The translations under genes and the position numbers were made by a program. Shown piece by piece: positions 1-64,000 of a stretch of DNA of 64,000 bases. The notes beneath the pieces were generated by a model. The model made no database searches and was not told the origin of the DNA. It saw only the letters and a program-made list of their open reading frames with translations. The stretch lies in IMG/VR virus record IMGVR_UViG_3300017717_002521, positions 27,140 to 91,139 of that record; one strand, given 5' to 3'. The number at the start of each line of letters is the position of its first letter. Within the stretch, counting starts at the first letter, position 1. This DNA is from a virus.

Positions 1-221
1 TAGCCGAAGATGATCCTTTTAAAGAATCTTTTCTTAAAATGAATGAAGCAGGTGTAGCTCAAGTAAGAATAGTACCTGCTACAGGAGCTGAAAGATTTTC
101 TCAATTTATTTACGATAAAGTAAATCCCTTTATAAAAGAAGAAACTCAAGGTAGAGTAAAAATATCAAAAGTAGAATTTAGAGAACACGGTAAAAACTCA
201 GCAATATATGAGCCTAGGTAG
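1..221 (+). CDS. queD: 6-carboxytetrahydropterin synthase, C-terminal part (gene starts before the window)
   Basis: QueD converts dihydroneopterin triphosphate to 6-carboxytetrahydropterin, the first committed step to 7-deazaguanines. The reading frame is open from base 3, so only the C-terminal ~72 residues are present. Visible family features are the PATGAERFSQFIYDKV helix, equivalent to the PTAENIA-type segment, and the terminal FREHGKNSAIYEP strand, which carries the catalytic Glu of the family. The internal Met at base 39 is not the true start. The end overlaps queE by 14 bases, so the two are translationally coupled. The fold is small and only its end is seen, but the context (queE, folE and queF nearby) makes the call firm. 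Confidence 0.85.
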   Translation, partial: AEDDPFKESFLKMNEAGVAQVRIVPATGAERFSQFIYDKVNPFIKEETQGRVKISKVEFREHGKNSAIYEPR

Positions 222-984
222 AATAGAAGACTACAATAAAAATTTACCAATAGTAGAAGTATATACTGCAGTACAATCGGAAGGTTCAAGACAAGGTTTT
301 CCTACTATTGTTATTAGAACTACTGGTTGCACTCATAGGTGTTACTTCGGTGAAGGTGGCTGGTGTGATAGCTGGTATACAAGTATTCATCCAGAAAAAG
401 GTAAGTTTAATTTTAATGACATTATTAAAGCATATGATGATAATCCTCATATATCAGAAATGATGTTAACTGGTGGTTCTCCTACTATGCATGGTAAACT
501 TGTAAATGAACTTACACATTTTGCTAATGAAAGAGATATCTTTATTACAATAGAGAATGAAGGTAGTCATTTTTTACCTACTGACTATCCTATAGATTTA
601 CTTTCTATTAGTCCTAAGTTTAGTAACTCTATTCCTCAACTAGGAGTAGAAACTCCTCAAGGTAAGATTGTAGATGAAAAAATGATTAAACAGCATAATA
701 AGTTTAGACTTAATAAAGATGCTATAAAAAAGTCAATAGAGTATCATAAGGATTATCATATTAAACCTGTATTAGATAAAGATTTAAGGATTTATGGTGA
801 AGTTTATAAATTCTTAGAAGAGTTAGAGATACCTAATGAAAAAGTTTGGTGTATGCCTGCAGGTGATGATAGAGAATCTTTAATGGAAAGCTACCCAGTT
901 GTTATGGACTTTGTTAGAGATAAAGGATATAGATTTACTGGTAGAGCACATATTATGGCGTTTAATACTGAAAGAGAAGTATAA
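208..984 (+). CDS. queE: 7-carboxy-7-deazaguanine synthase, radical SAM
   Basis: QueE turns 6-carboxytetrahydropterin into 7-carboxy-7-deazaguanine (CDG) using a [4Fe-4S] cluster and S-adenosylmethionine. It is 258 residues long. The N-terminal VYTAVQSEGSRQGFPTIVIR segment holds the substrate-binding QSEG. The cluster cysteines are C41, C45 and C53, spaced C-x3-C-x7-C rather than the textbook CxxxCxxC; QueE enzymes are known to vary here. LTGGSPT (~residues 90-96) is the SAM-binding glycine motif, followed by the IENEGS segment. It overlaps queD and is followed at once by a small ORF. A ferredoxin gene 600 bases downstream could supply electrons. The alternative, an anaerobic NrdG-like activase, is unlikely because of the queD/folE/queF context. 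Confidence 0.93.
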   Translation: MSLGRIEDYNKNLPIVEVYTAVQSEGSRQGFPTIVIRTTGCTHRCYFGEGGWCDSWYTSIHPEKGKFNFNDIIKAYDDNPHISEMMLTGGSPTMHGKLVNELTHFANERDIFITIENEGSHFLPTDYPIDLLSISPKFSNSIPQLGVETPQGKIVDEKMIKQHNKFRLNKDAIKKSIEYHKDYHIKPVLDKDLRIYGEVYKFLEELEIPNEKVWCMPAGDDRESLMESYPVVMDFVRDKGYRFTGRAHIMAFNTEREV

Positions 985-1155
985 ATGGAAGATACGTGGA
1001 ACGAAATAGAAGAGCATCTATCAGTTATACACGGTAATTTAGGTATATGCTGTCAGGAGTATTGCGATGCCCCTAATGCAATATACAGTTTAGAAAAATT
1101 AACAGAATTATTAATAAAAATTAGAGAAAAAGATGGCACAATACACGGTGATTAA
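985..1155 (+). CDS. small hypothetical protein, 56 aa
   Basis: Not recognised. It starts directly after the queE stop codon (TAA-ATG) and overlaps the next gene by 23 bases. The predicted protein is acidic and contains three cysteines (a CC pair plus one in QEYC), so metal binding is possible but unproven. The coding call rests on the tight packing and the open frame. Confidence 0.55.
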   Translation: MEDTWNEIEEHLSVIHGNLGICCQEYCDAPNAIYSLEKLTELLIKIREKDGTIHGD

Positions 1156-1345
1156 AATGCTTAAGAAGGAATTCGAAGCAAACAGAGAAAAAGCTTTACT
1201 CACACTAGAGTTACTAACTCAACATCCTGCTGGTATTGGTGATCACTCTACAGAGGATTTCTATAAAAATGCAACTGAAGCTATTGTAGCTTTGGCCGAG
1301 GCTGAAGACGTATTAGAGACCATAGAAAGACATTTTGCAGAATGA
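1133..1345 (+). CDS. small helical protein, 70 aa
   Basis: Not recognised. An acidic, apparently all-helical protein lying between queE and a ferredoxin. It starts inside the preceding small ORF and overlaps the next start by four bases (ATGA). No catalytic motif is visible. Tight coupling suggests it belongs to the same transcript as queD/queE. Confidence 0.7.
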   Translation: MAQYTVIKMLKKEFEANREKALLTLELLTQHPAGIGDHSTEDFYKNATEAIVALAEAEDVLETIERHFAE

Positions 1346-1584
1346 AACTACCAGTAATAAGAAAATTAAGTGAGTTCTCGTTAACTGAAATCAATAACTC
1401 AATTAAGTTATTAGAATCTATAACAGATTCAAGAGGAATTACTGAAAATGAGCTTGATGCATTAGGAGAAATTTTATCTAATCTTTATGGAGCTCAAAAC
1501 GTAAGAGAGTCTGTAATGAGAGGTTTAAAAAGAACTGATGCATTAAATAATTTTATGAAACGTGTAACATCAGTAGGTAAATGA
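1342..1584 (+). CDS. small helical protein, 80 aa
   Basis: Not recognised. Predicted helical with mixed charge and no cysteines. ATGA overlaps join it to the gene before and to the ferredoxin after, so it is translated as part of the queD-queE-ferredoxin string. Confidence 0.7.
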   Translation: MKLPVIRKLSEFSLTEINNSIKLLESITDSRGITENELDALGEILSNLYGAQNVRESVMRGLKRTDALNNFMKRVTSVGK

Positions 1585-1889
1585 GTTATATTATAGGTAA
1601 ACCATGTGAAGCAACTTGTGATACTGCCTGTGTAGCAGTTTGCCCAGTTAACTGTATACATGGTCCTATAGATATTGATGGAGCAGGTCAAGAAGTATCA
1701 GGTATGGAAATAGGTCCTACCGATATGCTTTACATCAATCCAGACGAATGTATTGACTGTGGAGCTTGTTTGCCGGAATGTCCAGTTGAAGCTATTTATG
1801 ATAGTGAAGAAGAGGCTATTGAAAAAGATGGTACTGACACATACGTAAAGAGAAATTATAACTTTTTTGGCTTACAATATAATGTATAA
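1581..1889 (+). CDS. 4Fe-4S dicluster ferredoxin
   Basis: A bacterial-type two-cluster ferredoxin of 102 residues. The N-terminal half has CEATCDTACVAVCPVNC, with extra or irregular Cys spacing like 7Fe/8Fe ferredoxins. The second half has the classical C-x2-C-x2-C-x3-CP set in CIDCGACLPECPVEAI. A ~25-residue C-terminal extension ends in FFGLQYNV. Its position four genes after queE suggests, as an inference, that it reduces the radical SAM cluster of QueE. A role in host energy metabolism or ribonucleotide reduction is the alternative. The stop codon overlaps the start of the next gene. Confidence 0.9.
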   Translation: MSYIIGKPCEATCDTACVAVCPVNCIHGPIDIDGAGQEVSGMEIGPTDMLYINPDECIDCGACLPECPVEAIYDSEEEAIEKDGTDTYVKRNYNFFGLQYNV

Positions 1890-2247
1890 GTATAAAGCAA
1901 AATTAGTAAGGGTTGTAGACGGCGACACTGCCGATGTTATGATAGACCTTGGGTTTAACGTTTGGACTAAACAAAGATTAAGGTTCAAAGGAGTTGATAC
2001 TTGGGAAAAAAGAACTCGAGATAAAGAAGAAAAAATAAGAGGTCTAGCTGCTACTGCATTTACTACAGAATATTTAGAAAAAAATAATGGACTGTTTACT
2101 ATTCAATCATATGGAGTGGGTAAATATGGAAGAGTATTAGCAGAAATTTTTATAGAAGGAGAAAAGAAATCTCTAAATGAGTTATTATTAGAAAATGGCC
2201 ACGCTTATGTCTACGATGGTGGCAAGAAAAAAGTATTTCAAGGATGA
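1882..2247 (+). CDS. staphylococcal-nuclease-like (thermonuclease fold) protein
   Basis: A 121-residue SNase domain protein using ATG at 1882; an in-frame TTG fifteen bases earlier lies inside the ferredoxin and is less likely. The active-site pattern is intact: VVDGDTADV (Asp), RLRFKGVDTWE (Arg, Asp, Glu) and GKYGRVLAEI (second Arg). Such enzymes cut DNA and RNA with Ca2+. No signal peptide is visible, so it acts in the cytoplasm if active. Possible jobs are host nucleic-acid breakdown or phage DNA metabolism; the sequence does not decide. Confidence 0.85.
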   Translation: MYKYKAKLVRVVDGDTADVMIDLGFNVWTKQRLRFKGVDTWEKRTRDKEEKIRGLAATAFTTEYLEKNNGLFTIQSYGVGKYGRVLAEIFIEGEKKSLNELLLENGHAYVYDGGKKKVFQG

Positions 2248-2357
2248 CAAAACCAGAAATAGTTCAACTTATAGAAGAAAAGCTACAAAAAGTTGAATGT
2301 TCGAATTCATTTCCTTACATTATTGATGAAAGGATATGGACAACTACTGTAGCCTAA
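2244..2357 (+). CDS. very small ORF, 37 aa
   Basis: Begins at the ATGA overlapping the nuclease stop codon and encodes a 37-residue peptide with one Cys. The only support for coding is the coupling overlap; it may not be translated. It ends 46 bases before the TonB-dependent receptor. Confidence 0.35.
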   Translation: MTKPEIVQLIEEKLQKVECSNSFPYIIDERIWTTTVA

Positions 2358-2403
2358 AATGTTATGTTAATGTTTAACCTTAATTTAATCTAAATCAACG
2401 AAA

Positions 2404-4878
2404 ATGAGAAAACTCGTTACAGTGCTGTTAATGTTTTTAGCAGTTGGAGCTTACGCTCAAGAAACGAGTACTGATTCTAAGACCATCTTAGATGTAAACT
2501 TAGAAGAAGTTGTTGTATCGTCTAGAGTTATTGATGTCGCAAAAGAAAGAGAGACACCAATTGCAGTTAGTACGATCTCAGCACAAGAAGTACTCCTTAA
2601 AGTAGGAAACCAAGAGTTTCCAGAAATTATGAACAAGACACCTGGAGTGTATGCTACTAAACAAGGAGGAGGATACGGTGATAGTCGTATTTCTTTAAGA
2701 GGTTTCGATCAGCGTAATACTTCTTTCCTTATTAACGGTCAACCCGTTAATGATATGGAAAATGGTTGGGTTTATTGGTCAAACTGGCAAGGATTGACAG
2801 ACGTGACGTCTAGCATCCAAATCCAACGTGGTCTTGGTGCCACATCGTTAGCAGTTCCTTCAGTCGGTGGAACTGTTTCTATTTTCACTAAGAGTGCAGA
2901 GAAAGCTCAAGGTGGGTCTATTACTCAAATGGTAGGTAACGACGGTTACATTAAAACAACCGCTCTTTACAATACTGGAGTAAATGACAAAGGATGGTCT
3001 TCTTCTTATTTATTGACTAAATGGTCTGGTAACGGATATATTTACAATACTTCAGGAGCTGGTTGGACTTATTTTGCATCTGTTGGTTACACACCAGAAG
3101 GTTCAAAACATAGCCTAAACTTATCAGTTTTAGGTGCTGGACAATGGCATCATCAAAGAGATGTTTGGGTATCTATTAGAGATTACCAGAACTTTGGTAA
3201 AGCCGGTATTGATCAGAGATGGAATACTAACGGTGGAACGTTAAATGGTAGTGAGTATAACTTACGTAGAAACTTCTACAATAAACCTCTTGCTACTCTA
3301 AACTGGGATTGGGATATTTCAGAAAACGTTCAATTAAATACATCTGTATACGGTTCAGCCGGAAGAGGTGGAGGAACAGGTCCTAGAGGTAGAAACTATT
3401 ATGAAGGATCTATCGATATGTTACCTTTCCGTAAGGATCTAACAGAACACTACCTAGAAGATGGTAAAGGAACTAGAAATGCTGATGGTACTATTAACTA
3501 TGACGCAGTAGTTGCTCATAACTCACAATACGAAGTAGGGTCTCATAATGATAAAGATTACGCTAGAAACGTATTAGTACGAAGAGCATCTATGAACTCT
3601 CATAACTGGATTGGAGCTATCTCTAAGCTTAATATCCAGAAAGGTAGTATGAGATATTCATTAGGATTAGATCTTAGGGATTACACAGGTTATCACTACA
3701 GAGCAATGAATGATCTATTAGGTCTTAATCAATATGCTTCTACTGGTAACCAAAACTTAAGTACTCAACTATATAATTCATCTGATTTAATATCAGCTAA
3801 CCCATTTAGAGGTACTAATATTGGTGATAATGAAGCAAAGATTGCTTATTATAATATTGGATTTGTAAAATGGGCTGGATTTAACGGATTAGTAGAATAT
3901 GCTGGTGATAAGATTACTGCAGTACTACAAGCCGGAGCATCTAACCAACAGTTCCAAAGAGAAGATAGATTTGCAAACGTAGATAATCCTATTTCTGATA
4001 AAGCTAACTTAGGTGGTGGATATCTTAAAGGAGGATTAAACTATAACTTTACTGAAAAATCTAACGTATTTGTAAACGCTGGATTTATTGACCGTCAGCC
4101 TTTATTTGACGCAGTATTCCCTAACTTTGGAAATGACGTTAATCCAGACCTACAAAATGAACGTATCGAATCATTTGAGATTGGGTATGGTTATATAGGT
4201 AAGAGATTAAGACTAAATGTTAATGCATATAACACTAACTGGGGTAATAGATTTGTTTCTAGAAGTTTATCTAACCAACAAGGTGTAGATGGTACAGCTC
4301 AGTTTAGAAATATTGATGTAACACATAAAGGTTTCGAAGCTGAAGGTACTTACACAGTAGGAGGTACTAAGCTTAGAGGTATGCTATCTATTGGGGATTG
4401 GACTTATACTAAAGACTTTGAAGCAGAGTTATTTGATGAGAATCAACAATCTATCGGTACTGGTAAACTTTACTTAAAAGGAGCTAAAGTAGGAGATGCT
4501 GCACAAACTACAGCATTATTAGGTATTGATCAGAAGATTGGGTCGAACATTAGAGTTGATCTAGATTACAGATTTGTAGATAACCTATACGCTGACTATA
4601 GTATTACTGATTCAGCTTTTACTTCTCCTGATAATGATGGAGCGTTAAAACTACCTTCATTCGGTTTATTAGATTTAGGAGCTACATTTTATGCTAATAA
4701 TGGATGGTCGTTAAGAGCGAATATTAATAACTTATTAGATGAAACTTATATTGCAGAGTCTAATAGTAATATTCATACAGATGCTGATTCCACTACTTGG
4801 AACGGTGTTGATGTTAGAAATAGTGTTTGGTTCGGCTTCGGTAGAACTTGGAACGTTTCTCTCAAATATAAATTTTAA
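2404..4878 (+). CDS. TonB-dependent outer-membrane receptor
   Basis: A complete 824-residue TonB-dependent receptor, a class that imports siderophores, vitamins or glycans across the outer membrane. The Sec signal is MRKLVTVLLMFLAVGAYAQ. A TonB-box-like segment LEEVVVSSRVI (~residues 34-44) precedes a plug domain (~residues 50-170) with RISLRGFDQRN and GLGATSLAVPSVGGTV. The rest is an aromatic-rich 22-strand-type barrel ending in WNVSLKYKF with the C-terminal Phe needed for outer-membrane insertion. There is no carboxypeptidase-like N-terminal domain and no adjacent SusD. No truncation is seen, so it could be functional. Such receptors are typical host genes, and its Arg codon use (several CGT codons early on) looks somewhat more host-like than its AGA-rich neighbours. 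A strong terminator follows. Confidence 0.95.
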   Translation: MRKLVTVLLMFLAVGAYAQETSTDSKTILDVNLEEVVVSSRVIDVAKERETPIAVSTISAQEVLLKVGNQEFPEIMNKTPGVYATKQGGGYGDSRISLRGFDQRNTSFLINGQPVNDMENGWVYWSNWQGLTDVTSSIQIQRGLGATSLAVPSVGGTVSIFTKSAEKAQGGSITQMVGNDGYIKTTALYNTGVNDKGWSSSYLLTKWSGNGYIYNTSGAGWTYFASVGYTPEGSKHSLNLSVLGAGQWHHQRDVWVSIRDYQNFGKAGIDQRWNTNGGTLNGSEYNLRRNFYNKPLATLNWDWDISENVQLNTSVYGSAGRGGGTGPRGRNYYEGSIDMLPFRKDLTEHYLEDGKGTRNADGTINYDAVVAHNSQYEVGSHNDKDYARNVLVRRASMNSHNWIGAISKLNIQKGSMRYSLGLDLRDYTGYHYRAMNDLLGLNQYASTGNQNLSTQLYNSSDLISANPFRGTNIGDNEAKIAYYNIGFVKWAGFNGLVEYAGDKITAVLQAGASNQQFQREDRFANVDNPISDKANLGGGYLKGGLNYNFTEKSNVFVNAGFIDRQPLFDAVFPNFGNDVNPDLQNERIESFEIGYGYIGKRLRLNVNAYNTNWGNRFVSRSLSNQQGVDGTAQFRNIDVTHKGFEAEGTYTVGGTKLRGMLSIGDWTYTKDFEAELFDENQQSIGTGKLYLKGAKVGDAAQTTALLGIDQKIGSNIRVDLDYRFVDNLYADYSITDSAFTSPDNDGALKLPSFGLLDLGATFYANNGWSLRANINNLLDETYIAESNSNIHTDADSTTWNGVDVRNSVWFGFGRTWNVSLKYKF

Positions 4879-4880
4879 TT

Positions 4881-4908
4881 AAAGGGGGCTTCGGCCCCTT
4901 TTTTTTTC
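4881..4908 (+). terminator. rho-independent terminator after the TonB receptor
   Basis: A GC-rich stem, AAAGGGGGC, with a TTCG tetraloop and GCCCCTTT on the other arm, is followed by a run of about nine T. It sits three bases after the receptor stop codon and isolates that gene from downstream transcription. Confidence 0.93.
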
Positions 4909-4912
4909 TTAT

Positions 4913-5158
4913 ATGGATTGGGATATAGTATTTACGTTTATAATAGTAGGAACGGTTTTATTCTTCTATCAATTTGGACAAGATATTTTTGAGAAAAGTA
5001 AAATGTTCAAACGTCATAAAGCTAAAGGAGAAGATAGATGGAAATGGGCAACTACCCCGCCTTATTTTACTTTTAAAAAAATTTTATATTGGGTATTTCT
5101 AGCTATAGTTTTAACAGTTACCCTATACTTAGGGTTTAAAATAGAAACAGAATTTTAA
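4913..5158 (+). CDS. small membrane protein, 81 aa
   Basis: Not recognised. Two hydrophobic helices (about residues 5-20 and 58-75) flank a basic, aromatic loop containing GEDRWKWATTPPYF. It starts just after the terminator T-run and ends exactly where the S1/P1 nuclease gene begins. Confidence 0.7.
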   Translation: MDWDIVFTFIIVGTVLFFYQFGQDIFEKSKMFKRHKAKGEDRWKWATTPPYFTFKKILYWVFLAIVLTVTLYLGFKIETEF

Positions 5159-5950
5159 ATGAAAAAATTAAATTTTGCAGATTGGGTAGGAATGGGTTTT
5201 ATTATTATAATGATAATAGTATTTCTTCTTATACCTTCTCCCGCCAAAGCAGATTGGGGTAAAACAGGACATAGGGTTATAGGACAAATAGCACAAGATA
5301 ACTTAACTCCCAAAGCCCAAAAAGAAATATCAGATTTACTATACGGCGAAACATTAGCTACAGTTAGTACATGGGCAGACGAGATTAGATCTGACTCTTC
5401 TTATGACAGTTACAAAGTATGGCATTACGTTAATATGCCTTTAGATAAAAAATATGAAGAAGTAGAACATACTCAAGACAATGTAGTTATAGGTATTCAA
5501 AAATGTATAGCAGTTTTAAAAGATAATTCAGCAAGTAAAGAAGAAAAAATTTTTCATTTACGATTTTTAGTACATTTAGTTGGTGATATTCATCAACCTT
5601 TACACGTAGGTAGAGCAGAAGACTACGGCGGAAATAAAATATATGTAGAGTTTTTTAAAGACGGAACTAATATACATAGAGTATGGGATACCGATATGAT
5701 TGAAAACTTTAATATGAGTTATACTGAAATATCCGAATATCTACAGTCATATAAAAAACAAGATTTTGCTCAAGGAGACGCAATATGCTGGGCGAACGAA
5801 TCTCAACAAATAGTTAAGAAAGTTTATGAAATAGAAGTTGGAGAACAGCTTTCATATTCTTATATTTACAGTAACTTCTATATAGTAAAAGATAGGTTAT
5901 ATAGAGCAGGTATCAGATTAGCTAATTTATTAAACTCAATATATGTCTAA
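5159..5950 (+). CDS. secreted S1/P1-type nuclease
   Basis: A zinc-dependent nuclease of the S1/P1 family, which degrades single-stranded DNA and RNA to 5'-nucleotides outside the cytoplasm; 263 residues. A long N-terminal hydrophobic signal (residues ~10-31, ending SPAKA) precedes W33, the residue whose amino group and carbonyl bind zinc in this family, and GHRVIGQIA with H38. Other zinc ligands are in VSTWADEI, HYVN, LVGDIHQPLHVG, GGN and IHRVWDTDMI. All key positions look intact. Phages rarely carry this family; it may scavenge nucleotides in the periplasm or after lysis, or attack incoming foreign DNA (inference). Confidence 0.93.
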   Translation: MKKLNFADWVGMGFIIIMIIVFLLIPSPAKADWGKTGHRVIGQIAQDNLTPKAQKEISDLLYGETLATVSTWADEIRSDSSYDSYKVWHYVNMPLDKKYEEVEHTQDNVVIGIQKCIAVLKDNSASKEEKIFHLRFLVHLVGDIHQPLHVGRAEDYGGNKIYVEFFKDGTNIHRVWDTDMIENFNMSYTEISEYLQSYKKQDFAQGDAICWANESQQIVKKVYEIEVGEQLSYSYIYSNFYIVKDRLYRAGIRLANLLNSIYV

Positions 5951-6161
5951 AGAACTACTTTACAAGATTTTCGTTGTCTTCATCGGTACAGGTTGCATGA
6001 TGGTCGGACCATTTTTCGTTAACTTCCTACTAGGTAAAATATTATCTGTTATTGGGTTAGCATTACTAACAGTTCAAACTCAAAGAACTAAATCTTATAA
6101 TCTATCTCTACTTAATGTAGTAGGTATATGCGGTTACCTATATAGCATCTTTACTCAATGA
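5943..6161 (+). CDS. small membrane protein, 72 aa
   Basis: Not recognised. Two to three transmembrane helices cover most of the protein (residues ~8-42 and ~55-70), with a short polar loop TQRTKSYN. It overlaps the nuclease gene by eight bases and the next gene by four. A distant likeness to the C-terminal part of the membrane protein at 11940 (short helices ending in GYxLYxI) is visible. Confidence 0.7.
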   Translation: MSKELLYKIFVVFIGTGCMMVGPFFVNFLLGKILSVIGLALLTVQTQRTKSYNLSLLNVVGICGYLYSIFTQ

Positions 6162-6691
6162 GCAAGTTAATTAATTTATTTGGAGGCCCCGGAATAGGAA
6201 AAAGTGGAATTGCAGCAGGTTTAACATATGAATTAAAAAGGAAGCATATAAGTTGTAACAACCCTTATGAGTTCCCTAAAAAACTGGCATGGGATAAAAA
6301 CTATCCAGCTATACAAGATCAGTTATATGTATTTGCTAATCAACATAGAGGTATAGCAGAGTGTTACAATAAAGTAGACTATATTATCATTGACTCTCCC
6401 GTAATGTTTTCTACTATCTATCATAGCTACTATACAAAAGGATACCCAGCAGAAAACTATGGACAATCGTTTCATAATATGGTAGTTGATCTTCATAATA
6501 CTTACGATAATCTTAACATACTACTAAAGAGATCGAATACAGAGATTAATGAAGCAGAAAGATTTCAAGATCTTAAACAATCTATAGAGATTGATGAATT
6601 ATGTAAAGCTAAGTTAGAGGAACATAATTTACCGTACGTTGAAATAGAGGTAAATGATGATACAGTAAATGAAATATTAAAATTGTTATAA
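6158..6691 (+). CDS. P-loop NTPase, kinase-like
   Basis: A 177-residue AAA/P-loop protein. Walker A is GGPGIGKS (residues 9-16) and a Walker-B-like strand is YIIIDSPV. The small size and central lid-like region suggest a nucleotide or small-molecule kinase or a generic phage ATPase rather than a helicase. It is coupled by ATGA overlaps to the genes on both sides; the phosphoribosyltransferase directly downstream hints at a nucleotide-metabolism role. Confidence 0.75.
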   Translation: MSKLINLFGGPGIGKSGIAAGLTYELKRKHISCNNPYEFPKKLAWDKNYPAIQDQLYVFANQHRGIAECYNKVDYIIIDSPVMFSTIYHSYYTKGYPAENYGQSFHNMVVDLHNTYDNLNILLKRSNTEINEAERFQDLKQSIEIDELCKAKLEEHNLPYVEIEVNDDTVNEILKLL

Positions 6692-7110
6692 TGGAAAAAA
6701 ATAAGTTATATTTAAGTTGGAAATGGGTAGACGATCAAATTAATAAAATAGGAGATAAACTTGAAAGTATAGATTTAGAATTTGTATCTGGTATACCCAG
6801 AGGAGGATTAATACCTGCAGTTATGATGTCACATGCATACGGTATTAAGTATATTAGCTACTCTTCAGCTAAAATGCTACCATTAGAATTAAGAAAGAAA
6901 ACCATAGTAATAGATGATATATCAGATACTGGGTTGACTATGTCTGAAGCTGATAAATTAAAATTTATTACATCTAGTCTCACCACAAGAGTAGGTACTA
7001 AAACGTTGCCTAGGCTTACGGGTGAATTGATAAGTGACGATCGCTGGTTAGTATTTCCTTGGGAAACTTTAGATAGTATTCCTGTTCAAGATTATTTGAT
7101 GAATTCATAA
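6691..7110 (+). CDS. phosphoribosyltransferase (Gpt-like)
   Basis: A 139-residue type I phosphoribosyltransferase, which joins a base to PRPP. Visible parts are SGIPRGGLIPAVMM, containing the PP-binding loop, the PRPP-binding motif IVIDDISDTG, and a VFPWE ending typical of xanthine/guanine phosphoribosyltransferases. It lacks any membrane segment. It could salvage purines for phage DNA synthesis; the substrate cannot be told from sequence. Confidence 0.85.
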   Translation: MEKNKLYLSWKWVDDQINKIGDKLESIDLEFVSGIPRGGLIPAVMMSHAYGIKYISYSSAKMLPLELRKKTIVIDDISDTGLTMSEADKLKFITSSLTTRVGTKTLPRLTGELISDDRWLVFPWETLDSIPVQDYLMNS

Positions 7111-7116
7111 TGAATA

Positions 7117-7836
7117 ATGAAAAATGCTGTAGTAGTTGTTGATATTAAACAGAAAGGCATACATTCTCTTTTACAGTATAACATAAATGCACTTAAACAA
7201 TATAGTCAACGAACCAGATCTGAATTAATTATTATCAGTTCTAAAATACTTGACCAGAAGTATAATCTTCATAAACAAGCTCCATATCCGTATCTTAGGT
7301 TTGAAAAAAATCAAATTTACCGTCTTTTCAAAGAATATGATCGAATATTAAGATTGGACAGTGATACTATGATAATGCAGAACTGCCCTAATTATTTTGA
7401 TTTAGATCCTAAGAATATGTATGTCACAAGAGAAGATGTTGGAAGTAGAAAAGAACCTAGGTTAAGACAAATAAAAACTATACAATCACAACTGGGTACT
7501 GTAGAAGGCTGGAATAGTTTCTACTTTAATAGCGGTGTCATATTAGCTTCTAGCATACATAAAGAAGCATTTAATTTAGATAATGTTGACCTGTCAAAAG
7601 TAAAAGGTGGACTTCAAGAACAAACGGTTCTTAACTGGCTTACTTTTAAATTAAAATTAAGTATCGTAGATTTAGGTCCTTATTTTAATTTTATTGAATT
7701 TTTTGAAACTGAAAATTTCGGTTTAAGAAAAAACTCCAATATAATACATTATGCTGGTAAAACAAACGATAAAAAAGTAAAAGATTTAAAAAGAGATATA
7801 ACCAACTTTAACAGTAAAAATAAAGAATTAATTTAA
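7117..7836 (+). CDS. glycosyltransferase, GT8-like
   Basis: A 239-residue GT-A fold enzyme. It has RILRLDSDTMI, the metal-binding DxD motif, then FYFNSGVILAS and QEQTVLNWL, with IIHYAGKT near the end, a layout seen in GT8-type transferases. The acceptor is unknown. It is one of two glycan-modifying genes here, followed by a sulfotransferase, away from the main glycan locus at 37-51 kb. Confidence 0.8.
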   Translation: MKNAVVVVDIKQKGIHSLLQYNINALKQYSQRTRSELIIISSKILDQKYNLHKQAPYPYLRFEKNQIYRLFKEYDRILRLDSDTMIMQNCPNYFDLDPKNMYVTREDVGSRKEPRLRQIKTIQSQLGTVEGWNSFYFNSGVILASSIHKEAFNLDNVDLSKVKGGLQEQTVLNWLTFKLKLSIVDLGPYFNFIEFFETENFGLRKNSNIIHYAGKTNDKKVKDLKRDITNFNSKNKELI

Positions 7837-7837
7837 A

Positions 7838-8530
7838 GTGGATAAAAAATCAATTCTTATTGTTGGCGTTCATAGATCCGGTACAACCTTTTTAGGTGGC
7901 AAACTTGGGAAACAAATAGGAAAGTTTATATCGGAACCTTGGAACTCTTGGGTTCATATTGATTCCTACAAAGCTAGTACCTATCCTATCGATAGTTATA
8001 TCAGTAAATCTGATACTGTTATTAAAACTTTTCCTGATCAATTACCTATTAATTATACAGGGAGTAAGTTAGATTGGTTATTAGAGGTAGTAGAGTATAT
8101 AGGGGTAAGTAGGACTATATTAATTAGTAGAAAAAACTTCAAGGAGCATCTAACAAGTTACACAAACCTAATGTACAGAGTATATAAGCATAGACAGTTT
8201 TATAAACATACTGGAATATTCGACTCCAGCCTAAAACTACCCGTTCATTCTGAATGGAGAGAAGAAGATATTCCAGAATGGTATTTAAATCTTAAGGACG
8301 AGGAGAAAAAAAATAAGAATGACCTTACTAAAAATAGAGATTTGCTATTTAATCTTTCTACTACAATTGATAAGAAAATAACTTGGTATGAGGATTTATT
8401 TGGTGGGGATCGAGAAAAATCTCTAGAGATTATCAAGTCGTGGAATTTTAATATTAACGAAAATAAACTTAATACTGACCTAAATCCTAAGTACAAAAAA
8501 AAGAAATCTAATCGAACTGAAATAATATGA
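7838..8530 (+). CDS. sulfotransferase-family protein
   Basis: A PAPS-dependent sulfotransferase fold protein of 230 residues. The 5'-phosphosulfate loop is GVHRSGTTFLG (residues 10-20) and a 3'-phosphate-binding region is seen in TILISRKNFKEHLTSY. The start is GTG; no in-frame ATG precedes the P-loop and the upstream stop codon is only two bases away. The tail is very lysine-rich (KYKKKKSNRTE). The likely role is sulfating a glycan together with the GT8-like neighbour (inference). Confidence 0.75.
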   Translation: MDKKSILIVGVHRSGTTFLGGKLGKQIGKFISEPWNSWVHIDSYKASTYPIDSYISKSDTVIKTFPDQLPINYTGSKLDWLLEVVEYIGVSRTILISRKNFKEHLTSYTNLMYRVYKHRQFYKHTGIFDSSLKLPVHSEWREEDIPEWYLNLKDEEKKNKNDLTKNRDLLFNLSTTIDKKITWYEDLFGGDREKSLEIIKSWNFNINENKLNTDLNPKYKKKKSNRTEII

Positions 8531-8558
8531 ATCAAAATATAAAAAAAATATTTTTAGT

Positions 8559-8589
8559 TTGTAGTTTTAAATTTTATTCTTATATTAAT
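8559..8589 (+). promoter_or_regulatory. promoter upstream of folE
   Basis: TTG at 8559-8561, a 19-base spacer, then TATATTA at 8581-8587, the recurrent promoter form of this genome. It lies 39 bases before folE and probably starts the folE-mazG-dpdA-formyltransferase-queF transcript. Confidence 0.7.
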
Positions 8590-8627
8590 AATAATGAGTC
8601 GTAGAACCTCAATAAAAACAAAAGTAA

Positions 8628-9341
8628 ATGCCTAAAAAATTTATAGAAGGAACTGAATTAGTTCGTGCCGGTTTTGCTAACGGTATATCAAGTCAACTAG
8701 CAAAGAAACAACAAACTGAAGGACCTGAAGCAAGGTTAGATTCAGAAGAAAAACAAGTTATAATAGAAAATGCTGCTAAAGCATATGGAGACTTCTTAAC
8801 TGCTCTAGGATGTAATTATAAAGAAGATCCTAACTCTTCAGATACTCCAATGAGAGTAGCAAAAGCATACGTTAACGATTTATGGGCTGGAAGATATAGT
8901 CCACTAGACCGTATTACAGCATTTCCATCAGACGGTTATGACGGTATAGTTCAAGAGAGTAACATACCTGTAACGTCTATGTGTTCTCACCACCATCAAG
9001 CTATTAGAGGTACAGTAAGTATTGCTTATATAGCATCTCAAGATGGTAAAGTAGTAGGTTTATCTAAACTAAATAGAATAGTAGAGCAGTTCGGTAGAAG
9101 AGGTGCTATACAAGAACAGCTGACTGTAGCTATACATAATGCTGTAGATAAGATATGTGAAGGTAACTTAGGAGTAGCAGTACAAGTGAATGCAACTCAT
9201 GCATGTGTATCATGTAGAGGAGTAAAGCATCATAGTGCTTCAATGCAAACAGCTAAACTTACAGGTGCTTTCTTAGATGAAGATTCTGCTAAAGCAGAGT
9301 TCTACAAGAATATAGAATTAGCAAGTATATGCAAACATTAA
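8628..9341 (+). CDS. folE: GTP cyclohydrolase I
   Basis: FolE converts GTP to dihydroneopterin triphosphate, the precursor used by QueD. It is 237 residues. The zinc and active-site motifs are TSMCSHHHQA, LSKLNRIVEQFGRR, QEQLT and HACVSCRGV. The N-terminal ~45 residues are a family-variable extension. It has its own promoter and heads the cluster that runs to queF. In phages FolE nearly always serves 7-deazaguanine synthesis rather than folate, which fits queD/queE upstream. Confidence 0.96.
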   Translation: MPKKFIEGTELVRAGFANGISSQLAKKQQTEGPEARLDSEEKQVIIENAAKAYGDFLTALGCNYKEDPNSSDTPMRVAKAYVNDLWAGRYSPLDRITAFPSDGYDGIVQESNIPVTSMCSHHHQAIRGTVSIAYIASQDGKVVGLSKLNRIVEQFGRRGAIQEQLTVAIHNAVDKICEGNLGVAVQVNATHACVSCRGVKHHSASMQTAKLTGAFLDEDSAKAEFYKNIELASICKH

Positions 9342-9345
9342 TATT

Positions 9346-9918
9346 ATGAAAGGTAAACAATTATCACTATTTCCAGAAGAAGCAGATAACGTATGGGTTA
9401 ACGATTACGTACCGTTTGTATCTGAAGTAGAAACATTTAACGAAACATTTAACAAACCGAACAACTATGAACCAACCATCCCATCTGAAAAAGAGTGGAA
9501 ATTCGTTTATAACTTTATCCTCGAAGAACTCGAAGAATATAGAGAAGCTTGCGAACGAGGCGACATTGTGGAAGTTCTGGACGCTTTGTGCGACATTGCT
9601 TATGTTTCCATTGGGAACGGGACTATGTTACATGGCCTTAAAAATAAGATATGGCCGGCATATCAAGAGGTACAAGCTTCAAATATGTCGAAAGCTTGTT
9701 CGACTGAAGAAGAGGCCATACAGAGTGTCAGCAAAAGAAGTAAGGAACAAGGTGAGGCCTGTCATTTTGAGAAGGTTGCGGAGGGACGGTACATTGTCTA
9801 TCGTACAAGAGACAGAAAAGTAATGAAGAGTAATAATTACTTTAGACCAGACTTACAGCAGTTCTTTAGCGGTGATGATATTGTAAGAACAAGACCCCAA
9901 CAACATTCAGGAATATGA
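9346..9918 (+). CDS. MazG-like nucleotide pyrophosphohydrolase
   Basis: A 190-residue all-alpha NTP pyrophosphatase-fold protein. EELEEYREA followed by EVLDALCDIAYV gives the metal-binding ExxE...ExxD pattern, and QASNMSKA is a conserved follow-on segment. About 45 N-terminal residues and 55 C-terminal residues extend the core. Phage members are thought to dephosphorylate non-canonical or signalling nucleotides; here it may clean the dNTP pool or remove ppGpp-like signals. Bases ~9480-9830 are distinctly richer in G+C and use CTC/GAC/GCG codons unlike the rest, suggesting recent acquisition of the core. Confidence 0.82.
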   Translation: MKGKQLSLFPEEADNVWVNDYVPFVSEVETFNETFNKPNNYEPTIPSEKEWKFVYNFILEELEEYREACERGDIVEVLDALCDIAYVSIGNGTMLHGLKNKIWPAYQEVQASNMSKACSTEEEAIQSVSKRSKEQGEACHFEKVAEGRYIVYRTRDRKVMKSNNYFRPDLQQFFSGDDIVRTRPQQHSGI

Positions 9919-10124
9919 TTAAAATAGAAGATTTTAAAAAAGAATTTAACGGAGAATTTTACGTACCCCTCTCTATCGCTAACCAAGCAGTTAAAGAAGC
10001 TTACCAAAGCAATAAAGAGTATAATCAAATGAACAATAAGTTAGAAGATCTTAATAAACAATTAAATGATGCTATGAAAGAAATAGGAGAAGGGTTTAAA
10101 GATATGAAAAATTTAAAGTTATAA
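9915..10124 (+). CDS. small coiled-coil protein, 69 aa
   Basis: Not recognised. Starts at an ATGA overlap with the MazG-like gene. The C-terminal two thirds form a probable coiled coil (NNKLEDLNKQLNDAMKEIG). It lies between two nucleotide-metabolism genes. Confidence 0.65.
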   Translation: MIKIEDFKKEFNGEFYVPLSIANQAVKEAYQSNKEYNQMNNKLEDLNKQLNDAMKEIGEGFKDMKNLKL

Positions 10125-10127
10125 TGT

Positions 10128-10922
10128 ATGATTAAAATAGCTCATGAAGCTCCTATAGATATTTTTGACGAAGTTCAAAGGTTAACTGATTACGATTACG
10201 CTTTAGTTCATTTATTAGAGCAAAATGGTAGATATAGAGATACGTTTGAAAGAGCAGTTAAAAGAGGTAGAGAAGTTATTTTAGATAACTCTATTTTTGA
10301 GTTAGAAGAAGCATTTGAAGCTGATAGATTTGCATTATGGGTTGAAAGATTAAAACCTACTTGGTATATAGTTCCAGATGCATTGGAGAATGCTGAAAAG
10401 ACTATGGAACAAGCACTTGATTGGGTTAAAAGTTATAAAAGTATACCTGGGAAAAAAATAGGTGTTGTTCAAGGTAAAAACTATCACGAGATTGTAGCTT
10501 GTTATAAGTTTATGGACACTAGAGATATTGATATGATAGCTATTTCATTCGATTATTCGTATTATAGTGATTCTATTCCTCATCCTAACAAGTATGTTAG
10601 CTGGATGCTAGGACGTGTTAAGCTACTAGGAGATTTAGAGAGAGACGGTATAATTAATAAAGATAAACCTCATCACTTACTAGGTTGTGGATTACCTCAA
10701 GAATTTAGTTTTTATAAAAATGCTAACTATAAATGGCTCTACTCTTTAGATACTTCTAACCCAGTAGTCCACGGTCTAAAAGGTATAGAGTATGACAGAG
10801 AAGGACTTTGGTCTAAAGAATCTCAAAAGTTACATGAATTAATTAATGTACCTATAGAAGAGATTGATATTGAGAAAGTAACTAGTAATATAGAGAAGTT
10901 TAGATGGCTAACAAATGGATAA
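10128..10922 (+). CDS. dpdA: DpdA-like DNA 7-deazaguanine transglycosylase (TGT superfamily)
   Basis: A 264-residue TIM-barrel protein related to tRNA-guanine transglycosylase. Matching landmarks in order are VILDNSIFEL (D53; compare LDSGGFQ in TGT), YIVPDALEN (D84), IGVVQGKNYHE (compare IVQGG), IAISF, HHLLGCGLPQEF (compare hyLMGVG) and YSLDTSNPVVHG (D208), where TGT has the nucleophilic Asp. The CxCxxC zinc site of tRNA-modifying TGTs is missing, as in phage DpdA proteins that exchange guanine in DNA. Sitting between folE and queF, it is the likely enzyme inserting the deazaguanine base into phage DNA. The DpdA subfamily cannot be assigned by eye. Confidence 0.8.
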   Translation: MIKIAHEAPIDIFDEVQRLTDYDYALVHLLEQNGRYRDTFERAVKRGREVILDNSIFELEEAFEADRFALWVERLKPTWYIVPDALENAEKTMEQALDWVKSYKSIPGKKIGVVQGKNYHEIVACYKFMDTRDIDMIAISFDYSYYSDSIPHPNKYVSWMLGRVKLLGDLERDGIINKDKPHHLLGCGLPQEFSFYKNANYKWLYSLDTSNPVVHGLKGIEYDREGLWSKESQKLHELINVPIEEIDIEKVTSNIEKFRWLTNG

Positions 10923-11431
10923 CATTCTTCAGTCAAACTGGAGCTGAGATAGCTGATTTATCTGAAAATATTGGAAGATGGCCTGATATTATTATTACTA
11001 ATAGTAGACCAGACCACTTAAGAACTATAGATCCTAGAATAGTAGAATACGGTTATACTGAAGTACCTAATAAACCTACAGTAAGTGATTTAGATGCTGT
11101 ATTACAAGATAATGCTGTTATAACATTACATGGTTGGTTGAGGATAATGCCTGAAGTAATATGTAATAAGTATTTGATTTATAATGGTCATCCTGGACTT
11201 ATTACTAAATATCCTGAACTTAAGGGTAAAGATCCTCAAGTAAAAGCTCATAAACTTGGACATGAAGTAGCAGGTGCAGTTATACATAAAGTAACAGCAG
11301 GAGTAGATGAAGGTAGGATTATTATGGAGGAATATTTCAATGCTACTCAGTTGGATCTTGATAGTTTATTTCGTATATTAAGAGATAGATCATTGTATAT
11401 GTGGTCTAATCTACTTAAACAGGTTTTATGA
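10904..11431 (+). CDS. formyltransferase (PurN-like), candidate dPreQ1 formyltransferase
   Basis: A 175-residue N10-formyl-tetrahydrofolate-dependent transferase fold. The catalytic trio of the family is present: N94 and H96 in YNGHPGL, and D135 in TAGVDEGRII. Upstream is LHGWLRIMP, equivalent to the LAGYMRIL strand of PurN. It overlaps dpdA by 19 bases and is followed by queF one gene later. PurN itself makes purines, but the position inside a preQ1 cluster fits DpdN, the name given to the predicted enzyme that formylates dPreQ1. Which role is right is inference. Confidence 0.75.
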   Translation: MANKWITFFSQTGAEIADLSENIGRWPDIIITNSRPDHLRTIDPRIVEYGYTEVPNKPTVSDLDAVLQDNAVITLHGWLRIMPEVICNKYLIYNGHPGLITKYPELKGKDPQVKAHKLGHEVAGAVIHKVTAGVDEGRIIMEEYFNATQLDLDSLFRILRDRSLYMWSNLLKQVL

Positions 11432-11942
11432 TAAAAAGAATAGCTTTAGTTGGAGCAAGTAGTACTGGTAAGACTACTGTTTTTGAATTACTTAAGAATA
11501 AATTACCTAAGTATGAGTTCGTAAACGAATCTACTCGTAATGTAGCTAAGTACGGATTTCCTATTAATGAGTTTGGTACTGATGCTACTCAACTTGCTAT
11601 TAGTAGCTTTCATTTAGAAGCTTTACTTAAACCTTATAATCTTATTCTAGATAGATGTTATATGGATCTTATAGTCTATACTAATCATATGGATGTTGAT
11701 GATTCTACTAAAGATTATATAGAAGAGACTTGGCATAGAGTAAAAGGAGAGTATACTCATTATATTTATTTTCCTATTGAATTTTAATCTGTAGATGATG
11801 GAGTAAGAAGTGTTAATGAGGATTGGAGAAAAGATATAGATAATGAATTTAAAAAGTATCTTGAGACTGTAAGAAAGCCTTACTTAACTATAACTGGTTC
11901 TCCTATGCAAAGGGTTAACCAAATATTAGAGTTTATAAAATG
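11428..11942 (+). pseudogene. P-loop kinase-like gene interrupted by an in-frame ochre codon
   Basis: The frame begins MIKRIALVGASSTGKTTVF (Walker A GASSTGKTT) with LILDRCYMDLIVYT, as in NadR/AAA_28-type kinases, and stops at TAA 11785-11787 after 119 residues. The same frame continues without another stop to TGA 11940-11942, giving SVDDGVRSVNEDWRKDID and a further helical end, a segment that normally follows the YFPIEF strand in this family. A single base change (TAA from GAA, CAA or AAA) explains it. The gene is either broken by a nonsense mutation, read through, or affected by a sequencing error. The downstream gene still starts at the old ATGA overlap, so the original end is 11942. Confidence 0.82.
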
Positions 11943-12293
11943 AGAGTATGTAATGTCTGTCATGAAGAAAAGAGAGATGTTAAATATAAACATGAAAGTA
12001 AAAAAACATGTATTAAATGCGAAACCAGATGGTGGAGAGTATTCCTCAGAGCTTTAGTTAAGGAACGTAGACTTACACCTATAGAGAGAATAGCTAATAG
12101 AGCAGGGTATATGGGATCAGCTTTTATTATGATGTCTCCTTACTTATTAAAATACGATAATATAGGAGCATACACATATGTTCTAGGAGCCTTACTTACC
12201 ATACCTCAAGTATGGATTGCAAAGCAATGGAATATAGTAGCATTGAATATTAACCTTTTAGTCGGGTATGGACTATACATAATTAATTCTTAA
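11940..12293 (+). CDS. zinc-ribbon membrane protein, 117 aa
   Basis: Not recognised by name. The N-terminus has two CxxC knuckles (CNVC at residues 4-7 and CIKC ~22 residues on), then a basic amphipathic stretch, then three hydrophobic helices (residues ~52-66, 72-88 and 97-115). The start is ATG overlapping the stop of the interrupted kinase frame. The end of the membrane part resembles the small membrane protein at 5943. Confidence 0.7.
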   Translation: MRVCNVCHEEKRDVKYKHESKKTCIKCETRWWRVFLRALVKERRLTPIERIANRAGYMGSAFIMMSPYLLKYDNIGAYTYVLGALLTIPQVWIAKQWNIVALNINLLVGYGLYIINS

Positions 12294-12295
12294 AT

Positions 12296-13201
12296 ATGAG
12301 TGAAGTTAAAAATTATGAAGCAGTAAAAGAAATTGCTTCTAAACATTTAGGTAAAGTAGGCGGTGATGGTTATAGTGATCAATACAACGCTGAATTATTA
12401 GTTAAAATACCTCGAGTATTAAATCGAGAGGGGTATGGATTAACCGGTAAAGAATTTAAAGGTGTTGATACCTGGAACGCCTATGAAGTATCAGCTATAA
12501 CTACTAAAGGTCAACCCGTTGCTGGGATGTTAAAAATAGTTTGTCCTTCTGATAGTGAATATCATGTAGAGTCAAAATCTATTAAACTATACCTTAATTC
12601 ATTTAATATGACTGAGATTGGAGATACAGCAGCTGATTGTATTACCGGCATAGAAGCTAGAGTAAAAAGAGATTTAGATGAGTTATTGGAAACTATTACT
12701 ACCATAAGCTTTTATGCTTCAGAATTTGAAACTGAACCTCTTTCTTTTGCTAATGATTATAAAGATCTAGGTGAGGAAGTTAACTTAGATTTGATAGACT
12801 TTACTGCATTTAAGTCAGATGCTACTCAATTAGAGGTAAAAGAAGAAGAAGGTGAAATAAAATTTAGATCTAATCTATTAAGGTCTAACTGTAGAGTAAC
12901 TAATCAGCCGGATTGGGGAGATGTATTTATTTATATGAAAGGAAGTAAATTACCTGTAGCTGATTCGTTAGCTAAATATATAGTAAGTCATAGGACAGTT
13001 AGTCATTTTCATGAGGAGATATGCGAAATGATATTTGCTCATCTAAGTGAAAGATTTGAACCTGAGCAATTAATGGTGTCGTGTTTGTATACTCGTAGAG
13101 GAGGAATAGATATTAATCCTATTAGAGCTACTCATAGTTATTTAATACCAGAGTTTTTTACTAACCCCGATTTTACTATTAGAAAAACTTTAAGACAGTA
13201 A
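12296..13201 (+). CDS. queF: NADPH-dependent preQ0 reductase
   Basis: QueF reduces the nitrile of preQ0 to the aminomethyl group of preQ1. It is 301 residues, the long E. coli-like two-module form. GVDTWNAYEVS and ESKSIKLYLNSFN (E92) form the QueF signature; SNCRVTNQPDWGD holds the catalytic C199 and D206, seven apart as in E. coli QueF. FHEEICEMIF and YTRRGGIDINPIR complete the match. Its presence means the pathway is built to make preQ1 rather than stop at preQ0 or CDG. It ends at a TAATG coupling to the next gene. Confidence 0.95.
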   Translation: MSEVKNYEAVKEIASKHLGKVGGDGYSDQYNAELLVKIPRVLNREGYGLTGKEFKGVDTWNAYEVSAITTKGQPVAGMLKIVCPSDSEYHVESKSIKLYLNSFNMTEIGDTAADCITGIEARVKRDLDELLETITTISFYASEFETEPLSFANDYKDLGEEVNLDLIDFTAFKSDATQLEVKEEEGEIKFRSNLLRSNCRVTNQPDWGDVFIYMKGSKLPVADSLAKYIVSHRTVSHFHEEICEMIFAHLSERFEPEQLMVSCLYTRRGGIDINPIRATHSYLIPEFFTNPDFTIRKTLRQ

Positions 13202-13473
13202 TGAATAAGTTTACATCAACCTACATAGTTTCATTATTAGCTATAATTTTAATATGGAATATAAGCCCAGATATCGATAACGAACCTATGTTGATGGAAC
13301 AAATCTCAGAAAACGAAAGAGTTGCAGAATCTATAGTACAGTACATTCAAGCTCCAAAAGGATTTTTTGGATACATTAATGAGATACTTACAACTGTAAT
13401 AGGTGTAGTGAACATAATAACATTTGGTTATCAAATGAAAGATAGAAAAAGAAAAACATTAAGACAGTAATGA
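13183..13473 (+). repeat. two copies of a short direct repeat at gene junctions
   Basis: The sequence AGAAAAACTTTAAGACAGTA at about 13182-13201 recurs as AGAAAAACATTAAGACAGTA at about 13452-13471 with one mismatch. Each copy encodes the KTLRQ end of a gene plus the TAATG that starts the next one. The layout suggests that the membrane gene at 13201 was inserted by recombination between such junctions, or that the junction was copied. Confidence 0.7.
13201..13470 (+). CDS. small membrane protein, 89 aa
   Basis: Not recognised. An N-terminal hydrophobic helix (residues ~9-21) and a second around residues 62-78 flank an acidic loop. It ends RKRKTLRQ, the same last five residues as queF; the DNA around both stop/start junctions is a near-perfect short repeat. 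Confidence 0.65.
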   Translation: MNKFTSTYIVSLLAIILIWNISPDIDNEPMLMEQISENERVAESIVQYIQAPKGFFGYINEILTTVIGVVNIITFGYQMKDRKRKTLRQ

Positions 13474-13619
13474 TAGAAAAAGTAGAAGCATACATAATAC
13501 AGCATTATAAAAGAATGTATGGTGATAAACCTCTAATTATTGAAGAATTCGATTCTCATTTTACAGTTAAGTCAAATAAGGATGAATCTCCTCTTATATT
13601 AGGCAAAAGTATAGTATAA
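13470..13619 (+). CDS. small hypothetical protein, 49 aa
   Basis: Not recognised. It begins at the TAATG after the second repeat copy and ends in a TAATG shared with the next gene, so translation is likely coupled. No motif is seen. Confidence 0.6.
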   Translation: MIEKVEAYIIQHYKRMYGDKPLIIEEFDSHFTVKSNKDESPLILGKSIV

Positions 13620-13879
13620 TGGCTGAAAAAGAAATATTAGAACAAAACGAACTTATAGCAGAAAGAGTTCCTCCAGGAGACAATTGGAAGTTAGTTATAG
13701 ACCAAACTAATACTATCGAAGGGTTAGTAATGGCATTAACGATGTATATGCGTAAAACTAAATTTAAAGGTCACTATAGATTAGAACCTTTAAATGGTAA
13801 GTTATATGCTATTATAACTGAAGAAATTGAAATCGAAGAACCTGAACCAATGAAATTCGATTTATATGGAGAGTACTAA
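13619..13879 (+). CDS. small acidic protein, 86 aa
   Basis: Not recognised. A mixed alpha/beta pattern with an acidic end (EEIEIEEPEP). It is coupled at both ends by TAATG overlaps and precedes the J-domain gene. Confidence 0.65.
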   Translation: MAEKEILEQNELIAERVPPGDNWKLVIDQTNTIEGLVMALTMYMRKTKFKGHYRLEPLNGKLYAIITEEIEIEEPEPMKFDLYGEY

Positions 13880-14451
13880 TGCAAATATCGCTCAAAAAAT
13901 ATGCGCATAAATACGAATATCTTAAATTAGAGTTGGAAGAAACTCAACAAAAGGTTACTGATTATACTAAGTTATGGAATACTGAAATAGGTAAGTTTTA
14001 TTTAGATCAAAAAATCACAGCCTGGGAAAATACAGATACTGGAGAAATAAGATTTAATAACCCTAAAAATAAGAGCAAAAAAATTAAACCTGAAAAGTTA
14101 AAAAAACTCTATAGAACTCTTTCATCTATTACTCACCCAGATAAAGGAGGTTCAGAAGAAGAATTTTATTTAGTAAAAACTGATTACGAATCAGGAGATT
14201 TTATAGGATTACTTAAACATGCTGATAGTAAGAATATTAATGTAGATTTAGACGAACAAGATATTTTTCTTTTTGAGGAAACCTGTAATGATATTGAAAG
14301 TGAAATTGAAGAAAATAAAAAATCTACTGTATGGAAATATTTTAACGGAGATCTACTTCAAAAAAAAGCTATTTTAAAAGGAATAGAAAAAGAATTTAAA
14401 TTTACTTTTGAACAAAAAGATTATGATAAAATACTTAATTTAGTAGGTTAA
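13879..14451 (+). CDS. J-domain (DnaJ-like) protein
   Basis: A 190-residue protein with a J-domain helix pair at ~residues 70-105: LKKLYRTLSSITHPDKGG carries the HPD signature (86-88) that activates Hsp70 ATPase. The rest has no Gly/Phe or zinc-finger region. The N-terminal 60 residues are helical and the C-terminal 80 residues are acidic. No phage DnaK is visible, so it would recruit the host DnaK, perhaps for replication-complex assembly given the adjacent DNA polymerase. Confidence 0.8.
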   Translation: MQISLKKYAHKYEYLKLELEETQQKVTDYTKLWNTEIGKFYLDQKITAWENTDTGEIRFNNPKNKSKKIKPEKLKKLYRTLSSITHPDKGGSEEEFYLVKTDYESGDFIGLLKHADSKNINVDLDEQDIFLFEETCNDIESEIEENKKSTVWKYFNGDLLQKKAILKGIEKEFKFTFEQKDYDKILNLVG

Positions 14452-14462
14452 CAGAGAAAATA

Positions 14463-14475
14463 TTCTTATATTTAT
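14463..14475 (+). promoter_or_regulatory. probable promoter of the DNA polymerase gene
   Basis: TTCTTATATTTAT carries the -7 type TATATTT box, 20 bases before the AAAGGTTAT leader that precedes ATG 14494. A clear TTG at the usual upstream distance is missing, so the site is weaker than others. Confidence 0.5.
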
Positions 14476-14493
14476 TTTTATAAAAGGTTATAT

Positions 14494-16866
14494 ATGCAGT
14501 TAGAAAAAAAGTACTATACCGTCCAAGACTCAGAGACGTTAAAGTTAATGTTCCAACACATTGAAGAGTCAGATACTCTAGCAGTCGATACTGAAACGAC
14601 TGGTCTTAACCCTCGTAAGGATAAAATTATTGGATGGTCTATATCAGGAGATGAAGGTATTGGCTTTTATCTACCTACTCTAGTATGGAACTTCGAGCAA
14701 GGTACTTTAGACTTACAGACTATTGATGGTACTTCAACTGAAGTATTATCTAAAAACTTACTTAAGATGTTATTAGGTAAGAAGCTAGTATTTCACAACG
14801 CTTCGTTTGATGTTCAGTTTATAAAAAACTATTTCGGAGTTAATCTACTACCTGATGTTTGGGTCGATACTGGACTACTTGTTCATACAGTTTATGAAGA
14901 AGGAGCATTTGGATTTGGTAATCCATTTGGTTTGAAATCTATTGCTATAATGAATCAAGAAGCATTAGGTTTAGATGTTGAGAAAGCTGCTAACGAAGAA
15001 CAAGTTGAACTAAAAGAAAGTATTAAACGAAATGGTGGAAGCGTTACTAAAGAGAGTTTTGAAATATATAAAGCAGATTTGGATATCCTTTCTAAATATG
15101 CTAGTGCTGATACTGACCTCACACTTCGCATTTGTAATCTATATCTGGCTAAACTTAAGGAAGAAGGATTAGAAGATTTCTTTTTCAAAGATGAAGTTAT
15201 GCCTATCTATCGTGAGGTTACCGTTCCTATGGAAGCTCATGGTGTAGACTTAGATACTGAATTAATAGAGAAGATACATGGAGAGATTGTAGAAGATCAG
15301 AAAAAGAATAAAGAGATAGTAATGAAGTCTCTCTTAGCTATACCTGAAGTTAAAGAATGGGTAGTAGCTACGTCTATTGAAGCATACCCTTTTTCCCATA
15401 AAGGTAATTGGGCTCAGAGATTAGTACAAAGGTATTCTTTACCTTTACCTAAATCTGAAAAAACTGGTAAGTATTCTCTTACTGCAAAGTATATTAATGA
15501 ACTAGAAGAATCAAACGTCAAGCAATTCCTACTAACCGGGGACCATACCCTTATTGAAGACGTTGAAAAATATAGAATCTCTATGTCTCTTTGGAAAGAA
15601 TCTAATGATGGAGATTATATCAATATACAATCTAAAAAGCACTTGGGTGAAATAGTCTTCGGTTACATGGGAATTCAACCTAAAGTATCAGGTGCTAATA
15701 CTAAGTCCGGTAGAGATAAGTTCGATATGAAAATGGTTGAAGAGTTAGCGAAAACGTATCCCTGGGCAGAGAATCTTAGAGTCTATAATAAGTTACTTAA
15801 GATTAAATCTACTTACGTAGACAGGTTTAGAGACCGTCAGGAAGATGGTAGATATTACTTCTACTTTAAACAAAATGGTACTGTATCTGGTAGATATGGT
15901 TCTGACGCTCAACAGCTACCTAAACCTCTTGAAGAAGGAGAAGATGCTCCTGTGATTATGAAGTACGTTAATATTGTTAGACGTTTCTTGGTTGCCGGAA
16001 ATGGTAGGAAGGTTATTGATGCAGATTACGAATCGTTAGAGCCTCACTGCTTTGCTTCAGTAACAGGAGATAAAAAACTACAAGAGATCTTTAATAATGG
16101 ATGGGACTTTTATTCTACTGTTGCTATACAGACTGAAAAGCTAGAAGGAGTATCAGCAGATAAAAAAGCTGATAACTATCTAAAGAAACTTGATCCTGTT
16201 AAACGTAATAAAGCTAAGGCATACTCATTAGGTATTGCTTATGGAATGGAAGCTTATGCTCTTAAAATGTCTCTTAACGTAGATCAAAAGACTGCTGAAG
16301 GATTAGTAAAAGGTTACTTAGATGGGTTTCCTCAACTCAAGGAATGGAGAGAAAGATCAAGAGAACAAGTCAAAGCTAATGGTAGAATACAGAACTATGT
16401 AGGACGTATTCGTCACTTACCTAAAGTTCAAAGACTCTATGATAAGTTTGAAGATCGTATGATGGATTGGAGATTTAGAAAAGAGTTAGAGACTAGGATA
16501 CCTCCTAAATATATTAAGAAAGACGGTGAGATAGTTAAGACTGTATCTCCTAGGGATCAAGTAACTCAAGCATATAGAGATTACCGTAACGGACTTAATA
16601 ACTGTCTTAACTTTCAGTTACAGTCATTAGCAGCAGCGGTAGTTAACAGGGCTGCATTAAAGATAAACTTGAAAGCTAAAGAGTTAGGTATAGATGCTCT
16701 ATGTCAAGCACAAGTACATGACCAGTTGATTATAAACGTAGATGAGAAAGATGCAGAAATGTTTGCTCCTTACGTACAAGAGATAATGGAGAATACTACT
16801 AAGTTACCTGGAGTAACTTTGAAAGCACCTCCTGAGATAGCTAATAACTGGGCAGAAGGACATTAA
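14494..16866 (+). CDS. DNA polymerase, family A, with 3'-5' exonuclease
   Basis: A 790-residue replicative polymerase. The 3'-5' exonuclease domain has DTETTGLNPRKDK (Exo I), HNASFDVQFI (Exo II) and YASADTDLTLR (Exo III). In the polymerase domain motif A is DADYESLEPH (~residue 509), motif B is KRNKAKAYSLGIAYG (~570-584) and motif C is QVHDQLII (H742, D743). There is no 5'-3' exonuclease domain. The second motif A residue pattern (DYESLEP) differs from the DYSQIEL of bacterial Pol I, as is common in phages. Its own promoter and a conserved AAAGGTTAT leader stand upstream. A T4-like phage would carry a B-family enzyme, so this is a different lineage. Confidence 0.97.
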   Translation: MQLEKKYYTVQDSETLKLMFQHIEESDTLAVDTETTGLNPRKDKIIGWSISGDEGIGFYLPTLVWNFEQGTLDLQTIDGTSTEVLSKNLLKMLLGKKLVFHNASFDVQFIKNYFGVNLLPDVWVDTGLLVHTVYEEGAFGFGNPFGLKSIAIMNQEALGLDVEKAANEEQVELKESIKRNGGSVTKESFEIYKADLDILSKYASADTDLTLRICNLYLAKLKEEGLEDFFFKDEVMPIYREVTVPMEAHGVDLDTELIEKIHGEIVEDQKKNKEIVMKSLLAIPEVKEWVVATSIEAYPFSHKGNWAQRLVQRYSLPLPKSEKTGKYSLTAKYINELEESNVKQFLLTGDHTLIEDVEKYRISMSLWKESNDGDYINIQSKKHLGEIVFGYMGIQPKVSGANTKSGRDKFDMKMVEELAKTYPWAENLRVYNKLLKIKSTYVDRFRDRQEDGRYYFYFKQNGTVSGRYGSDAQQLPKPLEEGEDAPVIMKYVNIVRRFLVAGNGRKVIDADYESLEPHCFASVTGDKKLQEIFNNGWDFYSTVAIQTEKLEGVSADKKADNYLKKLDPVKRNKAKAYSLGIAYGMEAYALKMSLNVDQKTAEGLVKGYLDGFPQLKEWRERSREQVKANGRIQNYVGRIRHLPKVQRLYDKFEDRMMDWRFRKELETRIPPKYIKKDGEIVKTVSPRDQVTQAYRDYRNGLNNCLNFQLQSLAAAVVNRAALKINLKAKELGIDALCQAQVHDQLIINVDEKDAEMFAPYVQEIMENTTKLPGVTLKAPPEIANNWAEGH

Positions 16867-16874
16867 CTTTAAAA

Positions 16875-17573
16875 ATGAATATAAAATTAATTTGTTGCAT
16901 AGGGCTAGATTATGACTTAAATTTAGTTCCTCATTTTAGTAAACATTATTCTCAATATAATATAGATTCGTTTCATTTTATATTAAATAAAAAAGATGAA
17001 TTTAATACTACTGATTATAAAAAGTACTTCACCAACTTAATTTCAAATGGAGTAACGTTTCATAGCTGGGTAGGAGAATTTAATACTGTAGATAAGATTA
17101 ATAAATTTAATAAAGTAATAGAAAGCTCCTCTGAATCTCATATTCTATTAGCAGATGTTGACGAATTTCAAATACATAAAGGAGGAATTTATAAGGACTA
17201 TGTATGGGGAAATTTAATTGATAGAGTACCTAATAATAACTTAACAAAAAAAGTAACTAATAGAGATTTAAATAAACAGTTTCCTTTAAAAAGTAATTTA
17301 ACTAATTGGGATAATACTATTAAACCTTGTGTATTTCCTTCTTCGGAAAGATTGCAAACATCCCATTATATTACCACCCCGTATAATAATGAAGATACTA
17401 TAGAAGTTAACCATTACCGATGGACTAACACAAGATTACAAAAATCTAAAGATAGATATCGTATTTATTCTAGACTTAATAAAGAAGGTAAACGATGGCC
17501 ATCTGGTCATAAATTTGACTCACAAGACAGTTTACATGTTATTAGTAAACTACAACCTAAGTCTATTATATGA
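16875..17573 (+). CDS. glycosyltransferase-like protein
   Basis: A 232-residue GT-A-like protein of the GT2/GT92 type: HILLADVDEFQIHKG gives a DxD-type metal site, and the C-terminal half has NHYRWTN followed by a basic region. It follows DNA polymerase closely and overlaps the next glycosyltransferase by four bases. The donor and acceptor are unknown. Confidence 0.7.
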   Translation: MNIKLICCIGLDYDLNLVPHFSKHYSQYNIDSFHFILNKKDEFNTTDYKKYFTNLISNGVTFHSWVGEFNTVDKINKFNKVIESSSESHILLADVDEFQIHKGGIYKDYVWGNLIDRVPNNNLTKKVTNRDLNKQFPLKSNLTNWDNTIKPCVFPSSERLQTSHYITTPYNNEDTIEVNHYRWTNTRLQKSKDRYRIYSRLNKEGKRWPSGHKFDSQDSLHVISKLQPKSII

Positions 17574-18298
17574 ATCAAATAACCTCTGTACTTACCGTAG
17601 TTGAAAGACCCGAATACTTAAATACTCAAATAGACTGTATAAAAAATCAAAGTATAAACTCAGATATATTCATAGTTTGGAGGAATAAACAGCAATATGA
17701 TCTTAAATACCCAGCTATACTATATTTTAATGAATCTAGTCATTTTAATTCATTATATGGTAGATTTTATAATTCTTTACATATTAAAACTCCTTATGTG
17801 TTTATTTGCGACGACGATTTATTACCCGGCAAAAAATATTTAGAAAGATGTATAGAATTTAGTAAATCTAAAAACGATAAAGTAGTTATATCTTCATATG
17901 GTATGAAATTTAAAGAAGGAGAAAAAAAATATAATGTTAATAAAAGAATAAATCATAATACCTTTCCAAAAGTTCCTGTTAAAGTTGATATGGGAGGTCA
18001 AGGATGGTTTATGAAAACCGAATTACTTAAACTCTTTACTTCTTACCCTTATCTTTTAGATGATTCAGGAGAAGATATACATTTTTCATTTTGTTTGTTT
18101 AAAAATAGTATAGATATTTTTGTATTGGATAAAGATATTGATAATAAAGATACATGGCAAGATACTTGCAGAGGATCAAGAGGTAATGATGAAAAAGCTC
18201 AATGGAAAAATACTACTCATAAAATAGTAAGAGATAAACTTATAGATAAGTATACGTCTTTAGGTTGGAAATTTAACATAAATAAGTCTTTTTTGTAG
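17570..18298 (+). CDS. glycosyltransferase-like protein
   Basis: A 242-residue GT-A-like enzyme. The N-terminus SVLTVVERPEYL and the VFICDDDLLPGK motif (DDD metal site, ~residues 82-93) resemble GT2/GT64-type transferases, and GGQGWFMKTELL is an acceptor-loop-like segment. It forms a pair with the preceding gene. A new promoter starts right after it. Confidence 0.7.
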   Translation: MNQITSVLTVVERPEYLNTQIDCIKNQSINSDIFIVWRNKQQYDLKYPAILYFNESSHFNSLYGRFYNSLHIKTPYVFICDDDLLPGKKYLERCIEFSKSKNDKVVISSYGMKFKEGEKKYNVNKRINHNTFPKVPVKVDMGGQGWFMKTELLKLFTSYPYLLDDSGEDIHFSFCLFKNSIDIFVLDKDIDNKDTWQDTCRGSRGNDEKAQWKNTTHKIVRDKLIDKYTSLGWKFNINKSFL

Positions 18299-18328
18299 TT
18301 GTCTATTAATTATTTTTTTCGTATATTT
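18299..18328 (+). promoter_or_regulatory. promoter of hsp20
   Basis: TTG at 18299-18301, a 20-base spacer ending in TTTTTTTCG, then TATATTT at 18322-18328. This is one of the best matches to the genome's consensus. It leaves an ~80-base 5' leader before hsp20. Confidence 0.78.
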
Positions 18329-18344
18329 ATAATAAAGAAGATCG

Positions 18345-18836
18345 ACCTCAGAGCGAACTTAATTTTTTTTAACCCGAGTAGCTTAGGCACTCACAAATAT
18401 AAATGATATGAATACATTTTTAACAGAACGTAATCCGTTCGACATTTTAGTAAGGAATTTCTTCCAAGACGCAGGAGCATACAGACCTCTTGCAGAATCC
18501 AAATTACCCCACCCAGTAGATATTTACGAAAGAGACAACGGTCTAGGACTAGACATAGCTTGTACCGGAATCTCAAAAGAAGATATTGAAATTCTTATTG
18601 AGGGTAATATAATCAGAGTTAATTACGATAAACCTAAAGAGGATGATTTAGGCGAATATATCCATAGAGGTATCGCTAAAAGATCATTTAACCTAGGTTG
18701 GAAAATTGATAGTAGATTTAATCTATCTAAAGCAACAGCCGAATTTAAAAACGGACTGTTACAAATAGTTATACCTTTTGCTAAAGGGTTAGAACCAAAA
18801 ACTTTAACAATTAGCTAAATAAACCAGCTCTGAGGT
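18345..18836. repeat. 10-bp inverted repeat flanking hsp20
   Basis: ACCTCAGAGC at 18345-18354 in the 5' leader is exactly matched by its reverse complement GCTCTGAGGT at 18827-18836 just after the hsp20 stop codon. In RNA the two ends of the hsp20 message could pair. The downstream copy is itself within a weak hairpin (AAACC...GGTTT). Confidence 0.6.
18408..18818 (+). CDS. hsp20: small heat-shock protein (alpha-crystallin domain)
   Basis: A 136-residue ATP-independent holdase. A short N-terminal arm (NPFDILVRNFFQD) is followed by an alpha-crystallin domain from HPVDIYERDNG to LQIVIPFAKG, with GLEPKTLTIS as the C-terminal tail, though without a clear IxI motif. It has its own strong promoter and stands directly before groES-groEL, so the three form a folding module, probably for virion assembly. 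Marine T4-like phages also carry Hsp20 genes. Confidence 0.92.
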   Translation: MNTFLTERNPFDILVRNFFQDAGAYRPLAESKLPHPVDIYERDNGLGLDIACTGISKEDIEILIEGNIIRVNYDKPKEDDLGEYIHRGIAKRSFNLGWKIDSRFNLSKATAEFKNGLLQIVIPFAKGLEPKTLTIS

Positions 18837-18865
18837 TTGCTCTTCTATTAATTTATCTTATATTA
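18837..18865 (+). promoter_or_regulatory. promoter of groES-groEL
   Basis: TTG at 18837-18839, a 19-base spacer, then TATATTA at 18859-18865, 19 bases before the groES ATG. It allows the chaperonin pair to be transcribed apart from hsp20. No CIRCE heat-shock operator is visible. Confidence 0.72.
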
Positions 18866-18883
18866 ATTAAAAACGTTATATAA

Positions 18884-20928
<2,045 letters not shown>

Positions 20929-20936
<8 letters not shown>

Positions 20937-21099
20937 ACAAGAATTATTTGAAGCAATCGCAACACAGTTTGCAATCTTAGAAGAAAACAATGAAGGAGCT
21001 ACTAAAGCTTCACAAGCAAGAGCTCGTAAAGCAGCAGGAGAGATTAAGAAATTAATTACTCCCTACAAGAAAGCGAACATGGACGCTGTGAAGGGGTAG
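20929..21099 (+). CDS. histone H1-like (Hc1-type) small DNA-binding protein
   Basis: A 56-residue protein resembling the short histone-H1-like proteins common in Bacteroidota: an acidic N-terminal helix, then GATKASQARARKAAGEIKK, the typical ARKA-type basic helix, then ITPYKKANMDAVKG. The family binds DNA or nucleoid. As the last gene before a terminator it likely shares the groEL message. It may have been taken from a host, and could help condense host or phage DNA. Confidence 0.72.
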
Positions 21100-21172
21100 G
21101 GCGTTTCCTCCTCTCACGAAGTGCCACGCGCATTTTCAACTAAGCCCTGCCGGAAACGGTGGGGTTTTTTTA
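21098..21172 (+). ncRNA. GC-rich structured 3' element with two alternative foldings
   Basis: This ~75-base island is far richer in G+C than its surroundings. CGTTTCC (21102-21108) is the exact reverse complement of GGAAACG (21152-21158), which lies in the loop and 3' arm of the terminator hairpin; AGGGC (21098-21102) is the reverse complement of GCCCT (21144-21148). These pairings compete with the terminator stem, a layout seen in attenuators. A CAC-GAA-GTG mini-hairpin lies between. No known riboswitch consensus (for example preQ1) was recognised. Confidence 0.45.
21144..21172 (+). terminator. rho-independent terminator after the groEL operon
   Basis: CCCTGCCG, loop GAAA, CGGTGGGG followed by seven T. 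Two G-T wobble pairs are included in the eight-pair stem. Confidence 0.85.
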
Positions 21173-21208
21173 TATATTTATATTTACATTACAGATATAA
21201 GAGAAAAA

Positions 21209-22021
21209 ATGAAGATAACTCATAGATTTAACCACTATACAGCTCATGAAGCTAATAAGACTCTTAAATGGGTACCTAACGATTTAGAAGAACTTTTTAA
21301 AGAAAGGCTAAAAAATGAACCTACAAATCCTAGTCTTAATTATTATTTAAAAAATCCTATAATTTATAAACTAAATAATTATGGATTTAGAAGTCCTGTT
21401 GATTATGTTGAAGGAATAGAAGGTAATGTATTTTTAGGGTGCAGCCATACTTTTGGTATAGGGCATCATCTGGAGAATACTTGGTCTTGGAAGCTTAATG
21501 AGTATGTTGGGGGTAATTTTATAAATTTATCAGTCGGTGGTACCGGTATCGGAACTGGGTTTCGCTTATTATATGGGATGAAGGATATAGTAAAGCCAAA
21601 AAATGTTTTTCTATTCTACCCTCATGTATATAGATATGAATATTTTGATCAGCGTTATCAAACTTGGGCTAATGTGTGTATCACTCAACTTTATAAAATA
21701 GAAACGAGAAATAAAAAATTTCTTTTAGAACAGAACAATGCTGAGATGTTTTATTATTTACATTATACTGCTATTAAAAATTTATGTTATGAATTAGACA
21801 TTCCTCTCTATAATGTTACCGAGTTTAATAAGTTCTGGGAAGATCCAGATGAAAATTCTCCTTTACCGCTTTGTGCAAGAGATGATCACCCTAATCCCAA
21901 GTTTCATGTTAATGTTTTTGAAAAATTTAAACAAATTTATGATAATAAAATAAACATTTATAAAAGACCTGAAGAATTATGTGATTTAAAATATAACAAA
22001 GGACTAAAGCCAATTTTGTAA
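21209..22021 (+). CDS. SGNH-hydrolase-like protein
   Basis: A 270-residue protein with the SGNH pattern: VFLGCSHTFGIG (block I with the nucleophile-like Ser, ~residues 74-85), NLSVGGTGIGTGF (block II/III Gly) and ARDDHPNPKFH (block V DxxH-like). Such enzymes remove acyl groups from glycans or act as acetyl transfer partners. It is one of three SGNH-type genes in the window (also 24269 and 38501). A T-rich leader with TATATTTAT lies 30 bases upstream. Confidence 0.72.
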   Translation: MKITHRFNHYTAHEANKTLKWVPNDLEELFKERLKNEPTNPSLNYYLKNPIIYKLNNYGFRSPVDYVEGIEGNVFLGCSHTFGIGHHLENTWSWKLNEYVGGNFINLSVGGTGIGTGFRLLYGMKDIVKPKNVFLFYPHVYRYEYFDQRYQTWANVCITQLYKIETRNKKFLLEQNNAEMFYYLHYTAIKNLCYELDIPLYNVTEFNKFWEDPDENSPLPLCARDDHPNPKFHVNVFEKFKQIYDNKINIYKRPEELCDLKYNKGLKPIL

Positions 22022-22044
22022 TTCATTTAAAAGTTCGTATATTA
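22016..22044 (+). promoter_or_regulatory. promoter of the small secreted protein gene at 22113
   Basis: TTG at 22016-22018, a 19-base spacer, then TATATTA at 22038-22044. A duplicated AGAACATTAAG (22047-22057 and 22069-22079, 22 bases apart) follows immediately and may be an operator. Confidence 0.72.
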
Positions 22045-22046
22045 AT

Positions 22047-22079
22047 AGAACATTAAGGCAAGTTCAAGAGAACATTAAG
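22047..22079 (+). repeat. 11-bp direct repeat behind a promoter (possible operator)
   Basis: AGAACATTAAG occurs at 22047-22057 and again at 22069-22079. The 22-base period puts both copies on the same DNA face just downstream of the -7 box, as expected for a repressor or activator site. Confidence 0.5.
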
Positions 22080-22112
22080 AACTACCTATTTATTAATATA
22101 AAAACATCCAAT

Positions 22113-22322
22113 ATGAAGAGAGCGCTAATACTAGGCTTGCTGTTATTCGGGATGAATGCACAAGCCCATATCGGTAAAAGCGATAACAAACTGGAGCTAC
22201 AAAAGAAAGCAGTTTATTTCGAGATTAAAGCTCAACTCGCGGCCGGTGTGATTACATTAGAAGAGGCACAACGCCTCTGGAAGATTAAAGTTAAACATTT
22301 AAGGAAAGAAGAGGCTATTTAA
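22113..22322 (+). CDS. small exported protein, 69 aa
   Basis: Function unknown. A clear Sec signal peptide, MKRALILGLLLFGMNAQA, leaves a ~50-residue mature helical protein (SDNKLELQKKAVYFEIK, then EEAQRLWKIKVKHLRKEE). It has a dedicated promoter, a direct repeat upstream and a terminator fused to its stop codon, so it is a monocistronic, probably abundant periplasmic protein. G+C content is higher than its neighbours, suggesting a host origin. Confidence 0.8.
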   Translation: MKRALILGLLLFGMNAQAHIGKSDNKLELQKKAVYFEIKAQLAAGVITLEEAQRLWKIKVKHLRKEEAI

Positions 22323-22336
22323 GCCTCTTTTTTTTT
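22310..22336 (+). terminator. rho-independent terminator
   Basis: AGAGGC, loop TATTTAA, GCCTCT and a run of eight to nine T. The stop codon TAA of the small exported protein lies in the loop. Confidence 0.92.
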
Positions 22337-22347
22337 CTCATATTTAT
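22334..22347 (+). promoter_or_regulatory. possible promoter of the gene at 22359
   Basis: TTTCTCATATTTAT, partly overlapping the terminator T-run, resembles the -7 region of other promoters here. No TTG is seen at the right distance. Confidence 0.35.
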
Positions 22348-22358
22348 TATAAAGAGTT

Positions 22359-23426
22359 ATGGGTATTCTAGAGGACTTAAGGTGGATAGATATACCACCT
22401 AGTAATCTGTTTATTATTTCCGGTATAATTGACTTTTCTCGTCCATCAGATCATTGGTATAAAGAGTTTCAAAAGAATAAGTCTTCAATAAGAAGTAGTA
22501 AATATATAAATAATTTAAAGCAACTTATATTACAAGGTACAAAAATTATTCTAGATTGTACAATGGAGGGTTCTTTAATCAAAGATGATATAAGAGAGTA
22601 TATAGGAATACTCACCAAACACAGAGTTGACTTTAATAGTATTTTTTTAGCATTTAATAATTCATATTTATCTTCTAGTAATATTATTTCATACAGTGGA
22701 TACAATATTAAATGTGTTTACTTTCCTCATTTTTTTATTTCTACTTTATTTGAATTTCAAAAACATATTAAACCTATGTCTTCAGATAATCCTTCATATG
22801 ACTTTTTATGTCTTAATCGTAGAATGAGAATAGGAAAGTATTTACTACTTAAAGAACTTAAAGAAAGAAATTTGTTGGAAAAAACACTTTATACTTATGT
22901 AAAGACTCTTGTAGAATCTGATGTTGATGGTTCAGTTTCTAAAAATCAATTGGAAGGAGATAAAGAATATGGAGAGCATATTTCTGAAGACGATGAAAAT
23001 TTTTTATATTGGCTTAATACAGACTGGTATTCTGATACAAAAGTAGATATAGTTAACGAAACATATTATTTAGAAGATGACCAATGTCATTTAACTGAAA
23101 AGATATTCAAACCTATGATGTTAGAAAAACCTTTTGTAGTTAATGGTACTAAAGGGTATTTGAAAGAACTTAAAAGATTAGGGTTTAAAACTTTTTCTGA
23201 CGTTATCGATGAATCATATGATGATGCTAGTAATGAAATAAGATATAAATTAGTAGTAGACGCTGCAATTGAACTTGCTGGTAAATATAATACTGATAAA
23301 GTTAAACAGATATGTAAATACAATAAAAAACTTTTTTTCAATATTTCTCATAAAAAAGATATAGTAAAAAAATTATTTATTTCTCAATTAAAAACTGATG
23401 GACTACTTCAACCTAAACAGATATAA
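22359..23426 (+). CDS. putative glycosyltransferase (GT10-like)
   Basis: A 355-residue protein. The C-terminal half has HLTEKIFKPMMLEKPFVV, then LGFKTFSDVIDESYD, a pattern like the donor-binding end of fucosyltransferase-type (GT10) enzymes and of phage homologues in glycan loci. The N-terminal half is not recognisable apart from FLCLNRRMRIGKYLLL. No membrane segment is seen. The sugar is unknown. Confidence 0.55.
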   Translation: MGILEDLRWIDIPPSNLFIISGIIDFSRPSDHWYKEFQKNKSSIRSSKYINNLKQLILQGTKIILDCTMEGSLIKDDIREYIGILTKHRVDFNSIFLAFNNSYLSSSNIISYSGYNIKCVYFPHFFISTLFEFQKHIKPMSSDNPSYDFLCLNRRMRIGKYLLLKELKERNLLEKTLYTYVKTLVESDVDGSVSKNQLEGDKEYGEHISEDDENFLYWLNTDWYSDTKVDIVNETYYLEDDQCHLTEKIFKPMMLEKPFVVNGTKGYLKELKRLGFKTFSDVIDESYDDASNEIRYKLVVDAAIELAGKYNTDKVKQICKYNKKLFFNISHKKDIVKKLFISQLKTDGLLQPKQI

Positions 23427-23428
23427 GT

Positions 23429-23457
23429 TTGTATATTGATTTTTTTTTCCTATATTA
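23429..23457 (+). promoter_or_regulatory. promoter of the 2OG oxygenase gene
   Basis: TTG at 23429-23431, a 19-base spacer that is mostly T, then TATATTA at 23451-23457, only five bases before ATG 23462, so the message has almost no leader. Confidence 0.65.
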
Positions 23458-23461
23458 AGAT

Positions 23462-24031
23462 ATGGACGTTATAGAATATGGTGGGCTGTTAAATAAAGCA
23501 TTTTGTGATTTACTTATAGAAAAAGCTAAACCTAAAATGTTCCAAGCCGATGTAATCGGTGAAACAAAAGATAATAGAATAGCTTCTAACTGTTGGTTTG
23601 ATAATAATGAATTCCCAGAACTGCATCACCTTAAAGAATGGATTGCTGGTACAACTTCAACACCAATTGAAAATCAAGAAAACGGGACAGTTGTAAGGTA
23701 TGATGTAGGAGGTAAATATGAAGCTCATTTTGATTACTTTGATAGTAGTGTTCCTGCTCAAGCTGAAGAATTTAAAAACGGCGGCAATAGAGTGTGGTCC
23801 TTTTTAGTATATTTAAATGATGACTATGAAGGGGGTAGTACTTTTTTTCCTGAACATGATTTAAATGTACAACCTGATATGGGGAAAGGAGTATTATGGA
23901 GAAATACTTTAGACGGAGCTTTATTAGAAGAATCAATACATGCAGGTAATCCTGTAACTAAAGGAACTAAATGGATTTTTATCACTTGGATACGAGAAAG
24001 TAAATTTTATAATGAAACCGAAAATCCCTAA
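23462..24031 (+). CDS. 2-oxoglutarate/Fe(II) oxygenase, prolyl 4-hydroxylase-like
   Basis: A 189-residue double-stranded beta-helix oxygenase. The iron ligands are H89 and D91 (AHFDYFD) and H160 (SIHAGNP); K170 (TKGTKW) is placed to bind 2-oxoglutarate. YEGGSTFFPE is a conserved turn of P4H-like enzymes. Phage members may hydroxylate structural proteins or be involved in base or glycan modification; the substrate is unknown. A second such enzyme is at 61608. Confidence 0.9.
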   Translation: MDVIEYGGLLNKAFCDLLIEKAKPKMFQADVIGETKDNRIASNCWFDNNEFPELHHLKEWIAGTTSTPIENQENGTVVRYDVGGKYEAHFDYFDSSVPAQAEEFKNGGNRVWSFLVYLNDDYEGGSTFFPEHDLNVQPDMGKGVLWRNTLDGALLEESIHAGNPVTKGTKWIFITWIRESKFYNETENP

Positions 24032-24137
24032 ATTATCGAATGAAGTATTACGTTCCATATGGGAAGCATCTAGGCATACAGTAGAAAAAAATAAGAAGAA
24101 ATATACACGCAAAAATAAACATAAAAAAAATGAGTGA
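24012..24137 (+). CDS. small very basic ORF, 41 aa
   Basis: Lies in another frame over the end of the oxygenase gene and overlaps the next small gene by eight bases. The peptide is lysine-rich (KNKKKYTRKNKHKKNE), so nucleic-acid binding is possible. Support is moderate. Confidence 0.45.
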   Translation: MKPKIPKLSNEVLRSIWEASRHTVEKNKKKYTRKNKHKKNE

Positions 24138-24282
24138 TTCAATTAAAAAGTGGCATGAAATGCAAGAGGATAAACACTTAAGAGAGAAAGCAGAAATTAA
24201 AAAGAAAGCATATAGATTGCTAACTGAGTATGATGCTGAAACTATTCGAGTAGCTTCTAGAATTTTAAATGAAAAAGAATAA
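24130..24282 (+). CDS. small helical protein, 50 aa
   Basis: Not recognised. Charged, helical, with no cysteine. It starts and ends in overlaps with its neighbours, which supports translation. Confidence 0.55.
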   Translation: MSDSIKKWHEMQEDKHLREKAEIKKKAYRLLTEYDAETIRVASRILNEKE

Positions 24283-24940
24283 ATATTGGCCTTTATCATC
24301 TAGAGTTAATAAATCGTTTAAAACATCCGGCTCAGACGATACAGGAATAAATACATATACTTATAATGAGTTAGGGTATCGAGGGGATTCTATATCTAAA
24401 AATATAGATATCTTATCTGTAGGTTGTTCTCATACTGAAGGCATAGGAGTTAATGATAATGAGACTTGGCCGCATTATGTAGCTGAAGCATTAAACATGA
24501 CTCATATTAATATGGGCTTTACTGGTCGTTCTAATGACTATATTTCAAGAACAGTAACCTCTTATGTAAGACAGTTTAATCCTAAATATGTATTCGTTAT
24601 GTACACATACCCCAGCCGTAGAGAGTACTGGACTGACGAAGGTCCTCAACCCTATGCTAGTCAACAGTGGGGATACTTTGAAGATAATCCCGATAAGTGG
24701 GATGCTTTTACAAAATTAAGTTCTGTTGAAAGTGACAAACATAACTTTATTAAGAATCATTTGATGGTTATGATGGCTTGTGAGTTAGCTAGTACTACTC
24801 TTATATGGAATGGTTCTTTTACTGGGTATGAATATAAAGATAGTAAAAGGTTTGACGGAGAGTATAATGTAGAATACGGTAAACATGCAACTGCAGAACA
24901 AAATAAAAAATACGCTACTAATCTAGTTGGATACCTGTAA
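24269..24940 (+). CDS. SGNH-hydrolase-like protein
   Basis: A 223-residue protein with the SGNH layout: LSVGCSHTEGIGV (block I Ser), NMGFTGRSNDYI (blocks II/III with Gly and Asn) and YGKHATAEQNKKYA at the C-terminus (block V). In block V the usual Asp of DxxH appears replaced by Gly, so activity is uncertain. NELGYRGDSI near the N-terminus also occurs in its relative at 21209 as NNYGFRSP. Confidence 0.7.
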   Translation: MKKNKYWPLSSRVNKSFKTSGSDDTGINTYTYNELGYRGDSISKNIDILSVGCSHTEGIGVNDNETWPHYVAEALNMTHINMGFTGRSNDYISRTVTSYVRQFNPKYVFVMYTYPSRREYWTDEGPQPYASQQWGYFEDNPDKWDAFTKLSSVESDKHNFIKNHLMVMMACELASTTLIWNGSFTGYEYKDSKRFDGEYNVEYGKHATAEQNKKYATNLVGYL

Positions 24941-24956
24941 GATTTTTCTTATATTT
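24927..24956 (+). promoter_or_regulatory. promoter of the gene at 24963
   Basis: TTG at 24927-24929, a 20-base spacer, then TATATTT at 24950-24956, seven bases before ATG 24963. The TTG is also an in-frame start-like codon, but it is better explained as the -33 element. Confidence 0.75.
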
Positions 24957-24962
24957 AATTAT

Positions 24963-25487
24963 ATGAATAAACTTCCTTACATTCCTAAAGAATCTCGTAA
25001 GTCGATAGAAAAAGAACTTAAGAAGAGGTATTTTAAAAAACCTTATGATAGGTTTATGTGGTGGAGAAGCTATACTCTTAAGAATAAACCTTTAAATAAA
25101 AAATCACCTTTCAGAGATAAAATACTAAATGGTGATTTCGATCATGGTCCTTACTTATGGGAAATAGAATTAGCTAAACATACTATCAACGAAAAATATT
25201 TAAATAGTATTACAAGTAATGGAGAACCTGATCATGGAGTCTTTACTGCTGAAACCTCAGTAGATAGAGCCAGAATAAAAAGGCTTAACGAGGATTATGA
25301 AAAAGATGAAAGAGGCAAATTAGAAGAGATAAAGAAAGGTTTTTTGTTAAATATAAAAATTAATTCTAAACAGTATGAAAAAGAAGTTACCAATACTGGA
25401 GCAAAAGATTTGATCACTTTCTACGATAGAATGTGCGATAGGTACGGTACATACTGGAAACCTTTATCTACTGTTAGTAAAACATAG
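24963..25487 (+). CDS. hypothetical protein, 174 aa
   Basis: Not recognised. The start is ATG 24963, because the longer in-frame start at 24927 would lie inside the promoter. The protein is basic at the N-terminus (RKSIEKELKKRYFKKPYDR), then has a GDFDHGPYLWEIE segment and a helical, charged C-terminal half. No membrane segment or cysteine cluster. Confidence 0.7.
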   Translation: MNKLPYIPKESRKSIEKELKKRYFKKPYDRFMWWRSYTLKNKPLNKKSPFRDKILNGDFDHGPYLWEIELAKHTINEKYLNSITSNGEPDHGVFTAETSVDRARIKRLNEDYEKDERGKLEEIKKGFLLNIKINSKQYEKEVTNTGAKDLITFYDRMCDRYGTYWKPLSTVSKT

Positions 25488-25527
25488 ATATTTATATATA
25501 TTAACGTTAATTAAAAACAAATTTTAA

Positions 25528-25818
25528 ATGAAGACAATTCTAATTATTGTACTGGTTTTAGCAGCGATTGCTGGAGCAGTATGGGTAGGTACGAAGTTTT
25601 TCGGACTTGCTAAAGATGACGACAAAGATGGTATTCCTGACGAGGTTGAGGATACTGTTAAAGAAGTCAAAAGAAGAGCTAAAAGAGTAAAAGAAGAGCT
25701 CGGAGATATTGCTGATGCAGCTAAAGATGTTATAGATCAAGCAGGCGATATAGGTGAAGCCGTAAAAGGTAAACCAAGAAAAGGACGTAAACCAAGAGCT
25801 AAAAAAGCTTCTAAGTAA
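25528..25818 (+). CDS. membrane-anchored protein with Ca-binding-like loop, 96 aa
   Basis: One N-terminal transmembrane helix or signal anchor (IIVLVLAAIAGAVWVGTKFF), a DDDKDGIPDEVED segment like thrombospondin type-3/EF-hand calcium loops, an amphipathic helix, and a very basic end (KPRKGRKPRAKKASK). It may tether something to the inner membrane. A TATATTA box lies ~25 bases before the start. Confidence 0.72.
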   Translation: MKTILIIVLVLAAIAGAVWVGTKFFGLAKDDDKDGIPDEVEDTVKEVKRRAKRVKEELGDIADAAKDVIDQAGDIGEAVKGKPRKGRKPRAKKASK

Positions 25819-26039
25819 TGCAGGGTAATCCAAATGTCGATATATCACAAACTACTGCGGTTTTATGCGAAGAGTGCAACGGAACCTTCTTTGAACAAGC
25901 ACTTGTTCTTAGGAGAGTCTCAGCCATTCTTACCGGAACAAGTAAGCCGGGATTTATTCCAATCCCAGTCTTTAAATGTTCTGAATGCGGACACGTCAAC
26001 GGAGAATTTATCCCAAAGGAAGTTCAATCCCTTGACTGA
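25818..26039 (+). CDS. zinc-ribbon protein, 73 aa
   Basis: Two CxxC knuckles, LCEECNG (residues 17-23) and KCSECGHVNG (53-62), form a zinc ribbon. The spacer holds TGTSKPGFIPIP. A TAATG junction couples it to the preceding gene and a terminator follows. It resembles small zinc-ribbon proteins of large marine phages; function unknown. Confidence 0.8.
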   Translation: MQGNPNVDISQTTAVLCEECNGTFFEQALVLRRVSAILTGTSKPGFIPIPVFKCSECGHVNGEFIPKEVQSLD

Positions 26040-26069
26040 TACTCATTCAGGTTTACATGATTATGAATA

Positions 26070-26098
26070 ACGGGGTCCAAGTGACCCTGTTTTTTTTG
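26070..26098 (+). terminator. rho-independent terminator
   Basis: AACGGGGTC, loop CAAGT, GACCCTGTT and a run of seven or more T, about 30 bases after the zinc-ribbon gene. Confidence 0.92.
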
Positions 26099-26165
26099 CC
26101 TATTTATTAAATGCAATTGCCAAAGTTCGGACAGTTTTCTTATGTCTAATTAAACTTTAAATCAC

Positions 26166-26405
26166 ATGAACATTTTGGAAACCGTTAGCTCTTGGGCTAA
26201 CAAATTAACAGAAGTAGGAGTAAGTGTCATTGCTCTCGGTATAGTACTTGAAGTACTTTTCAAAGGAGCAGTAATTCCATTCTGGCCTGAAGTTTCAGTA
26301 ATTGACAATGTAATGGGAATCATAGGTTCCCTAAGTAATGAAGGACTACTAGGTTTAGTAGGTGCTTTTGTACTTTATCATATTTTAAAGAAAAAAGCAG
26401 TTTAA
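26166..26405 (+). CDS. small membrane protein, 79 aa
   Basis: Not recognised by name. Two hydrophobic helices, VGVSVIALGIVLEVLFKGAV and GLLGLVGAFVLYHIL, with a short loop; it ends KKKAV. It is bracketed by terminators and preceded by a TTG-N21-TATGTCT promoter-like sequence, so it is its own transcription unit and likely well expressed. It could be a holin-like or an inner-membrane structural protein. Confidence 0.75.
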   Translation: MNILETVSSWANKLTEVGVSVIALGIVLEVLFKGAVIPFWPEVSVIDNVMGIIGSLSNEGLLGLVGAFVLYHILKKKAV

Positions 26406-26411
26406 TAAATT

Positions 26412-26437
26412 AAGGGGCCTTCGGGCCCTTTTTTTTT
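26412..26437 (+). terminator. rho-independent terminator
   Basis: AAGGGGCC, loop TTCG, GGCCCTT and about nine T, six bases after the stop codon of the small membrane protein. It marks the start of the exported-protein cluster. Confidence 0.93.
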
Positions 26438-26554
26438 GTTTCTTACTGTATTTTTTTACTTTTAATACCATATTTATTTACGAAGGTTTTATATAACTGT
26501 TTTACAATCGTCTTGTAAATGTTAACATAACGGTTGCGCAATAAATCGCAGTAT

Positions 26555-27025
26555 ATGAAACTTTTACTCTTTTTGTATAGTCTCCTATTAAGCTTAACTC
26601 TAGTAGCACAAGAAGTTAAGATAGGAAATGTAGAAAATAAGATCTTACTTGGCAACTTAGCCGGTAACAGAGATCTTGCGTTTGGAGTACAGAATGTACT
26701 TGAAGAAGTAATTCAAGACGCAGGATATGATCTTAATCCAAAGAGTTCTACTGAAATTACTGTCGATCTATTATTTTTTGACGTTAAAAAAAGTAACGTT
26801 CAACTAGCTGTATATAGTAAAAATACTGACGTATATACTATTATAGCAAGAGCTACTTTATTAAAAAAAGGTAAAAAGAAAAAACAGGTTACTGCTAAAG
26901 GCCAAGCTAAGTCTGTTTCGACTGCAACCTTAGTAGTAGATAAAGGAGGAAAATTTTCTCAAGCAAATGTTTCAACAGCAATAAAGAAATTATGTGAGCA
27001 ATTGGTCACAAAATTAAAAATATGA
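26555..27025 (+). CDS. exported protein, first gene of the CsgG-like cluster
   Basis: A 156-residue protein starting at ATG 26555 (an in-frame TTG at 26534 would spoil the signal peptide). The Sec signal is MKLLLFLYSLLLSLTLVAQ. The mature part (ENKILLGNLAGNRDLAFGV, then TVDLLFFDVKKSNVQLAVYS and TIIARATLL) has the alternating strands and an N-terminal helix reminiscent of LptE/YajG- or CsgG-type periplasmic domains, but the match is weak. The end contains a KKGKKKK patch. It overlaps the next gene by four bases. Confidence 0.65.
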   Translation: MKLLLFLYSLLLSLTLVAQEVKIGNVENKILLGNLAGNRDLAFGVQNVLEEVIQDAGYDLNPKSSTEITVDLLFFDVKKSNVQLAVYSKNTDVYTIIARATLLKKGKKKKQVTAKGQAKSVSTATLVVDKGGKFSQANVSTAIKKLCEQLVTKLKI

Positions 27026-28752
27026 ATAGAATAAAACAATTTTTTCAAAAGATAGAAGACTTCTTAATGGAGCTCTACGGTATGGATAAGCATATGAAAA
27101 AAATCATATTGATTATTCTAATACCTTTCATTTCTTTTGGCCAAGATCTAGTATCATCTGAGGATGGTATTGATATTGATCTTGACTTTATAGGTACTAC
27201 AGCAGGAAATGATAATTTATCTAAAGTACAAGTAAACGATACTATAATGGTAGGTATAGATTTGAATAACCTATCAGATTATGAAATAACTTATATACAT
27301 GTAGATATAGAATACAATACAGCAGCATTTTCATTAGTAGATCAAGAATGGGATATACCAGATGGTGCTCAAGAATCATTATTTTCATGGACTAATACTA
27401 AATGGACCCCAGACCCAGACCACCCTGAAAGTAATTTATGGGCTCAGTGGAGCAATGGGGGAGGAAGTTATGGTCAGACAGATGGATGGAATGTAGATCA
27501 CTGGCAGGCAGTATCTACCTCAGGGTTTGATGGTACTTATGTTACTATGTACTTTAAAGTTAAAGATGCAGACGTAGCAAATTTTGAAGAAGCCATAAAT
27601 ATAACAATGGCAAGAGCAGCTGATAATACTGGAGACCAAGAATACGTTTACCCTGTTGGATCAGTTTTAGCATATCCTAATCAATATATAGAATTTGAAC
27701 CTCTAGAAGATTTAGATAGTAATATTTACGTTAGAGTTGATTTTAATGAAAATATAGATCCTACTAAAGTAAAATTAGTAGTAAAAGAAATAGTAGAAGA
27801 AGACGAAACTATAGTAGGTACTATGGTATTAGATCAAAACGGTGATGCTAATATTACAGAGTTCATTACAAAAAGCGATGTAGATTATGCATACGAGTTT
27901 GTATGGAATGGTACTGAGGAAGAATTACAAGACCTAAAAGATCAAATAGTAACTATATCAGATGTAGTAATAACATTAGAGGAAGCAGGAGAATTTGAGC
28001 ATGGAGGAGTAGGAGAAGTATTTGGACCTATTCAATATATAACTGCTGATGTAGATCAGAATCAAGAAATAACTGGTCAAGATGCCTTTATGTTATTAGC
28101 TCATGTATTAGAAGAAAGTAATTTATATTCTGAATATGATACCTTCGACGAATTTGCAGCAGTAATACCTGCTAAATTTTATGATAGTGTTAGTGTAGAG
28201 ACTTTATTTGATGATAACTTTGGAGAAGACGAAGAGGAACCTGATATCGATTTTAGTGAATCAACAATTGAATTAGAATTTAGATCAGCTATGTTCGGGG
28301 ATGCTAACTTATCTCATTCAGTAGAACAAGATGATCAAGAAAATTTATCTTTATCTGCTAAAGGATATCAATACGGATTATCAGCTAGAGGTGAATCATT
28401 TATAGATGCTAACTATTCAGTTGCATTAGAGAGTGGTAATGTTGTTGCTACGTTGGAAGTACTATCTGACGATACATCAGCACTACAATTAAAATTAGAT
28501 TATGATAATACTAGAATATTATTTAAAGAAGTAGTATTCGATACTGGCAATACAACTACTAATTTTGGTTCTGCTAAAAATGGTAGAGTAAATTTAGGTA
28601 GTATAAATTCAAATAGAGAAGCTATTCCTCGAAACTCTACTATAAAAGTAGTATTTGAAGGTAACGTTAGCTCTACAGTTGGATTAGTAAACATTTTTAA
28701 CACTGACGCAGCAAGCATATCAGGATTACAACAAATATTAAGACTAAAATAA
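27022..28752 (+). CDS. exported cohesin/dockerin-like protein
   Basis: 576 residues from ATG 27022, though the signal peptide MKKIILIILIPFISFGQ begins at residue 25 (ATG 27094), a likely alternative start. After it comes a cohesin-like beta domain (~residues 55-210: VQVNDTIMVGIDLNNLSDYE, IEYNTAAFSL), a beta-rich middle, then DVDQNQEITGQDAFMLLAHV (~350-370), which looks like one type I dockerin Ca-binding helix. A second cohesin-like domain occupies ~470-576 (SYNV-like VALESGNVVATLEVL, LKLDYDNTRILFKEV). Such modules bind each other in extracellular assemblies. A phage context for them is unusual. Confidence 0.7.
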   Translation: MNRIKQFFQKIEDFLMELYGMDKHMKKIILIILIPFISFGQDLVSSEDGIDIDLDFIGTTAGNDNLSKVQVNDTIMVGIDLNNLSDYEITYIHVDIEYNTAAFSLVDQEWDIPDGAQESLFSWTNTKWTPDPDHPESNLWAQWSNGGGSYGQTDGWNVDHWQAVSTSGFDGTYVTMYFKVKDADVANFEEAINITMARAADNTGDQEYVYPVGSVLAYPNQYIEFEPLEDLDSNIYVRVDFNENIDPTKVKLVVKEIVEEDETIVGTMVLDQNGDANITEFITKSDVDYAYEFVWNGTEEELQDLKDQIVTISDVVITLEEAGEFEHGGVGEVFGPIQYITADVDQNQEITGQDAFMLLAHVLEESNLYSEYDTFDEFAAVIPAKFYDSVSVETLFDDNFGEDEEEPDIDFSESTIELEFRSAMFGDANLSHSVEQDDQENLSLSAKGYQYGLSARGESFIDANYSVALESGNVVATLEVLSDDTSALQLKLDYDNTRILFKEVVFDTGNTTTNFGSAKNGRVNLGSINSNREAIPRNSTIKVVFEGNVSSTVGLVNIFNTDAASISGLQQILRLK

Positions 28753-29129
28753 TGAGCTATAATTTTCAGAAATGGTATTACTTTTGGTTGTTCGTTCTAT
28801 TTTTAGCATGTGCTCGAGATGACGAATATATTACTTATAGTACTAATTACGATACAAGACTTGAGATAGCTGATCTCGAAGGATTACAATTTAAAAATAG
28901 TAACATTACTGATGGTACTAAATTTAATTTTAAGACTCAAACAGCTGGAGACTATACTTTAGAAATAAGAGATCATTTTAAAACTCTCATATCTAAAAGT
29001 ATTATTACCGCACAAGTAGGAGATAACGTATTAAATTTTTATACGAAGGCGCTTCAAGACGGAGATTATTATATATCGATTCACAGTAAATTCAAAAAAG
29101 TCCAAGAGACTAAAATGACAATCCAATGA
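28752..29129 (+). CDS. lipoprotein, 125 aa
   Basis: The signal WYYFWLFVLFLAC ends in a lipobox with Cys, followed by a polar acidic residue pair, so it is probably surface-exposed or periplasmic. The mature domain is a small beta sandwich; its last 40 residues (GDNVLNFYTKALQDGDYYIS, then KFKKVQETKMTIQ) resemble the fold of type 9 secretion sorting tails (GxYxV...K.i.i), which is suggestive only. It is coupled at both ends to neighbours by overlaps. Confidence 0.7.
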   Translation: MSYNFQKWYYFWLFVLFLACARDDEYITYSTNYDTRLEIADLEGLQFKNSNITDGTKFNFKTQTAGDYTLEIRDHFKTLISKSIITAQVGDNVLNFYTKALQDGDYYISIHSKFKKVQETKMTIQ

Positions 29130-29605
29130 AAAAACTTATATTCGCAGTATTAAGTTTTATTTTAGTTGCGTGTTCTAATCAATCTATTGAAGACGGATTA
29201 GATGATTTAAATGCTAGACTAGTAGAACTAGAGCAAGAAATAGTCGCTTTTGATGCACAATCTTTACTAAGTGACATTAGTGAAATTGCTGATCAAGTAG
29301 CAGCTTTTGAAGCTCAAAATGAAGAAAACCAAGCTACTATTGCTGAAGTAATGGCTACGTTAGATTCGTTAAACTTACAGTTAGCTGAGATAAATGAAGC
29401 AATCGAGGCAGCTGGTACCATGGAGCAAATTCAAGCTATCAAAGTAAAATTGCAGGAAGTAAACGAAGGAATCGCTTTACTAGTATTTGCTTCAGATTAT
29501 GATCTAGATGGGATTATAAATGGGTTAGATCAATGCCCTAATACTCCTATAACTGAAATAAGTCTGATAGATACTAACGGATGTGGTCCATCTGAAATAG
29601 ACTAA
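29126..29605 (+). CDS. lipoprotein with coiled coil and TSP3-type repeat
   Basis: The lipoprotein signal MKKLIFAVLSFILVACSN precedes a ~95-residue acidic coiled coil (LDDLNARLVELEQEIVAF and so on), then DYDLDGIINGLDQCPNTP, a thrombospondin type-3 calcium repeat as in OmpA-like proteins of Bacteroidota, closing with two further cysteine/Asp-rich elements. It might form a rigid rod on the membrane within the export cluster. Confidence 0.82.
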   Translation: MKKLIFAVLSFILVACSNQSIEDGLDDLNARLVELEQEIVAFDAQSLLSDISEIADQVAAFEAQNEENQATIAEVMATLDSLNLQLAEINEAIEAAGTMEQIQAIKVKLQEVNEGIALLVFASDYDLDGIINGLDQCPNTPITEISLIDTNGCGPSEID

Positions 29606-29607
29606 TT

Positions 29608-29865
29608 ATGAATGACATTAAAAAAGCAATTATTGGAGTTATCACTCTAGCTATCACAACAGGAGGGGGATTATTGATTAAGAGCCTTTTTGAAGGAGAT
29701 AAAGAAGAAGTAGTGAAAGAAGTAACTACCCCAGCTCCAACTAATGTCATTATTAATATACCTCAGCAAGAAGTAAAAAAAGATACCATAGTAAAGAAGG
29801 TATATGTTAAACCTAAACCCAAACTATCTGAAACTGAAAAAAGAAAGAAGAAGATAGATTGGTAG
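29608..29865 (+). CDS. membrane-anchored Lys/Pro-rich protein, 85 aa
   Basis: One N-terminal hydrophobic helix (IIGVITLAITTGGGLLIKSLF) and a periplasmic-type tail rich in Val, Pro and Lys (KKVYVKPKPKLSETEKRKKK), somewhat TonB-like in composition. Not recognised as a family. Confidence 0.65.
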   Translation: MNDIKKAIIGVITLAITTGGGLLIKSLFEGDKEEVVKEVTTPAPTNVIINIPQQEVKKDTIVKKVYVKPKPKLSETEKRKKKIDW

Positions 29866-29885
29866 TTATATCGCAGTAAAAAAAA

Positions 29886-29913
29886 GAGACCGAAGGCGGC
29901 AACCCTCGATCTC
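29886..29913 (+). promoter_or_regulatory. hairpin before the gene at 29925
   Basis: GAGACCGAAGG, loop CGGCAA, CCCTCGATCTC can form a stem with two mismatches in an otherwise AT-rich gap. A run of A precedes it and no T-run follows, so on the + strand it is not a classical terminator; it could be a leader structure. Confidence 0.45.
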
Positions 29914-29924
29914 CGGTAAATAAA

Positions 29925-30170
29925 ATGAATTTAGTAACTTTTAAAACAAAAACAATGAACAATTACATTAACCCATTTCTTATAATTAAAGAAGAATTAT
30001 CCGAAGCGACAACTATTTCGCAAAAAAGTTTAGTAATTTTTGTATCTTTATGGGCAGCAATGCTTTCTACATTAGTAGTTAGCGGTGTTACCTTTATAAT
30101 TTATGAATTAATTACTAGTCCTTCAACATTTTCTAACGCAACTTGGGGTATTTTCGATACCCTTGGGTAA
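29925..30170 (+). CDS. small membrane protein, 81 aa
   Basis: Not recognised. One strong transmembrane helix, SLWAAMLSTLVVSGVTFIIY, after a polar N-terminus. An internal ATG at 29955 is an alternative start. It overlaps the start of the CsgG-like gene by eight bases. Confidence 0.6.
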   Translation: MNLVTFKTKTMNNYINPFLIIKEELSEATTISQKSLVIFVSLWAAMLSTLVVSGVTFIIYELITSPSTFSNATWGIFDTLG

Positions 30171-30879
30171 AAAAGTATTAGCTCTACTATTATTAGTAAG
30201 TAGCTATACCTCAGCTCAAGTTATTGGTAAGACAACCACAGAGGATTATCAAGCGGATTTCGAGAAAAGAACCTCAATTCTTTCGATCCCTGAATACAAT
30301 GGTGATCCTGTACCAGTTGCATTACTCAATATAGGTGTTACAGAAGATGTATTAACTCAATACCCAGAACTCAGAGATAATAGAGTAGGCTTAGGTCTAA
30401 CTAATATAACTGTAGCTTTCTTAGACGAAACATGGAGATTTGAGTTTGTAGAGACTAGAGATGCTATTAAAGACCGTATGGTAAAACAATACGAAGCATC
30501 TCAAAAAGGTTTTACAGCTAATCAGACAGATATCATGGGCAAGATTACTCTTGCTAAATACTTCATTTATGTAGAAGTGTATGACTATTCTGTATCTGAA
30601 GATGAAACGGTAAACTTAAAAGATGGAGTAAAAAATACTTTAGTAACTCGATTAGGTTTACAAATTAGAGCAGTAGATGCCGAATCAGGACTTTATATGA
30701 CAGGTTCTGGATTAGGTAAAGCTGTTACTACTAGAGAACTTACCTTATCAAACTCAGACAACTTAGACGAAGTAAAGTTTAACGGATCTTCAATTGGTGT
30801 AACTACTAGAAAGGCTTTAGAGACTGCTGTAGCTAAGATTGTCAAAAGAATGATACGAAAGGGTATATTTGATCATTAA
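30163..30879 (+). CDS. CsgG-like outer-membrane secretion protein
   Basis: A 238-residue exported protein. TTG at 30163 is chosen because it gives a complete signal peptide (MGKKVLALLLLVSSYTSAQ) and no ATG lies upstream of the conserved region. The mature part follows the CsgG layout: FLDETWRFEFVETRDAIKDR (compare RFIPLERQGLQNLLNER), ITLAKYFIYVEVYDY (compare LTAANIMVEGSIIGYE), a beta hairpin region and a C-terminal helix TTRKALETAVAKIVKRMI. CsgG forms the pore that exports curli. It lacks the lipobox Cys of E. coli CsgG. Large marine phages are known to carry CsgG-like genes. Substrates may be the neighbouring exported proteins. Confidence 0.75.
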   Translation: MGKKVLALLLLVSSYTSAQVIGKTTTEDYQADFEKRTSILSIPEYNGDPVPVALLNIGVTEDVLTQYPELRDNRVGLGLTNITVAFLDETWRFEFVETRDAIKDRMVKQYEASQKGFTANQTDIMGKITLAKYFIYVEVYDYSVSEDETVNLKDGVKNTLVTRLGLQIRAVDAESGLYMTGSGLGKAVTTRELTLSNSDNLDEVKFNGSSIGVTTRKALETAVAKIVKRMIRKGIFDH

Positions 30880-30886
30880 GTAGGTT

Positions 30887-32716
30887 ATGAAAAAGTTACT
30901 ACTAGTTTTATTTTTTACTGCGATGGGGATGTTCGAGGGTCATTCACAGGCCCTCGTTCAAACCTATGTTGATAGATGCACTGGGCAAGTAAGTGTCTTT
31001 AGTGTGCCTATGAACGGCAGTACTGTAGTAGCTTTTTACAATAGGTCTAGAGTATTTACTTCTCAAGATTTCCAAAATGGAACTCTTCAGGCTTGGTTGG
31101 AAGAGACCTATTTATGGTGGATAAGTCTTAGTCCTTGCTCCTCAACAACAACTGGAGCTCAAGCTACTCAACAGACTACTCAACAAACCACGCAACAGGC
31201 AACTCAGGCAGCTACTAATGCTGCCTCAACTGCTGCTGCTAATACGACAACTAATGTTCCATCTACCCCTGTTAGTCCTCCCCCAACTACTCAAACACCT
31301 CAACCTACTACTACAGCTCCAGATACTTCGAGTACGAATACTGCTGCTCAAAATACGACTGCTACCGGAGGAAATACTACTAGCCAAGGAAACAATACGT
31401 CAACATCCGCAGGATCTACAAACAGCCAAGGTAGTAACGAACCGAATACGAGCTCAAATAACTCTTCGTCTGGAACAGAAAATACAAGTACAGAAGCAAC
31501 TACTGAAGCTTCTTCAACCGAAACATCAAACACTGAATCAGGATCTTCAGGAAGTGAGGGATCTACAACTGAAGAATCAACAACAGAATCAACTCAAGAA
31601 AGCTCATCAGAGTCAACATCAGAAGAATCCTCTACTGAAGAAGTAAGTACTGAGGAAAGTTCTACTGAAGAGACTACTACCGAAGAATCAACTGAAGAAA
31701 CTTCTACCGAAGAATCTACAGAAGAATCTAGTTCAGAAGAAAGTACTGAAGAAAGTACTGAAGAAAGCTCTGAAGAAACTACTGAAGAAACTACCGAAGA
31801 AGAGTCTACAGAAGAATCAACTGAGGAGGAGTCTACAGAAGAAGAAACTGAAACAGAAGAAGCAGATGAAGAATCAAGTGAAGAAGAATCTGACGAGAGC
31901 TCAGAGGAGGAATCAGAAGAAGAGGATACTGAAGAAGAATCAGAATCCGATGAAGAGGAAGAAACTGAAGAAGAAGAGTCAGAAGAGGAAAGCAGCAACG
32001 AGGATGAAGAGGAAGACGATAAGAAGAAAAAGAAAAAGCGAAACCTTGCTCCTCCTATCGTTACAGCCAATGTACTATCTCAAGAAATGCCTACAGGAGG
32101 ATTCTCTCAGGCAGCAATGTTTGGTGTAAGTCAATCTTCCTTAATGGGGACTGAAACTTATGGACTTAATGTTATGGTATATGATAACTTAAAGCAGTTT
32201 ATGTTAAATGCTAACTACTCAAAAGTTCATATAAACAAAGAAGGAAGAGTGAGTAGAGTATATTCAGCATCATTAGGAGCTATGAAAATGTTTACTACCT
32301 ATATGGGTATGATGAATCATAGCTGGACTTTCTTAGGACAAAAAGGATCAGTAGCAGGTATAGCAGTAGGTTCTAGTGTTACTATGTTAGATATTGATTC
32401 AATTAAAGGACAGTTGTATTTAGATACTATTCTATTAGGTTTTTCTTTAACTAGTTTTTATACTAAACCTTTACAGTATAGTCCTAAGCTTACTATAAGT
32501 CCTATGGTAGCAGTATCTTCTCCTTTTGTTCAATATGAAATGTTTACCAAAGAATCTATATGGAATAAGGACTTAATGGTAATAGCAGGAGCATCTTTTA
32601 GTTACAAACTTACTCAAAGGTTTGGTATTAACGTTGGAGCTAATATAATAGAATCTACAGCTCCTAATTTTCCTACTATGAAAACATTTACGATTGGCGG
32701 TAGATTAAGTTTCTGA
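30887..32716 (+). CDS. acidic low-complexity protein with C-terminal barrel domain
   Basis: 609 residues. A signal peptide (MKKLLLVLFFTAMGMFEGHSQ) precedes a ~65-residue globular part with two cysteines. Then come ~300 residues of low complexity: Thr/Gln-rich, Asn/Ser/Thr-rich, and then long TEES/STEE/EESE repeats ending in a DDKKKKKKR block. The last ~220 residues are beta-rich (GLNVMVYDNLKQFMLNANYS, YSASLGAMKMF) and end in IGGRLSF with terminal Phe, as for outer-membrane barrels. It follows the CsgG-like gene by seven bases. A surface-anchored stalk, substrate or plug for the export system is possible. Confidence 0.78.
   Translation: MKKLLLVLFFTAMGMFEGHSQALVQTYVDRCTGQVSVFSVPMNGSTVVAFYNRSRVFTSQDFQNGTLQAWLEETYLWWISLSPCSSTTTGAQATQQTTQQTTQQATQAATNAASTAAANTTTNVPSTPVSPPPTTQTPQPTTTAPDTSSTNTAAQNTTATGGNTTSQGNNTSTSAGSTNSQGSNEPNTSSNNSSSGTENTSTEATTEASSTETSNTESGSSGSEGSTTEESTTESTQESSSESTSEESSTEEVSTEESSTEETTTEESTEETSTEESTEESSSEESTEESTEESSEETTEETTEEESTEESTEEESTEEETETEEADEESSEEESDESSEEESEEEDTEEESESDEEEETEEEESEEESSNEDEEEDDKKKKKKRNLAPPIVTANVLSQEMPTGGFSQAAMFGVSQSSLMGTETYGLNVMVYDNLKQFMLNANYSKVHINKEGRVSRVYSASLGAMKMFTTYMGMMNHSWTFLGQKGSVAGIAVGSSVTMLDIDSIKGQLYLDTILLGFSLTSFYTKPLQYSPKLTISPMVAVSSPFVQYEMFTKESIWNKDLMVIAGASFSYKLTQRFGINVGANIIESTAPNFPTMKTFTIGGRLSF
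31141..32040 (+). repeat. low-complexity codon-repeat tract
   Basis: Runs of ACT/CAA, AAT/ACT and then GAA-GAA-TCT/ACT units encode the Thr/Gln, Ser/Asn and Ser/Glu-rich parts of the gene at 30887. The degenerate hexamer and nonamer repeats are likely to change length by slippage or recombination. Confidence 0.8.
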
Positions 32717-32743
32717 CTATTTATATGAATATAACTACTTATT

Positions 32744-33070
32744 ATGGCAATAGAAGATCGTAAACTACAAAAACAAAAAAATACTAGCAGAAATAGATTT
32801 GTAATCACTTCTGTAGTATTATTAACTTTTCTACTAATAATGTTAGGCATAGGTTCAGCTATCTTAAAAGGAGGTGAACAACCAAACATTAATCAAGAGT
32901 GGAAAGAAATATTATTATTAGTACTAGGAGCATTTTTAGGTTCTTATTCTCGTATTATTGATTTCTGGTTTAACGGAAACGATATGAATATGGATGGAGT
33001 ACCAGATGCAGCACCAGCTGAACCGTGTGACTGTGACGAACCAGATGACGAACTAGATAACTTATACTAA
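32744..33070 (+). CDS. putative holin
   Basis: 108 residues with two transmembrane helices (FVITSVVLLTFLLIMLGIGS and KEILLLVLGAFLGSYSRIID). The second helix and following FWFNG closely resemble the LLLxGALIGxxSQVxNFWFG segment of phage holins. The acidic tail contains EPCDCDEPDDE. It directly precedes the amidase gene, the usual holin position. It would permeabilise the inner membrane at lysis. Confidence 0.75.
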   Translation: MAIEDRKLQKQKNTSRNRFVITSVVLLTFLLIMLGIGSAILKGGEQPNINQEWKEILLLVLGAFLGSYSRIIDFWFNGNDMNMDGVPDAAPAEPCDCDEPDDELDNLY

Positions 33071-33071
33071 T

Positions 33072-33563
33072 ATGCCTATCAGACCAAAAGGAATAATAGT
33101 ACACTCTATGAGTGAGTACTTAATGTGGAAAGGTAAGAAGCTATATGCTAAAGACTTTCTTAAAGAGTTAGGATTGAGTGTACATGGGTTTATTAAACCT
33201 GACGGTACATACGATAAAATGATCTCATCTCCAGGAAAAGCATTTCATGCAGGAAAATCTCTTCATGAAGGTGTATCTGGATTAAATTCTCACTATCTTG
33301 GTATAGAGTTATTAGTACCAGGAGTAAATGACTACGGATCTTTTAGTAAGAAAATCAATCAAAAAGGAACTTACTCTAAAGCTCAGTTTGATACAACAGT
33401 AGAGGTATTTAAGTATTGGATGAAACAGTATAACATACCTGTATCTAAAGTAGTTAGACATTCTGATTGCTCTGGTGATCATGTTAGGGGTAAAGGCAAA
33501 GGTAAAACTGATCCTGGCAGTGCTTTTAACTGGAAAGCTTTTCAACTAGCTTTAGTTGCGTAA
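33072..33563 (+). CDS. endolysin, N-acetylmuramoyl-L-alanine amidase
   Basis: A 163-residue zinc amidase (amidase_2/PGRP-like). GIIVHSMSEY carries the first zinc His, AFHAGKS and YLGIELLVPG the core, and VVRHSDCSGDHV with KTDPGSAFNWKAFQ the second His and the acidic/basic active-site end. No signal peptide, so export needs the holin. It cleaves the bond between MurNAc and the stem peptide. Confidence 0.9.
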   Translation: MPIRPKGIIVHSMSEYLMWKGKKLYAKDFLKELGLSVHGFIKPDGTYDKMISSPGKAFHAGKSLHEGVSGLNSHYLGIELLVPGVNDYGSFSKKINQKGTYSKAQFDTTVEVFKYWMKQYNIPVSKVVRHSDCSGDHVRGKGKGKTDPGSAFNWKAFQLALVA

Positions 33564-33590
33564 TAAATATTAAATTACTATATTAGTTAG

Positions 33591-33944
33591 ATGAAACAAT
33601 TTATCCCATATATAATAATAATAATACTTATATCAGTAATATATTGGGTATTTATAACACCTTCTATTAAGACTGATGTAGGAAAATACGAAGATCTTAT
33701 AGATCAATTAGAAAAGAAAGTAGATTCGTTACATACTAAAAATAACTTTTTAATTGACGAAGCTGACTCCTTACAGACGAGAATAGAAGAATATGACCAA
33801 AAAATAGTAAAATTAAATTCTAGAATATATGTTATTAAAAAGCAGACTCAAAAACAGCTTGATGCTGTTGACCTTTTCGGTGATGATGAGTTGGAACAGT
33901 TTTTCGCAGACCGCTACAGACAGTACGCAGATTCAATTAATTAA
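33591..33944 (+). CDS. i-spanin-like protein (Rz-type)
   Basis: 117 residues: an N-terminal transmembrane helix (IPYIIIIILISVIYWVFI) and a long periplasmic coiled coil (YEDLIDQLEKKVDSLHTKNN and on), the layout of inner-membrane spanins. It follows the endolysin and has a second gene starting inside its 3' end in another frame, like Rz/Rz1. The function is inferred from topology and place. Confidence 0.65.
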   Translation: MKQFIPYIIIIILISVIYWVFITPSIKTDVGKYEDLIDQLEKKVDSLHTKNNFLIDEADSLQTRIEEYDQKIVKLNSRIYVIKKQTQKQLDAVDLFGDDELEQFFADRYRQYADSIN

Positions 33945-34257
33945 ACCTATAGCTAGGTTAGTTATAAAAGATCTAATACAGTTTGATGGTTTATCTAAAG
34001 AGATGCAAACCATGCAGACAATCTTAACTGAGACTAATAACAAACTTCTCACTCAAGGTACGTTAGTTACAAACTTAAAAACTCAGGTAGAAAACTACCA
34101 GAAAATTATTGATAAACAGGAAACTCAATTAGATACATCTGAAGAACTATCAGATCAGTTGCAGAAAGAGCTTAAAAGACAAGCTAGGACTCAAAAACTT
34201 TATAAAGTAGGTTCTATTGTTGGTGCAGCAGCACTAGGTTTATTAATTGTAAAATGA
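33829..34257 (+). CDS. exported coiled-coil protein overlapping the spanin gene
   Basis: 142 residues starting 116 bases inside the Rz-like gene in a different frame. A signal-like N-terminus (KNSLMLLTFSVMMSWNSFSQ), a periplasmic coiled coil (TILTETNNKLLTQGTLVTNL), and a C-terminal hydrophobic segment VGSIVGAAALGLLIV. It lacks a lipobox Cys, so it is not a standard Rz1 o-spanin; it may be a variant partner or a membrane-anchored stalk. Confidence 0.65.
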   Translation: MLLKSRLKNSLMLLTFSVMMSWNSFSQTATDSTQIQLIKPIARLVIKDLIQFDGLSKEMQTMQTILTETNNKLLTQGTLVTNLKTQVENYQKIIDKQETQLDTSEELSDQLQKELKRQARTQKLYKVGSIVGAAALGLLIVK

Positions 34258-35357
34258 TCAATAGAATAAAAAGAAATCTATTTCCGTTTATTATTGCACT
34301 CTCTGCATTATCAGTTAGTGCATCAGCTGCTTTCTATTCAGTAAGCGGGCTATCCAAACTGTTTGCTGGAGCTAGCTTTGAAGTTATAATAATGGCTGGT
34401 TCATTAGAGGTAGCTAAATTAGTTATAGCTTCTCTTCTTTATCAATACTGGGATACTATTAATAAGCTTCTCAGAGCGTATCTCTCTATTGCTGCCGTAG
34501 TATTAGTATTGATTACTAGTATGGGTATATACGGATTTTTAAGTGCAGCATATCAAGATACTTATAGACAGTTAACAGTAAAGAATAATCAAGTAGCATT
34601 TCTAGAACAAAAGACAGATTTTTATGGAAAGGATGTGGCAAGGTATGATGAGGAACTTGAAAGAATCTCTAATAACATTTCTACTCTATCTGGTGCGAAA
34701 GCGACCTCGATTCAAGTACGAGACACGACATCATCTACAGGCTTTAGATCAACAGTTAGTACTGCCGAACTTAGATTATCCCAAAGTCGTATTAATGTTG
34801 AAGAAGAAAATAGAGCATCTATTCAAGCAAAAAGAGAGCAAGTAGCTGATAGCCTTCAGAAATATCAGTTAGCTATATTAGATTTAGAAAACAATACAGA
34901 TGTGGCAGGAGAGTTAGGGCCATTAGAGTATCTATCAGGCTTAACTGGAACTCCAATGGATAAGATAATAAATATTCTTTTATTAGTAATCATATTTGTA
35001 TTTGATCCTTTAGCTATTTCATTAGTAGTCGCTGCAAACTTTGCTTTTGATCAGGCTAATAAGAAAAACTTGTACGGTGAAGTAGTATCTAAAAAAGATA
35101 TTTTCGATGAACTTGATGAAGAAGATTATCCTCCTATATTTACTCCTCCTGTTACAGGCTCAGTTCCTGATGGAAAGGAATTCAACGTTGAGTATGATAT
35201 AGTAGAACCAGAAGAAGACTGGAAGGTTGTAGATAGTGAAATTGATCCCAAACCAGTTAAGATAATTCAAAAAGGTCCATCAAGACATAGAGTCTTATTT
35301 GATGATGGACAGCAAAGAAGAGTAGATAAAGACGACAATATTATAAAATATTTGTAG
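34254..35357 (+). CDS. multi-pass membrane protein with coiled coil
   Basis: 367 residues, not recognised by name. Three transmembrane helices at the N-terminus (FPFIIALSALSVSASAAFYS; FEVIIMAGSLEVAKLVIASL; LSIAAVVLVLITSMGIYGFL), a ~110-residue coiled-coil region, a fourth helix pair (INILLLVIIFVFDPLAISLV) and a ~100-residue polar end with a KOW-like SRHRVLFDDGQQRRVDKD segment. Similar membrane proteins occur in large marine phages. It is coupled to the preceding gene by ATGA. Confidence 0.7.
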   Translation: MINRIKRNLFPFIIALSALSVSASAAFYSVSGLSKLFAGASFEVIIMAGSLEVAKLVIASLLYQYWDTINKLLRAYLSIAAVVLVLITSMGIYGFLSAAYQDTYRQLTVKNNQVAFLEQKTDFYGKDVARYDEELERISNNISTLSGAKATSIQVRDTTSSTGFRSTVSTAELRLSQSRINVEEENRASIQAKREQVADSLQKYQLAILDLENNTDVAGELGPLEYLSGLTGTPMDKIINILLLVIIFVFDPLAISLVVAANFAFDQANKKNLYGEVVSKKDIFDELDEEDYPPIFTPPVTGSVPDGKEFNVEYDIVEPEEDWKVVDSEIDPKPVKIIQKGPSRHRVLFDDGQQRRVDKDDNIIKYL

Positions 35358-35402
35358 GTAATCTCAGATATTTTTCGTATCTTTATTTAAATAAGTTATG
35401 CT

Positions 35403-35738
35403 ATGAGTGCTAAAGAAATACTTAAAAAAGAATACCCTACAATATATAACGCCTACAAAGAGATAGTAGATGAACAGTTAGAACTGTTTGCAAAGAAGCA
35501 TCTTGACTACGGTATGGGTAATGTAGCAGCTGGTACACAATTAGTAAATGAGGAAGAGAAAGAATTTGCTATGACAGGGTTATGGTATAGGTTATCAGAT
35601 AAGATTAATAGGTGGAAAAATATTATACTTACTGGCCGAAAAACTCAAAACGAAACTCTCATTGATACTTTTCAAGATATTACTAATTATGGTATTATTA
35701 GTCAAATAGTATATAAAGATAAATGGAAAGACAATTGA
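35403..35738 (+). CDS. Nmad1/DUF1599-like protein
   Basis: A 111-residue protein with the signature of the nucleotide-modification-associated domain 1 family (DUF1599): KKHLDYGMGN, then LWYRLSDKINRWKNI and ETLIDTFQDITNYGIIS. The family is all-helical and is found near base-modification genes in phages; its biochemical role is not settled. Here it shares a genome with a 7-deazaguanine pathway. A TATCTTT promoter-like box lies 25 bases upstream. Confidence 0.75.
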   Translation: MSAKEILKKEYPTIYNAYKEIVDEQLELFAKKHLDYGMGNVAAGTQLVNEEEKEFAMTGLWYRLSDKINRWKNIILTGRKTQNETLIDTFQDITNYGIISQIVYKDKWKDN

Positions 35739-35757
35739 TGTGGGCAGAAAAATCATC

Positions 35758-35937
35758 ATGTGCAGCCAATGCAATGAGGAGTTTGAAAACGGTTATGATT
35801 ACCGCATGCACTGGGAGAAAAAACACTTTTATCCTTATATAGGACCAGCATCATTTGATTACGAAAGAGCAAAAAAAGACTTAAAAAGAGATTATGCCAA
35901 AGAAGATTTACCCAGAAGGTCAGAAGAAAAAAACTAA
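35758..35937 (+). CDS. C2H2 zinc-finger protein, 59 aa
   Basis: MCSQCNEEFENGYDYRMH begins a C-x2-C-x12-H-x4-H finger (final His in WEKKHF), followed by an acidic/basic helical tail. ATG 35758 starts just before the first Cys; an in-frame GTG at 35740 would add six residues. Single C2H2 fingers are unusual in bacteria and phages and suggest DNA or RNA binding. It overlaps the nuclease gene by 44 bases. Confidence 0.72.
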   Translation: MCSQCNEEFENGYDYRMHWEKKHFYPYIGPASFDYERAKKDLKRDYAKEDLPRRSEEKN

Positions 35938-36829
35938 TCCTTTAGTAAAGAATGTCTGGGAGAGTAAGATCAAACAATCTCCTAAGAATAATAAACATAT
36001 TTCATATAGCTCTATCAGTACATTTAATAAATGTCCTAAGTTATGGGAGATGCAATACTTAAGAGGTCTAGTTCCTTTTAAGCAGAATATCTATACTTGC
36101 TTTGGTACTGCTATGCATGAGACTATGCAAACTTGGTTGGAAGTTATGTATCATGATAAAGTTAAAAATGCTAATGAACTTGATAAGCACAAATTATTAT
36201 ATGTAAATATGATTAAAGCTTATAAGCAAGGTAAAGCTCAAAATGGTCATAAGCATTTTTCTACTCAAGATGAACTTACTAAGTTTTGGATCGAAGGTAA
36301 ACATATTTTAGACTTTTTGGAAAAGAAAAGAGGAGGTTACTTTAGTACTAAGTCTATGCAATTGGCTGGTATAGAGACGCTCTTATACCAAGAGATACGA
36401 CCTGGCGTTATGTTTAAAGGACTTGTTGATTTAGTATTTTATCATCCTAATACTGATAGATGGACTATAATGGACATAAAGACTTCCACTTCAGGTTGGA
36501 GAGATAATCAAAAAAAGAATCCTAACTTAACTGCTCAGGTTATACTGTATAGAGAGTTTTTTGCAAAGCAATTTAATATTGATAAAGATAAAATAGATGT
36601 AGAGTTTTTTATTGTTAAGAGAAGAGTACCAGCTGATGCTGAATTTGCTTCTATGCAAAAAAGAGTTCAGCAGTTTAGCCCATCATCAGGACCTAGAAAA
36701 ACTAAACAAGTTATGGAGTCTATGAACAGTATGATATCTGAGGTTTTAGATGAAGATGGAAACTATTTAGATAAAGATTATAAATGCTCTAATCCTTTTG
36801 GAAAATGTCAATACTGTTCTAGTTTTTAA
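35894..36829 (+). CDS. PD-(D/E)XK nuclease, RecB/Cas4-like
   Basis: 311 residues. HISYSSISTFNKCPKLWEMQ gives the N-terminal helix and first Cys of a Cas4/AddB-like fold; GTAMHETMQTWLE carries the conserved His; GLVDLVFYHPNTDRWTIMD and DIKTS hold the GxxD...(D)xK catalytic residues; QVILYREFF is motif III-like; the C-terminal KCSNPFGKCQYC completes a probable iron-sulfur or zinc cluster of four Cys. It may process DNA ends in recombination or replication. Confidence 0.87.
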   Translation: MPKKIYPEGQKKKTNPLVKNVWESKIKQSPKNNKHISYSSISTFNKCPKLWEMQYLRGLVPFKQNIYTCFGTAMHETMQTWLEVMYHDKVKNANELDKHKLLYVNMIKAYKQGKAQNGHKHFSTQDELTKFWIEGKHILDFLEKKRGGYFSTKSMQLAGIETLLYQEIRPGVMFKGLVDLVFYHPNTDRWTIMDIKTSTSGWRDNQKKNPNLTAQVILYREFFAKQFNIDKDKIDVEFFIVKRRVPADAEFASMQKRVQQFSPSSGPRKTKQVMESMNSMISEVLDEDGNYLDKDYKCSNPFGKCQYCSSF

Positions 36830-36871
36830 ATTAAAGCCTATTTATATATAAATATATAAGTATATATAGTT

Positions 36872-37063
36872 ATGATAGTAAAACATGAAAAGCTTACTTC
36901 GGTTAAAATTACTCAACCTCTTTTCGATAAATTTAAAATGGCAGCTTTAGAAGATAATTTTTCTTTTAAAAAACTTGCTGATCGTGCCATTTTTCTTTAT
37001 CTTACAGATATAGAGTTTAGAAAAAGAATCCATAACCAAAGTAATATTAAGATTAGAAAATGA
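36872..37063 (+). CDS. ribbon-helix-helix-like protein, 63 aa
   Basis: A short strand KLTSVKIT followed by two helices (PLFDKFKMAALEDN; FKKLADRAIFLYLTD) matches a ribbon-helix-helix DNA-binding fold, which acts as a dimer. It stands alone after a TATTTATA-rich gap and overlaps the start of the glycan locus by four bases, so it may regulate that locus. Confidence 0.65.
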   Translation: MIVKHEKLTSVKITQPLFDKFKMAALEDNFSFKKLADRAIFLYLTDIEFRKRIHNQSNIKIRK

Positions 37064-38499
37064 GTAAATTAAAAGGTTATATCAAAAAGGAAAATAGAAA
37101 AAGAATCTTATTCCTTTGCGACGATATTAGAGTTCATTCAGGCATAGCTACTATGGCAAGAGAAATAGTATGCAATTCTGCTCATCACTTCAACTGGTTT
37201 AATTTAGGAGCTGCTATTCAACATCCTGATTTAGGTAAATTAATAGACATATCAGATGATATGAATAAAAGGTTAGATATTACCGATGCAGAGGTTAGAA
37301 TACTACCTAATAATGGTTACGGTGATACTACTATAGTTCGTAGAATATTAAAAGAACAAGATATCGATGCAATATTAATTTTTACTGATCCTCGTTATTG
37401 GGTGTGGTTATTCGAAATAGAAAGAGAAATTAGAAGTAAAGTTCCTATTATTTGGTATAATATATGGGACGATTATCCTGCTCCTTTATACAATAAAGAT
37501 TACTACAGATCAGTAGATACTTTGCTAGCTATATCTAAAGTAACAGAGAACATAAATAAGTTAGTTTTAAATGAATATGCTGATGATAAACTTATTAAGT
37601 ATGTTCCTCATGGTATAGATGAAAAAGTATTTTATCCTATTAATTCTGAAGATAAAAACTTTAAGCAATTTAGAAAAGATACTCTTAAAGGTAACGATTA
37701 CGAATTCGTAGCTTTTTTTAATTCAAGAAATATAAGTAGAAAACATCCTCATGATTTAGTATTAGGATATAGATTATTTTGTGATAAGATTGGGAAAGAA
37801 AAAGCTAAAAACTGTGGTTTAATAATGCACACCTCAGTTGTAGACCAACACGGTACTGATTTAAAAGCTCTTAAAGAGGCTTTGTGTGATCCTTCTTATG
37901 TTAATTTATTATTTTCTAGTTCTAAATTATCTGCTGCTCAACTAAACTGCTTGTATAATATTGCTGACGTAACAGTTCTTCCTTCATCTAACGAAGGATG
38001 GGGGTTATCACTTACTGAGTCAATGTTAGCAGGTACTATGATAGCAGCTAACGTTACAGGGGGTATGCAAGATCAGATGAGATTTAAAAACGATAAAGGA
38101 GAATGGATAGATTTCGATGCAGATTTTCCTTCTAATCATAAAGGTACATATAAAAAATGTGGGGAGTGGGCGATACCTATTTTTCCTTCTAATATAAGTT
38201 TACAAGGTTCTCCTAAGACTCCTTATATTTTTGACGATAGATGTACTCCAGAAGACATAGCAGAAGCTCTTTTTAAAAGCTATAGTATGAAACCATCAGA
38301 TAGAAAACAAAAAGGTTTAAAAGGTAGAGAATGGGCTTTATCTAAAGAAGCTGGTTTTACTTCATCTAAAATGACTCAAGGTATAGTAGATGGAATAAAC
38401 GAAACGATAGATAACTTTAATCCTAGATCTCCTTTTGATCTTATAGAAGCAACTGAAACTAAACCTAGGTACGTAGAGCATAAATTAACAGATTATTAA
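37060..38499 (+). CDS. glycosyltransferase, GT4-like
   Basis: A 479-residue GT-B enzyme opening the glycan locus. The N-terminal domain starts RILFLCDDIRVHSGIATMAR; the C-terminal donor domain has VPHGIDEKVF, LPSSNEGWGLSLTESMLAG, the E-x7-E region of GT4 retaining transferases. A ~60-residue insert (EWIDFDADFPSNHKGTYKKC) enlarges it. The sugar is unknown. Confidence 0.88.
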   Translation: MSKLKGYIKKENRKRILFLCDDIRVHSGIATMAREIVCNSAHHFNWFNLGAAIQHPDLGKLIDISDDMNKRLDITDAEVRILPNNGYGDTTIVRRILKEQDIDAILIFTDPRYWVWLFEIEREIRSKVPIIWYNIWDDYPAPLYNKDYYRSVDTLLAISKVTENINKLVLNEYADDKLIKYVPHGIDEKVFYPINSEDKNFKQFRKDTLKGNDYEFVAFFNSRNISRKHPHDLVLGYRLFCDKIGKEKAKNCGLIMHTSVVDQHGTDLKALKEALCDPSYVNLLFSSSKLSAAQLNCLYNIADVTVLPSSNEGWGLSLTESMLAGTMIAANVTGGMQDQMRFKNDKGEWIDFDADFPSNHKGTYKKCGEWAIPIFPSNISLQGSPKTPYIFDDRCTPEDIAEALFKSYSMKPSDRKQKGLKGREWALSKEAGFTSSKMTQGIVDGINETIDNFNPRSPFDLIEATETKPRYVEHKLTDY

Positions 38500-38500
38500 A

Positions 38501-39298
38501 ATGAATTTAGTTTTTAACGGTTGTAGCTTTGTTAAAGGTAATGCTCTCAGGACGCATCACGATACTGGAGGACATGAAAATCTTTCTTGGGAAGAAAAAG
38601 AGCCATTTAACTTTACTACTTTATTATCTAATAAGTTAAATGGTAAACAAATTAATATTGCATCTGCAGGAGGATCAAATGATAGAATAATAAGATCAAC
38701 GTATGAATGGATTAAGCAAAATCCTAATGAAGTTAAAGATAGTATATTTGTTATAGGTTTAACTGAAATATTAAGAAGCGAAAAGTTTTGTGCTAATACA
38801 AAAACTTATGTAAAATGGAGGTATACTACTTTTGCTAATAATGCTAGAAATTTTAAGAAAGAAGCATTAATGTTATTAGATACTAAATTTTATGAGTTTG
38901 TTAAGAAAAATTATTTAGAAGAAAAGGTATTAGAGTATGCTAAAATGGATCTACTTTTATTCTCTGATTTTGAAAATGAGTATAAAAAACTTAATCAACA
39001 GTTAGATATGCTTCAAGGTTATATAGATAATTTAGGAGGTAAACTATTAGTTTTTGCAGCTATGTTAGAACTTGAAAATACTTACTACAATAGAAATGAA
39101 GACTTTGCTACTGAAGGAGCATCTTTAGATACTTCTAACTTTAATTTTCTTACGTTTCCCGAACAAGGTTCTAATTGTTGGAGATCATATATTAAAAGTT
39201 ATAATGCTAATTATCATGCTTATGATCACCCTGCAATAGATGATCAACCTGTATTAGTTGATATACTATTAAATTATATAAATAAAAATTTTAAATGA
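38501..39298 (+). CDS. SGNH-hydrolase-like protein
   Basis: 265 residues. LVFNGCSFVKGN (block I Ser), ASAGGSNDRIIRS (blocks II/III) and FVIGLTEI precede a long helical part; AYDHPAIDDQP near the end provides the DxxH-like motif. It sits between two GT4 enzymes, so a role in de-acylating or acylating the glycan is plausible. It is the third SGNH gene in the window. Confidence 0.7.
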   Translation: MNLVFNGCSFVKGNALRTHHDTGGHENLSWEEKEPFNFTTLLSNKLNGKQINIASAGGSNDRIIRSTYEWIKQNPNEVKDSIFVIGLTEILRSEKFCANTKTYVKWRYTTFANNARNFKKEALMLLDTKFYEFVKKNYLEEKVLEYAKMDLLLFSDFENEYKKLNQQLDMLQGYIDNLGGKLLVFAAMLELENTYYNRNEDFATEGASLDTSNFNFLTFPEQGSNCWRSYIKSYNANYHAYDHPAIDDQPVLVDILLNYINKNFK

Positions 39299-40584
39299 AT
39301 AAAGATATAATGGTTATTAGCGCTCCTGTAGATACCTACTCAGGGTATGGAGCTAGAGCTAGAGATTTAATCAAAGCTATAATTAATTTAGACAGGTATG
39401 AGATAAAGATACTTTCTCAAAGATGGGGTAATACTAGATTCGGGTACTTAAAAGATCATAATGATACTGAGTTAAGTTCTAGAATAGTAGATAAGTTACA
39501 ATCAAAACCAGATATATGGATACAAATTACTGTTCCTAATGAATTTCAACCTATGGGAAAATATAACATAGGAGTAACTGCTGGTATAGAAACTACTATA
39601 TGTCATGGTAGTTGGTTAGAGGGTTGTAATAGAATGAATCTTGTAATTACTTCTTCACAACACAGCAAAAACGTATTCGAAAAAACTGTATTTGAAAAAA
39701 TAAATAATCAAACTAAACAAAAAGAAGGAGATTTAAAAGTTACTACTCCTGTAGAAGTATTATTAGAAGGAGCTGATTTATCTAAATACTTTGTTACTAA
39801 AGTAAATTCTAATACAGAAATAGTTAAGTCAGTAGATTCTATTAAAGAATCATTTTGTTATCTATCTGTAGGACATTGGATGCAAGGCAATTTCGGGGAG
39901 GATAGAAAAAATATAGGTTATTTAATTAAAGCTTTTACTGAAGTATTTAAAAATAAAATGAAGAAACCTGCTTTAATACTTAAAACTCAAAAAGTAGGAA
40001 GCTCAATAATCGATCAAGAATATTTACTTAGACAGATAAATGCTATTAGAAGAGAGACTAAAGGAACATTACCTAAAATTTATATACTTCACGGAGAAAT
40101 ATCAGACTATGAAATGAATCAATTATATAATCATCCTAAAGTTAAAGCGATGGTTAGCTTTACAAAAGGAGAAGGTTTTGGAAGGCCATTACTTGAATTT
40201 AGTTTAACCGGTAAACCAATAGTAGCATCAGGATGGTCAGGACAAGTTGATTTTTTAGATAAAGATAAAGCTATTCTCATAGGAGGTTCATTAGAAAACG
40301 TTCATGAGTCAGCAAGTATGAAAGATATGATACTTACTGAAGCGAAATGGTTTAAACCTGATGATAATCAAGTAGGGCATGCTTTTAAAGAAACTTATAA
40401 GAATTATAAAAATTATATTCAACCTGCAAAATCTTTAGCTCATAGAAATAAAAAACTATTTAGCTTTGAAGCTATGGAAGAAATTATAAAGAGTTTATTT
40501 GATAAATATATCCCTGAATTTCCAAAGCAAGTGGAACTGAAACTTCCTTCTCTAAAATTACCTAAATTAGTAAAAAATGGATAA
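39295..40584 (+). CDS. glycosyltransferase, GT4-like
   Basis: 429 residues. The start has VDTYSGYGARARDLI (Gly-rich N-terminal loop); the donor domain has LEGADLSKYF, SVGHWMQGNFGEDRKNIGYL and FTKGEGFGRPLLEFSLTGKP with the E-x7-E motif. It overlaps the SGNH gene by four bases and the next by eight. Confidence 0.87.
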   Translation: MNKDIMVISAPVDTYSGYGARARDLIKAIINLDRYEIKILSQRWGNTRFGYLKDHNDTELSSRIVDKLQSKPDIWIQITVPNEFQPMGKYNIGVTAGIETTICHGSWLEGCNRMNLVITSSQHSKNVFEKTVFEKINNQTKQKEGDLKVTTPVEVLLEGADLSKYFVTKVNSNTEIVKSVDSIKESFCYLSVGHWMQGNFGEDRKNIGYLIKAFTEVFKNKMKKPALILKTQKVGSSIIDQEYLLRQINAIRRETKGTLPKIYILHGEISDYEMNQLYNHPKVKAMVSFTKGEGFGRPLLEFSLTGKPIVASGWSGQVDFLDKDKAILIGGSLENVHESASMKDMILTEAKWFKPDDNQVGHAFKETYKNYKNYIQPAKSLAHRNKKLFSFEAMEEIIKSLFDKYIPEFPKQVELKLPSLKLPKLVKNG

Positions 40585-41047
40585 CTTAATACAAAGCCCA
40601 GTCAGTGATAGTAATGCTTGTTATGTTACTGAACTAAACGATGGAATTACTTCTTATTTAGATTTCGGGAGTGGTTTTACTACTACTACTTTAATGATTG
40701 AAAAATCGCAACAAGTAGCTAATGCAATAGAATCATCACCAGAACTTTTTAAAGATATTAGGAAGATTGATAAAGATGGGTTAATATGGTTTCCTGCTAC
40801 TATATCTATTCCTAATTCCGGAATGGTTTTTGCTGATGGTACTTCTAAAGATGACTGGAAATGGTCGGCTGTTAAATCTATTTCTCTTACAGAAGATGAA
40901 ATTCAATCTGGTAAGTTTCCTGCTGGTCAGGCTACTAAAATGGATATGAATAATGCAAAAAGTTTTCCAAGAGAAAAAGGATTTATAGATGCTTTAGAGG
41001 AAATAGGATTCTTTGGTATTGATTTTACTAAACCAACAGTTAAATGA
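40577..41047 (+). CDS. hypothetical protein, 156 aa
   Basis: Not recognised. A soluble alpha/beta protein without signal peptide or cysteine cluster. WFPATISIPNSGMVFADGT and KMDMNNAKSFPREKGF look like conserved patches. Coupled on both sides within the glycan locus, but no enzymatic motif is visible. Confidence 0.7.
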   Translation: MDNLIQSPVSDSNACYVTELNDGITSYLDFGSGFTTTTLMIEKSQQVANAIESSPELFKDIRKIDKDGLIWFPATISIPNSGMVFADGTSKDDWKWSAVKSISLTEDEIQSGKFPAGQATKMDMNNAKSFPREKGFIDALEEIGFFGIDFTKPTVK

Positions 41048-41673
41048 AAATAACCTTCGCTATAACAGTATGTAACGAACAATTTGAGATAATCAGGTTA
41101 GTTGAAATGATTTTAGCTAATAAAAGGACACAAGACGACATAGTGGTGTTGTATGATCAAACTAACGGTAATTCTGAAATACCTACTTGGTTAACAAAAA
41201 AATCTAATCTTCCTGGTTTTCAATTTTGGAGAGGAGCTTTTAAAGGTAACTTTGCTGATTGGAAAAATAAATTAACTGAGTACTGTTCTGGGGATTATAT
41301 ATTTCAGATAGATGCTGATGAATATCCTAATAAAGAATTATTTACTTATCTTCCTATGATATTAGAATCTAATCCTAACAATGAAGTTTATTTAGTTCCT
41401 AGAGTAAATACTGTAGAAGGTCTTACTGAAGGTCATACTAAAAAATGGGGATGGAATGTAAGTAATAAAGGTTGGATAAACTGGCCGGACTATCAATGGC
41501 GTATATGGAAAAATAAACCTGAGATCAAATGGAAAAATAAAGTACATGAAGTACTTACTGGTTTTAAAGCTTACGCTCCATTACCAGCGGAAGAAAAATT
41601 AGCATTGTATCATCCAAAGACGATTGACCGTCAAGAAATACAGAATAAATATTATGAATCTCTCATTAATTAA
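41044..41673 (+). CDS. glycosyltransferase, GT2-like
   Basis: 209 residues. MKITFAITVCNEQFEIIR is the GT2 nucleotide-binding start; YIFQIDADEYPN is the DxD metal motif; KVHEVLTGFKAY and LYHPKTIDRQ lie in the acceptor region. It overlaps the FkbM-type methyltransferase gene by 20 bases. Confidence 0.88.
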   Translation: MKITFAITVCNEQFEIIRLVEMILANKRTQDDIVVLYDQTNGNSEIPTWLTKKSNLPGFQFWRGAFKGNFADWKNKLTEYCSGDYIFQIDADEYPNKELFTYLPMILESNPNNEVYLVPRVNTVEGLTEGHTKKWGWNVSNKGWINWPDYQWRIWKNKPEIKWKNKVHEVLTGFKAYAPLPAEEKLALYHPKTIDRQEIQNKYYESLIN

Positions 41674-42256
41674 TAACTATTTTGATCCTAAAACAGTATT
41701 AGATATAGGAGCGAATGTAGGGCAGTTTCATTCTAATGCTAAAAGCATTTGGCCAGAAAGCTATATTTTTTCTATAGAAGCTTCAGATGCTTGTGAACCA
41801 TATTTAAATGAAATTACTAATGACTATCTTATTTGCCTATTGACTAAAGATGATACTAAGTATGAATTTTTTAGTCGCAAAAATGATCCAACCTGTACTG
41901 GTAATTCAATATATAGAGAACTAACTGAATTTTACTCTGACGATCAATTAGATGTAATTAAAAAGGACGGTATTAAACTTGACGATTTATTTACTAAAGA
42001 TTCGATGTTTGATCTAATAAAAATTGACACCCAGGGATCAGAGCTAGATATTTTAGAAGGAGGAAAAGAATTATGCAAAAAAGCAAAAGGTATTCTGTTA
42101 GAAGTTTCGTTTAATGAATATAATTTAAATGCTCCTTTGGTAGATCAAGTACTTAAATATATGGATAATTTTAAGTTTAAACCTGCTATAGTTTTGGACA
42201 TTCAGACTAATCATGGTTCACACCAAGAAGATATTTTATTTTTAAATGAAAGATAA
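41654..42256 (+). CDS. FkbM-family methyltransferase
   Basis: 200 residues starting at ATG 41654 (a TTG 30 bases earlier is less likely). VLDIGANVGQFHSNAKSIWP is the SAM-binding motif I; FSIEASDACEPYL is the motif II acid; LIKIDTQGSELDILEGG and ILLEVSFNEY are FkbM family markers. It probably O-methylates a sugar in the glycan made by the surrounding transferases, a common way to cap or mask glycans. Confidence 0.92.
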   Translation: MNLSLINNYFDPKTVLDIGANVGQFHSNAKSIWPESYIFSIEASDACEPYLNEITNDYLICLLTKDDTKYEFFSRKNDPTCTGNSIYRELTEFYSDDQLDVIKKDGIKLDDLFTKDSMFDLIKIDTQGSELDILEGGKELCKKAKGILLEVSFNEYNLNAPLVDQVLKYMDNFKFKPAIVLDIQTNHGSHQEDILFLNER

Positions 42257-43016
42257 TTTACTTATAGGAGCTGTAAGCGGAAATTACGGTGTAGAAGATA
42301 TTAAAACTTGGGTAGATACCTCAGAGTATGGCTTTAGTAGAACTCTTATAGTATTTAATGCTAAAGACAACAATGAATTACTTCCATATTTAGAATCTAA
42401 AAATATAAAATACATTCTTCCTACTTTCGATTTTTGGGGTAACGAAAAAGATTTTTTTGAACATCACACAGGTAAAATGAATTTGCAGAATAGCTTTGAT
42501 CTTATACATAATATGAGATTTATGTATATTCATAAGTATCTACAAGAACAGAAGTATAATAAAGTATTAGTAACTGACGTAAAAGACGTTAAGTTTAATA
42601 GTGATCCTTTTACTATGCTTCCATCCGACAAGTTAGTAGCTACAGGAGAAGTTATAAAGTATAAAGATGATGAATGGAATATGCAGCATTTAATTTATAA
42701 TATCGGTATATTTGGATTTGATTTTAAAGAAGAAGAAGTACTTAACGTAGGAGTTTTTGGAGGTTCAGCTGATTTAGTTAGAGATTTAAGCAGAGATATA
42801 TTTTTACTATCCGCTGGTAAACCTAAAGTAGCTGATCAAACTTCATTTAATTACTTAGCTAGAACATTATATAAAGATAAGTTTATTTTTACCAGCATAC
42901 ATGATAAGATCGCTGTTCATCTTCAGGTTATAGTAAATGGGTTAGTTGAATTTGATTATAGTACTATTCCGTACTACCCAATAGTTCATCAATACGATAG
43001 AATAAAAGATGTATAG
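42246..43016 (+). CDS. glycosyltransferase-like protein
   Basis: 256 residues. KVLVTDVKDVKFNSDPF is a DxKD variant of the metal-binding motif; NVGVFGGSADLVRDLS and VADQTSFNYLAR match the follow-on motifs of GT-A enzymes in the GT8/GT77-like group. The final HQYDRIKD is in the usual place of the last metal-binding His. Confidence 0.78.
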   Translation: MKDNLLIGAVSGNYGVEDIKTWVDTSEYGFSRTLIVFNAKDNNELLPYLESKNIKYILPTFDFWGNEKDFFEHHTGKMNLQNSFDLIHNMRFMYIHKYLQEQKYNKVLVTDVKDVKFNSDPFTMLPSDKLVATGEVIKYKDDEWNMQHLIYNIGIFGFDFKEEEVLNVGVFGGSADLVRDLSRDIFLLSAGKPKVADQTSFNYLARTLYKDKFIFTSIHDKIAVHLQVIVNGLVEFDYSTIPYYPIVHQYDRIKDV

Positions 43017-43719
43017 TATTATAATATCATATAGAGATAGAGAGTCACATTTAGAAATGCTTCTTCCTAGACTAGAAGAACTTTTTGATAGTAAAGACTA
43101 TGAAATTATTATAGCTGAACAAGATAATAATGAAAAGTTTCAGAAGAATAGTTTATACAATTTAGCCGCAGTAAGAGCTAAAGGAGATATTTTTATATTT
43201 CATGATGTTGATTACTACCCTGTTGAAGATATTTCTTATGATACTAAAGTCGATGTTCCATTTTACCCAGTTGGTAAAGTTTTATTTTTAAATGAAAATA
43301 ATCAACCGAGAAAAATTGAAGATATTCCTGCTGGGTATAGAAATTTTCACGTTACAGTAGGAGATCATTCAGGAGGGGTATTTGTTCTTTCAAAAGAATT
43401 ATTTTTTAAAACTAATGGACTAAATCCTTTTTTCAAAGGTTGGGGTAAGGAAGATGATGCAACTAGAGATAGATTAAGATTTTTAGGATATAATTGGAAA
43501 AGAAATAACAAAGCTTTATTTTATGCTCTATACCATAAGGATAGTAAACCTGATGATAACGATAATGACTTTGTAAATAATAATAAACTCTATATGAATC
43601 TTACCTCAGATACTGAAGTAGGTTTAAATAATGTTAACGGTAAGGTAGAAGAGTTTGATATGCCTGATCATTCTAATGTAAGATGGTTAAAAATAAAAGA
43701 TTTTGAATATAAAAGTTAA
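43009..43719 (+). CDS. glycosyltransferase, GT7/galactosyltransferase-like
   Basis: 236 residues. YSIIISYRDRESHLEMLLPR at the start, IFIFHDVDYYPV (DVD metal site), SGGVFVLSKELFFKTNG and FFKGWGKEDDATRDRLR closely follow beta-1,4-galactosyltransferase-type GT7 enzymes, including the GWGxEDD acceptor/catalytic motif. The donor could be UDP-Gal, UDP-GalNAc or another sugar. Confidence 0.88.
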   Translation: MYSIIISYRDRESHLEMLLPRLEELFDSKDYEIIIAEQDNNEKFQKNSLYNLAAVRAKGDIFIFHDVDYYPVEDISYDTKVDVPFYPVGKVLFLNENNQPRKIEDIPAGYRNFHVTVGDHSGGVFVLSKELFFKTNGLNPFFKGWGKEDDATRDRLRFLGYNWKRNNKALFYALYHKDSKPDDNDNDFVNNNKLYMNLTSDTEVGLNNVNGKVEEFDMPDHSNVRWLKIKDFEYKS

Positions 43720-44092
43720 TATTTCACCAGGAGAGTTATTAGATAAAATTTCTATTATAGAACTCAAACTTCTTAAAATAAACGATACAGCTAAACTTAA
43801 TAATATTATGATTGAGTTTGAAGCTCTAAACCCTCAAGTAGTAGAATTATTAGAAAAATTTAAAGAACCTCTTAAACAAAAGTATTTGCATCTTTCAGAA
43901 GTTAATGAAACGTTATGGGATATAGAGGATGCTATTAGAGTAAAGGAAAAGAATAAAGAGTTTGATAGTAAATTTATAGAGCTTGCAAGATCAGTTTATA
44001 GACAAAATGATAAAAGAAGTATTATTAAAAAGTTTATAAATCAAATGACTGACTCTAGTTTAACAGAAGAAAAATCATATGAAGAATACTAA
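43703..44092 (+). CDS. DUF6165-like protein
   Basis: A 129-residue helical protein, start TTG 43703 since no suitable ATG precedes the conserved ISPGELLDKISIIELKLL opening. That opening, with KLNNIMIEFEAL, matches the DUF6165 family found in LPS/glycan gene sets; its function is unknown. It overlaps neighbours on both sides by 17 and 14 bases. Confidence 0.72.
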   Translation: MNIKVNISPGELLDKISIIELKLLKINDTAKLNNIMIEFEALNPQVVELLEKFKEPLKQKYLHLSEVNETLWDIEDAIRVKEKNKEFDSKFIELARSVYRQNDKRSIIKKFINQMTDSSLTEEKSYEEY

Positions 44093-44963
44093 AGTTCTAG
44101 TAATTACTTATGGTTACTTTGGGGATATAGCTTTTGCGTCTTCTTTAGCTGAGTTTCTAAAAAAAGAATACGATACTGTTGATTACCTGATAGGGTTTCC
44201 TCAAATGAGAAAATTAATAAATAATAATCCTTTTATAAACAAAGTATTCGTACCTCCTAATCCAGGTCCAGCTCCTTCAACTAGCGTTGAATTTCAGTTA
44301 ACGTATTCGAAAGTTATACAATTAGGTCCTTTATCGTTTACTAAACCTCCAGTGGTAGAATATAAACAGCAAGCAGGAATAAAGGATAAAAGCCCTGAAT
44401 ATAAACTTTATACCGATCCTGATTTGGATTCAGCTGTTCAGACTTTATTTACTGATTTGCCTAAAAATAAAAAAGTTATAGCTGTTATGAATAATTGGAA
44501 GGAGAAAACTTTTACTTTTACAGAAGAGCAATATAAAGCAGGAATAGATGTTCCAAATTTAGGTTATGGTGGGGCTCATAGAGATACAGATAAAATTATT
44601 TCGGTACTCTCAGATTATTTTACTATATTAACAGTAGGAGTAGATGGAAGCAATCAACATCAAACTGTTAATACTGATGATTACGATTCAAAATCTATTT
44701 TATTTGAAACTTCTATTATGAAATACTGTAATGCTTTTGTAGGTGCTGAAGGAGGTTTATGTAATTTAGCTGCAGGAGTTGGCACCAGTACCATTATTAC
44801 AGGAGATTTTATACATCAACTGTATGGATGGAATGGAGTAATAAAAAAAATTAATGAGCCTAAATTAGGACCCGAAAATTATTTTAAAGAGGGTAAGCAT
44901 AAAACATTAGACCCTTACCTATCAGATGAACAAGTTGTTGAACAAATAAAATTATTACTATGA
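44079..44963 (+). CDS. glycosyltransferase, GT9/heptosyltransferase-like
   Basis: 294 residues, GT-B-like. VLVITYGYFGDIAFASSLAE (GD motif of heptosyltransferases), VDYLIGFPQMRKLINNNPF, VIAVMNNWKEK and the C-terminal CNAFVGAEGGLCNLAAGVGT, where GT9 enzymes bind the nucleotide sugar. It may add a heptose-like or related sugar. Confidence 0.78.
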   Translation: MKNTKVLVITYGYFGDIAFASSLAEFLKKEYDTVDYLIGFPQMRKLINNNPFINKVFVPPNPGPAPSTSVEFQLTYSKVIQLGPLSFTKPPVVEYKQQAGIKDKSPEYKLYTDPDLDSAVQTLFTDLPKNKKVIAVMNNWKEKTFTFTEEQYKAGIDVPNLGYGGAHRDTDKIISVLSDYFTILTVGVDGSNQHQTVNTDDYDSKSILFETSIMKYCNAFVGAEGGLCNLAAGVGTSTIITGDFIHQLYGWNGVIKKINEPKLGPENYFKEGKHKTLDPYLSDEQVVEQIKLLL

Positions 44964-45676
44964 CTAAAAAATTAAATATACTTATTCCAATGGCTGGAGC
45001 TGGAAGTAGATTCCAAGAGGCAGGATATAATCTTCCTAAGCCATTGATAGATGTTAAAGGTAAACCTATGATTCAACACGTGGTCGAAAATATTGCTTTA
45101 GAAGGTAGATATATTTTTATAGTCCAAAAAGAACATTACGAAAAATATTCTTTAAAATATATTCTTAAATTAATTAAACCAGACTGTGAAATTATTATTA
45201 CGGATGGATTAACTGAAGGAGCAGCATCAACTACTTTACTTGCTAAAGATTTAATAAATACAGATGATGCTTTATTGATAGCTAATTCTGATCAATGGAT
45301 AGATTGGGCTCCTAATCATTTTTATGATTACGTTAACAGAAGAAATGCTGATGGAGCTATACTTTCTTTTATATCTAATTCTCCTAAACATAGTTACTCT
45401 AAAATAGAGAATGGTTATATAACTGAAGTAGCAGAAAAAAAAGTTATTAGTAATCATGCAACAGTAGGAATATACTATTGGAAAAAAGGAAGAGACTATA
45501 TAGACTGTACTAATAATATGATAGAAAAAAACATAAGGTATAATAATGAATTTTATGTCTGCCCAGTTTATAATCAACTGATAGAAAAAGGTGGGATGGT
45601 TCTTCCATACGCTATACCACAGATGCACGGTATGGGAACTCCTGAAGAATTAAATAAATTTCTTAGTATAAATTAA
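44960..45676 (+). CDS. sugar-phosphate nucleotidyltransferase
   Basis: 238 residues. LNILIPMAGAGSRFQEAGY is the GxGxRF nucleotide-binding loop; LPKPLIDVKGKPMIQHVV the PKP signature Lys; LLIANSDQWIDW the metal-binding Asp; VAEKKVISNHATVGIYYW the sugar-binding region. It activates a sugar phosphate to an NDP-sugar. It ends exactly where the RuBisCO-like gene begins (TAATG), so the two may act on the same precursor. Confidence 0.9.
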   Translation: MTKKLNILIPMAGAGSRFQEAGYNLPKPLIDVKGKPMIQHVVENIALEGRYIFIVQKEHYEKYSLKYILKLIKPDCEIIITDGLTEGAASTTLLAKDLINTDDALLIANSDQWIDWAPNHFYDYVNRRNADGAILSFISNSPKHSYSKIENGYITEVAEKKVISNHATVGIYYWKKGRDYIDCTNNMIEKNIRYNNEFYVCPVYNQLIEKGGMVLPYAIPQMHGMGTPEELNKFLSIN

Positions 45677-46860
45677 TGAATATATTTAAATTAGAATCTC
45701 AGATAAATAAAGATGAATATTTTATAGTGGAATACTATCTAGGTTCCTCTATTAATCTTAGAGAAGCATCATGGCAACTTGCTATAGGTCAAAGTGTCGG
45801 TAATCCTAACGTTCGTAATAGATGGGAAACTGATGAATTATTCGAAAAGTATTCATGTTTAATATTAGATACTGAAAAGAACTTAAGTCAAAAAAAAGAA
45901 GGTAAGGTTAAAATAGCTTTTCCTGTAATTAATATAGATTTTAAAACTGATGGTATTGCTCATTTGTTAGTTAACATTATGGGAGGTCAAATGGATATAG
46001 AATCAATTGATGTATGTCAAGTATTAAATATATACTTTCCTCAATCGGTTCATGATCTATTTTTAGGACCTAAATTTGGAATAGAAGGCATAAGAAAATT
46101 TACAGGAGTAAATAATAAACCTTTACTAGGTGCTATAGTTAAACCTAAAACTGGTATAAGTGCTAGTCTGCTCTTACAGATGGTAAAAGAATTAGTAGAA
46201 GGAGGAGTTAATTTTATTAAAGAGGATGAAATTATGTCTAACCCTTCTTTCTGTACTATAGAAGAAAGAGTTCCATTAATAATGGATTACTTGAAAGATA
46301 AAAATGTTATTTATTCTGTCTCTATCCATGCTGATCCTCATCAAGTACTAGAGAGAGTAAAACTTGTTCATAAGCTAGGAGGTAATAGCGTTCACGTTAA
46401 TTTCTGGTGTGGAATGGGTATATATAAATCTATAAGAGAACTTGATCTTCCATTATTTGTACATTTTCAAAAAAGTGGAGATAAAATACTTACTAACCGT
46501 AAACATAATTACTATATTGAATGGAAAGTTATTAGTAAACTAGCAGGTATGATGGGAGTAGACTTTATTCATGCAGGTATGATAGGAGGGTACTATAAAT
46601 GGGACGAAGACGAAGTATTAGATTCAGTAGACGAACTACATAAATATGGAGTAATGCCAGCTTTAAGTTGCGGGTTTCATCCTGGGCTAACTGATTTGGT
46701 TTGTAAAAAAGTTGGTAATGATTTTATGGCTAATGTTGGAGGAGCTATTCATGGACATCCCGAAGGTACTTTAGCAGGAGCTAAAGCAATGAGACAAAGC
46801 TTAGATAAAAAGTATGGAGTAGAATATTTTCAAGCTATATCTAAATGGGGTAAAGCATAA
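45676..46860 (+). CDS. RuBisCO-like protein (form IV type)
   Basis: A 394-residue member of the RuBisCO large-subunit superfamily. Landmarks: GAIVKPKTGIS (K156, K158, equivalent to spinach K175/K177), FIKEDEIMSNP with K182, D184 and E185 at the positions of carbamylated K201, D203 and E204, H263 at the H294 place, FIHAGMIGG with H299 (H327), SCGFHPG with S331 (S379) and NVGGAIHGHPEGT (phosphate loop). The loop 6 Lys (K334) is Tyr306 and R295 is Phe264, so carboxylation of ribulose bisphosphate is unlikely. RuBisCO-like proteins instead enolise, isomerise or decarboxylate related sugar acids or sulfur compounds. Its place after a nucleotidyltransferase and among glycosyltransferases suggests making an unusual sugar. 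Confidence 0.9.
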   Translation: MNIFKLESQINKDEYFIVEYYLGSSINLREASWQLAIGQSVGNPNVRNRWETDELFEKYSCLILDTEKNLSQKKEGKVKIAFPVINIDFKTDGIAHLLVNIMGGQMDIESIDVCQVLNIYFPQSVHDLFLGPKFGIEGIRKFTGVNNKPLLGAIVKPKTGISASLLLQMVKELVEGGVNFIKEDEIMSNPSFCTIEERVPLIMDYLKDKNVIYSVSIHADPHQVLERVKLVHKLGGNSVHVNFWCGMGIYKSIRELDLPLFVHFQKSGDKILTNRKHNYYIEWKVISKLAGMMGVDFIHAGMIGGYYKWDEDEVLDSVDELHKYGVMPALSCGFHPGLTDLVCKKVGNDFMANVGGAIHGHPEGTLAGAKAMRQSLDKKYGVEYFQAISKWGKA

Positions 46861-46862
46861 TT

Positions 46863-47549
46863 ATGAAAAAAATAGCATTATGCATCTCAGGACAGCCTAG
46901 ATTTGTTGAGGAAGGTTATGAAAAAGTTTTAAAGCCATTTGTTTTAGATGGAAATGATGTAGATGTATTTATTCATAGTTGGATACCTGACGAAGAGCAA
47001 ATAGGTAAACCTTATATTAATGCTGGAGGACATCCTATGGGAAAAGAAGTTGAAGAAGGTATATTTGATACTGTATCTAAACTTTATAATCCTACTCGAA
47101 CTTTTTATGAGAAGCAAAGATTTTTTGAGTTCGGTAAATATGCTGAAAGAACTCTTCCTCATATAAGAAGTGATTACCTTTTTAGTATGTTTTATTCTAT
47201 CTGGAAGTCTAATAATATTCTAAATGATTATATAATAGAAACTGGTATAGAATACGATTGGGTAGTTAGATCTAGATTTGATGTTCAGCTAAATAAGAAA
47301 ATTGATTTTAATCTTAACGCTTCTTCTATCTTAGTTCCTTATGGGTGTTGGAGTGATGAAGGATTAGTAGATTGTTTTGCATATTCAAATAAATCTAATA
47401 TGGATATATACTGCAATCTTTATAATAATATTGATTATATAATGCATTCTTCTGACATTGGTTTTTGTTGTGAATTTATTCTTAAACAATATTTAGATAC
47501 TATGAAAATAGACGTTCAAGAACTATTCTGGCATTCTCTTTATAGATGA
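46863..47549 (+). CDS. glycan-locus protein, glycosyltransferase-like
   Basis: 228 residues. Opens KKIALCISGQPRFVEEGYE, has VDVFIHSWIPDE and YDWVVRSRFDVQLNKK (an RxRFD site in the DxD position), and ends ELFWHSLYR. This pattern is recurrent in phage and bacterial glycan loci and is thought to be a GT-A-like fold. It shares a general layout with the protein at 62120. Confidence 0.62.
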   Translation: MKKIALCISGQPRFVEEGYEKVLKPFVLDGNDVDVFIHSWIPDEEQIGKPYINAGGHPMGKEVEEGIFDTVSKLYNPTRTFYEKQRFFEFGKYAERTLPHIRSDYLFSMFYSIWKSNNILNDYIIETGIEYDWVVRSRFDVQLNKKIDFNLNASSILVPYGCWSDEGLVDCFAYSNKSNMDIYCNLYNNIDYIMHSSDIGFCCEFILKQYLDTMKIDVQELFWHSLYR

Positions 47550-48004
47550 AAATAATATCACATAGAGGAAATTTATCAGGGCCTGATCCTAAACAAGAAA
47601 ACAAACCATCTCAAATTATAAGTGCTATTGAAAAAGGATATGAAGTTGAAATAGATGTATGGTTTAAAGATAAAAAGTTTTATTTAGGACATGATGAACC
47701 TCAGTACGATTTTCCGTTTGAATTATTAGAAAAGTTTTATACTAAATTATGGGTTCATGCTAAATCTTTTGATACTTTAAATAAACTAAAAGATATAGAT
47801 TATGATGGTAATTATTTAAATTATTTTTGGCATCAATCTGATGATTATGTTTTAACTTCTAAAGGATATATTTGGACTTTCCCTAATAAATTCTTATCTT
47901 ATAATAGTATTTGTGTCAAACCAGAAATACAGACAGAAAAAGTTTTTTTAGACTGTGCAGGTATATGTACGGATTTTCCTATTAAGTATGAAAATAATTT
48001 ATAG
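47546..48004 (+). CDS. short glycerophosphodiester-phosphodiesterase-like protein
   Basis: 152 residues. ISHRGNLSG (His-Arg of the GDPD active site), KGYEVEIDVWFKDKKFYLGH (Glu, Asp, His metal and base residues) and LWVHAKS follow the GDPD TIM-barrel order, but the protein is about 90 residues shorter than typical enzymes and lacks the last strands. It may be a minimal phosphodiesterase that trims or recycles glycan-linked phosphodiesters. Confidence 0.75.
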   Translation: MKIISHRGNLSGPDPKQENKPSQIISAIEKGYEVEIDVWFKDKKFYLGHDEPQYDFPFELLEKFYTKLWVHAKSFDTLNKLKDIDYDGNYLNYFWHQSDDYVLTSKGYIWTFPNKFLSYNSICVKPEIQTEKVFLDCAGICTDFPIKYENNL

Positions 48005-48680
48005 AATATCGGACGCAGGTTATAATAAAGTCAAACCCGATTTTATTACTAACGAAATATGTTTAAGGAATTTTGTAGATGTATTTCTTCCTAACGATTT
48101 TACTGTTATAGCTGATAATATATCTGAGGATACTAAAAAAATGATACTTGAGTATATTCCTGAAGATTGTATTGAATATGTAAAAGTAGGTCATGGAGCA
48201 GGTACTTTTAATCTAGCATTAGATAAAGCATTAACTTATAGTGATGAAGAAATAATTTACTTTATTGAGAATGATTATCTGCACACCCCAGATGCTAAAA
48301 AAATATTAAAAGAAGGTTTCGATATTGGAGCTTCTTTCGTATCTTTATATGATCATCCTGATAAGTATCTTTCTCCAGATAGAGGAGGTAATCCATACTG
48401 TCAAGGTGGAGCAGAAGATACTAGAGTGTATTTAACTAGTAACTCTCATTGGAAAATAACTAATAGTACTACTATGACTTTTGCCGCTAAGGTTAAAACT
48501 TTGAAAGAGACTGAAAGAACTTTAAGAGAATTTACTAATGGAACTCACCCTCATGATTTCCAAATGTTTCTTAAGCTAAGAGAGCAAAATCAATTATTAA
48601 TAACCCCTATACCAGGTAAGTCTACTCATGGAGAAACTGCTTGGTTGTCACCACTAATAGATTGGAATAAATATGCATAA
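47988..48680 (+). CDS. glycosyltransferase-like protein
   Basis: 230 residues from ATG 47988 (an in-frame GTG at 47955 lies deep in the previous gene). KIIYRISDAGYNKVKPDF opens it; EIIYFIENDYLHTPDA provides an END/DxD-like metal site; GNPYCQGGAEDTRVYLT and GKSTHGETAWLSP are conserved in related proteins of glycan loci. Acceptor unknown. Confidence 0.72.
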   Translation: MKIIYRISDAGYNKVKPDFITNEICLRNFVDVFLPNDFTVIADNISEDTKKMILEYIPEDCIEYVKVGHGAGTFNLALDKALTYSDEEIIYFIENDYLHTPDAKKILKEGFDIGASFVSLYDHPDKYLSPDRGGNPYCQGGAEDTRVYLTSNSHWKITNSTTMTFAAKVKTLKETERTLREFTNGTHPHDFQMFLKLREQNQLLITPIPGKSTHGETAWLSPLIDWNKYA

Positions 48681-49758
48681 CAAAACAATTTTAATTACCG
48701 GAGTAGCTGGATTATTAGGAAGCAGATTAGCCGAATATATAATCGAAAAGAAACCTGGTAATACCGTTATAGGTATAGATGACCTTTCAGGAGGATATAA
48801 AAGTAATATACCTAAAGAGGTCAAATTTTACAAAGCAAATACTTTTGATGATAAGATTAAAGATATATTTGAATTAGAGCAACCTGATATAGTATATCAT
48901 TTTGCTGCTTATGCTGCTGAAGGTTTATCTCCCTTCATTCGTACTTTTAACTACGATAATAATTTAAAGAGTACTGCTTCTATAGTTAACGAATGTATTA
49001 AACATAACGTAGAAAGGTTAGTATTTACTTCTACTATGGCCGTTTACGGTAATGGATGGCAAGGTAAAAGACCTTTTGAAGAAATAGACCCTCCTCGTCC
49101 GATAGATCCATACGGTATTGCTAAGTATGCCTGCGAAATGGATATACAATGTGCCGGTGAACAGCATGAATTAGATTGGTGTATACTCAGACCTCACAAC
49201 GTTTACGGACGTAATCAAAATATATGGGATAAATATAGGAACGTTTTAGGTATTTGGATGTATCAATATATGAATAATATACCTCTAACTATCTTTGGTG
49301 ATGGTTCTCAAAGAAGAGCTTGGAGTAGTATAGATGATTGTTTAGAGCCAATGTGGAAGGCTGCATTTATTCCTAAAGCATCTAAAGAAATAATTAACCT
49401 AGGAGGTCCTGAGTTCACAACTATTAATGAAGCTTGTAGAGTAGTAAGAAATGTTATAGGTGGAGGAGATAAAGCTCTTATAGAAAAGATTGAGGTAGTA
49501 TATGAAGAAGCTAGACATGAAGTCAAAAATGCTTACCCAACATGGAAGAAGTCTGAATTAATATTAGGTTTTGAACATACTACTTCTTTAGAAGACGGAT
49601 TGACTGAGATGTGGAAATGGGCTCAGACTCAACCTAACAGAGAAAGATTTGTCTGGAAAAAATATGAATTAGAAAAAGGAATATATAATTTTTGGAAAAA
49701 TGATAAGTCTAATAATACCAACTTACCGCAACCCGAAGTATCTGGATATTTGTCTTAA
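48673..49758 (+). CDS. NAD-dependent nucleotide-sugar epimerase/dehydratase
   Basis: A 361-residue extended SDR enzyme. ITGVAGLLGSRLAEYI is the GxxGxxG NAD site; IGIDDLSGG holds the Asp that selects NAD(H); VFTSTMAVYG and DPYGIAKYACE supply the Ser/Thr and YxxxK catalytic residues; LRPHNVYG and FGDGSQRRAW bind the sugar nucleotide. It resembles UDP-glucose 4-epimerases and related dehydratases. The last 59 bases overlap the next gene. Confidence 0.93.
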   Translation: MHNKTILITGVAGLLGSRLAEYIIEKKPGNTVIGIDDLSGGYKSNIPKEVKFYKANTFDDKIKDIFELEQPDIVYHFAAYAAEGLSPFIRTFNYDNNLKSTASIVNECIKHNVERLVFTSTMAVYGNGWQGKRPFEEIDPPRPIDPYGIAKYACEMDIQCAGEQHELDWCILRPHNVYGRNQNIWDKYRNVLGIWMYQYMNNIPLTIFGDGSQRRAWSSIDDCLEPMWKAAFIPKASKEIINLGGPEFTTINEACRVVRNVIGGGDKALIEKIEVVYEEARHEVKNAYPTWKKSELILGFEHTTSLEDGLTEMWKWAQTQPNRERFVWKKYELEKGIYNFWKNDKSNNTNLPQPEVSGYLS

Positions 49759-50497
49759 ATCTGCCGTAGAAGGTCAGATTAACTATAAGGATAAGAACGA
49801 AATAATAGTAGTTGTAGATGGCTTTGTAGAAGAAAGCAAAGATGTCTTAGAGAAATACAAGGGAAAAGTTCAAGTACTTCCTCTAGAAGGTAATCTTGGT
49901 ATGCAAATGGCTCTTAATTTAGGAGTTATGAATGCTACCAATGAACGAATAATGATTATTAATGATGATAATGTTCTATGTGTAGGTTGGGATTCTATAT
50001 GGGCAGATATGTCTGAAGGAGAAGTAATAACTATAAATCAAATTGAACCTACAGGACCAGGTATATTTAATTTTCCTGTGAAAGATCTTGGAAAGACCCC
50101 AGAGGAGTTTGACTATGATGATTTTGTTCTTTATGAAACCAGTATAAGTTCTAACGAAGTATCAGATGATGGAGGTATATTTCCTTTTGCCATATTTAAA
50201 AAGAATTATATGATGGTAGGGGGATTTGATACTGTTTACCAATCACCTTTTATTTGTGACTGGGATTTCTTTCTTAAGTTAGAATTAGCTGGGTGTACTT
50301 TTACTAGAACACATAGTCAACATTTTTACCACTTTGGTTCTACTGCTACTAAGAACGGCAAAGAGGGAGAAGCTTTCAAAGCTACTGAAGCACCAGCTGC
50401 TGAAACTTATATTTATAAATGGGGAACACCTCCAGGTATTTATGAAAATAATTCTCATATACCTAAAGGTAAATTAATTAAAGGAATACAATTTTAA
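49700..50497 (+). CDS. glycosyltransferase, GT2-like
   Basis: 265 residues. ISLIIPTYRNPKYLDICLKS and EIIVVVDGFVEES open the GT-A fold; IMIINDDNVLCVGW is the DxD motif; PFICDWDFFLKLELAGCTF contains the ED-like catalytic segment. It starts 59 bases before the end of the epimerase gene, an unusually long overlap that leaves its first 19 residues encoded in two frames. Confidence 0.9.
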   Translation: MISLIIPTYRNPKYLDICLKSAVEGQINYKDKNEIIVVVDGFVEESKDVLEKYKGKVQVLPLEGNLGMQMALNLGVMNATNERIMIINDDNVLCVGWDSIWADMSEGEVITINQIEPTGPGIFNFPVKDLGKTPEEFDYDDFVLYETSISSNEVSDDGGIFPFAIFKKNYMMVGGFDTVYQSPFICDWDFFLKLELAGCTFTRTHSQHFYHFGSTATKNGKEGEAFKATEAPAAETYIYKWGTPPGIYENNSHIPKGKLIKGIQF

Positions 50498-50674
50498 ATG
50501 GAAAAGAAATACTTAATAGAATTTACTCATGCAGATGGGACTAAAGAAGAAGTAGAATTAGTTACTGATAGATTAAAATGGTCTATTGATCAGTGGTCTA
50601 GACATAGAGCTGTAGTAAGTCATAAAATTTTAGAAGAAGGAAGTTCTAACGCTAAAAATATGTTACTTGGATGA
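50498..50674 (+). CDS. small hypothetical protein, 58 aa
   Basis: Not recognised. Starts right after the GT2 stop codon and overlaps the dehydrogenase start by four bases. A beta hairpin-like KKYLIEFTHADGTKEEVELV and a basic helix WSIDQWSRHRAVVSHK can be seen. Confidence 0.65.
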   Translation: MEKKYLIEFTHADGTKEEVELVTDRLKWSIDQWSRHRAVVSHKILEEGSSNAKNMLLG

Positions 50675-51504
50675 TAGGAATAATAGGTCAAGGTTTTGTT
50701 GGTAATGCAGTATATCAAAAGTTTAAAAATTTCTATGAAGTTTTAACTTACGATTTAGATAAAGAAAAATCTAATTCAACTTTAGATGATTTAATATTTA
50801 GAAGTGAAACTATATTCGTATGTCTTCCAACTCCTATGAATAAGAATGGGTCTTGCGATACTACTATACTTGAACAATCTTTATATAACTTAGATCTAGT
50901 TGCAGACAATTTAGAGACTAAAAGAACTATTATAATTAAATCTACTATACCTCCAGGAACAACAGATAAATTTAATAAACAATACCCAGCTCTAAATATA
51001 GTATTTAATCCTGAATTTTTAACTGAAAGGAATGCTGTAAAAGATTTTGAAAATCAAAATAGGATAATAATTGGAGGACCAAGACCTGTAACTACAGAGG
51101 TTAAGACTATTTTTAGTAAAGTTTTTCCTAAATCACATATTATTAAGACTGATTCTTCTCATGCAGAAATGATAAAGTATATGACTAATACATTCTTAGC
51201 AACTAAAATATCTTTTGCTAATGAAATATATCAGCTATGTAGTAAATTAAATATAGATTACGATAAGGTAGTAGAGTACGCAACTTTAGACGATAGATTA
51301 GGTGAATCACATTGGGGAGTTCCAGGTCATGATGGAGACTTGGGATTTGGTGGCCATTGTTTCCCTAAGGATTTGGCAGCGTTACTCTACTTATCTTATC
51401 AATATAATACAACTAACGGAGTACTTAAAGCTACACAAGAAACAAACAATAAAGTTAGAAGCGATAGAGATTGGGAAAGAATGAAAGGAAGAGCTGTCTC
51501 CTAG
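50671..51504 (+). CDS. short nucleotide-sugar 6-dehydrogenase
   Basis: 277 residues of the UDP-glucose/UDP-mannose dehydrogenase family, which oxidises a sugar to a uronic acid. GIIGQGFVGNAVY binds NAD; IIKSTIPPGTTDKF, FNPEFLTERNAVKD, EMIKYMTNTFLATKISFANE and FGGHCFPKDL with catalytic C230 and K233 are intact. The usual C-terminal UDP-binding domain (~120 residues) is missing; the protein ends 45 residues after the Cys. The short form occurs in some phages; how it binds substrate is open. Confidence 0.9.
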   Translation: MIGIIGQGFVGNAVYQKFKNFYEVLTYDLDKEKSNSTLDDLIFRSETIFVCLPTPMNKNGSCDTTILEQSLYNLDLVADNLETKRTIIIKSTIPPGTTDKFNKQYPALNIVFNPEFLTERNAVKDFENQNRIIIGGPRPVTTEVKTIFSKVFPKSHIIKTDSSHAEMIKYMTNTFLATKISFANEIYQLCSKLNIDYDKVVEYATLDDRLGESHWGVPGHDGDLGFGGHCFPKDLAALLYLSYQYNTTNGVLKATQETNNKVRSDRDWERMKGRAVS

Positions 51505-51542
51505 CTATTTATAATGTAGTACCTATATTCTAATATACAATT

Positions 51543-51932
51543 ATGAGTAATAAAATCGAACAATACGTAAAAAAGTTAATAAGCGAAGCTGCTAGAATTA
51601 AATTTGCTGGTCACACGTTTGTATTAAAAGTGGATACTAACGAAGATCCACAGAAGAAAGGAGTAAAGGTTCAGTTTCTCCCTACTCAATTCGGCTCTAT
51701 TACTTCTACAGAGCAAAATGACATTGCTATAGAATTAGAAAAAAGACTATCGAAAGGATTAGAGCAATTCGATATGAAAGTTGAAAGAGATAGAAATCTC
51801 AAAGATAAGACTATTATAGGTTTCTTTATTTATATAGAATACTTTGATCGAATTATAAGAAAAGCTTTATCAGGAACTAATCCTGAATCTGAGTATCAAC
51901 CTAACGATGCTAATGATAACAAAGAGGTATAA
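51543..51932 (+). CDS. hypothetical protein, 129 aa, possibly structural
   Basis: Not recognised. An alpha/beta protein with FVLKVDTNEDPQKKGVKVQF and TIIGFFIYIEYFDRIIRKAL, acidic at the end. A TATTTATA-rich, promoter-like gap precedes it, and it is the first gene after the glycan locus. It is paired with the gene at 51936. Confidence 0.65.
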   Translation: MSNKIEQYVKKLISEAARIKFAGHTFVLKVDTNEDPQKKGVKVQFLPTQFGSITSTEQNDIAIELEKRLSKGLEQFDMKVERDRNLKDKTIIGFFIYIEYFDRIIRKALSGTNPESEYQPNDANDNKEV

Positions 51933-51935
51933 TAA

Positions 51936-52790
51936 ATGGCTTTATACGGTCTCTATTTCAAAGAAAAAAGTGAACGAGTATTTAAACGTACTAACATAGT
52001 TCCTGATGATCCTGAGGATAGAATTGAAGCTAATAGTCCAGTTGTAGCTCGTTTAAATTTTATTCGTAAGCTTAAATTACCTTTTAAACAATTTCAAAAA
52101 CTTTATTCAGTAAGAAAAATAGCCTCTTTAGATTCTTTAGATATTAAGCAAAAAGATAATATACTTTTAGCTGCTGCTATAGAAGAAGCTACTGTTGTTG
52201 CTTCTTATGAGGATAGAAGGAAAATAAGAACTGAAGAAGCAGTAAATCGAAATAAAGGTTTAGCTACACAATTAGTAGTTAAGGATTTTAATCCTCATAT
52301 GATGTATGATCCTGAGACTAGTGAAGGGATAATGGTTAAGACCTACGAAGATCATGTTAAATATAATGAACTTGGGTACACTCATGATAAACCAGTTATA
52401 AAAAGAATCCCAGAAGAAACAACGACAGTAAATTTGACTCCTATATCTGATGAAAAATTATCTAGAGATCAAGAATTAGAACGAAAGAGAATTGCTAATA
52501 GGAGTCCTAATAAAGATAAATTTAGAACTAAAGAAGATCAAAGAAAAAGAGCAGAGGAAAAGAAAAATGCCTTTTCCAAAGATACTAAATTTGGTCCTAG
52601 AAAAAGAATTAAATCTACAACAAGAACTATTCGACCTGATAAGCAAGAAGGACAACAAGAAGTAGATATAGTTCAAGAAGTCAGTACTGAAACTGTGGTA
52701 GAAGATCCAGGTAGAATATCTTACCCTTCAACAGGAGGTGGTTCAGTATCTGGAGGAGGATCCAGCGGCGGAGGCGGCGGTGGTTATTAG
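51936..52790 (+). CDS. hypothetical protein with Gly-rich tail, 284 aa, possibly structural
   Basis: Not recognised. The first ~170 residues are globular (ALYGLYFKEKSERVFKRTN), followed by a long basic, disordered stretch (residues ~175-235) and a Gly/Ser tail GGGSVSGGGSSGGGGGGY. Such disordered tails occur in virion or scaffolding-type proteins, but the assignment is only a guess. Confidence 0.65.
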   Translation: MALYGLYFKEKSERVFKRTNIVPDDPEDRIEANSPVVARLNFIRKLKLPFKQFQKLYSVRKIASLDSLDIKQKDNILLAAAIEEATVVASYEDRRKIRTEEAVNRNKGLATQLVVKDFNPHMMYDPETSEGIMVKTYEDHVKYNELGYTHDKPVIKRIPEETTTVNLTPISDEKLSRDQELERKRIANRSPNKDKFRTKEDQRKRAEEKKNAFSKDTKFGPRKRIKSTTRTIRPDKQEGQQEVDIVQEVSTETVVEDPGRISYPSTGGGSVSGGGSSGGGGGGY

Positions 52791-52826
52791 TTTTTTTTCT
52801 GAATAATTTTTCGTATATTTATAGAT

Positions 52827-53234
52827 ATGAAGCATAAAAATACAGTTAGAAGGGTATTTAATAATTACTTTAACCTTAGGGTTAGAATTAGTGCTAAGGA
52901 AGTAGATCAATCTATTATGAAAAAAAGTTTGTTTTTAAATATAATCAAAAAACTTAAAGAGATAGAAGAAAGAAGAGATTTTATGCAAGATGAAATTGGC
53001 ATGGATATGACTACTTATGAAGATAAGTTTTTTCAAGTTATAGAAGATCTTTTTAAATTAAATTTTAATAAACCTCAGATAAGTTTAATCCAAGCATATA
53101 TTTATGAGGCTACTAGACCTGATGATTGGGATGGTACTGTAACTTTAGAAGTAAGTAAGAGTAGTACTAAAACTTATGATCTTAAAACTCCAGAACAGCT
53201 TTGGTCTGTAGTACAACTTTTAGGTAAAGAATAG
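52827..53234 (+). CDS. hypothetical protein, 135 aa
   Basis: Not recognised. Mostly helical with a basic start (KHKNTVRRVFNNYFNLRVR) and a beta-rich end. Preceded by TTTTTCGTATATTTAT, a strong -7-like box, 7 bases before ATG, without a TTG. Confidence 0.65.
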   Translation: MKHKNTVRRVFNNYFNLRVRISAKEVDQSIMKKSLFLNIIKKLKEIEERRDFMQDEIGMDMTTYEDKFFQVIEDLFKLNFNKPQISLIQAYIYEATRPDDWDGTVTLEVSKSSTKTYDLKTPEQLWSVVQLLGKE

Positions 53235-53264
53235 TTGTTTTTCTGAATAATTTTTCTTATATTT
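53235..53264 (+). promoter_or_regulatory. promoter of the gene at 53288
   Basis: TTG at 53235-53237, a 20-base spacer TTTTTCTGAATAATTTTTCT, then TATATTT at 53258-53264. The TTTCTGAATAATTTTTC part is repeated almost exactly before 52827 (52797-52812). A GGTTAT leader precedes the ATG. Confidence 0.78.
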
Positions 53265-53287
53265 ATATCTAATTAAAAAACGGTTAT

Positions 53288-53686
53288 ATGACTCAAACTA
53301 TGCAAAGTATTCAAATGTTAAAATGTCCATCATGCGGTGAAATGACTCTACATCCTAAGAGAAAGGAAATGGGCTATCACGTATGTGTTCATTGTTCAAC
53401 AGCTAAACCTGTAGTAGGTATAACTACTGTAGAAGGTTCTGGTGATCATACATACAACGATATTATTATTATGGATCAAGATAGAGCTAGGAAAATAGCA
53501 CAAAAACAAGCTGAGCTATCAGGTAGAGTAGTGCACTTGGAAATGTTAGACTTAGATGTAGACGAAACTGCTGTATCTCAGTCAGTAAAAGAAAAAGTTA
53601 ATAATGTATTAGAAGATGAAGAAACTCCTTTTAATACTTTTGATCCCAACGAAGAAAAACAAGGTATAGAAGGAATTGATTATTAA
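53288..53686 (+). CDS. zinc-ribbon protein, 132 aa
   Basis: LKCPSCGEM and HVCVHCST give two CxxC knuckles (residues ~13-37); the rest is alpha/beta with an acidic C-terminal third. ATG 53288 follows a GGTTAT leader. It may be a transcription-related or structural small protein; not recognised further. It is coupled by TAATG to the HTH/HNH gene. Confidence 0.72.
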   Translation: MTQTMQSIQMLKCPSCGEMTLHPKRKEMGYHVCVHCSTAKPVVGITTVEGSGDHTYNDIIIMDQDRARKIAQKQAELSGRVVHLEMLDLDVDETAVSQSVKEKVNNVLEDEETPFNTFDPNEEKQGIEGIDY

Positions 53687-54315
53687 TGCCTCGCCCTACT
53701 AAAATATTAACTAAAGAAGATATTATTAGAGCTCAAAAAGTAACGAGATCTAATATGGCTGCTGCTAGGTATCTGCATGTATCTTATAATCATTATAAGA
53801 AGTATGCTAAAATGTATAAGAATGATGAAGGTAAAACTTTATTACAGTCTCATATGAATCAAGCAGGAGAAGGAATTCCTAAATTTACTGTTGCAGGTGA
53901 TAAAGAAGTACCGTTAGTAGATTTATTAGAAGGAAGAGTCCCAATTGAGCATTTCGATCCTAGAAAGATTAAAGCTAGATTATTAAGTGAAGGTAAATTA
54001 GTCGAAGTTTGTGATAAATGTGGCTTTGCTGAACGAAGAGTAGTTGATCAAAAAATACCTGTTATTCTTAATTTTAAAGATGGAAATAAAAAAAATTGGC
54101 ATTTAGATAATCTCGAGTTTCTCTGCTATAATTGTTCGTTTTTGTATGCAGCATCACCTATTGAAGAAAAACGTGCAGAGGCAATGGAAGACTACGTGAG
54201 AACAAAAGATCAAGAACCTGATTGGGAATTGGATGAACATCATATTGAGCATCTTAAAGAACTAGGCTTATATAACGAGGAAAATCCTGGAGATGAATAC
54301 ATCTCTAGACTCTAA
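53686..54315 (+). CDS. HTH protein with degenerate HNH-like zinc finger
   Basis: 209 residues. LTKEDIIRAQKVTRSNMAAA and RYLHVSYNHYKKYAKMY form a helix-turn-helix (residues ~8-45). Further on, VCDKCGFAERR, VILNFKDGNKKNWHLDNLEF and CYNCSFLY give a treble-clef with four Cys, exactly the frame of an HNH nuclease, but the catalytic HH/HN pair is replaced by LN (ILNFKDGN). It is therefore probably a DNA-binding protein rather than a nuclease. Confidence 0.75.
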   Translation: MPRPTKILTKEDIIRAQKVTRSNMAAARYLHVSYNHYKKYAKMYKNDEGKTLLQSHMNQAGEGIPKFTVAGDKEVPLVDLLEGRVPIEHFDPRKIKARLLSEGKLVEVCDKCGFAERRVVDQKIPVILNFKDGNKKNWHLDNLEFLCYNCSFLYAASPIEEKRAEAMEDYVRTKDQEPDWELDEHHIEHLKELGLYNEENPGDEYISRL

Positions 54316-54329
54316 ACCTATTTATACAC

Positions 54330-54479
54330 ATGGCAAAGAAAAAATTCGATAAATTTTCTACCTGGAAAAAGAAAAAGCCATTAGAAAGAAAGGTTGCAGA
54401 CGATCTAGTTAAGCAGTCAGAGCTCAATGATAAATTAAGAGAAAAAAATATAGGTAAAGGTTTCCTAGACTTATTTTAA
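54330..54479 (+). CDS. small basic protein, 49 aa
   Basis: Not recognised. Very basic start (MAKKKFDKFSTWKKKKPLER) and an acidic/basic helix after it. A CTATTTATA box is 10 bases upstream. It could bind nucleic acid. Confidence 0.6.
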   Translation: MAKKKFDKFSTWKKKKPLERKVADDLVKQSELNDKLREKNIGKGFLDLF

Positions 54480-54494
54480 TCAAAACATTTTTTT

Positions 54495-55085
54495 ATGAGA
54501 AACTTATTATTAACTGTTGCAGTGTCTTTGCTATCTACTGTTGTGATGGCATTTACAATGTATAGTCGACAACAAGTAGAACCAATAGAAGAACCTCCGT
54601 CGAGGCCCTTGGCCTTGATAGATAATACCCCAAAGATAGAAGCACCAAAAGTAGTGCTTGTTATAAAAAATCACAATCAATTTTTAGAAGACTTAGGAAT
54701 GAGAGAGTCTTCCGGAAAGTATAAAGCAGTCAATCAATTCGGTTACTTAGGTAAGTATCAGTTTGGTAGAAAGACTCTTAACGCATTAGGATATGATAAC
54801 GTATCTAATAGAGAGTTTTTAGCTAATGCTTCTATTCAAGAAGAAGCTATGTATGCTTTATTAAGTCACAATAAACATATATTAAGAAAACAGATTGAAA
54901 AATTTCATGGGGAAACTATCAATGGAATATTTATAACTGAATCAGGTATATTAGCAGCAGCTCATTTAGCTGGTGCTGGTAACGTAAAGAAATTTTTTAG
55001 AAAAGGTTACGAATTCAAAGACGGTAACGGTACTAAAATGACTTCTTATATGATTAAATTTAGTGACTATAAGTTAGAGTTTTAA
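54495..55085 (+). CDS. membrane-anchored lytic-transglycosylase/lysozyme-like protein
   Basis: 196 residues. A signal anchor (LLLTVAVSLLSTVVMAFTMY) precedes a Pro-rich linker and an SLT-type domain: LEDLGMRESSGKYKAVNQFG with the catalytic-type Glu, YLGKYQFGRKTLNALGY, and ILAAAHLAGAGNVKKFF. It would cut peptidoglycan strands in the periplasm, as part of lysis or virion entry. The amidase at 33072 is the main endolysin candidate. Confidence 0.78.
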   Translation: MRNLLLTVAVSLLSTVVMAFTMYSRQQVEPIEEPPSRPLALIDNTPKIEAPKVVLVIKNHNQFLEDLGMRESSGKYKAVNQFGYLGKYQFGRKTLNALGYDNVSNREFLANASIQEEAMYALLSHNKHILRKQIEKFHGETINGIFITESGILAAAHLAGAGNVKKFFRKGYEFKDGNGTKMTSYMIKFSDYKLEF

Positions 55086-55095
55086 GTAATAGTAA

Positions 55096-55836
55096 ATGAT
55101 TATAAATCACAAGTATAAGTTTATTTTTTTTAAGAGTAAAAAAGTTGGCGGAACTAGTATGGAACTAGCTCTTGGTAAATTTACTACTGATAGTGATATA
55201 GTCACAAGAATAAGAAGTGAGGAAGAAGAAGCATTGAGAGATAATTTAGGTATTAATAATAAAAATGCTGGTAGTCTAGTAAATCATAGTACAGCTGCAG
55301 ATTTATTAAAGTTTCTAGAAGCACCTCAATACAGAGATAAGGATATATTTAATTCTTATTTTAAATTTACTATTATTAGAGAACCAGTTGACCTTTTTAT
55401 TAGTAAATACTTTTTTCAAAAGAACTCAGGCCCTAAAAATCCACCCCCAGACCATATTAATGAATGGGTTAAATTATTAAAGGAACGAAGATTATACGGT
55501 AAGAAAAATGTAAGTGATGAAAACTGGAATATATATTCTTTAGATAATAAACTCATTACTGACGATTATATTACATACAGTAAGGATTCAGGACCAGGAT
55601 CTAAAATGTATGAAGACTGTTCAAGAATATCAGAAAAACTAAACTTTCCTGAAAATTTAGCAGATTTATTTTACAATACCAGAGCAAAAACTCAATATAG
55701 AGAAAAGGTCAAAGTAACTCTTTCTAAAGAATCTATAGATTTTATAGAAGAAGTTTCTAAACCTGAAAGAGAAGTTACTGGAATGAAAATAGCTCGCAAA
55801 GAATATGAGGGTACAATAACAAGGCCGTTTATATAA
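55096..55836 (+). CDS. sulfotransferase-family protein
   Basis: 246 residues. KYKFIFFKSKKVGGTSMELA corresponds to the KxxFxHIPKTGGTS-like PAPS loop of the sulfotransferase_2 family (here KSKKVGGTS), and FKFTIIREPVDLFISKYFF to the 3'-phosphate motif with R-P. It is the second sulfotransferase in the window and pairs with a GT25 enzyme, suggesting sulfated glycans. Confidence 0.8.
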   Translation: MIINHKYKFIFFKSKKVGGTSMELALGKFTTDSDIVTRIRSEEEEALRDNLGINNKNAGSLVNHSTAADLLKFLEAPQYRDKDIFNSYFKFTIIREPVDLFISKYFFQKNSGPKNPPPDHINEWVKLLKERRLYGKKNVSDENWNIYSLDNKLITDDYITYSKDSGPGSKMYEDCSRISEKLNFPENLADLFYNTRAKTQYREKVKVTLSKESIDFIEEVSKPEREVTGMKIARKEYEGTITRPFI

Positions 55837-55837
55837 A

Positions 55838-56539
55838 ATGAAAATAGATAGAGCTTTAATTATAAGAAGACTCCAAGTTCCTATTTCAATTGAGTATGCT
55901 GAAATGTGTGCTGCTTCATGCGAAGAGAATAATCTTCCTTATGAGTTTATAGATGCAGTTGAATTTCTATCTTGTGATGAAGCATTTAAATCTGTGGGTA
56001 CATTTAGACAGAAGAAGTATGTAAATAAGGATGGGCATTGTAATGTGCATGCATCTCATATAAAATGCTGGAAACGTATTATAGAGTTAGATAAAGCTTG
56101 CATTATATTAGAACATGATGCTATTGTAAAAGGTGATGTAACAGATGTAGATATATTAGATAATACCATTACTACTTTTGGACATAGAGTAACAGAGTTA
56201 GATGAATATACTCCTCCTTCTCCTGCTATCGGGTTAATCGAAATAGAACGTTCATTCGGAGTACATGCTTGTGGACTTACTCCTACTACAGCTAATACTT
56301 TATGGCAAGCTACAAAAGATAAAGGTATATTTACAGGAGTAGATAACCTATTAATGATTCATAAATCTTCAGGCTTACCTCTCTTTGTATGTGAACCTCC
56401 TCAAGTTGTATGTTGGACTAGAGTCTCTACTATAGAGATTGAAAAAGGTAACTTTAAATCCAACACTACTAACTTTAATGAATCTTTTACAGACGGTTGG
56501 TTAAAAGGTTCTAATAAAAACGTAAAACAAATTATTTAG
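55838..56539 (+). CDS. glycosyltransferase, GT25-like
   Basis: 233 residues. RALIIRRLQVPISIEY opens it; HCNVHASHIKCWKRIIELD and CIILEHDAIVKGD (EHDA metal motif) are the hallmark of LPS/lipooligosaccharide GT25 enzymes. It starts two bases after the sulfotransferase stop. Confidence 0.85.
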   Translation: MKIDRALIIRRLQVPISIEYAEMCAASCEENNLPYEFIDAVEFLSCDEAFKSVGTFRQKKYVNKDGHCNVHASHIKCWKRIIELDKACIILEHDAIVKGDVTDVDILDNTITTFGHRVTELDEYTPPSPAIGLIEIERSFGVHACGLTPTTANTLWQATKDKGIFTGVDNLLMIHKSSGLPLFVCEPPQVVCWTRVSTIEIEKGNFKSNTTNFNESFTDGWLKGSNKNVKQII

Positions 56540-56550
56540 TAAAGTTTAAG

Positions 56551-56580
56551 TTGGAATTCTGATATTTTATTCTTATATTT
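56551..56580 (+). promoter_or_regulatory. promoter of the gene at 56603
   Basis: TTG at 56551-56553, a 20-base spacer, then TATATTT at 56574-56580; an AAAGGTTAT leader runs into the ATG at 56603. Confidence 0.78.
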
Positions 56581-56602
56581 ATAGTATATAAAAATAAAGG
56601 TT

Positions 56603-56920
56603 ATGGCAGAAAAAGGTGGACTAGAACAACAGAATCTTATTAACGAATATAACGTTGCAGGTTCTTTAGAAATTTTTATGGAAGGTGAATGGCGGAGAGT
56701 TACTTCGAAAGACTTTAGGTCATTTAATGGACCTCGTAAGATAACTCAACCTCAATATACTGAGTTAGGTAACGTAGATGTTCCCATGATGACTTATGAA
56801 TACTTTGGCCCAGTTTATGCTTGGGGTACTAATAACGTAATAGATTATTCAGATACTGGCTCATTAGAGAAAGGTAAGGTATGGGATAAAGCTAGAAAAA
56901 TATCTGAAAGCCGTGGTTAA
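56603..56920 (+). CDS. hypothetical protein, 105 aa
   Basis: Not recognised. Soluble, with GSLEIFMEGEWRRVTSKDF and a Tyr-rich middle. Expressed from its own promoter with the AAAGGTTAT leader. It overlaps the next gene by eight bases. Confidence 0.65.
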   Translation: MAEKGGLEQQNLINEYNVAGSLEIFMEGEWRRVTSKDFRSFNGPRKITQPQYTELGNVDVPMMTYEYFGPVYAWGTNNVIDYSDTGSLEKGKVWDKARKISESRG

Positions 56921-57209
56921 ATTACATTTTAAAAACCCAGAAGAATTTGAATCTCTTTTTAAATCTAGAGATATTAGAATTACTAATTCAGTTGTAAAAG
57001 GTATTAAAGAAGCTATGCAAAAAAATGCTCGTTCTGCAAAACTATTTGAATTAAGTTTTGAAGGAGCTGAATTGGCTTATGAAATAGCTCTTCCTCAAAA
57101 GGAATGGTTAGGAGCTTTAAAAACAAGTTTAGATCATTATCATAAAAATAATTTAGTTAATGAGCAGATTGATACTTGGGAATTATTAGAAGTAGTTAAA
57201 ACTTGGTAA
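56913..57209 (+). CDS. hypothetical protein, 98 aa
   Basis: Starts at GTG 56913, coupled to the preceding gene. VKLHFKNPEEFESLFKSRD and an internal amphipathic helix (VVKGIKEAMQKNARSAKLFE) recall small conserved proteins of large myoviruses. Function unknown. Confidence 0.65.
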   Translation: MVKLHFKNPEEFESLFKSRDIRITNSVVKGIKEAMQKNARSAKLFELSFEGAELAYEIALPQKEWLGALKTSLDHYHKNNLVNEQIDTWELLEVVKTW

Positions 57210-57227
57210 AAAACTAAGAGATATAGT

Positions 57228-57256
57228 TGCTAGTTACAATTTTTATTCTTATATTT
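57228..57256 (+). promoter_or_regulatory. promoter of the DUF932-like gene
   Basis: TTG at 57228-57230, a 19-base spacer, then TATATTT at 57250-57256, and AAAAAGGTTATAATT before ATG 57286. A model example of the genome's promoter. Confidence 0.8.
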
Positions 57257-57285
57257 ATATTATATAAATTAAAAAGGTTATAATT

Positions 57286-58113
57286 ATGAAAGATGTTATG
57301 TTAAGTTTTGGTAAAGGTTTAGATGGGTACCTAACCAAAGATCAGATTAGAAACTCCTCTCCATTAGTATTTGCAGATGCACCTACTAACCCAGATGTTA
57401 GTAGTAAATACTTGTTTGTTAACACTGAAACTATTATTGATGATCTAGATAAGTTAGGATGGTTACCAGTTCAAGCTGCTCAAAGAAAGAGCAGAAAAGA
57501 AGGAGGTACTATCTTTTCAAAGCATATGGTTGCTTTCCAGAATCCAGATATTAAGATTACTTCAGCTGATGGTGATGATGCTTACCCTAGAATACTTCTT
57601 ACTAACTCTCATGATGGTATGCAATCGTTTAAATTCTCAGTAGGTATATTTAGACTAGTATGTAGTAACGGTTTAGTTGTTGCTGATGAGAAATTTAGTG
57701 ACTTTAATATTAAGCATAAGGGGTATACTTTTACTGAACTTAGAAATGTAGTTAAGCAAGCAGTAGAAGATCTTCCTAATAGAGTTCAGGTAATGAATGA
57801 TATGAAGAATAGAATCTTAACTGAAGAAGAGAAGAGAAAATTAGCTTTAGATGCTATGCTTATTAGAGCTGGAGTTAAAGAGCTTCAGTATGATGAAGAG
57901 ACTATTACTGATATTTTAGATCCTAAAAGAGATGCTGATAAAGGAAATGACCTTTGGAGAGTCTTCAATGTTGTTCAAGAGAAGATTACTCAAGGAGACT
58001 TTCATGCTGCTTTAACTGGAGCTAAAGTACGTAAGGTACGTAAGATTAAATCCTTTGAGAAGGATATGAAAGTTAATAAAGAGTTGTTTAAGTTAGCTAC
58101 AGCATTAGTTTAA
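57286..58113 (+). CDS. DUF932-like protein
   Basis: 275 residues. YLFVNTETIIDDLDKLGW, then ILLTNSHDGMQSFKFSVGIF and RLVCSNGLVVADEKF follow the order of DUF932 (a plasmid/phage family of unknown role whose core includes an NSHDG...R.vC.NGl pattern). The C-terminal 90 residues are helical and end in a basic region KVRKVRKIK. It has a strong promoter and may be an abundant early or middle protein. Confidence 0.72.
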   Translation: MKDVMLSFGKGLDGYLTKDQIRNSSPLVFADAPTNPDVSSKYLFVNTETIIDDLDKLGWLPVQAAQRKSRKEGGTIFSKHMVAFQNPDIKITSADGDDAYPRILLTNSHDGMQSFKFSVGIFRLVCSNGLVVADEKFSDFNIKHKGYTFTELRNVVKQAVEDLPNRVQVMNDMKNRILTEEEKRKLALDAMLIRAGVKELQYDEETITDILDPKRDADKGNDLWRVFNVVQEKITQGDFHAALTGAKVRKVRKIKSFEKDMKVNKELFKLATALV

Positions 58114-58116
58114 AAG

Positions 58117-58146
58117 TTGGTAGTTACAAAGTTTTTTACTATATTA
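58117..58146 (+). promoter_or_regulatory. promoter of the HNH endonuclease gene
   Basis: TTG at 58117-58119, a 20-base spacer, then TATATTA at 58140-58146. Upstream AAGTTGGTAGTTACAA echoes AGTTGCTAGTTACAA before 57286, so the promoter region itself seems duplicated. Confidence 0.75.
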
Positions 58147-58178
58147 TAGAATATTAATTATTAAAAATAGGTTATATT

Positions 58179-58586
58179 ATGTATTCAATTGCAAACAAAC
58201 TACCTAGTGTAGAATTTTTAAAAGAAAGATATGAAGTTGATCCTTCATCACCTTCAGGGTTAAGACACAAATTTGATGTTAGAAATCGTTCTGCATTAGC
58301 AGGAGACCGTGCTGGTTCTAGAAACGGTAATGGTTATTACCATATCAGGGTTAATGGTTCTTATACTAATACTTCTAGAATTATTTGGAAAATAATTAAA
58401 GGTAAAGACCCAGATCAAGTTATAGATCATATAGATGGTAATCCGGCAAACAATAGAATCTCTAACTTAAGAGATGTTACTCAAAGAGAGAATTCGTTAA
58501 ACCGAAGAGATTTTAAATTAAGAAATACAAATGATAGAAGTTTTAAAACATATTTTAGGAATTTGTGGAGAGCATTGGCATCCTAA
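58179..58586 (+). CDS. HNH endonuclease, homing-type
   Basis: 135 residues. GYYHIRVNGSYTNTSRIIWK is the beta-rich N-terminal part and VIDHIDGNPANNRISNLRD the HNH_3 core (D-H, N, N), followed by an NUMOD-like basic end. Free-standing homing nucleases of this kind spread between phages. Its arrival may have brought a copied promoter. It overlaps the next small ORF by 56 bases. Confidence 0.9.
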   Translation: MYSIANKLPSVEFLKERYEVDPSSPSGLRHKFDVRNRSALAGDRAGSRNGNGYYHIRVNGSYTNTSRIIWKIIKGKDPDQVIDHIDGNPANNRISNLRDVTQRENSLNRRDFKLRNTNDRSFKTYFRNLWRALAS

Positions 58587-58701
58587 TATTTGGACTGCCG
58601 CTGCTGCTTCACCTTTTATAGCAACTACTACTTACTGGATTAAATGTAAGTGTGGAGGATGGTTTAATCATAAAATAAATTGTAATGAAAGAAAAAGCTA
58701 A
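58531..58701 (+). CDS. small Cys-containing protein, 56 aa
   Basis: Not recognised. In a different frame from the HNH gene end and overlapping the next gene. Cys at ICGEHW, KCKCGGW and NC, with His nearby, suggest metal binding; GEHWHPNIWTAAAASPF recalls small phage proteins. Moderate support. Confidence 0.5.
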   Translation: MIEVLKHILGICGEHWHPNIWTAAAASPFIATTTYWIKCKCGGWFNHKINCNERKS

Positions 58702-58870
58702 AGATTTTTTATTAAAATGGAATGCTATTATTATAGCATTTATTTGTCTTCTTTATTCGGTTGGGCTAGGCCTTTCCGGAAATACAGAAGAAGCTCAGTA
58801 TTCGGCTCATTGGCCTGGTACTATTTTACTATTTAGTATAGCAATTAATCAGGTAATAAGACGGAGATGA
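58685..58870 (+). CDS. small membrane protein, 61 aa
   Basis: Two hydrophobic helices (IIIAFICLLYSVGLGLS and TILLFSIAINQVI) with a basic end RRR. Not recognised. It overlaps neighbours on both sides. Confidence 0.65.
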   Translation: MKEKAKDFLLKWNAIIIAFICLLYSVGLGLSGNTEEAQYSAHWPGTILLFSIAINQVIRRR

Positions 58871-59133
58871 GTTTTGCATTTTTTATAGTAGGTGCAGCTA
58901 TTTTTAGTTTGTACGTATGGTTTACTCTTTGGATGATATTTGATCAAAATAAGAAGCAAAGAGAAGAGGGTAATGGTACTCAAGGCTATTATGAGCGTCA
59001 TCAACCAGACTCGATAGATTTGGATGGTATGGGTGATCAAGGAAGAATCCCTTATCGTCCTCGAGTAAAGGCTGTAAAGAGAAAGAAAGGTAGCCAGAGT
59101 AGAATGAAGAACTATAATTGGAAGGATAAATAA
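58867..59133 (+). CDS. small membrane protein, 88 aa
   Basis: One N-terminal transmembrane helix (FFIVGAAIFSLYVWFTLWMI) and a basic cytoplasmic tail (RVKAVKRKKGSQSRMKNYNW). Not recognised. Confidence 0.65.
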   Translation: MSFAFFIVGAAIFSLYVWFTLWMIFDQNKKQREEGNGTQGYYERHQPDSIDLDGMGDQGRIPYRPRVKAVKRKKGSQSRMKNYNWKDK

Positions 59134-59134
59134 A

Positions 59135-59326
59135 ATGTGCTTAAGCGGAGCAATGTATGAACAAGATATGGAAGAAGAATTTAACGAAGAAGAATTCGAT
59201 AGATGCGTAGTAACTGGTGAGTTAACCCCTTACCGTAAAACAGATCATATTGACTATAGAATGTTTTATGTTGAAGGTGTGGGTCAACTGTCAGAGAAAG
59301 CGTGGAGAGATATTTACGATAAATAA
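59135..59326 (+). CDS. small acidic protein, 63 aa
   Basis: Acidic start (EQDMEEEFNEEEFDR), then CVVTGELTPYRK and GQLSEKAWRDIYDK. Two cysteines. Not recognised. Confidence 0.6.
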   Translation: MCLSGAMYEQDMEEEFNEEEFDRCVVTGELTPYRKTDHIDYRMFYVEGVGQLSEKAWRDIYDK

Positions 59327-59333
59327 ATTTTAT

Positions 59334-59606
59334 ATGAGTTTTTTAGCAGGTATATCATTTATGATACCTTTAGCGTTATTCACTGTTATACTTTTTTACT
59401 TAAGTAAATTTATACCTAAAGAAGGAGTTCAACTACCAGTATTTTTAATGATTGCAGGGGATGGAATATTAGTAGCGTTGTGGTATTTTGGATTAAAAGA
59501 AATAGTAGATACTTTAAAGGAATTTAGATTAGGCATAGGGCTATCTTTTGTATCAGCATCGTTTGGTAGATCGATTTATTTCATGCTTCAGAATAAGGAA
59601 GTATAG
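59334..59606 (+). CDS. small membrane protein, 90 aa
   Basis: Start ATG 59334, because the longer frame begins inside the preceding gene. Three probable transmembrane helices (FMIPLALFTVILFYLS; LPVFLMIAGDGILVALWYF; LSFVSASFGRSIYFM). Not recognised. Confidence 0.65.
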   Translation: MSFLAGISFMIPLALFTVILFYLSKFIPKEGVQLPVFLMIAGDGILVALWYFGLKEIVDTLKEFRLGIGLSFVSASFGRSIYFMLQNKEV

Positions 59607-59638
59607 TTATTCTGAGCTATTTATAATAAAATTATATA

Positions 59639-61468
59639 ATGAAAGGAACATTATTTTCAGCAGATTTTGTATTCGATTCGTCGAATAATGCTAGGTTATT
59701 AGAAATTAATACTGATACTTCTTTAACTACCCCCGGTAATGAAAATTTAGATTTTACAGATTTTGGCACTGTTTTATCAGATAGCTCTCTGGATACTCTT
59801 CATATTATCTTTAAGCCTTTTCACCAACTAATAGTAGATAAATTAGTAGATTTTGTAAATAATAATGTTTCAAACATTACTACAATAACATTTCAAGAAG
59901 AAGAAACATGTTCGCTTTATGTAGGTGCAGTTGAAGATGCTAGTAATAAGTTTATACTTAGAATGGCTTACGATGAAGCAGCTATATTAGATTCTGAATA
60001 CGCTAAATCTGAAATAAAATTATATAGTTTATTCAATACTAATAGTGATTTAGATTCTTTACCTCCCTCTTATCATTCTTCTTCTGTTCACGGTATAATA
60101 GATACTATTTCTCAATCGTTTAATGACCCTAATATTCCTGACTTTGTTAAAAAAACTGAAAACGCATCTGGAGCTACTTTATTATCTATAGGATTCTTAA
60201 AAGCAGGTCTTCCGGAAACAGGATCAGATTATAGACTTAATACTTTAATAGAAGAACAAAAAAAAGAAGATGTATTAATATCTAATTTTTTACCCAACCT
60301 ATCAGGTTCTTATACTACTTCAGTAAGATCTATGCAAATAGTATATGGTAATGATTTAGATTTATGTTTTGTTGGTGAACATCAACAAGTTTCTTTATTT
60401 GATATTCCTTCTTCTATTACTACTGGGAGTCTTGACGGTTCTGACAAAGTCTCTCACGAGGTCCATCAAAAACACAGACACGAATTTACAACGAATCATC
60501 CTAAGTATAAGGGAGGTTTAATTAAAACTACTAATATTCTCAGCTCATCAGGTGATGCGTTTAATATTCAAACACTTAACTCTGGATCTGATTACTTTTA
60601 CCAATCTTACTTTGTATCTGGTTCTCCGGATACTGATGCTGTAACTGAACTTAACGATTGGTTTTACTCAGGATCTAACTTTCCTTCAGGTTCCTATTTG
60701 ACTTCTTCTAATGTAATTTTAGTAGAAGAAAACCTTAATCCTGATTTAGACATATACAAATTAGAATTAGAATCTGGTGATACTTTCTTATTAGGAAGTG
60801 TATCTTTATTACCGGTATTAGATACTGGCTCTAATGTAATTACTTGGAAATCTACTGAAAAAGTTTTACCCGGTAATAAAGTATTTGACGAGAATAATAC
60901 TTCCTATTCAGTAGTTTCTAATACTTATCAAATTTCTGATACTAATGGGGAATATGATCTTTATCAACCTAATATGGAAGTAATAGATACTTATATACTT
61001 AAAGGCTCTAGTATGAATTTATTAGTTCATAACCCCTTTGGAGCGGGTAGAGGAGGATGCTTTATTAAAGGTACTGAAATTACTTTACCTAACGGTGATA
61101 ATAAAGCTATAGAAGATATAACTCAAGGTGAGGAAATATTAACTCACAATCATGATTCCGGATTAGACGAAGTAGGTGTAGTAGGTTTTATAGAAACTCT
61201 AGAAGCAAATAAAATAATTAAGATAACTACGGATGGTAAACATACAAAGGAAATTACCTGCACCCTTGAACATCCTTTTTATGCTAATGGTAAGTATATC
61301 CAAGCAGAATATTTAGAAGTTATGGATCTATTGCATACAAATTATGGTGAGGATGTATTTATAAGCAAAGTAGAAATTTTAGACGAAACTCATACAGTCT
61401 ATAATTTAAGAGACGTATCTGATAACCATAACTTTTATGCTAACAACATATTAGTTCATAATAAATAA
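59639..61468 (+). CDS. large protein with C-terminal Hint (intein-like) domain
   Basis: 609 residues. The start FSADFVFDSSNNARLLEINT resembles an ATP-grasp end or a conserved virion protein segment; the middle 400 residues are Ser/Thr/Asn-rich beta-type structure. From residue 474 (GGCFIKGTEITL) to the stop lies a ~136-residue Hint domain: C474, block B TLEH (T542-H545), and the terminal VHN (H607, N608) followed by a single Lys. Such domains self-cleave or transfer the upstream part to a nucleophile. Probable virion or tail-fibre-type protein that is processed; that role is inference. Confidence 0.85.
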   Translation: MKGTLFSADFVFDSSNNARLLEINTDTSLTTPGNENLDFTDFGTVLSDSSLDTLHIIFKPFHQLIVDKLVDFVNNNVSNITTITFQEEETCSLYVGAVEDASNKFILRMAYDEAAILDSEYAKSEIKLYSLFNTNSDLDSLPPSYHSSSVHGIIDTISQSFNDPNIPDFVKKTENASGATLLSIGFLKAGLPETGSDYRLNTLIEEQKKEDVLISNFLPNLSGSYTTSVRSMQIVYGNDLDLCFVGEHQQVSLFDIPSSITTGSLDGSDKVSHEVHQKHRHEFTTNHPKYKGGLIKTTNILSSSGDAFNIQTLNSGSDYFYQSYFVSGSPDTDAVTELNDWFYSGSNFPSGSYLTSSNVILVEENLNPDLDIYKLELESGDTFLLGSVSLLPVLDTGSNVITWKSTEKVLPGNKVFDENNTSYSVVSNTYQISDTNGEYDLYQPNMEVIDTYILKGSSMNLLVHNPFGAGRGGCFIKGTEITLPNGDNKAIEDITQGEEILTHNHDSGLDEVGVVGFIETLEANKIIKITTDGKHTKEITCTLEHPFYANGKYIQAEYLEVMDLLHTNYGEDVFISKVEILDETHTVYNLRDVSDNHNFYANNILVHNK

Positions 61469-61471
61469 ACT

Positions 61472-61603
61472 ATGGCAATTTATAGAGAAAAAACTTCATT
61501 TGAAGTACAAAATAAACCAGTTCATCCTATTACTGCTGACCAGAAGACTAAAGTTCGTGCAATTGTTACAAATTTTATTACATACTTGAAAGCTTCTATT
61601 TAA
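61472..61603 (+). CDS. small hypothetical protein, 43 aa
   Basis: Directly after the Hint-protein stop. AIYREKTSFEVQNKPVHPIT and a helix follow. Not recognised; the support is the packed position and open frame. Confidence 0.5.
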   Translation: MAIYREKTSFEVQNKPVHPITADQKTKVRAIVTNFITYLKASI

Positions 61604-61607
61604 TTAA

Positions 61608-62105
61608 ATGTTAAAGGTTATAGATAATTTTCTTTCAGAAGAAATTTGTAATAAAATTATAAAAGATAATTTATCCAATTTTAAACCTATTCCTGAACTA
61701 CCTCATGTTAGAAGATGTACTTCTAAGTTTATAGAGGCCCCTAAAATTAGAGAAGAACTTATATTTATAGTTAACGAAATAAGAAAAGATCTTACTGTAG
61801 ATTCTACTTTCGAATTTATTCAATACAGTAAAGATGACCATTTTGAATGGCATAACGACGTTAGATTAAATAATCCTAAAACCGAAACTATTTCAGCTAT
61901 TATATTATTAAACAATAATTTTAAGGGGGGTGATTTGCTATATAGAGAAAATTTAAAGATAACTAAATCTAACATTAATGTTGGTTCTTTAATTATTTTT
62001 CCTTCTAAATTGCAACACAAAGTTAATAAAATTACAGAAGGTTTTAGATATAGTTTATGCTGCTGGTTCTATAAAGACAATACTAAATTTAAATCAATAA
62101 TATAG
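61608..62105 (+). CDS. 2-oxoglutarate/Fe(II) oxygenase
   Basis: 165 residues, PKHX/prolyl-hydroxylase-like. Iron ligands H82 and D84 (FEWHNDV) and H137 (SKLQHKV); R147 (GFRYSL) binds 2-oxoglutarate. FKGGDLLY is the conserved turn. It differs from the enzyme at 23462, which uses Lys for 2-oxoglutarate. Phage members of this type have been proposed to hydroxylate structural proteins; it follows the Hint protein closely. Confidence 0.88.
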   Translation: MLKVIDNFLSEEICNKIIKDNLSNFKPIPELPHVRRCTSKFIEAPKIREELIFIVNEIRKDLTVDSTFEFIQYSKDDHFEWHNDVRLNNPKTETISAIILLNNNFKGGDLLYRENLKITKSNINVGSLIIFPSKLQHKVNKITEGFRYSLCCWFYKDNTKFKSII

Positions 62106-62119
62106 CTTATAGGTTTCAT

Positions 62120-62908
62120 ATGAACGTCGCTATTATAGTTTGGGGGTTTTATAGACAGTTTGATGCTGCTGTAGAATTCTGGGATGAGAGTTATTCTGAA
62201 TATAACCCTGATTATTTTTTTTCTATATGGGAGGATAGTATGGAAAAATGTACTCTAACTGGTTTTAACTTTGATATTAGAAAAAAAGCTACTAGAAAAG
62301 ACATTACTAAACACTACCCAGATGCTAATATAAATATATTTAAAAATAAAGCTTGTAAATTAGTTGCTGCTGAAAGAATATGGTTTTTATTAGAAAAAGC
62401 AGTCGACTCTATTCTTGAAAGTAATAAGAAATATGACGTTATTATAGTTAAACGAGCTGATGCATTTGAATGGAGAGATTACAAAATAACTGACAATTTA
62501 AAAAATAATACAATCTATACTTACCAAGGTAGACAGAGAGATTCTTATGGGAACCCACATTACGATTTTGGGGATATTTTCTTTTATGGTCGTAGTGATA
62601 GTATGGTTAAATTTATTAAAGGTTTTGTTAACTCTAAATATCTTAAACTAAAAGATGAATTTTGCCCACACAAAAGCCCAGATCAGTTCTTATGGGAATC
62701 AGATTTAGATATAGAGATATTTCCTGGCAATCATCATGAGCAATTAGTTCGCCCTATACACTTATTTATGTTTCCTTCTAATAAACCTATTAAAGAGTTT
62801 TTAGATGAGAATGCATGGATGTTTAATGGGTTAGAAGGACTATGGCATTATATTAGAACAAATAGAAGACAGTACTACTTTATTAGTGAGGACGAAATAG
62901 GAGAATAA
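62120..62908 (+). CDS. glycosyltransferase-locus-type protein
   Basis: 262 residues. NVAIIVWGFYRQFDAAVEFW opens it; YDVIIVKRADAFEWRDYK has a RADA-type site; GDIFFYGRSDSMVKFIKG and HKSPDQFLWESDLDIEIF follow, a layout similar to the protein at 46863. Likely GT-A-like; the enzyme activity is not proven. Confidence 0.58.
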   Translation: MNVAIIVWGFYRQFDAAVEFWDESYSEYNPDYFFSIWEDSMEKCTLTGFNFDIRKKATRKDITKHYPDANINIFKNKACKLVAAERIWFLLEKAVDSILESNKKYDVIIVKRADAFEWRDYKITDNLKNNTIYTYQGRQRDSYGNPHYDFGDIFFYGRSDSMVKFIKGFVNSKYLKLKDEFCPHKSPDQFLWESDLDIEIFPGNHHEQLVRPIHLFMFPSNKPIKEFLDENAWMFNGLEGLWHYIRTNRRQYYFISEDEIGE

Positions 62909-62956
62909 GTAGATAGTCTGAAATATTTTTCGTATATTATAATAAACATAAAAATT

Positions 62957-63145
62957 ATGAATGAGTTATATTACATTGCCGAATCAAAAATGAATTCAAG
63001 AATTTCAGCTACTATTATGGAAGGGGAACCTATAAGAGTAGATAATATCGTTTACGAGAGACTATGGAAGCGACCAGTTTATCGTAGTGAGAAACAAAGA
63101 TTAGTTAATACTGATCAAACTGAAAGGATAATTCTTTTCAATTAA
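62957..63145 (+). CDS. small hypothetical protein, 62 aa
   Basis: Not recognised; beta-rich with a basic middle (YERLWKRPVYRSEKQR). A TTTTTCGTATATTAT promoter-like box stands 20 bases upstream (62926-62939). Confidence 0.62.
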   Translation: MNELYYIAESKMNSRISATIMEGEPIRVDNIVYERLWKRPVYRSEKQRLVNTDQTERIILFN

Positions 63146-63148
63146 AAG

Positions 63149-63178
63149 TTGGCTTACTGAGATATATTTCGTATATTA
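63149..63178 (+). promoter_or_regulatory. promoter of the last gene
   Basis: TTG at 63149-63151, a 20-base spacer, then TATATTA at 63172-63178; an AAATAAAGGTTAT leader runs into ATG 63209. Confidence 0.78.
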
Positions 63179-63208
63179 AGGTATAATAAAAAAGTAAAAA
63201 TAAAGGTT

Positions 63209-64000
63209 ATGACAAAATTAGAAATTATTACTCAAAAAGTTAAACAACTTGAAGATCAATTAGATGCTATTGACTACAGGTATGATAATTTACGTTTTAG
63301 ACGTAAACAAGAAACTATTAGAACTTTTAAAAAGTATATGACTCCTGATATTGAAGATATTACTGCTAAAAGAATAGATGATAGAAGAATGGAATTTAGA
63401 TTACTTTCAGATGAATATGCTTCTGTTACTATCGAAAGAATTAATGTTGAAGATATAGAAAGATCTTCTTGGGATGATACTTTAGTTGATTTTAAAGCTT
63501 ACTCTAATGGACTTTCATTGAAAAATGTAGAAGATCTTAAAAAAAGATCAGAATTGCAAGTTAAATTAGCTGAGCAGTTTGAAGACTTTAAAGATGATAT
63601 GATTGCTGAAGTTAATACTTTGCAAGAGAAATATGATGGATGGAAAAAGTCTGTTAGTGATTTAAGAAAACCTATTACTGATGTACTTAGACCTATGCAA
63701 TCTGAAATGAGTAAATTGCAACAAGAAGCTTTAGAAAATCAGTTGTTGAAAGGTATTACTCTTAAAAAAGAAACTTCTAGATGGCATGGAGCTAAATATC
63801 CTAGCGTAAGAGTTAAGTTTGATCATGAGATTAATAACGTAAAGAAAATTAAAGTATTAAGATTTTCTTCTACTAAAAAATCTGCTGACCTTGAATTAAC
63901 TCGAGAATGGAAAGGATACGAAGGAGATGTAATGGAAGATATTCAAACTATCGATAGAGTTAGAGTAGATAACTTTAGATCAGATATAAAACGTAACTTA
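63209..64000 (+). CDS. coiled-coil protein, cut by the end of the window
   Basis: The frame is open from ATG 63209 to the last base (264 codons). KVKQLEDQLDAIDYRYDNLR is a coiled coil; the middle is helical and charged (LKKRSELQVKLAEQFEDFKD) and the end is alpha/beta (KIKVLRFSSTKKSADLELT). No family recognised; the C-terminus is outside the window. Confidence 0.8.
   Translation, partial: MTKLEIITQKVKQLEDQLDAIDYRYDNLRFRRKQETIRTFKKYMTPDIEDITAKRIDDRRMEFRLLSDEYASVTIERINVEDIERSSWDDTLVDFKAYSNGLSLKNVEDLKKRSELQVKLAEQFEDFKDDMIAEVNTLQEKYDGWKKSVSDLRKPITDVLRPMQSEMSKLQQEALENQLLKGITLKKETSRWHGAKYPSVRVKFDHEINNVKKIKVLRFSSTKKSADLELTREWKGYEGDVMEDIQTIDRVRVDNFRSDIKRNL

Follow-up and report, generated by a model that had tools for sequence, protein, structure and literature searches.

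What does a small formyltransferase act on when its gene overlaps that of a putative DNA-guanine transglycosylase? An earlier note on the window, which forms the 64-kb end of a 91-kb virus record, raised this question and proposed a preQ1 formyltransferase of the DpdN type. The genes of the locus and of the preQ1 pathway are the following (window positions unless stated otherwise):

1..221, + strand: QueD-like gene, C-terminal part (whole gene L076:8894-9361, same record)
208..984, + strand: QueE, 7-carboxy-7-deazaguanine synthase (radical SAM)
6158-6691: second AAA_28 kinase-like gene, an intact paralogue (PHROG thymidylate kinase family), between queE and folE
8628..9341, + strand: FolE, GTP cyclohydrolase I
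9346..9918, + strand: MazG/PRA-PH-like nucleotide pyrophosphohydrolase, a frequent but not universal cassette neighbour
10128..10922, + strand: DpdA, a short protein resembling DNA-guanine transglycosylases, 264 aa, with a TIM-barrel TGT fold and apparently without the zinc domain
10904..10922, + strand: 19-nt overlap of the dpdA end and the formyltransferase start
10904..11431, + strand: formyltransferase, DpdN-type candidate, 175 aa, ATG start, PF00551 core only, N94/H96/D135
11428..11787, + strand: P-loop nucleotide-kinase-like gene (AAA_28), ended early by an in-frame TAA (11785-11787), after which the frame is open to 11943
11940-12293: 117-aa ORF between the kinase-like gene and queF
12296..13201, + strand: QueF, two-domain NADPH-dependent preQ0 reductase (preQ1 synthase), with ESKSxK, Cys199 and Asp206
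14494..16866, + strand: family A DNA polymerase, a conserved downstream neighbour

A core-domain formyltransferase of phages

The ORF at 10904-11431 matched PF00551 with 38.7 bits (cut-off 26.1), and the N94/H96/D135 triad, described as intact in the earlier note, was indeed invariant across 47 of 47 aligned homologues. Its stated overlap with the dpdA-like gene was also found (19 nt shared with 10128-10922), and its stop codon overlaps the start of the next ORF as ATGA. The gene is not one gene away from queF as had been claimed: two ORFs lie between them, at 11428-11787 (kinase-like) and 11940-12293. The AlphaFold2 model showed a formyltransferase fold (pLDDT 88), with PurN structures as best structural matches (Z 14.2, 167 residues, rmsd 2.8-2.9). 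Homologues were detected in 70 viral loci with one query and in 510 stretches with a profile-derived pattern, and the ORF is thus not a product of chance. Among 84,980 bacterial and archaeal species genomes we obtained a single match, on a phage-like contig, indicating a phage rather than a housekeeping function. PADLOC gave no defence-system match for the formyltransferase, the transglycosylase, the kinase or QueF.

The protein carries the core domain only, like PurN, which would suit a small molecule as substrate a little more than DNA; the median pI of the family (6.0) is neutral in this respect. PF00551 also takes in sugar N-formyltransferases of the same fold (VioF, PseJ, ArnA), and many ORFs of the window are sugar-related, so that formylation of an amino-sugar nucleotide for the glycans of the phage's many glycosyltransferase-like genes has to be considered. 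However, these sugar enzymes are longer, and the phage gene overlaps dpdA within a queuosine-type cassette found in dozens of phages. We regard a role in glycan synthesis as very improbable.

A short transglycosylase-like neighbour with a TGT fold

The upstream gene (10128-10922) encodes a protein which, in terms of the published classes, we take to be DpdA3-like. Pfam returned no match for its 264 aa, and the NCBIfam tgt_general match was weak (E 0.0025). The AlphaFold2 model (pLDDT 93.3) was closest to TGT structures (Z 17.9, 230-233 residues aligned, rmsd 2.9-3.0) and gave Z 17.7 with 7ui4, a crystal structure of bacterial DpdA, which inserts preQ0 into DNA. The fold was seen by structure search only; searching PDB sequences with a profile of the transglycosylase gave no match. 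At 264 aa, the modelled protein is shorter than the TGT and DpdA structures (355-413 aa) and apparently lacks their zinc subdomain. Four residues, D53, D84, Q115 and D208, do not vary among 41 homologues and stand in TGT-like motifs (LDNS, PD, VVQG, SLDTSNP). Judging by these motifs and by a weak profile alignment to E. coli TGT (E 0.011 and 0.04), which covers the Gln motif and LLGxGxPxE only, they may include the catalytic Asp pair and the base-pocket Gln of TGT.

The transglycosylase shares 67.9% identity with the product of the gene annotated DpdA in Flavobacterium phage immuto, and 39.5% with its counterpart in Campylobacter phage CP220 (Firehammervirus), of a type with dADG DNA. In CP220 an AAA_28 kinase-like gene follows the transglycosylase gene, as here, but neither queF nor a formyltransferase is present in the flanks examined. 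In Campylobacter phages of the firehammervirus type, replacement of dG is described as complete. With the BSP7 transglycosylase as query, no matches were obtained among viral sequences.

TGT-fold proteins also act on tRNA, and preQ1 is a tRNA precursor in an established pathway (PMC6884629). The phage could accordingly modify preQ1 in host tRNA, or make a salvage or decoy form of it, rather than a DNA base. The neighbour of the formyltransferase is, however, a short TGT-fold protein apparently devoid of the zinc domain, closely related to the DpdA-annotated gene of immuto, and its clade includes proteins of Firehammervirus-type Campylobacter phages, for which a high level of dADG in the DNA is reported (PMC6884629). 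A tRNA or decoy function thus seems very unlikely.

The record encodes a full route to preQ1

FolE, QueD, QueE, QueF, transglycosylase and formyltransferase had been put forward together as pointing to the modification. All six are present, except that the window itself holds only the C-terminal part of QueD (to position 221). The search for queC upstream of the window, proposed at the same time, was successful: absent from the window, the gene lies at record positions 19014-19805, about 7.3 kb upstream. With FolE, QueD-like, QueE, QueC and QueF all in the record, the full GTP-to-preQ1 route is encoded. QueF scored 229 with its NCBIfam equivalog, below the cut-off of 293; its NADPH motif (E92, S93, K94, S95, K97) and C199 and D206 are conserved. 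In the QueD-like family, homologues printed from a 41-row alignment show QW..HGY at the canonical zinc-ligand histidine site of QueD, which reads AAH..HGH in E. coli QueD.

Other genes of the record were noted on the way. A RuBisCO-large-subunit-like protein is encoded at window 45676-46860 (PF00016, 124 bits; NCBIfam rubisco_III, 190 bits, below the equivalog cut-off). Carbamoyltransferase-like genes lie upstream of the window at L075:14820-16523 (by eye) and L076:5893-7626 (NodU, NCBIfam, 147 bits). By eye, the ORF at window 2404-4878 resembles a TonB-dependent receptor. The end of the large ORF 59639-61468 looks like a Hint/intein-type segment (GCFIKGTEITLPNG ... HNFYANNILVHNK), again by eye only.

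The formyltransferase family is distinct from PurN

Top sequence and structure matches of the protein are PurN, and its immuto and cyanophage relatives carry the PurN annotation. A simple alternative would be that the phage uses the protein as a GAR transformylase to increase purine synthesis, as cyanophages do, and that its place beside dpdA is incidental. Clustering with purine-synthesis PurN proteins had been named in the earlier note as evidence against the DpdN-type reading. Instead, when 48 members of the family were placed in one tree with PurN, PurU, Fmt and ArnA of E. coli, real PurN proteins of cyanophages and other PurN proteins, the family formed its own clade (100/100 split, branch of 2.43 substitutions). 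Against the PurN equivalog TIGR00639 (NCBIfam), the formyltransferase scored 41.3 bits, below the cut-off of 150.1.

Shared with PurN are the fold, the N/H/D triad and an R-I motif on the folate side; in the alignment, the folate-side R80 and the catalytic N94, H96 and D135 are kept in the family. The GAR side differs: the phosphate loop GNGSN of PurN is replaced by an invariant SQTG-x-E, E173 of PurN is S163 in most family members, and an LKGKDPQ block comes with a 3-residue insertion. The invariant E15 stands at the position of PurN N13 in the GAR loop. A Glu at this position makes phosphate an unlikely ligand, whereas the N1/N2 edge of a base resembling guanine would match it. We observed no further purine genes in those ORFs near the formyltransferase that were read, which also counts against a PurN function, as does the tie of the gene to dpdA and queF. 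Purine synthesis is thus a reading to which we give hardly any credit.

The cassette is conserved and the formyltransferase accompanies queF

The order dpdA - formyltransferase - P-loop kinase-like gene - queF - family A polymerase was kept in the 70 viral loci (41-95% identity), with exceptions at fragment ends and in a few other cases; in most relatives the kinase gene alone lies between formyltransferase and queF. The order is also kept in an isolate, Flavobacterium phage vB_FspM_immuto_2-6A, whose immuto26A_67 (QQO91746.1) is 54% identical to the window formyltransferase. Its order, queD-queE-folE-mazG-dpdA-formyltransferase-kinase-queF-polA-groES-groEL, is that of the window; immuto differs in that the gene is annotated PurN, the kinase is intact, and a single gene separates formyltransferase from queF. 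The groES/groEL genes, at window 18884-20832, stand beside the cassette in other relatives as well as in immuto.

We then compared the transglycosylase clade as 34 clusters (75% identity, full flanks). Formyltransferase, queF and kinase occurred together in 20 clusters, queF and kinase in 8, the kinase only in 2 (CP220-like among them) and none of the three in 4. No cluster of these 34 carried a formyltransferase without queF, i.e. the formyltransferase was present in 20/28 clusters with queF versus 0/6 without (Fisher p=0.002, optimistic since clusters share ancestry). Over all dpdA lineages, it was found in 0/34 clusters lacking queF (Fisher p=3e-10, with the same shared ancestry, so that both p values overstate independence). 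In dpdA lineages of the D479, phiST, BSP7, CC_R7 and 9g types, neither queF nor formyltransferase was detected near dpdA (0/28 clusters). This apparent queF dependence, and the strict association of the gene with dpdA and queF in phages of diverse kinds, fit a preQ1 substrate.

Two fragmentary contigs carry a formyltransferase with queF not detected: L077, a phage-like contig of an incomplete Clostridiales MAG in which dpdA is present, and L072, a 26.9 kb contig in which queC is present and dpdA was not found. On L072 (7324-8534) a divergent formyltransferase overlaps a class II glutamine amidotransferase gene beside a dGTP/dATP diphosphohydrolase-type gene, with queC nearby.

MazG was present in 12/18 formyltransferase-bearing clusters and, by a window-type profile, in none of the other lineages. 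On these counts we dropped MazG as a required part of the cassette.

An exchangeable slot between dpdA and the kinase gene

The position of the formyltransferase is not always filled by the same gene. In three contigs with queF and no formyltransferase, dpdA is separated from the kinase gene by a GNAT acetyltransferase (PF00583, 28.5 bits, cut-off 20.7). Scanning viral contigs for this gene gave four, all of them (4/4) in the order dpdA-GNAT-kinase-queF:

L232:6801-7346: GNAT in the formyltransferase slot, contig with queF
L240:6801-7346: GNAT in the formyltransferase slot, contig with queF
L202:6804-7346: GNAT in the formyltransferase slot, contig with queF
L354:617-1159: GNAT in the formyltransferase slot, contig with queF

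A slot-type GNAT gene occurred in 0 of 50,697 annotated phages, and the slot was empty in 52 loci. A GNAT in the same slot on four contigs is what would be expected of an amine-tailoring position. In the simplest reading of position and fold, the slot would encode enzymes acylating the preQ1 amine, with a formyl group in one set of phages and an acetyl group in the other. Loci with GNAT suggest N-acetyl-preQ1 DNA, and the 52 loci without a slot gene would stop at dPreQ1. The comparison thus adds to an enzyme kind already predicted: the formyltransferase occupies a position whose gene can be exchanged, within a cassette that is widespread in phages.

The P-loop kinase-like gene

The kinase-like gene following the slot is full length (~172 aa) in nearly all relatives. 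Its in-frame TAA in the window means that this cassette may be partly decayed, or reflects an assembly error. The AAA_28 paralogue at 6158-6691 has no clear counterpart in related loci. Within the window/CP220-like clade, a gene for a small kinase-like protein with an N-terminal P-loop was located at most 1.5 kb from dpdA in 24/28 evaluable clusters (background 5.9%); in other lineages such proximity was seen in 6/18 (D479-like), 1/3 (phiST-like) and 0/3 (DpdA1) clusters. Kinases of other families touch dpdA in distant isolates, with DNMK in Vibrio D479 and AAA_18 in phiST, besides AAA_28 in CC_R7 and CP220; in BSP7 and Youna2 thymidylate-kinase-like proteins do so (by eye).

According to the current published view, the base is exchanged in DNA after replication. 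Nucleotide-level replacement is known from T4 hmC and the Z-genome phages, and the kinase and MazG-type neighbours recall such schemes, by analogy and as a lead only. The cassette might then be a modular pre-replicative pathway of guanine replacement: the transglycosylase would act at nucleotide level, the P-loop kinase would phosphorylate the modified deoxynucleotide on its way to a triphosphate for the phage polymerase, and the slot would set the acyl group (formyl here, acetyl by GNAT elsewhere, none in many). If true, this would allow total replacement of dG. We consider such a pathway improbable.

A probable DpdN-type enzyme and its predicted product

A 2023 paper by Cui et al. in NAR reportedly predicts DpdN as a dPreQ1 formyltransferase, with fdPreQ1 as predicted product. 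Among the papers covered by our literature search, none mentioned DpdN along with 7-deazaguanine, and none fdPreQ1. As described, DpdN resembles the protein studied here in being a PF00551-type formyltransferase of a phage with queF and dpdA. The protein is best filed as a new putative member of this kind, already predicted in 2023.

The position outside PurN, the lost GAR-binding residues and the company of dpdA and queF support the DpdN-type reading. Counting against it are the two contigs with the gene but no detected queF, the interrupted kinase-like gene of this phage and the absence of the usual QueD zinc-ligand pattern from the QueD-like family. Very probably, the protein is a 10-formyl-tetrahydrofolate-dependent N-formyltransferase acting on preQ1, which would give fdPreQ1 DNA. 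In the proposed scheme, FolE, QueD, QueE and QueC would convert GTP to preQ0, QueF would reduce it to preQ1, and the short transglycosylase (DpdA) would exchange guanine for the deazaguanine. The formyl group would be added onto the aminomethyl nitrogen of preQ1, either as free base, as nucleotide or after insertion in DNA. The end product would be DNA with 2′-deoxy-7-(formylaminomethyl)-7-deazaguanine. Restriction enzymes that recognise guanine should fail to cut such DNA. Hiding from bacterial DNA-cutting defences is the most likely purpose of such a modified guanine.

The family of probable preQ1 formyltransferases, defined by FSQTG-x-E, NGHP, LKGKDPQ and GVDEG, comprises hundreds of phage contigs and one culturable relative, Flavobacterium phage immuto. 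Such a large family with a clear signature makes DpdN testable, and no longer to be misread as PurN. The cassette further raises two questions open to test: whether the preQ1 amine is also acetylated in some phages, and, given the nucleotide kinase of the clade, whether the base may be exchanged before rather than after replication.

Follow-up and report, generated by a model that had tools for sequence, protein, structure and literature searches.

A RuBisCO-like clade linked to sugar-nucleotide genes in aquatic phages, SAR11 and other microbes

The RuBisCO-like gene and its glycan locus

The window analysed here is a stretch of 64,000 nucleotides (positions 27,140 to 91,139 of the IMG/VR virus record IMGVR_UViG_3300017717_002521); all genes of the locus described below lie on its + strand. 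At 45676..46860, a gene complete from ATG to stop encodes a RuBisCO-like protein (RLP) of 394 aa, recognized by its Pfam match, AlphaFold2 model, alignment and position in a tree. Its start overlaps by 1 nt (TAATG) the stop of an upstream gene (44960..45676) for a 238 aa protein of the sugar-nucleotidyltransferase type (NTP_transferase, PF00483, 48.9 bits vs a cut-off of 21.2). This coupling, reported in a preliminary description made from the sequence alone, is directly seen in the letters. None of the NCBIfam equivalogs assigns a substrate to the nucleotidyltransferase of the window, and the entry of 4evw, the nearest relative with a solved structure, gives no specific substrate either.

The same description presented the RLP as a neighbour of glycan genes, which was borne out by profile matches around the gene. 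On the upstream side lie two group 1 glycosyltransferases (37060..38499 and 39295..40584), a family 2 glycosyltransferase (41044..41673), an FkbM-type methyltransferase (41624..42256), a GT7-type (galactosyltransferase-like) glycosyltransferase (43009..43719) and a DUF6165 protein (43703..44092). The RLP is followed by a 228 aa protein of phrog_13607 (46863..47549), with a weak DUF7796 match and possibly glycosyltransferase-like, and by a mini-GDPD-like protein (47546..48004, 152 aa, AlphaFold2 pLDDT 96.2). The latter carries HRG, EN, E-D and HD motifs, invariant or nearly so in 25 sequences. It is short compared with GDPDs (about 230–285 aa), and the similarity of its model to them is partial (TM about 0.5, best E 0.01). 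Further downstream are a family 2-like glycosyltransferase whose match is weak and below cut-off (47955..48680), an NAD-dependent sugar-nucleotide epimerase/dehydratase (48673..49758; PF01370, 1.1e-43), a family 2 glycosyltransferase whose listed start overlaps the upstream gene, so that the true start may be internal (49700..50497), and a UDP-glucose/GDP-mannose dehydrogenase-type protein, over the TIGR03026 cut-off but short with 277 aa (50671..51504). Apart from this main cluster, a gene for a sulfotransferase-family protein (PF03567, 1.6e-10) and, after it, one for a GT25-type protein occupy 55096–56539.

The RLP matched the RuBisCO_large profile (PF00016) at 8.1e-36, with 124.2 bits vs a cut-off of 30.1, and RuBisCO_large_N at 2.2e-4. 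Its AlphaFold2 model (pLDDT 94.3, pTM 0.92) adopts the RuBisCO fold, with form III RuBisCOs as top PDB structure matches (TM 0.87–0.90 for most of the top chains); the PDB sequence match ranking first is likewise form III (2cwx, 9.9e-39). Reading frame, Pfam and model agree on the complete 394-residue RuBisCO-superfamily protein first described. No NCBIfam equivalog cut-off was reached: the RLP scored 190 bits vs 497 for form III, 151.1 vs 700 for OiaX, and 119.3 vs 513.6 and 144.8 vs 409 for the MtnW equivalogs.

Clade placement and active site

A maximum-likelihood tree was built from 73 sequences, comprising phage and cellular members as well as forms I, II and III, MtnW-like, OiaX/NonPhoto and Photo sequences; two reference sequences had been verified against PDB entries before use. 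A branch with 100/99 support separated the phage and cellular members from the forms I–III, MtnW-like, OiaX/NonPhoto and Photo sequences. The window RLP lies outside the form I–III clade (split 100/99) and is placed neither with MTRu isomerases nor with bona fide RuBisCOs. The tree thereby recovers, apart from known clades, the separate RuBisCO-like branch that had been supposed. Within it, the SAR11 sequence L083 nests with phage L026 (100/99), which points to exchange between SAR11 and phages. The module of L083 is situated near pntAB on a 232-kb contig and hence looks chromosomal.

As a RuBisCO homologue outside forms I–III and devoid of carboxylation residues, the RLP belongs to form IV in the broad sense. 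IV-GOS and IV-EnvOnly are named environmental RLP clades. The clade is an undescribed one of form IV type, possibly the same as two sets of published homologues that were compared by description only, as far as the available portions of the reports go. The first consists of 65 ocean RuBisCO homologues falling outside known clades in the GOS survey of 2007 (PMC1821046), which may include the phage RLP clade. The second comes from a landfill study, in which viral rbcL, listed as CO2 fixation and also noted in IMG/VR, grouped with 'RbcL-like' proteins (PMC12607003), possibly of this same clade. In those portions, neither report mentions this RLP active site, a module with the nucleotidyltransferase or a link between SAR11 and phages (PMC1821046, PMC12607003). 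The literature searched, likewise in the portions available, contained no phage RLP–glycan link and no RuBisCO-like clade tied to sugar-nucleotide genes.

We then aligned the active sites of 81 viral and 23 cellular clade members (n=104) with reference RuBisCO and RLP forms. Five residues are kept in the window RLP: K156 (=K175), K158 (=K177), K182 (=K201), D184 (=D203) and E185 (=E204), the last three being the carbamylation/metal triad named beforehand. Eight are replaced, by G38 (E60), N43 (T65), P44 (W66), G104 (N123), Q265 (H294), M302 (T330), Y306 (loop 6 K334) and C332 (G380). The Tyr at the loop 6 Lys position was already part of the preliminary description; the replacements at E60, T65, W66, N123, H294, T330 and G380 are additional to it. 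Its assignment of Phe to R295 has to be corrected, as the aligned residue is Lys266 and Phe264 sits two residues before; across the phage family this position is Lys or Ser. Among the seven sites of the bona fide RuBisCO set (K334, R295, H327, T65, N123, E60 and H294, occupied in the window RLP by Y306, K266, H299, N43, G104, G38 and Q265), H327 alone is retained, and in some members it is lost.

These features are common to the whole clade. K175, K177, K201, D203 and E204 were invariant in 104/104 members, E60G, T65N, W66P, N123G and H294Q were fixed, and T330M, K334Y, S379 and G380C were invariant wherever the sequence extends that far. A second viral set, the best 80 of 346 IMG/VR loci, many of its contigs common to the first set, gave the same signature wherever readable. 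Invariance in two partly overlapping viral sets of 80 loci indicates that the signature is not due to chance. By comparison, K177 was lost in the MtnW (Val), OiaX, Photo and NonPhoto references examined, while the loop 6 Lys, kept in OiaX and NonPhoto references, was never present in the phage RLP clade. Judging from the aligned residues, metal binding and enolisation are predicted to be kept, and CO2 handling and bisphosphate binding to be lost. The earlier view of an active site unsuited to CO2 fixation is supported by the alignment, in which the loop 6 Lys and other carboxylation residues are replaced.

Three phosphate-site positions are variable. Residues 266, 269 and 299 of the window RLP, corresponding to R295, H298 and H327, covary across the family: K-D-H is the commonest pattern (52 sequences), followed by S-A-Q (33 sequences). 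This covariation suggests at least two subgroups, possibly with different substrates, and was counted against the function proposed below.

A recurrent module in viral and cellular genomes

With the window protein alone as query, 169 related stretches were retrieved from IMG/VR, against 346 in a motif scan that used an alignment. Form I, II and III queries, as single proteins or alignments, gave zero viral relatives in these IMG/VR scans, which depend on short peptide patterns such that rare divergent copies could escape. No match was obtained by tblastn of the RLP against the cultured phages of INPHARED, nor does PHROGs hold a family matching it. A T4-type gp23 capsid match was found in 11 of 21 viral records tested and a terminase match in 11 of 21, indicating that many of the RLP genes are carried by T4-like phages. 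The 91-kb record of the window itself has a phage-type DNA polymerase and neither gp23 nor terminase match.

The neighbourhood of the RLP was counted in 33 distinct viral lineages (<80% identity), within six genes and on the same strand. A nucleotidyltransferase was found in 32 lineages, a GDPD-like protein with the HRG motif in 27 and a cupin of ~108 aa in 26, directly upstream of the RLP in 21 of these; farther from the RLP, the same families represented 0–0.4% of genes. Neighbouring module genes show start/stop overlaps. No cupin was found in the window or elsewhere in its 91-kb record, which implies that the module can do without it or replace it.

Cultured cyanophages have the nucleotidyltransferase and the GDPD-like (HRG) protein without the RLP. 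Their glycan loci (for example in S-CAM9, Bellamy and S-SM2) resemble the module in having a relative of the nucleotidyltransferase, which is often joined with a second enzyme domain, as well as the GDPD-like protein and sometimes a cupin, but have HAD, isomerase, aldolase or heptose-type genes in place of the RLP. Thus the two partners are not RLP-specific but general glycan parts, to which the RLP is an added step. HAD–nucleotidyltransferase or nucleotidyltransferase–LacA/B fusions of cyanophages (L174, L175, L176 and L177) are annotated inconsistently as phosphatase, HAD hydrolase or dihydroxybutanone phosphate synthase.

One genome scan yielded 23 cellular loci. Carriers are SAR11/Pelagibacteraceae, three Legionella species, Azospirillum oleiclasticum, one member each of Elusimicrobia, Sphingobacteriales, Verrucomicrobiia, Patescibacteria and Crocinitomicaceae, an alphaproteobacterium and DPANN archaea. 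Many aquatic phages, SAR11 and some other microbes carry a RuBisCO relative without its CO2-fixing parts. Among 369 genomes sampled in the class of the Legionella genome, Legionella alone scored high (319 bits vs ≤127 elsewhere), and high scores were reached by two of 194 genomes from the phylum to which the Nanoarchaeia genome belongs (452 and 288 bits vs ≤217 for the rest). A separate gene in a genome of the former class (L127:1519-3285) encodes an MtnW-like RLP fused to an MtnB dehydratase.

In 21 of the 23 cellular loci the nucleotidyltransferase adjoins the RLP or is 1–2 genes off, and in the other two the contig breaks off near the RLP. The cupin and/or the GDPD-like protein accompany the pair in most loci, and both are present in Azospirillum and Elusimicrobia, deep in the clade. 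The recurrent link to nucleotidyltransferase and glycan genes that the preliminary description had anticipated is therefore found in phages, bacteria and archaea. In Legionella, LicD adjoins the nucleotidyltransferase–RLP pair; an O-antigen ligase-like gene is present in one SAR11 locus, the Legionella match being only weak. LicD was also considered as the transferase of the phages and rejected: it was found in 0 of 30 viral records, so that CDP-alcohol transfer is no general feature. Two further arrangements were observed in SAR11. Two nucleotidyltransferases of the same family (126–141 and 274–290 bits) flank the RLP in loci L089–L093 and L095, and a very long reading frame with a nucleotidyltransferase match lies upstream of cupin and RLP in another (L097:2429-7654).

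Proposed function and alternatives

We propose, with a probability of roughly 0.6, that the RLP belongs to a form IV-type clade of RuBisCO homologues, not yet described, which acts in a sugar-nucleotide biosynthesis module. By guilt by association with its gene partners, it probably works as a metal-dependent enolase or isomerase of a sugar phosphate and contributes to an NDP-activated precursor of a glycan. The general idea of the preliminary description, a surface-glycan precursor obtained through enolisation or isomerisation, is also what we infer as the best account; the tetronate-type product suggested there is a speculative candidate. Legionella LicD, the O-antigen ligase-like gene of SAR11 and the glycosyltransferases of the window were counted in favour of this surface-glycan context.

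In the proposed scheme, carbamylated K182 together with D184 and E185 would bind Mg2+ and K156 (=K175) would abstract a proton from a ketose or keto-acid phosphate, the phosphate of which could be held at the kept phosphate-site glycines G333, G355 and G356. The enediolate would be re-protonated elsewhere and not carboxylated, because none of the loop 6 Lys, N123, T65, E60 and H294 is retained. The coupled nucleotidyltransferase would then activate the product of this isomerisation or tautomerisation, which may first undergo a cupin step, and the glycosyltransferases of the locus would use it for a glycan, most simply one of the infected-cell surface or of the virion. A broader version of this proposal has, in our estimate, an even chance of being right: a RuBisCO-superfamily reaction not described so far, neither CO2 fixation nor salvage, would provide surface glycans with a sugar or sugar acid in NDP-activated form. 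Its genes would form a mobile module that T4-like aquatic phages and SAR11 share with scattered bacteria and archaea, and most 'viral RuBisCO' of IMG/VR would be explained by it.

It is conceivable, if unlikely, that the RLP is instead a carboxylase or decarboxylase with a substrate other than RuBP, through which a branched-chain sugar acid would be formed or broken down for the glycan. Such an activity would agree with the kept metal triad, K175 and K177, the latter lost in the other RLPs compared, and with OiaX, which by annotation decarboxylates 3-oxo-isoapionate 4-phosphate and indicates that RLPs can act on branched keto acids. OiaX and related RLPs found beside four-carbon acid sugar kinases are also form IV proteins of sugar-acid chemistry, again by annotation. 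However, OiaX keeps the loop 6 Lys and R295 and sits in a catabolic operon with the kinase, whereas in the phage clade Lys334 is always Tyr, N123 and H294 are replaced and no four-carbon acid sugar kinase was seen among profiled neighbours; clade and NCBIfam score are both far from OiaX.

We consider very improbable a catalytically dead RLP serving as scaffold or regulator. Many RuBisCO active-site residues are indeed replaced, but the metal-binding and proton-abstraction residues are invariant in all members and the replacements equally so, a pattern that indicates a functional site under selection.

There is only the slightest chance that a methionine-salvage enzyme (DK-MTP-1-P enolase MtnW or a DeepYkr-type isomerase) came to lie in the glycan locus by accident. 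MtnW/YkrW, the 2,3-diketo-5-methylthiopentyl-1-phosphate enolase (2zvi, 2oek), is the best-known non-carboxylating relative and shares with the RLP the fold, the metal triad and the loss of the loop 6 Lys, from which both are presumably non-carboxylating. The RLP pathway of R. rubrum also uses a cupin, which we counted for this alternative. Yet the RLP clade is separate from MtnW and keeps K177, its MtnW scores are far below the cut-offs, no mtn genes were seen in profiled neighbourhoods, and the partner of the RLP is a nucleotidyltransferase.

A true CO2-fixing auxiliary gene (rbcL) or a form III-like enzyme of the nucleotide pathway can practically be set aside: form III RuBisCOs (P. horikoshii 2cwx, T. 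kodakarensis 3a12/3kdo) are the best sequence and fold match and share the metal triad, K175 and K177, and viral rbcL have been reported as carbon-fixation genes (PMC12607003, PMC8506154, PMC12615777, in the portions available), but identity to form III is 24–27% in structure alignments, phosphate-site and CO2-orienting residues are replaced in every clade member, among other changes at E60, T65, N123, H294, K334 and G380, clade and glycan neighbourhood are different, the form III score is far below cut-off, the short-peptide scans of IMG/VR with form I, II and III queries gave no viral match, and the soil-virus rbcL, which groups with genes of Proteobacteria and functions together with rbcS, is, from the available part of that report, a different kind of gene (PMC12615777).

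The annotation of phage RLP genes as CO2-fixing rbcL is probably wrong, and they should not count as viral carbon fixation. The motif scan of IMG/VR gave 346 relatives, the best 80 all bearing the non-carboxylating signature, and none of forms I–III, so that automated 'rbcL' calls in aquatic phages would probably lead to too high an estimate of viral carbon fixation. RLPs are known from salvage and from sugar-acid breakdown; a glycan-building branch, if true, would add an anabolic role. Through the module common to SAR11 genomes and phages, it becomes testable whether phage genes are connected with the surface chemistry of a bacterium that ranks among the most abundant in the ocean.

Several other features of the window were observed. 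A reading frame of 609 aa at 30887–32716, where local GC reaches 0.386, has a signal-peptide-like start and a long low-complexity stretch rich in Ser/Thr/Glu/Gln; a second one of 609 aa, unrelated to the first, lies at 59639–61468, and neither has a PHROG match. GC skew falls to about zero at 60–62 kb. Finally, a GroEL (phrog_5725) is encoded at 19195–20832 and a GTP cyclohydrolase (phrog_5949) at 12296–13201; in a phage, the latter could hint at 7-deazaguanine DNA modification.

Follow-up and report, generated by a model that had tools for sequence, protein, structure and literature searches.

A phage gene predicted to couple a permuted ATP-grasp domain to tandem BIL-type Hint domains ending in a lysine

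BIL (bacterial intein-like) domains are Hint domains that lack a nucleophilic Cys, Ser or Thr at the +1 position (PMC7664689). Of those described so far, BIL2 from the BUBL1 polyubiquitin-like locus of Tetrahymena thermophila (PDB 6Y75, 6TMM; PMC8616854) is the best match, in both sequence and structure, to the Hint domain that ends the phage protein reported here, and in both a Lys is implicated as acceptor, replacing the canonical +1 nucleophile. However, the BUBL Hints sit between ubiquitin-like domains in a ciliate, whereas the phage Hints follow a predicted ATP-grasp ligase, occur in arrays and end with a single residue. The BIL of Clostridium thermocellum (PDB 2LWY) shares the Hint fold, Cys1, the TxxH motif, the HN end and the absence of Cys, Ser or Thr at +1, but resides in different host proteins. 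The phage inteins gp41-1 and NrdJ-1 have a similar Hint sequence (DNHNFYAN..LVHN), although these splice out between exteins with Cys or Ser at +1, while the phage Hint has no C-extein beyond one Lys. For the N-terminal part of the protein the closest described enzymes are YgiC and YjfC, which have been described as peptide-spermidine ligases (PMC12568646), and the eukaryotic-type glutathione synthetases. With these it shares a permuted ATP-grasp fold over residues 1-289 and, in the case of YgiC, an identical D-x3-D-x8-E-x-N-x-D-T motif; in contrast to them, the phage domain is shorter (291 vs ~386 aa), has ~14% identity in the structural alignment, carries a Hint tail and is found in viruses only. 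In the literature searched, which did not extend to subscription journals, no paper linking ATP-grasp enzymes with Hint arrays was found. To the best of our knowledge, no role has been established for Hint domains that end phage proteins, and we know of no tandem BIL array ending in HN-Lys.

The gene lies in a stretch of 64,000 nucleotides (the window), part of a 91-kb IMG/VR virus record from an uncultured tailed phage. The open reading frame at 59639-61468 (+) runs from ATG to TAA and encodes 609 amino acids. An identical gene is present in three more contigs from other samples (L002-L004) and is, therefore, not an assembly artefact. An AlphaFold2 model of the protein, built from 54 sequences, has a pLDDT of 91. 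Four features were absent from the earlier note on this DNA, i.e., the ATP-grasp fold of residues 1-291, the degenerate Hint at 292-465, the tandem Hints of the relatives and the 43-aa gene that follows. The layout of the locus is as follows.

59639..60511 (+): predicted permuted ATP-grasp domain, residues 1-291 (AF2 model, Foldseek, VIA, motif alignment)
60512..61033 (+): degenerate Hint 1, residues 292-465 (family alignment, hhalign, profile match to BIL 2lwy)
61034..61057 (+): linker PFGAGRGG before Cys474, residues 466-473 (sequence; lowest model confidence at 468-470)
61058..61462 (+): intact BIL-type Hint 2, residues 474-608 (PF07591, TIGR01445, PDB BIL2 6y75/6tmm, family profile)
61463..61465 (+): Lys609 (+1), the sole residue after the Hint, followed by TAA (sequence)
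61472..61603 (+): small partner gene, 43 aa, MAIYREKTSFEVQNKPVHPITADQKTKVRAIVTNFITYLKASI (ORF at the same position in family loci)
61608..62105 (+): 2OG-Fe(II) oxygenase, a recurrent neighbour (PF13640, E 3.9e-11)

Relatives of the gene occur at about 100 IMG/VR loci: a search with the whole protein yielded 30 IMG/VR homologues and a profile of residues 1-290 yielded 99 loci (80 retained); 60 distinct proteins were read. No relative of the N-terminal domain was found in INPHARED phages or plasmids, nor was a relative found in a pattern-limited scan of ~85,000 prokaryote genomes (GTDB). Each of the 20 records searched, including contigs of up to 326 kb, contains one copy of the gene, and a tail sheath was found in ten of them, indicating that at least those are contractile-tailed phages. 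The phage studied here also carries a DUF932 gene (window 57286-58113) with ~72% DNA identity to that of Flavobacterium phage immuto, which hints at a host among the Bacteroidota, as well as a large block of glycosyltransferase and nucleotide-sugar genes (37060-52790), a phage GroEL (19195-20832) and a GTP cyclohydrolase (12296-13201).

The earlier note had drawn attention to the C-terminal end of the protein, where it recognized a Hint domain with C474, TLEH, a terminal HN and one trailing Lys, and all of these residues are indeed present (TLEH at 542-545, H607-N608, K609). The domain itself was borne out well beyond chance: PT-HINT (PF07591; E 3e-12) covers residues 489-608 and TIGR01445 (intein N-terminal region) residues 474-548, both scoring over their cut-offs, and the predicted structure shows the Hint fold. 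Residues 469-609 of the model superimpose on BIL2 (6y75) with a Z of 22.8 and 1.4 A over 137 residues and Hint 2 matches the C. thermocellum BIL with a Z of 21.6, gp41-1 also being among the best structure matches, while the family profile of the last Hint finds BIL2 at an E of 2e-26. The residues of Hint blocks A, B and G are intact, and TxxH is present in 95 of the 102 Cys-type Hints of the family. The domain thus shows the Hint fold, Cys at position 1, the block-B TxxH and the C-terminal His-Asn of a BIL, with Lys609 at +1, where Lys or Arg is found in 52 of the 60 members, the other eight being without an HN end. Other classes of Hint proteins were also considered. A class 1 intein would have a C-extein with Cys, Ser or Thr at +1, but only a Lys follows HN here; there is no sterol-recognition region as in Hedgehog (Hog) proteins, the protein stopping at N608-K609; and no toxin domain lies downstream as in polymorphic-toxin PT-HINT proteins, PF07591 covering the Hint itself. 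An intein in an enzyme and a pretoxin are therefore both ruled out, by the absence of a C-extein and of anything beyond one residue after the Hint, respectively, in agreement with what the note had proposed. The residue that most commonly precedes a Cys-type Hint in the family is Pro (29/102), and a Pro before a Hint usually slows the N-S shift. Judging from the intact motifs, autoprocessing is probable, and a putative self-processing Hint domain at the C terminus of the protein is supported.

The region between this Hint and the N-terminal domain is a second, degenerate Hint. Residues 292-465 match the last Hint with an hhalign probability of 96.4 (E 1.2e-9) and the profile of Hint 1 matches BIL 2lwy at 4.8e-6; Cys1 is replaced by Gly and TxxH is lost, HN is kept (the domain ends in LLVHN465), and there is a conserved GS-rich insertion. 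In the relatives Hint 1 is followed by one (24), two (30) or three (6) Cys-type Hints, many relatives having two to four Hints in tandem. A homing-endonuclease insertion was considered for the longer relatives (720-913 aa) and rejected, since their extra sequence consists of more Hint domains. The Hints could be seen as worn-down inteins: selfish elements, reduced by the loss of the C-extein, whose presence an enzyme gene tolerates at its end. Their sequence similarity to the phage inteins gp41-1 and NrdJ-1 and the degeneration of the first Hint would speak for this. However, catalytic residues are retained in ~95 of the 102 Cys-type Hints, the arrays have expanded to up to four, the +1 residue depends on the position in the array and the Hints, at ~135-165 aa, give no indication of an inserted homing endonuclease, which makes such an origin improbable. 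Alternatively, the Hints may form a non-catalytic scaffold through which the ATP-grasp ligase holds the small protein or enzymes encoded nearby. The variation in array length is consistent with this, as is the finding that Hint 1, although apparently catalytically dead, is kept in every family member with conserved insert residues (S, G, P), but a scaffold leaves the intact Cys1, TxxH and HN-K of the last Hint unexplained and we consider it rather unlikely.

Several other Hint-like sequences were encountered. In seven members (L080, L081, L096, L099, L100, L113 and L128) the last Hint is from a different lineage, which lacks His-Asn and ends in SGLGDNELLN.TFKRQ; from their residues these Hints seem capable of forming a thioester but not of Asn cyclisation. 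A free-standing Hint gene of 166 aa ending in ILVHNKNL (L138:10724-11221) lies ~4.7 kb past the start of the main gene, and a 161-aa ORF that follows the small gene in another locus (L108:8457-8939) groups with the Hint family by similarity and resembles a degenerate free Hint. The loci L034-L062 contain genes that open with an intein C-half ending in VHNC (ORFs mostly ~240-420 aa); these are probable split inteins in phages, the downstream part of which resembles, by inspection only, ribonucleotide reductase or related enzymes.

For the N-terminal domain, sequence-profile searches (Pfam, PHROGs, PDB) gave nothing usable, and only folds matched. With Pfam nothing scored over the cut-off in 19 members, one of which gave a weak RimK-like ATP-grasp match (E 0.25), and the hhalign match to ATP-grasp was weak (P 0.004, probability 8-9%). 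When folded alone, residues 1-291 gave an AF2 model with a pLDDT of 89, for which permuted ATP-grasp enzymes were the sole significant Foldseek matches (YjfC 2.8e-6, YgiC 7.7e-6, homoglutathione synthetase 1.4e-5). With VIA the isolated domain matched yeast and human glutathione synthetase (Z 10.3) and YgiC/YjfC (9.7), followed by TTL, RimK and Ddl; the top 26 rows are all permuted ATP-grasp glutathione, glutathionylspermidine or trypanothione synthetases, matching across nearly the whole domain, with an rmsd of 4-5 A for the fold match. The Mg-binding motif D9-x3-D13-x8-E22-x-N24 has the same spacing as in E. coli YgiC and DdlB, and the match with YgiC extends over the following x-D-T. In the 54 relatives D9, D13, E22, N24, R108, K172 and R230 are invariant and K188 is nearly so; K172 and K188 would be the ATP-binding lysines, and the low-confidence loop 176-181 sits between the strands bearing them, as expected of the flexible ATP-grasp loop. 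Residues 1-291 are, therefore, predicted from the model to be a circularly permuted ATP-grasp ligase of the glutathione-synthetase or YgiC-YjfC type.

This assignment bears on the earlier suggestion that the gene encodes a virion protein, cleaved or cross-linked by its Hint during assembly. Tail-like phage proteins with a C-terminal Hint do exist (e.g., that of L198, with PASTA and Gly/Pro-rich parts and an HNK end) and one of the family loci, L098, is situated ~3 kb from a tail sheath gene. However, the N-terminal part has an ATP-grasp fold with invariant metal-binding residues and no match to any structural family, the neighbouring genes encode modifying enzymes, and the gene has no constant place in a structural module, the sheath gene being tens of kb away in most records that have one (~3-6 kb in two). 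The virion role was thus not upheld and we regard it as quite improbable.

Directly downstream, 3 nt past the stop codon of the Hint gene, begins the gene for a 43-aa protein, and an ORF of 43-53 aa occupies this position in all 60 of the loci listed. In most close pairs, the ORFs differ mainly at third codon positions. A search with a subset of the small-protein sequences alone retrieved 19 loci, in 17 of which the small gene is directly downstream of a family gene and in two of which it lies at a truncated contig end behind an HNK end. The small protein has no Pfam match. Its C terminus varies within the clade of the window's own gene, which weakens the idea of a fixed substrate site. Readthrough of the stop codon into the small gene was rejected: although the two are in frame in the window, other members do not share this, their gaps being of mixed phase and mostly 3-20 nt long. 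The 2OG oxygenase that adjoins the gene, already remarked upon in the note, proved to be more than coincidence, since of the 49 2OG-oxygenase domains in the 20 records 28 are found no more than 8 kb from the gene vs 4.7 expected. The same holds for SET domains (9/13 vs 1.2 expected). Among 61 loci, the first larger gene downstream codes for a 2OG oxygenase 25 times and for a SET protein 16 times. Near many copies (e.g., L080, L074) there is also a sulfation-like set comprising an APS kinase, a DUF2061-like membrane protein and sulfotransferases, several of these names having been assigned by sequence inspection, as well as a carbamoyltransferase, a SPASM-like radical SAM protein and SGNH hydrolases.

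Of the 60 distinct members, 49 have a Lys directly after the last Hint and three an Arg, the remaining eight having no HN end. After internal Hints this residue is mostly R (23), besides K (7) and F (6), and after Hint 1 mostly Ala, Cys, Pro or Ser (A 22, C 11). A Lys at +1 is not universal, since three members have HNR with four to six residues after it and seven end in an HN-less Hint. To avoid bias, 2.9 million IMG/VR contigs were scanned with two patterns in which the +1 codon was left free. The pattern A-N-x-I-x-V-H-N-X-stop retrieved 55 stretches, 54 with Lys, the exception being a 16-aa chance ORF, and N-F-[FY]-A-...-H-N-X-stop gave 45 matches, 44 with Lys, the exception being a chance match with internal stops. 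Every real match in both scans thus ends in Lys, although nearly all are from one family and so do not count as independent. One match came from outside the ATP-grasp/Hint family, i.e., the unrelated tail-like protein of L198:2549-4399 (IMGVR_UViG_3300000439_000061), in which PASTA and Gly/Pro-rich stretches are combined with a C-terminal Hint ending in FFANNILVHNK-stop. When 101 Hint domains are placed on a tree, seven changes are required to account for the Hints with a terminal Lys, at least three of them forced by well-supported branches, indicating that the terminal position retains the Lys as Hint lineages change.

An isopeptide between BIL2 and a Lys in its C-extein has been reported (PMC8616854), which makes Lys609 a plausible acceptor. 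By this analogy the last Hint may be a conjugation device of the BIL/Hedgehog type, in which Lys609 or a lysine of another protein attacks the thioester and the enzyme (or, in trans, another acyl part) becomes attached through an isopeptide bond. The nearest relative in structure and sequence being BIL2, the near-invariant +1 Lys at the end of the array and its recurrence on several Hint lineages speak for such a device, but Lys lies outside canonical splicing chemistry, some members have Arg or lack HN, and the Lys used by BIL2 belongs to the following ubiquitin-like domain. BIL2 is also said to be switched by Zn. We put this forward as a tentative possibility, and hold isopeptide formation with Lys609 itself to be an equally doubtful hypothesis.

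Taken together, we consider the gene to encode a phage ATP-grasp amide ligase, made as a precursor whose tail processes itself and set in a protein- or peptide-modifying cassette, with a probability of roughly 0.6. The architecture and linkage are well supported, while the activity of the N-terminal domain, the cleavage or transfer and the substrate are what we infer from them. The ATP-grasp domain would activate a carboxylate as an acyl phosphate and join it to an amine, as YgiC and YjfC do, with the co-encoded protein of ~45 aa as the likeliest substrate, carrier or partner. The tail is a series of BIL-type Hints, and in the final one the acyl group of Gly473 would move to Cys474 as a thioester and Asn608 would cyclise. 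The thioester might then be resolved by water or, as we favour, by the epsilon-amine of Lys609, the latter route leaving the enzyme part with a Lys in isopeptide linkage. More speculatively, this would amount to a virus-specific conjugation system, in which the BIL array matures the ligase by passing its C-terminal acyl group to the terminal Lys and which, in the course of infection, works with the ~45-aa protein and the 2OG and SET enzymes to produce a peptide or protein bearing modifications; we rate this broader scheme as unlikely to hold in full.

The ATP-grasp/Hint cassette defined here brings together tandem Hints on a predicted amide-bond-forming enzyme, a near-invariant Lys and an obligatory tiny partner gene, and its candidate substrate is directly testable. 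If the Lys is the acceptor, phages would possess an ATP-independent isopeptide-forming device resembling the ciliate BUBL loci as reported, with a possible use in protein ligation. The combination may, therefore, be a new viral route to self-process or attach proteins.
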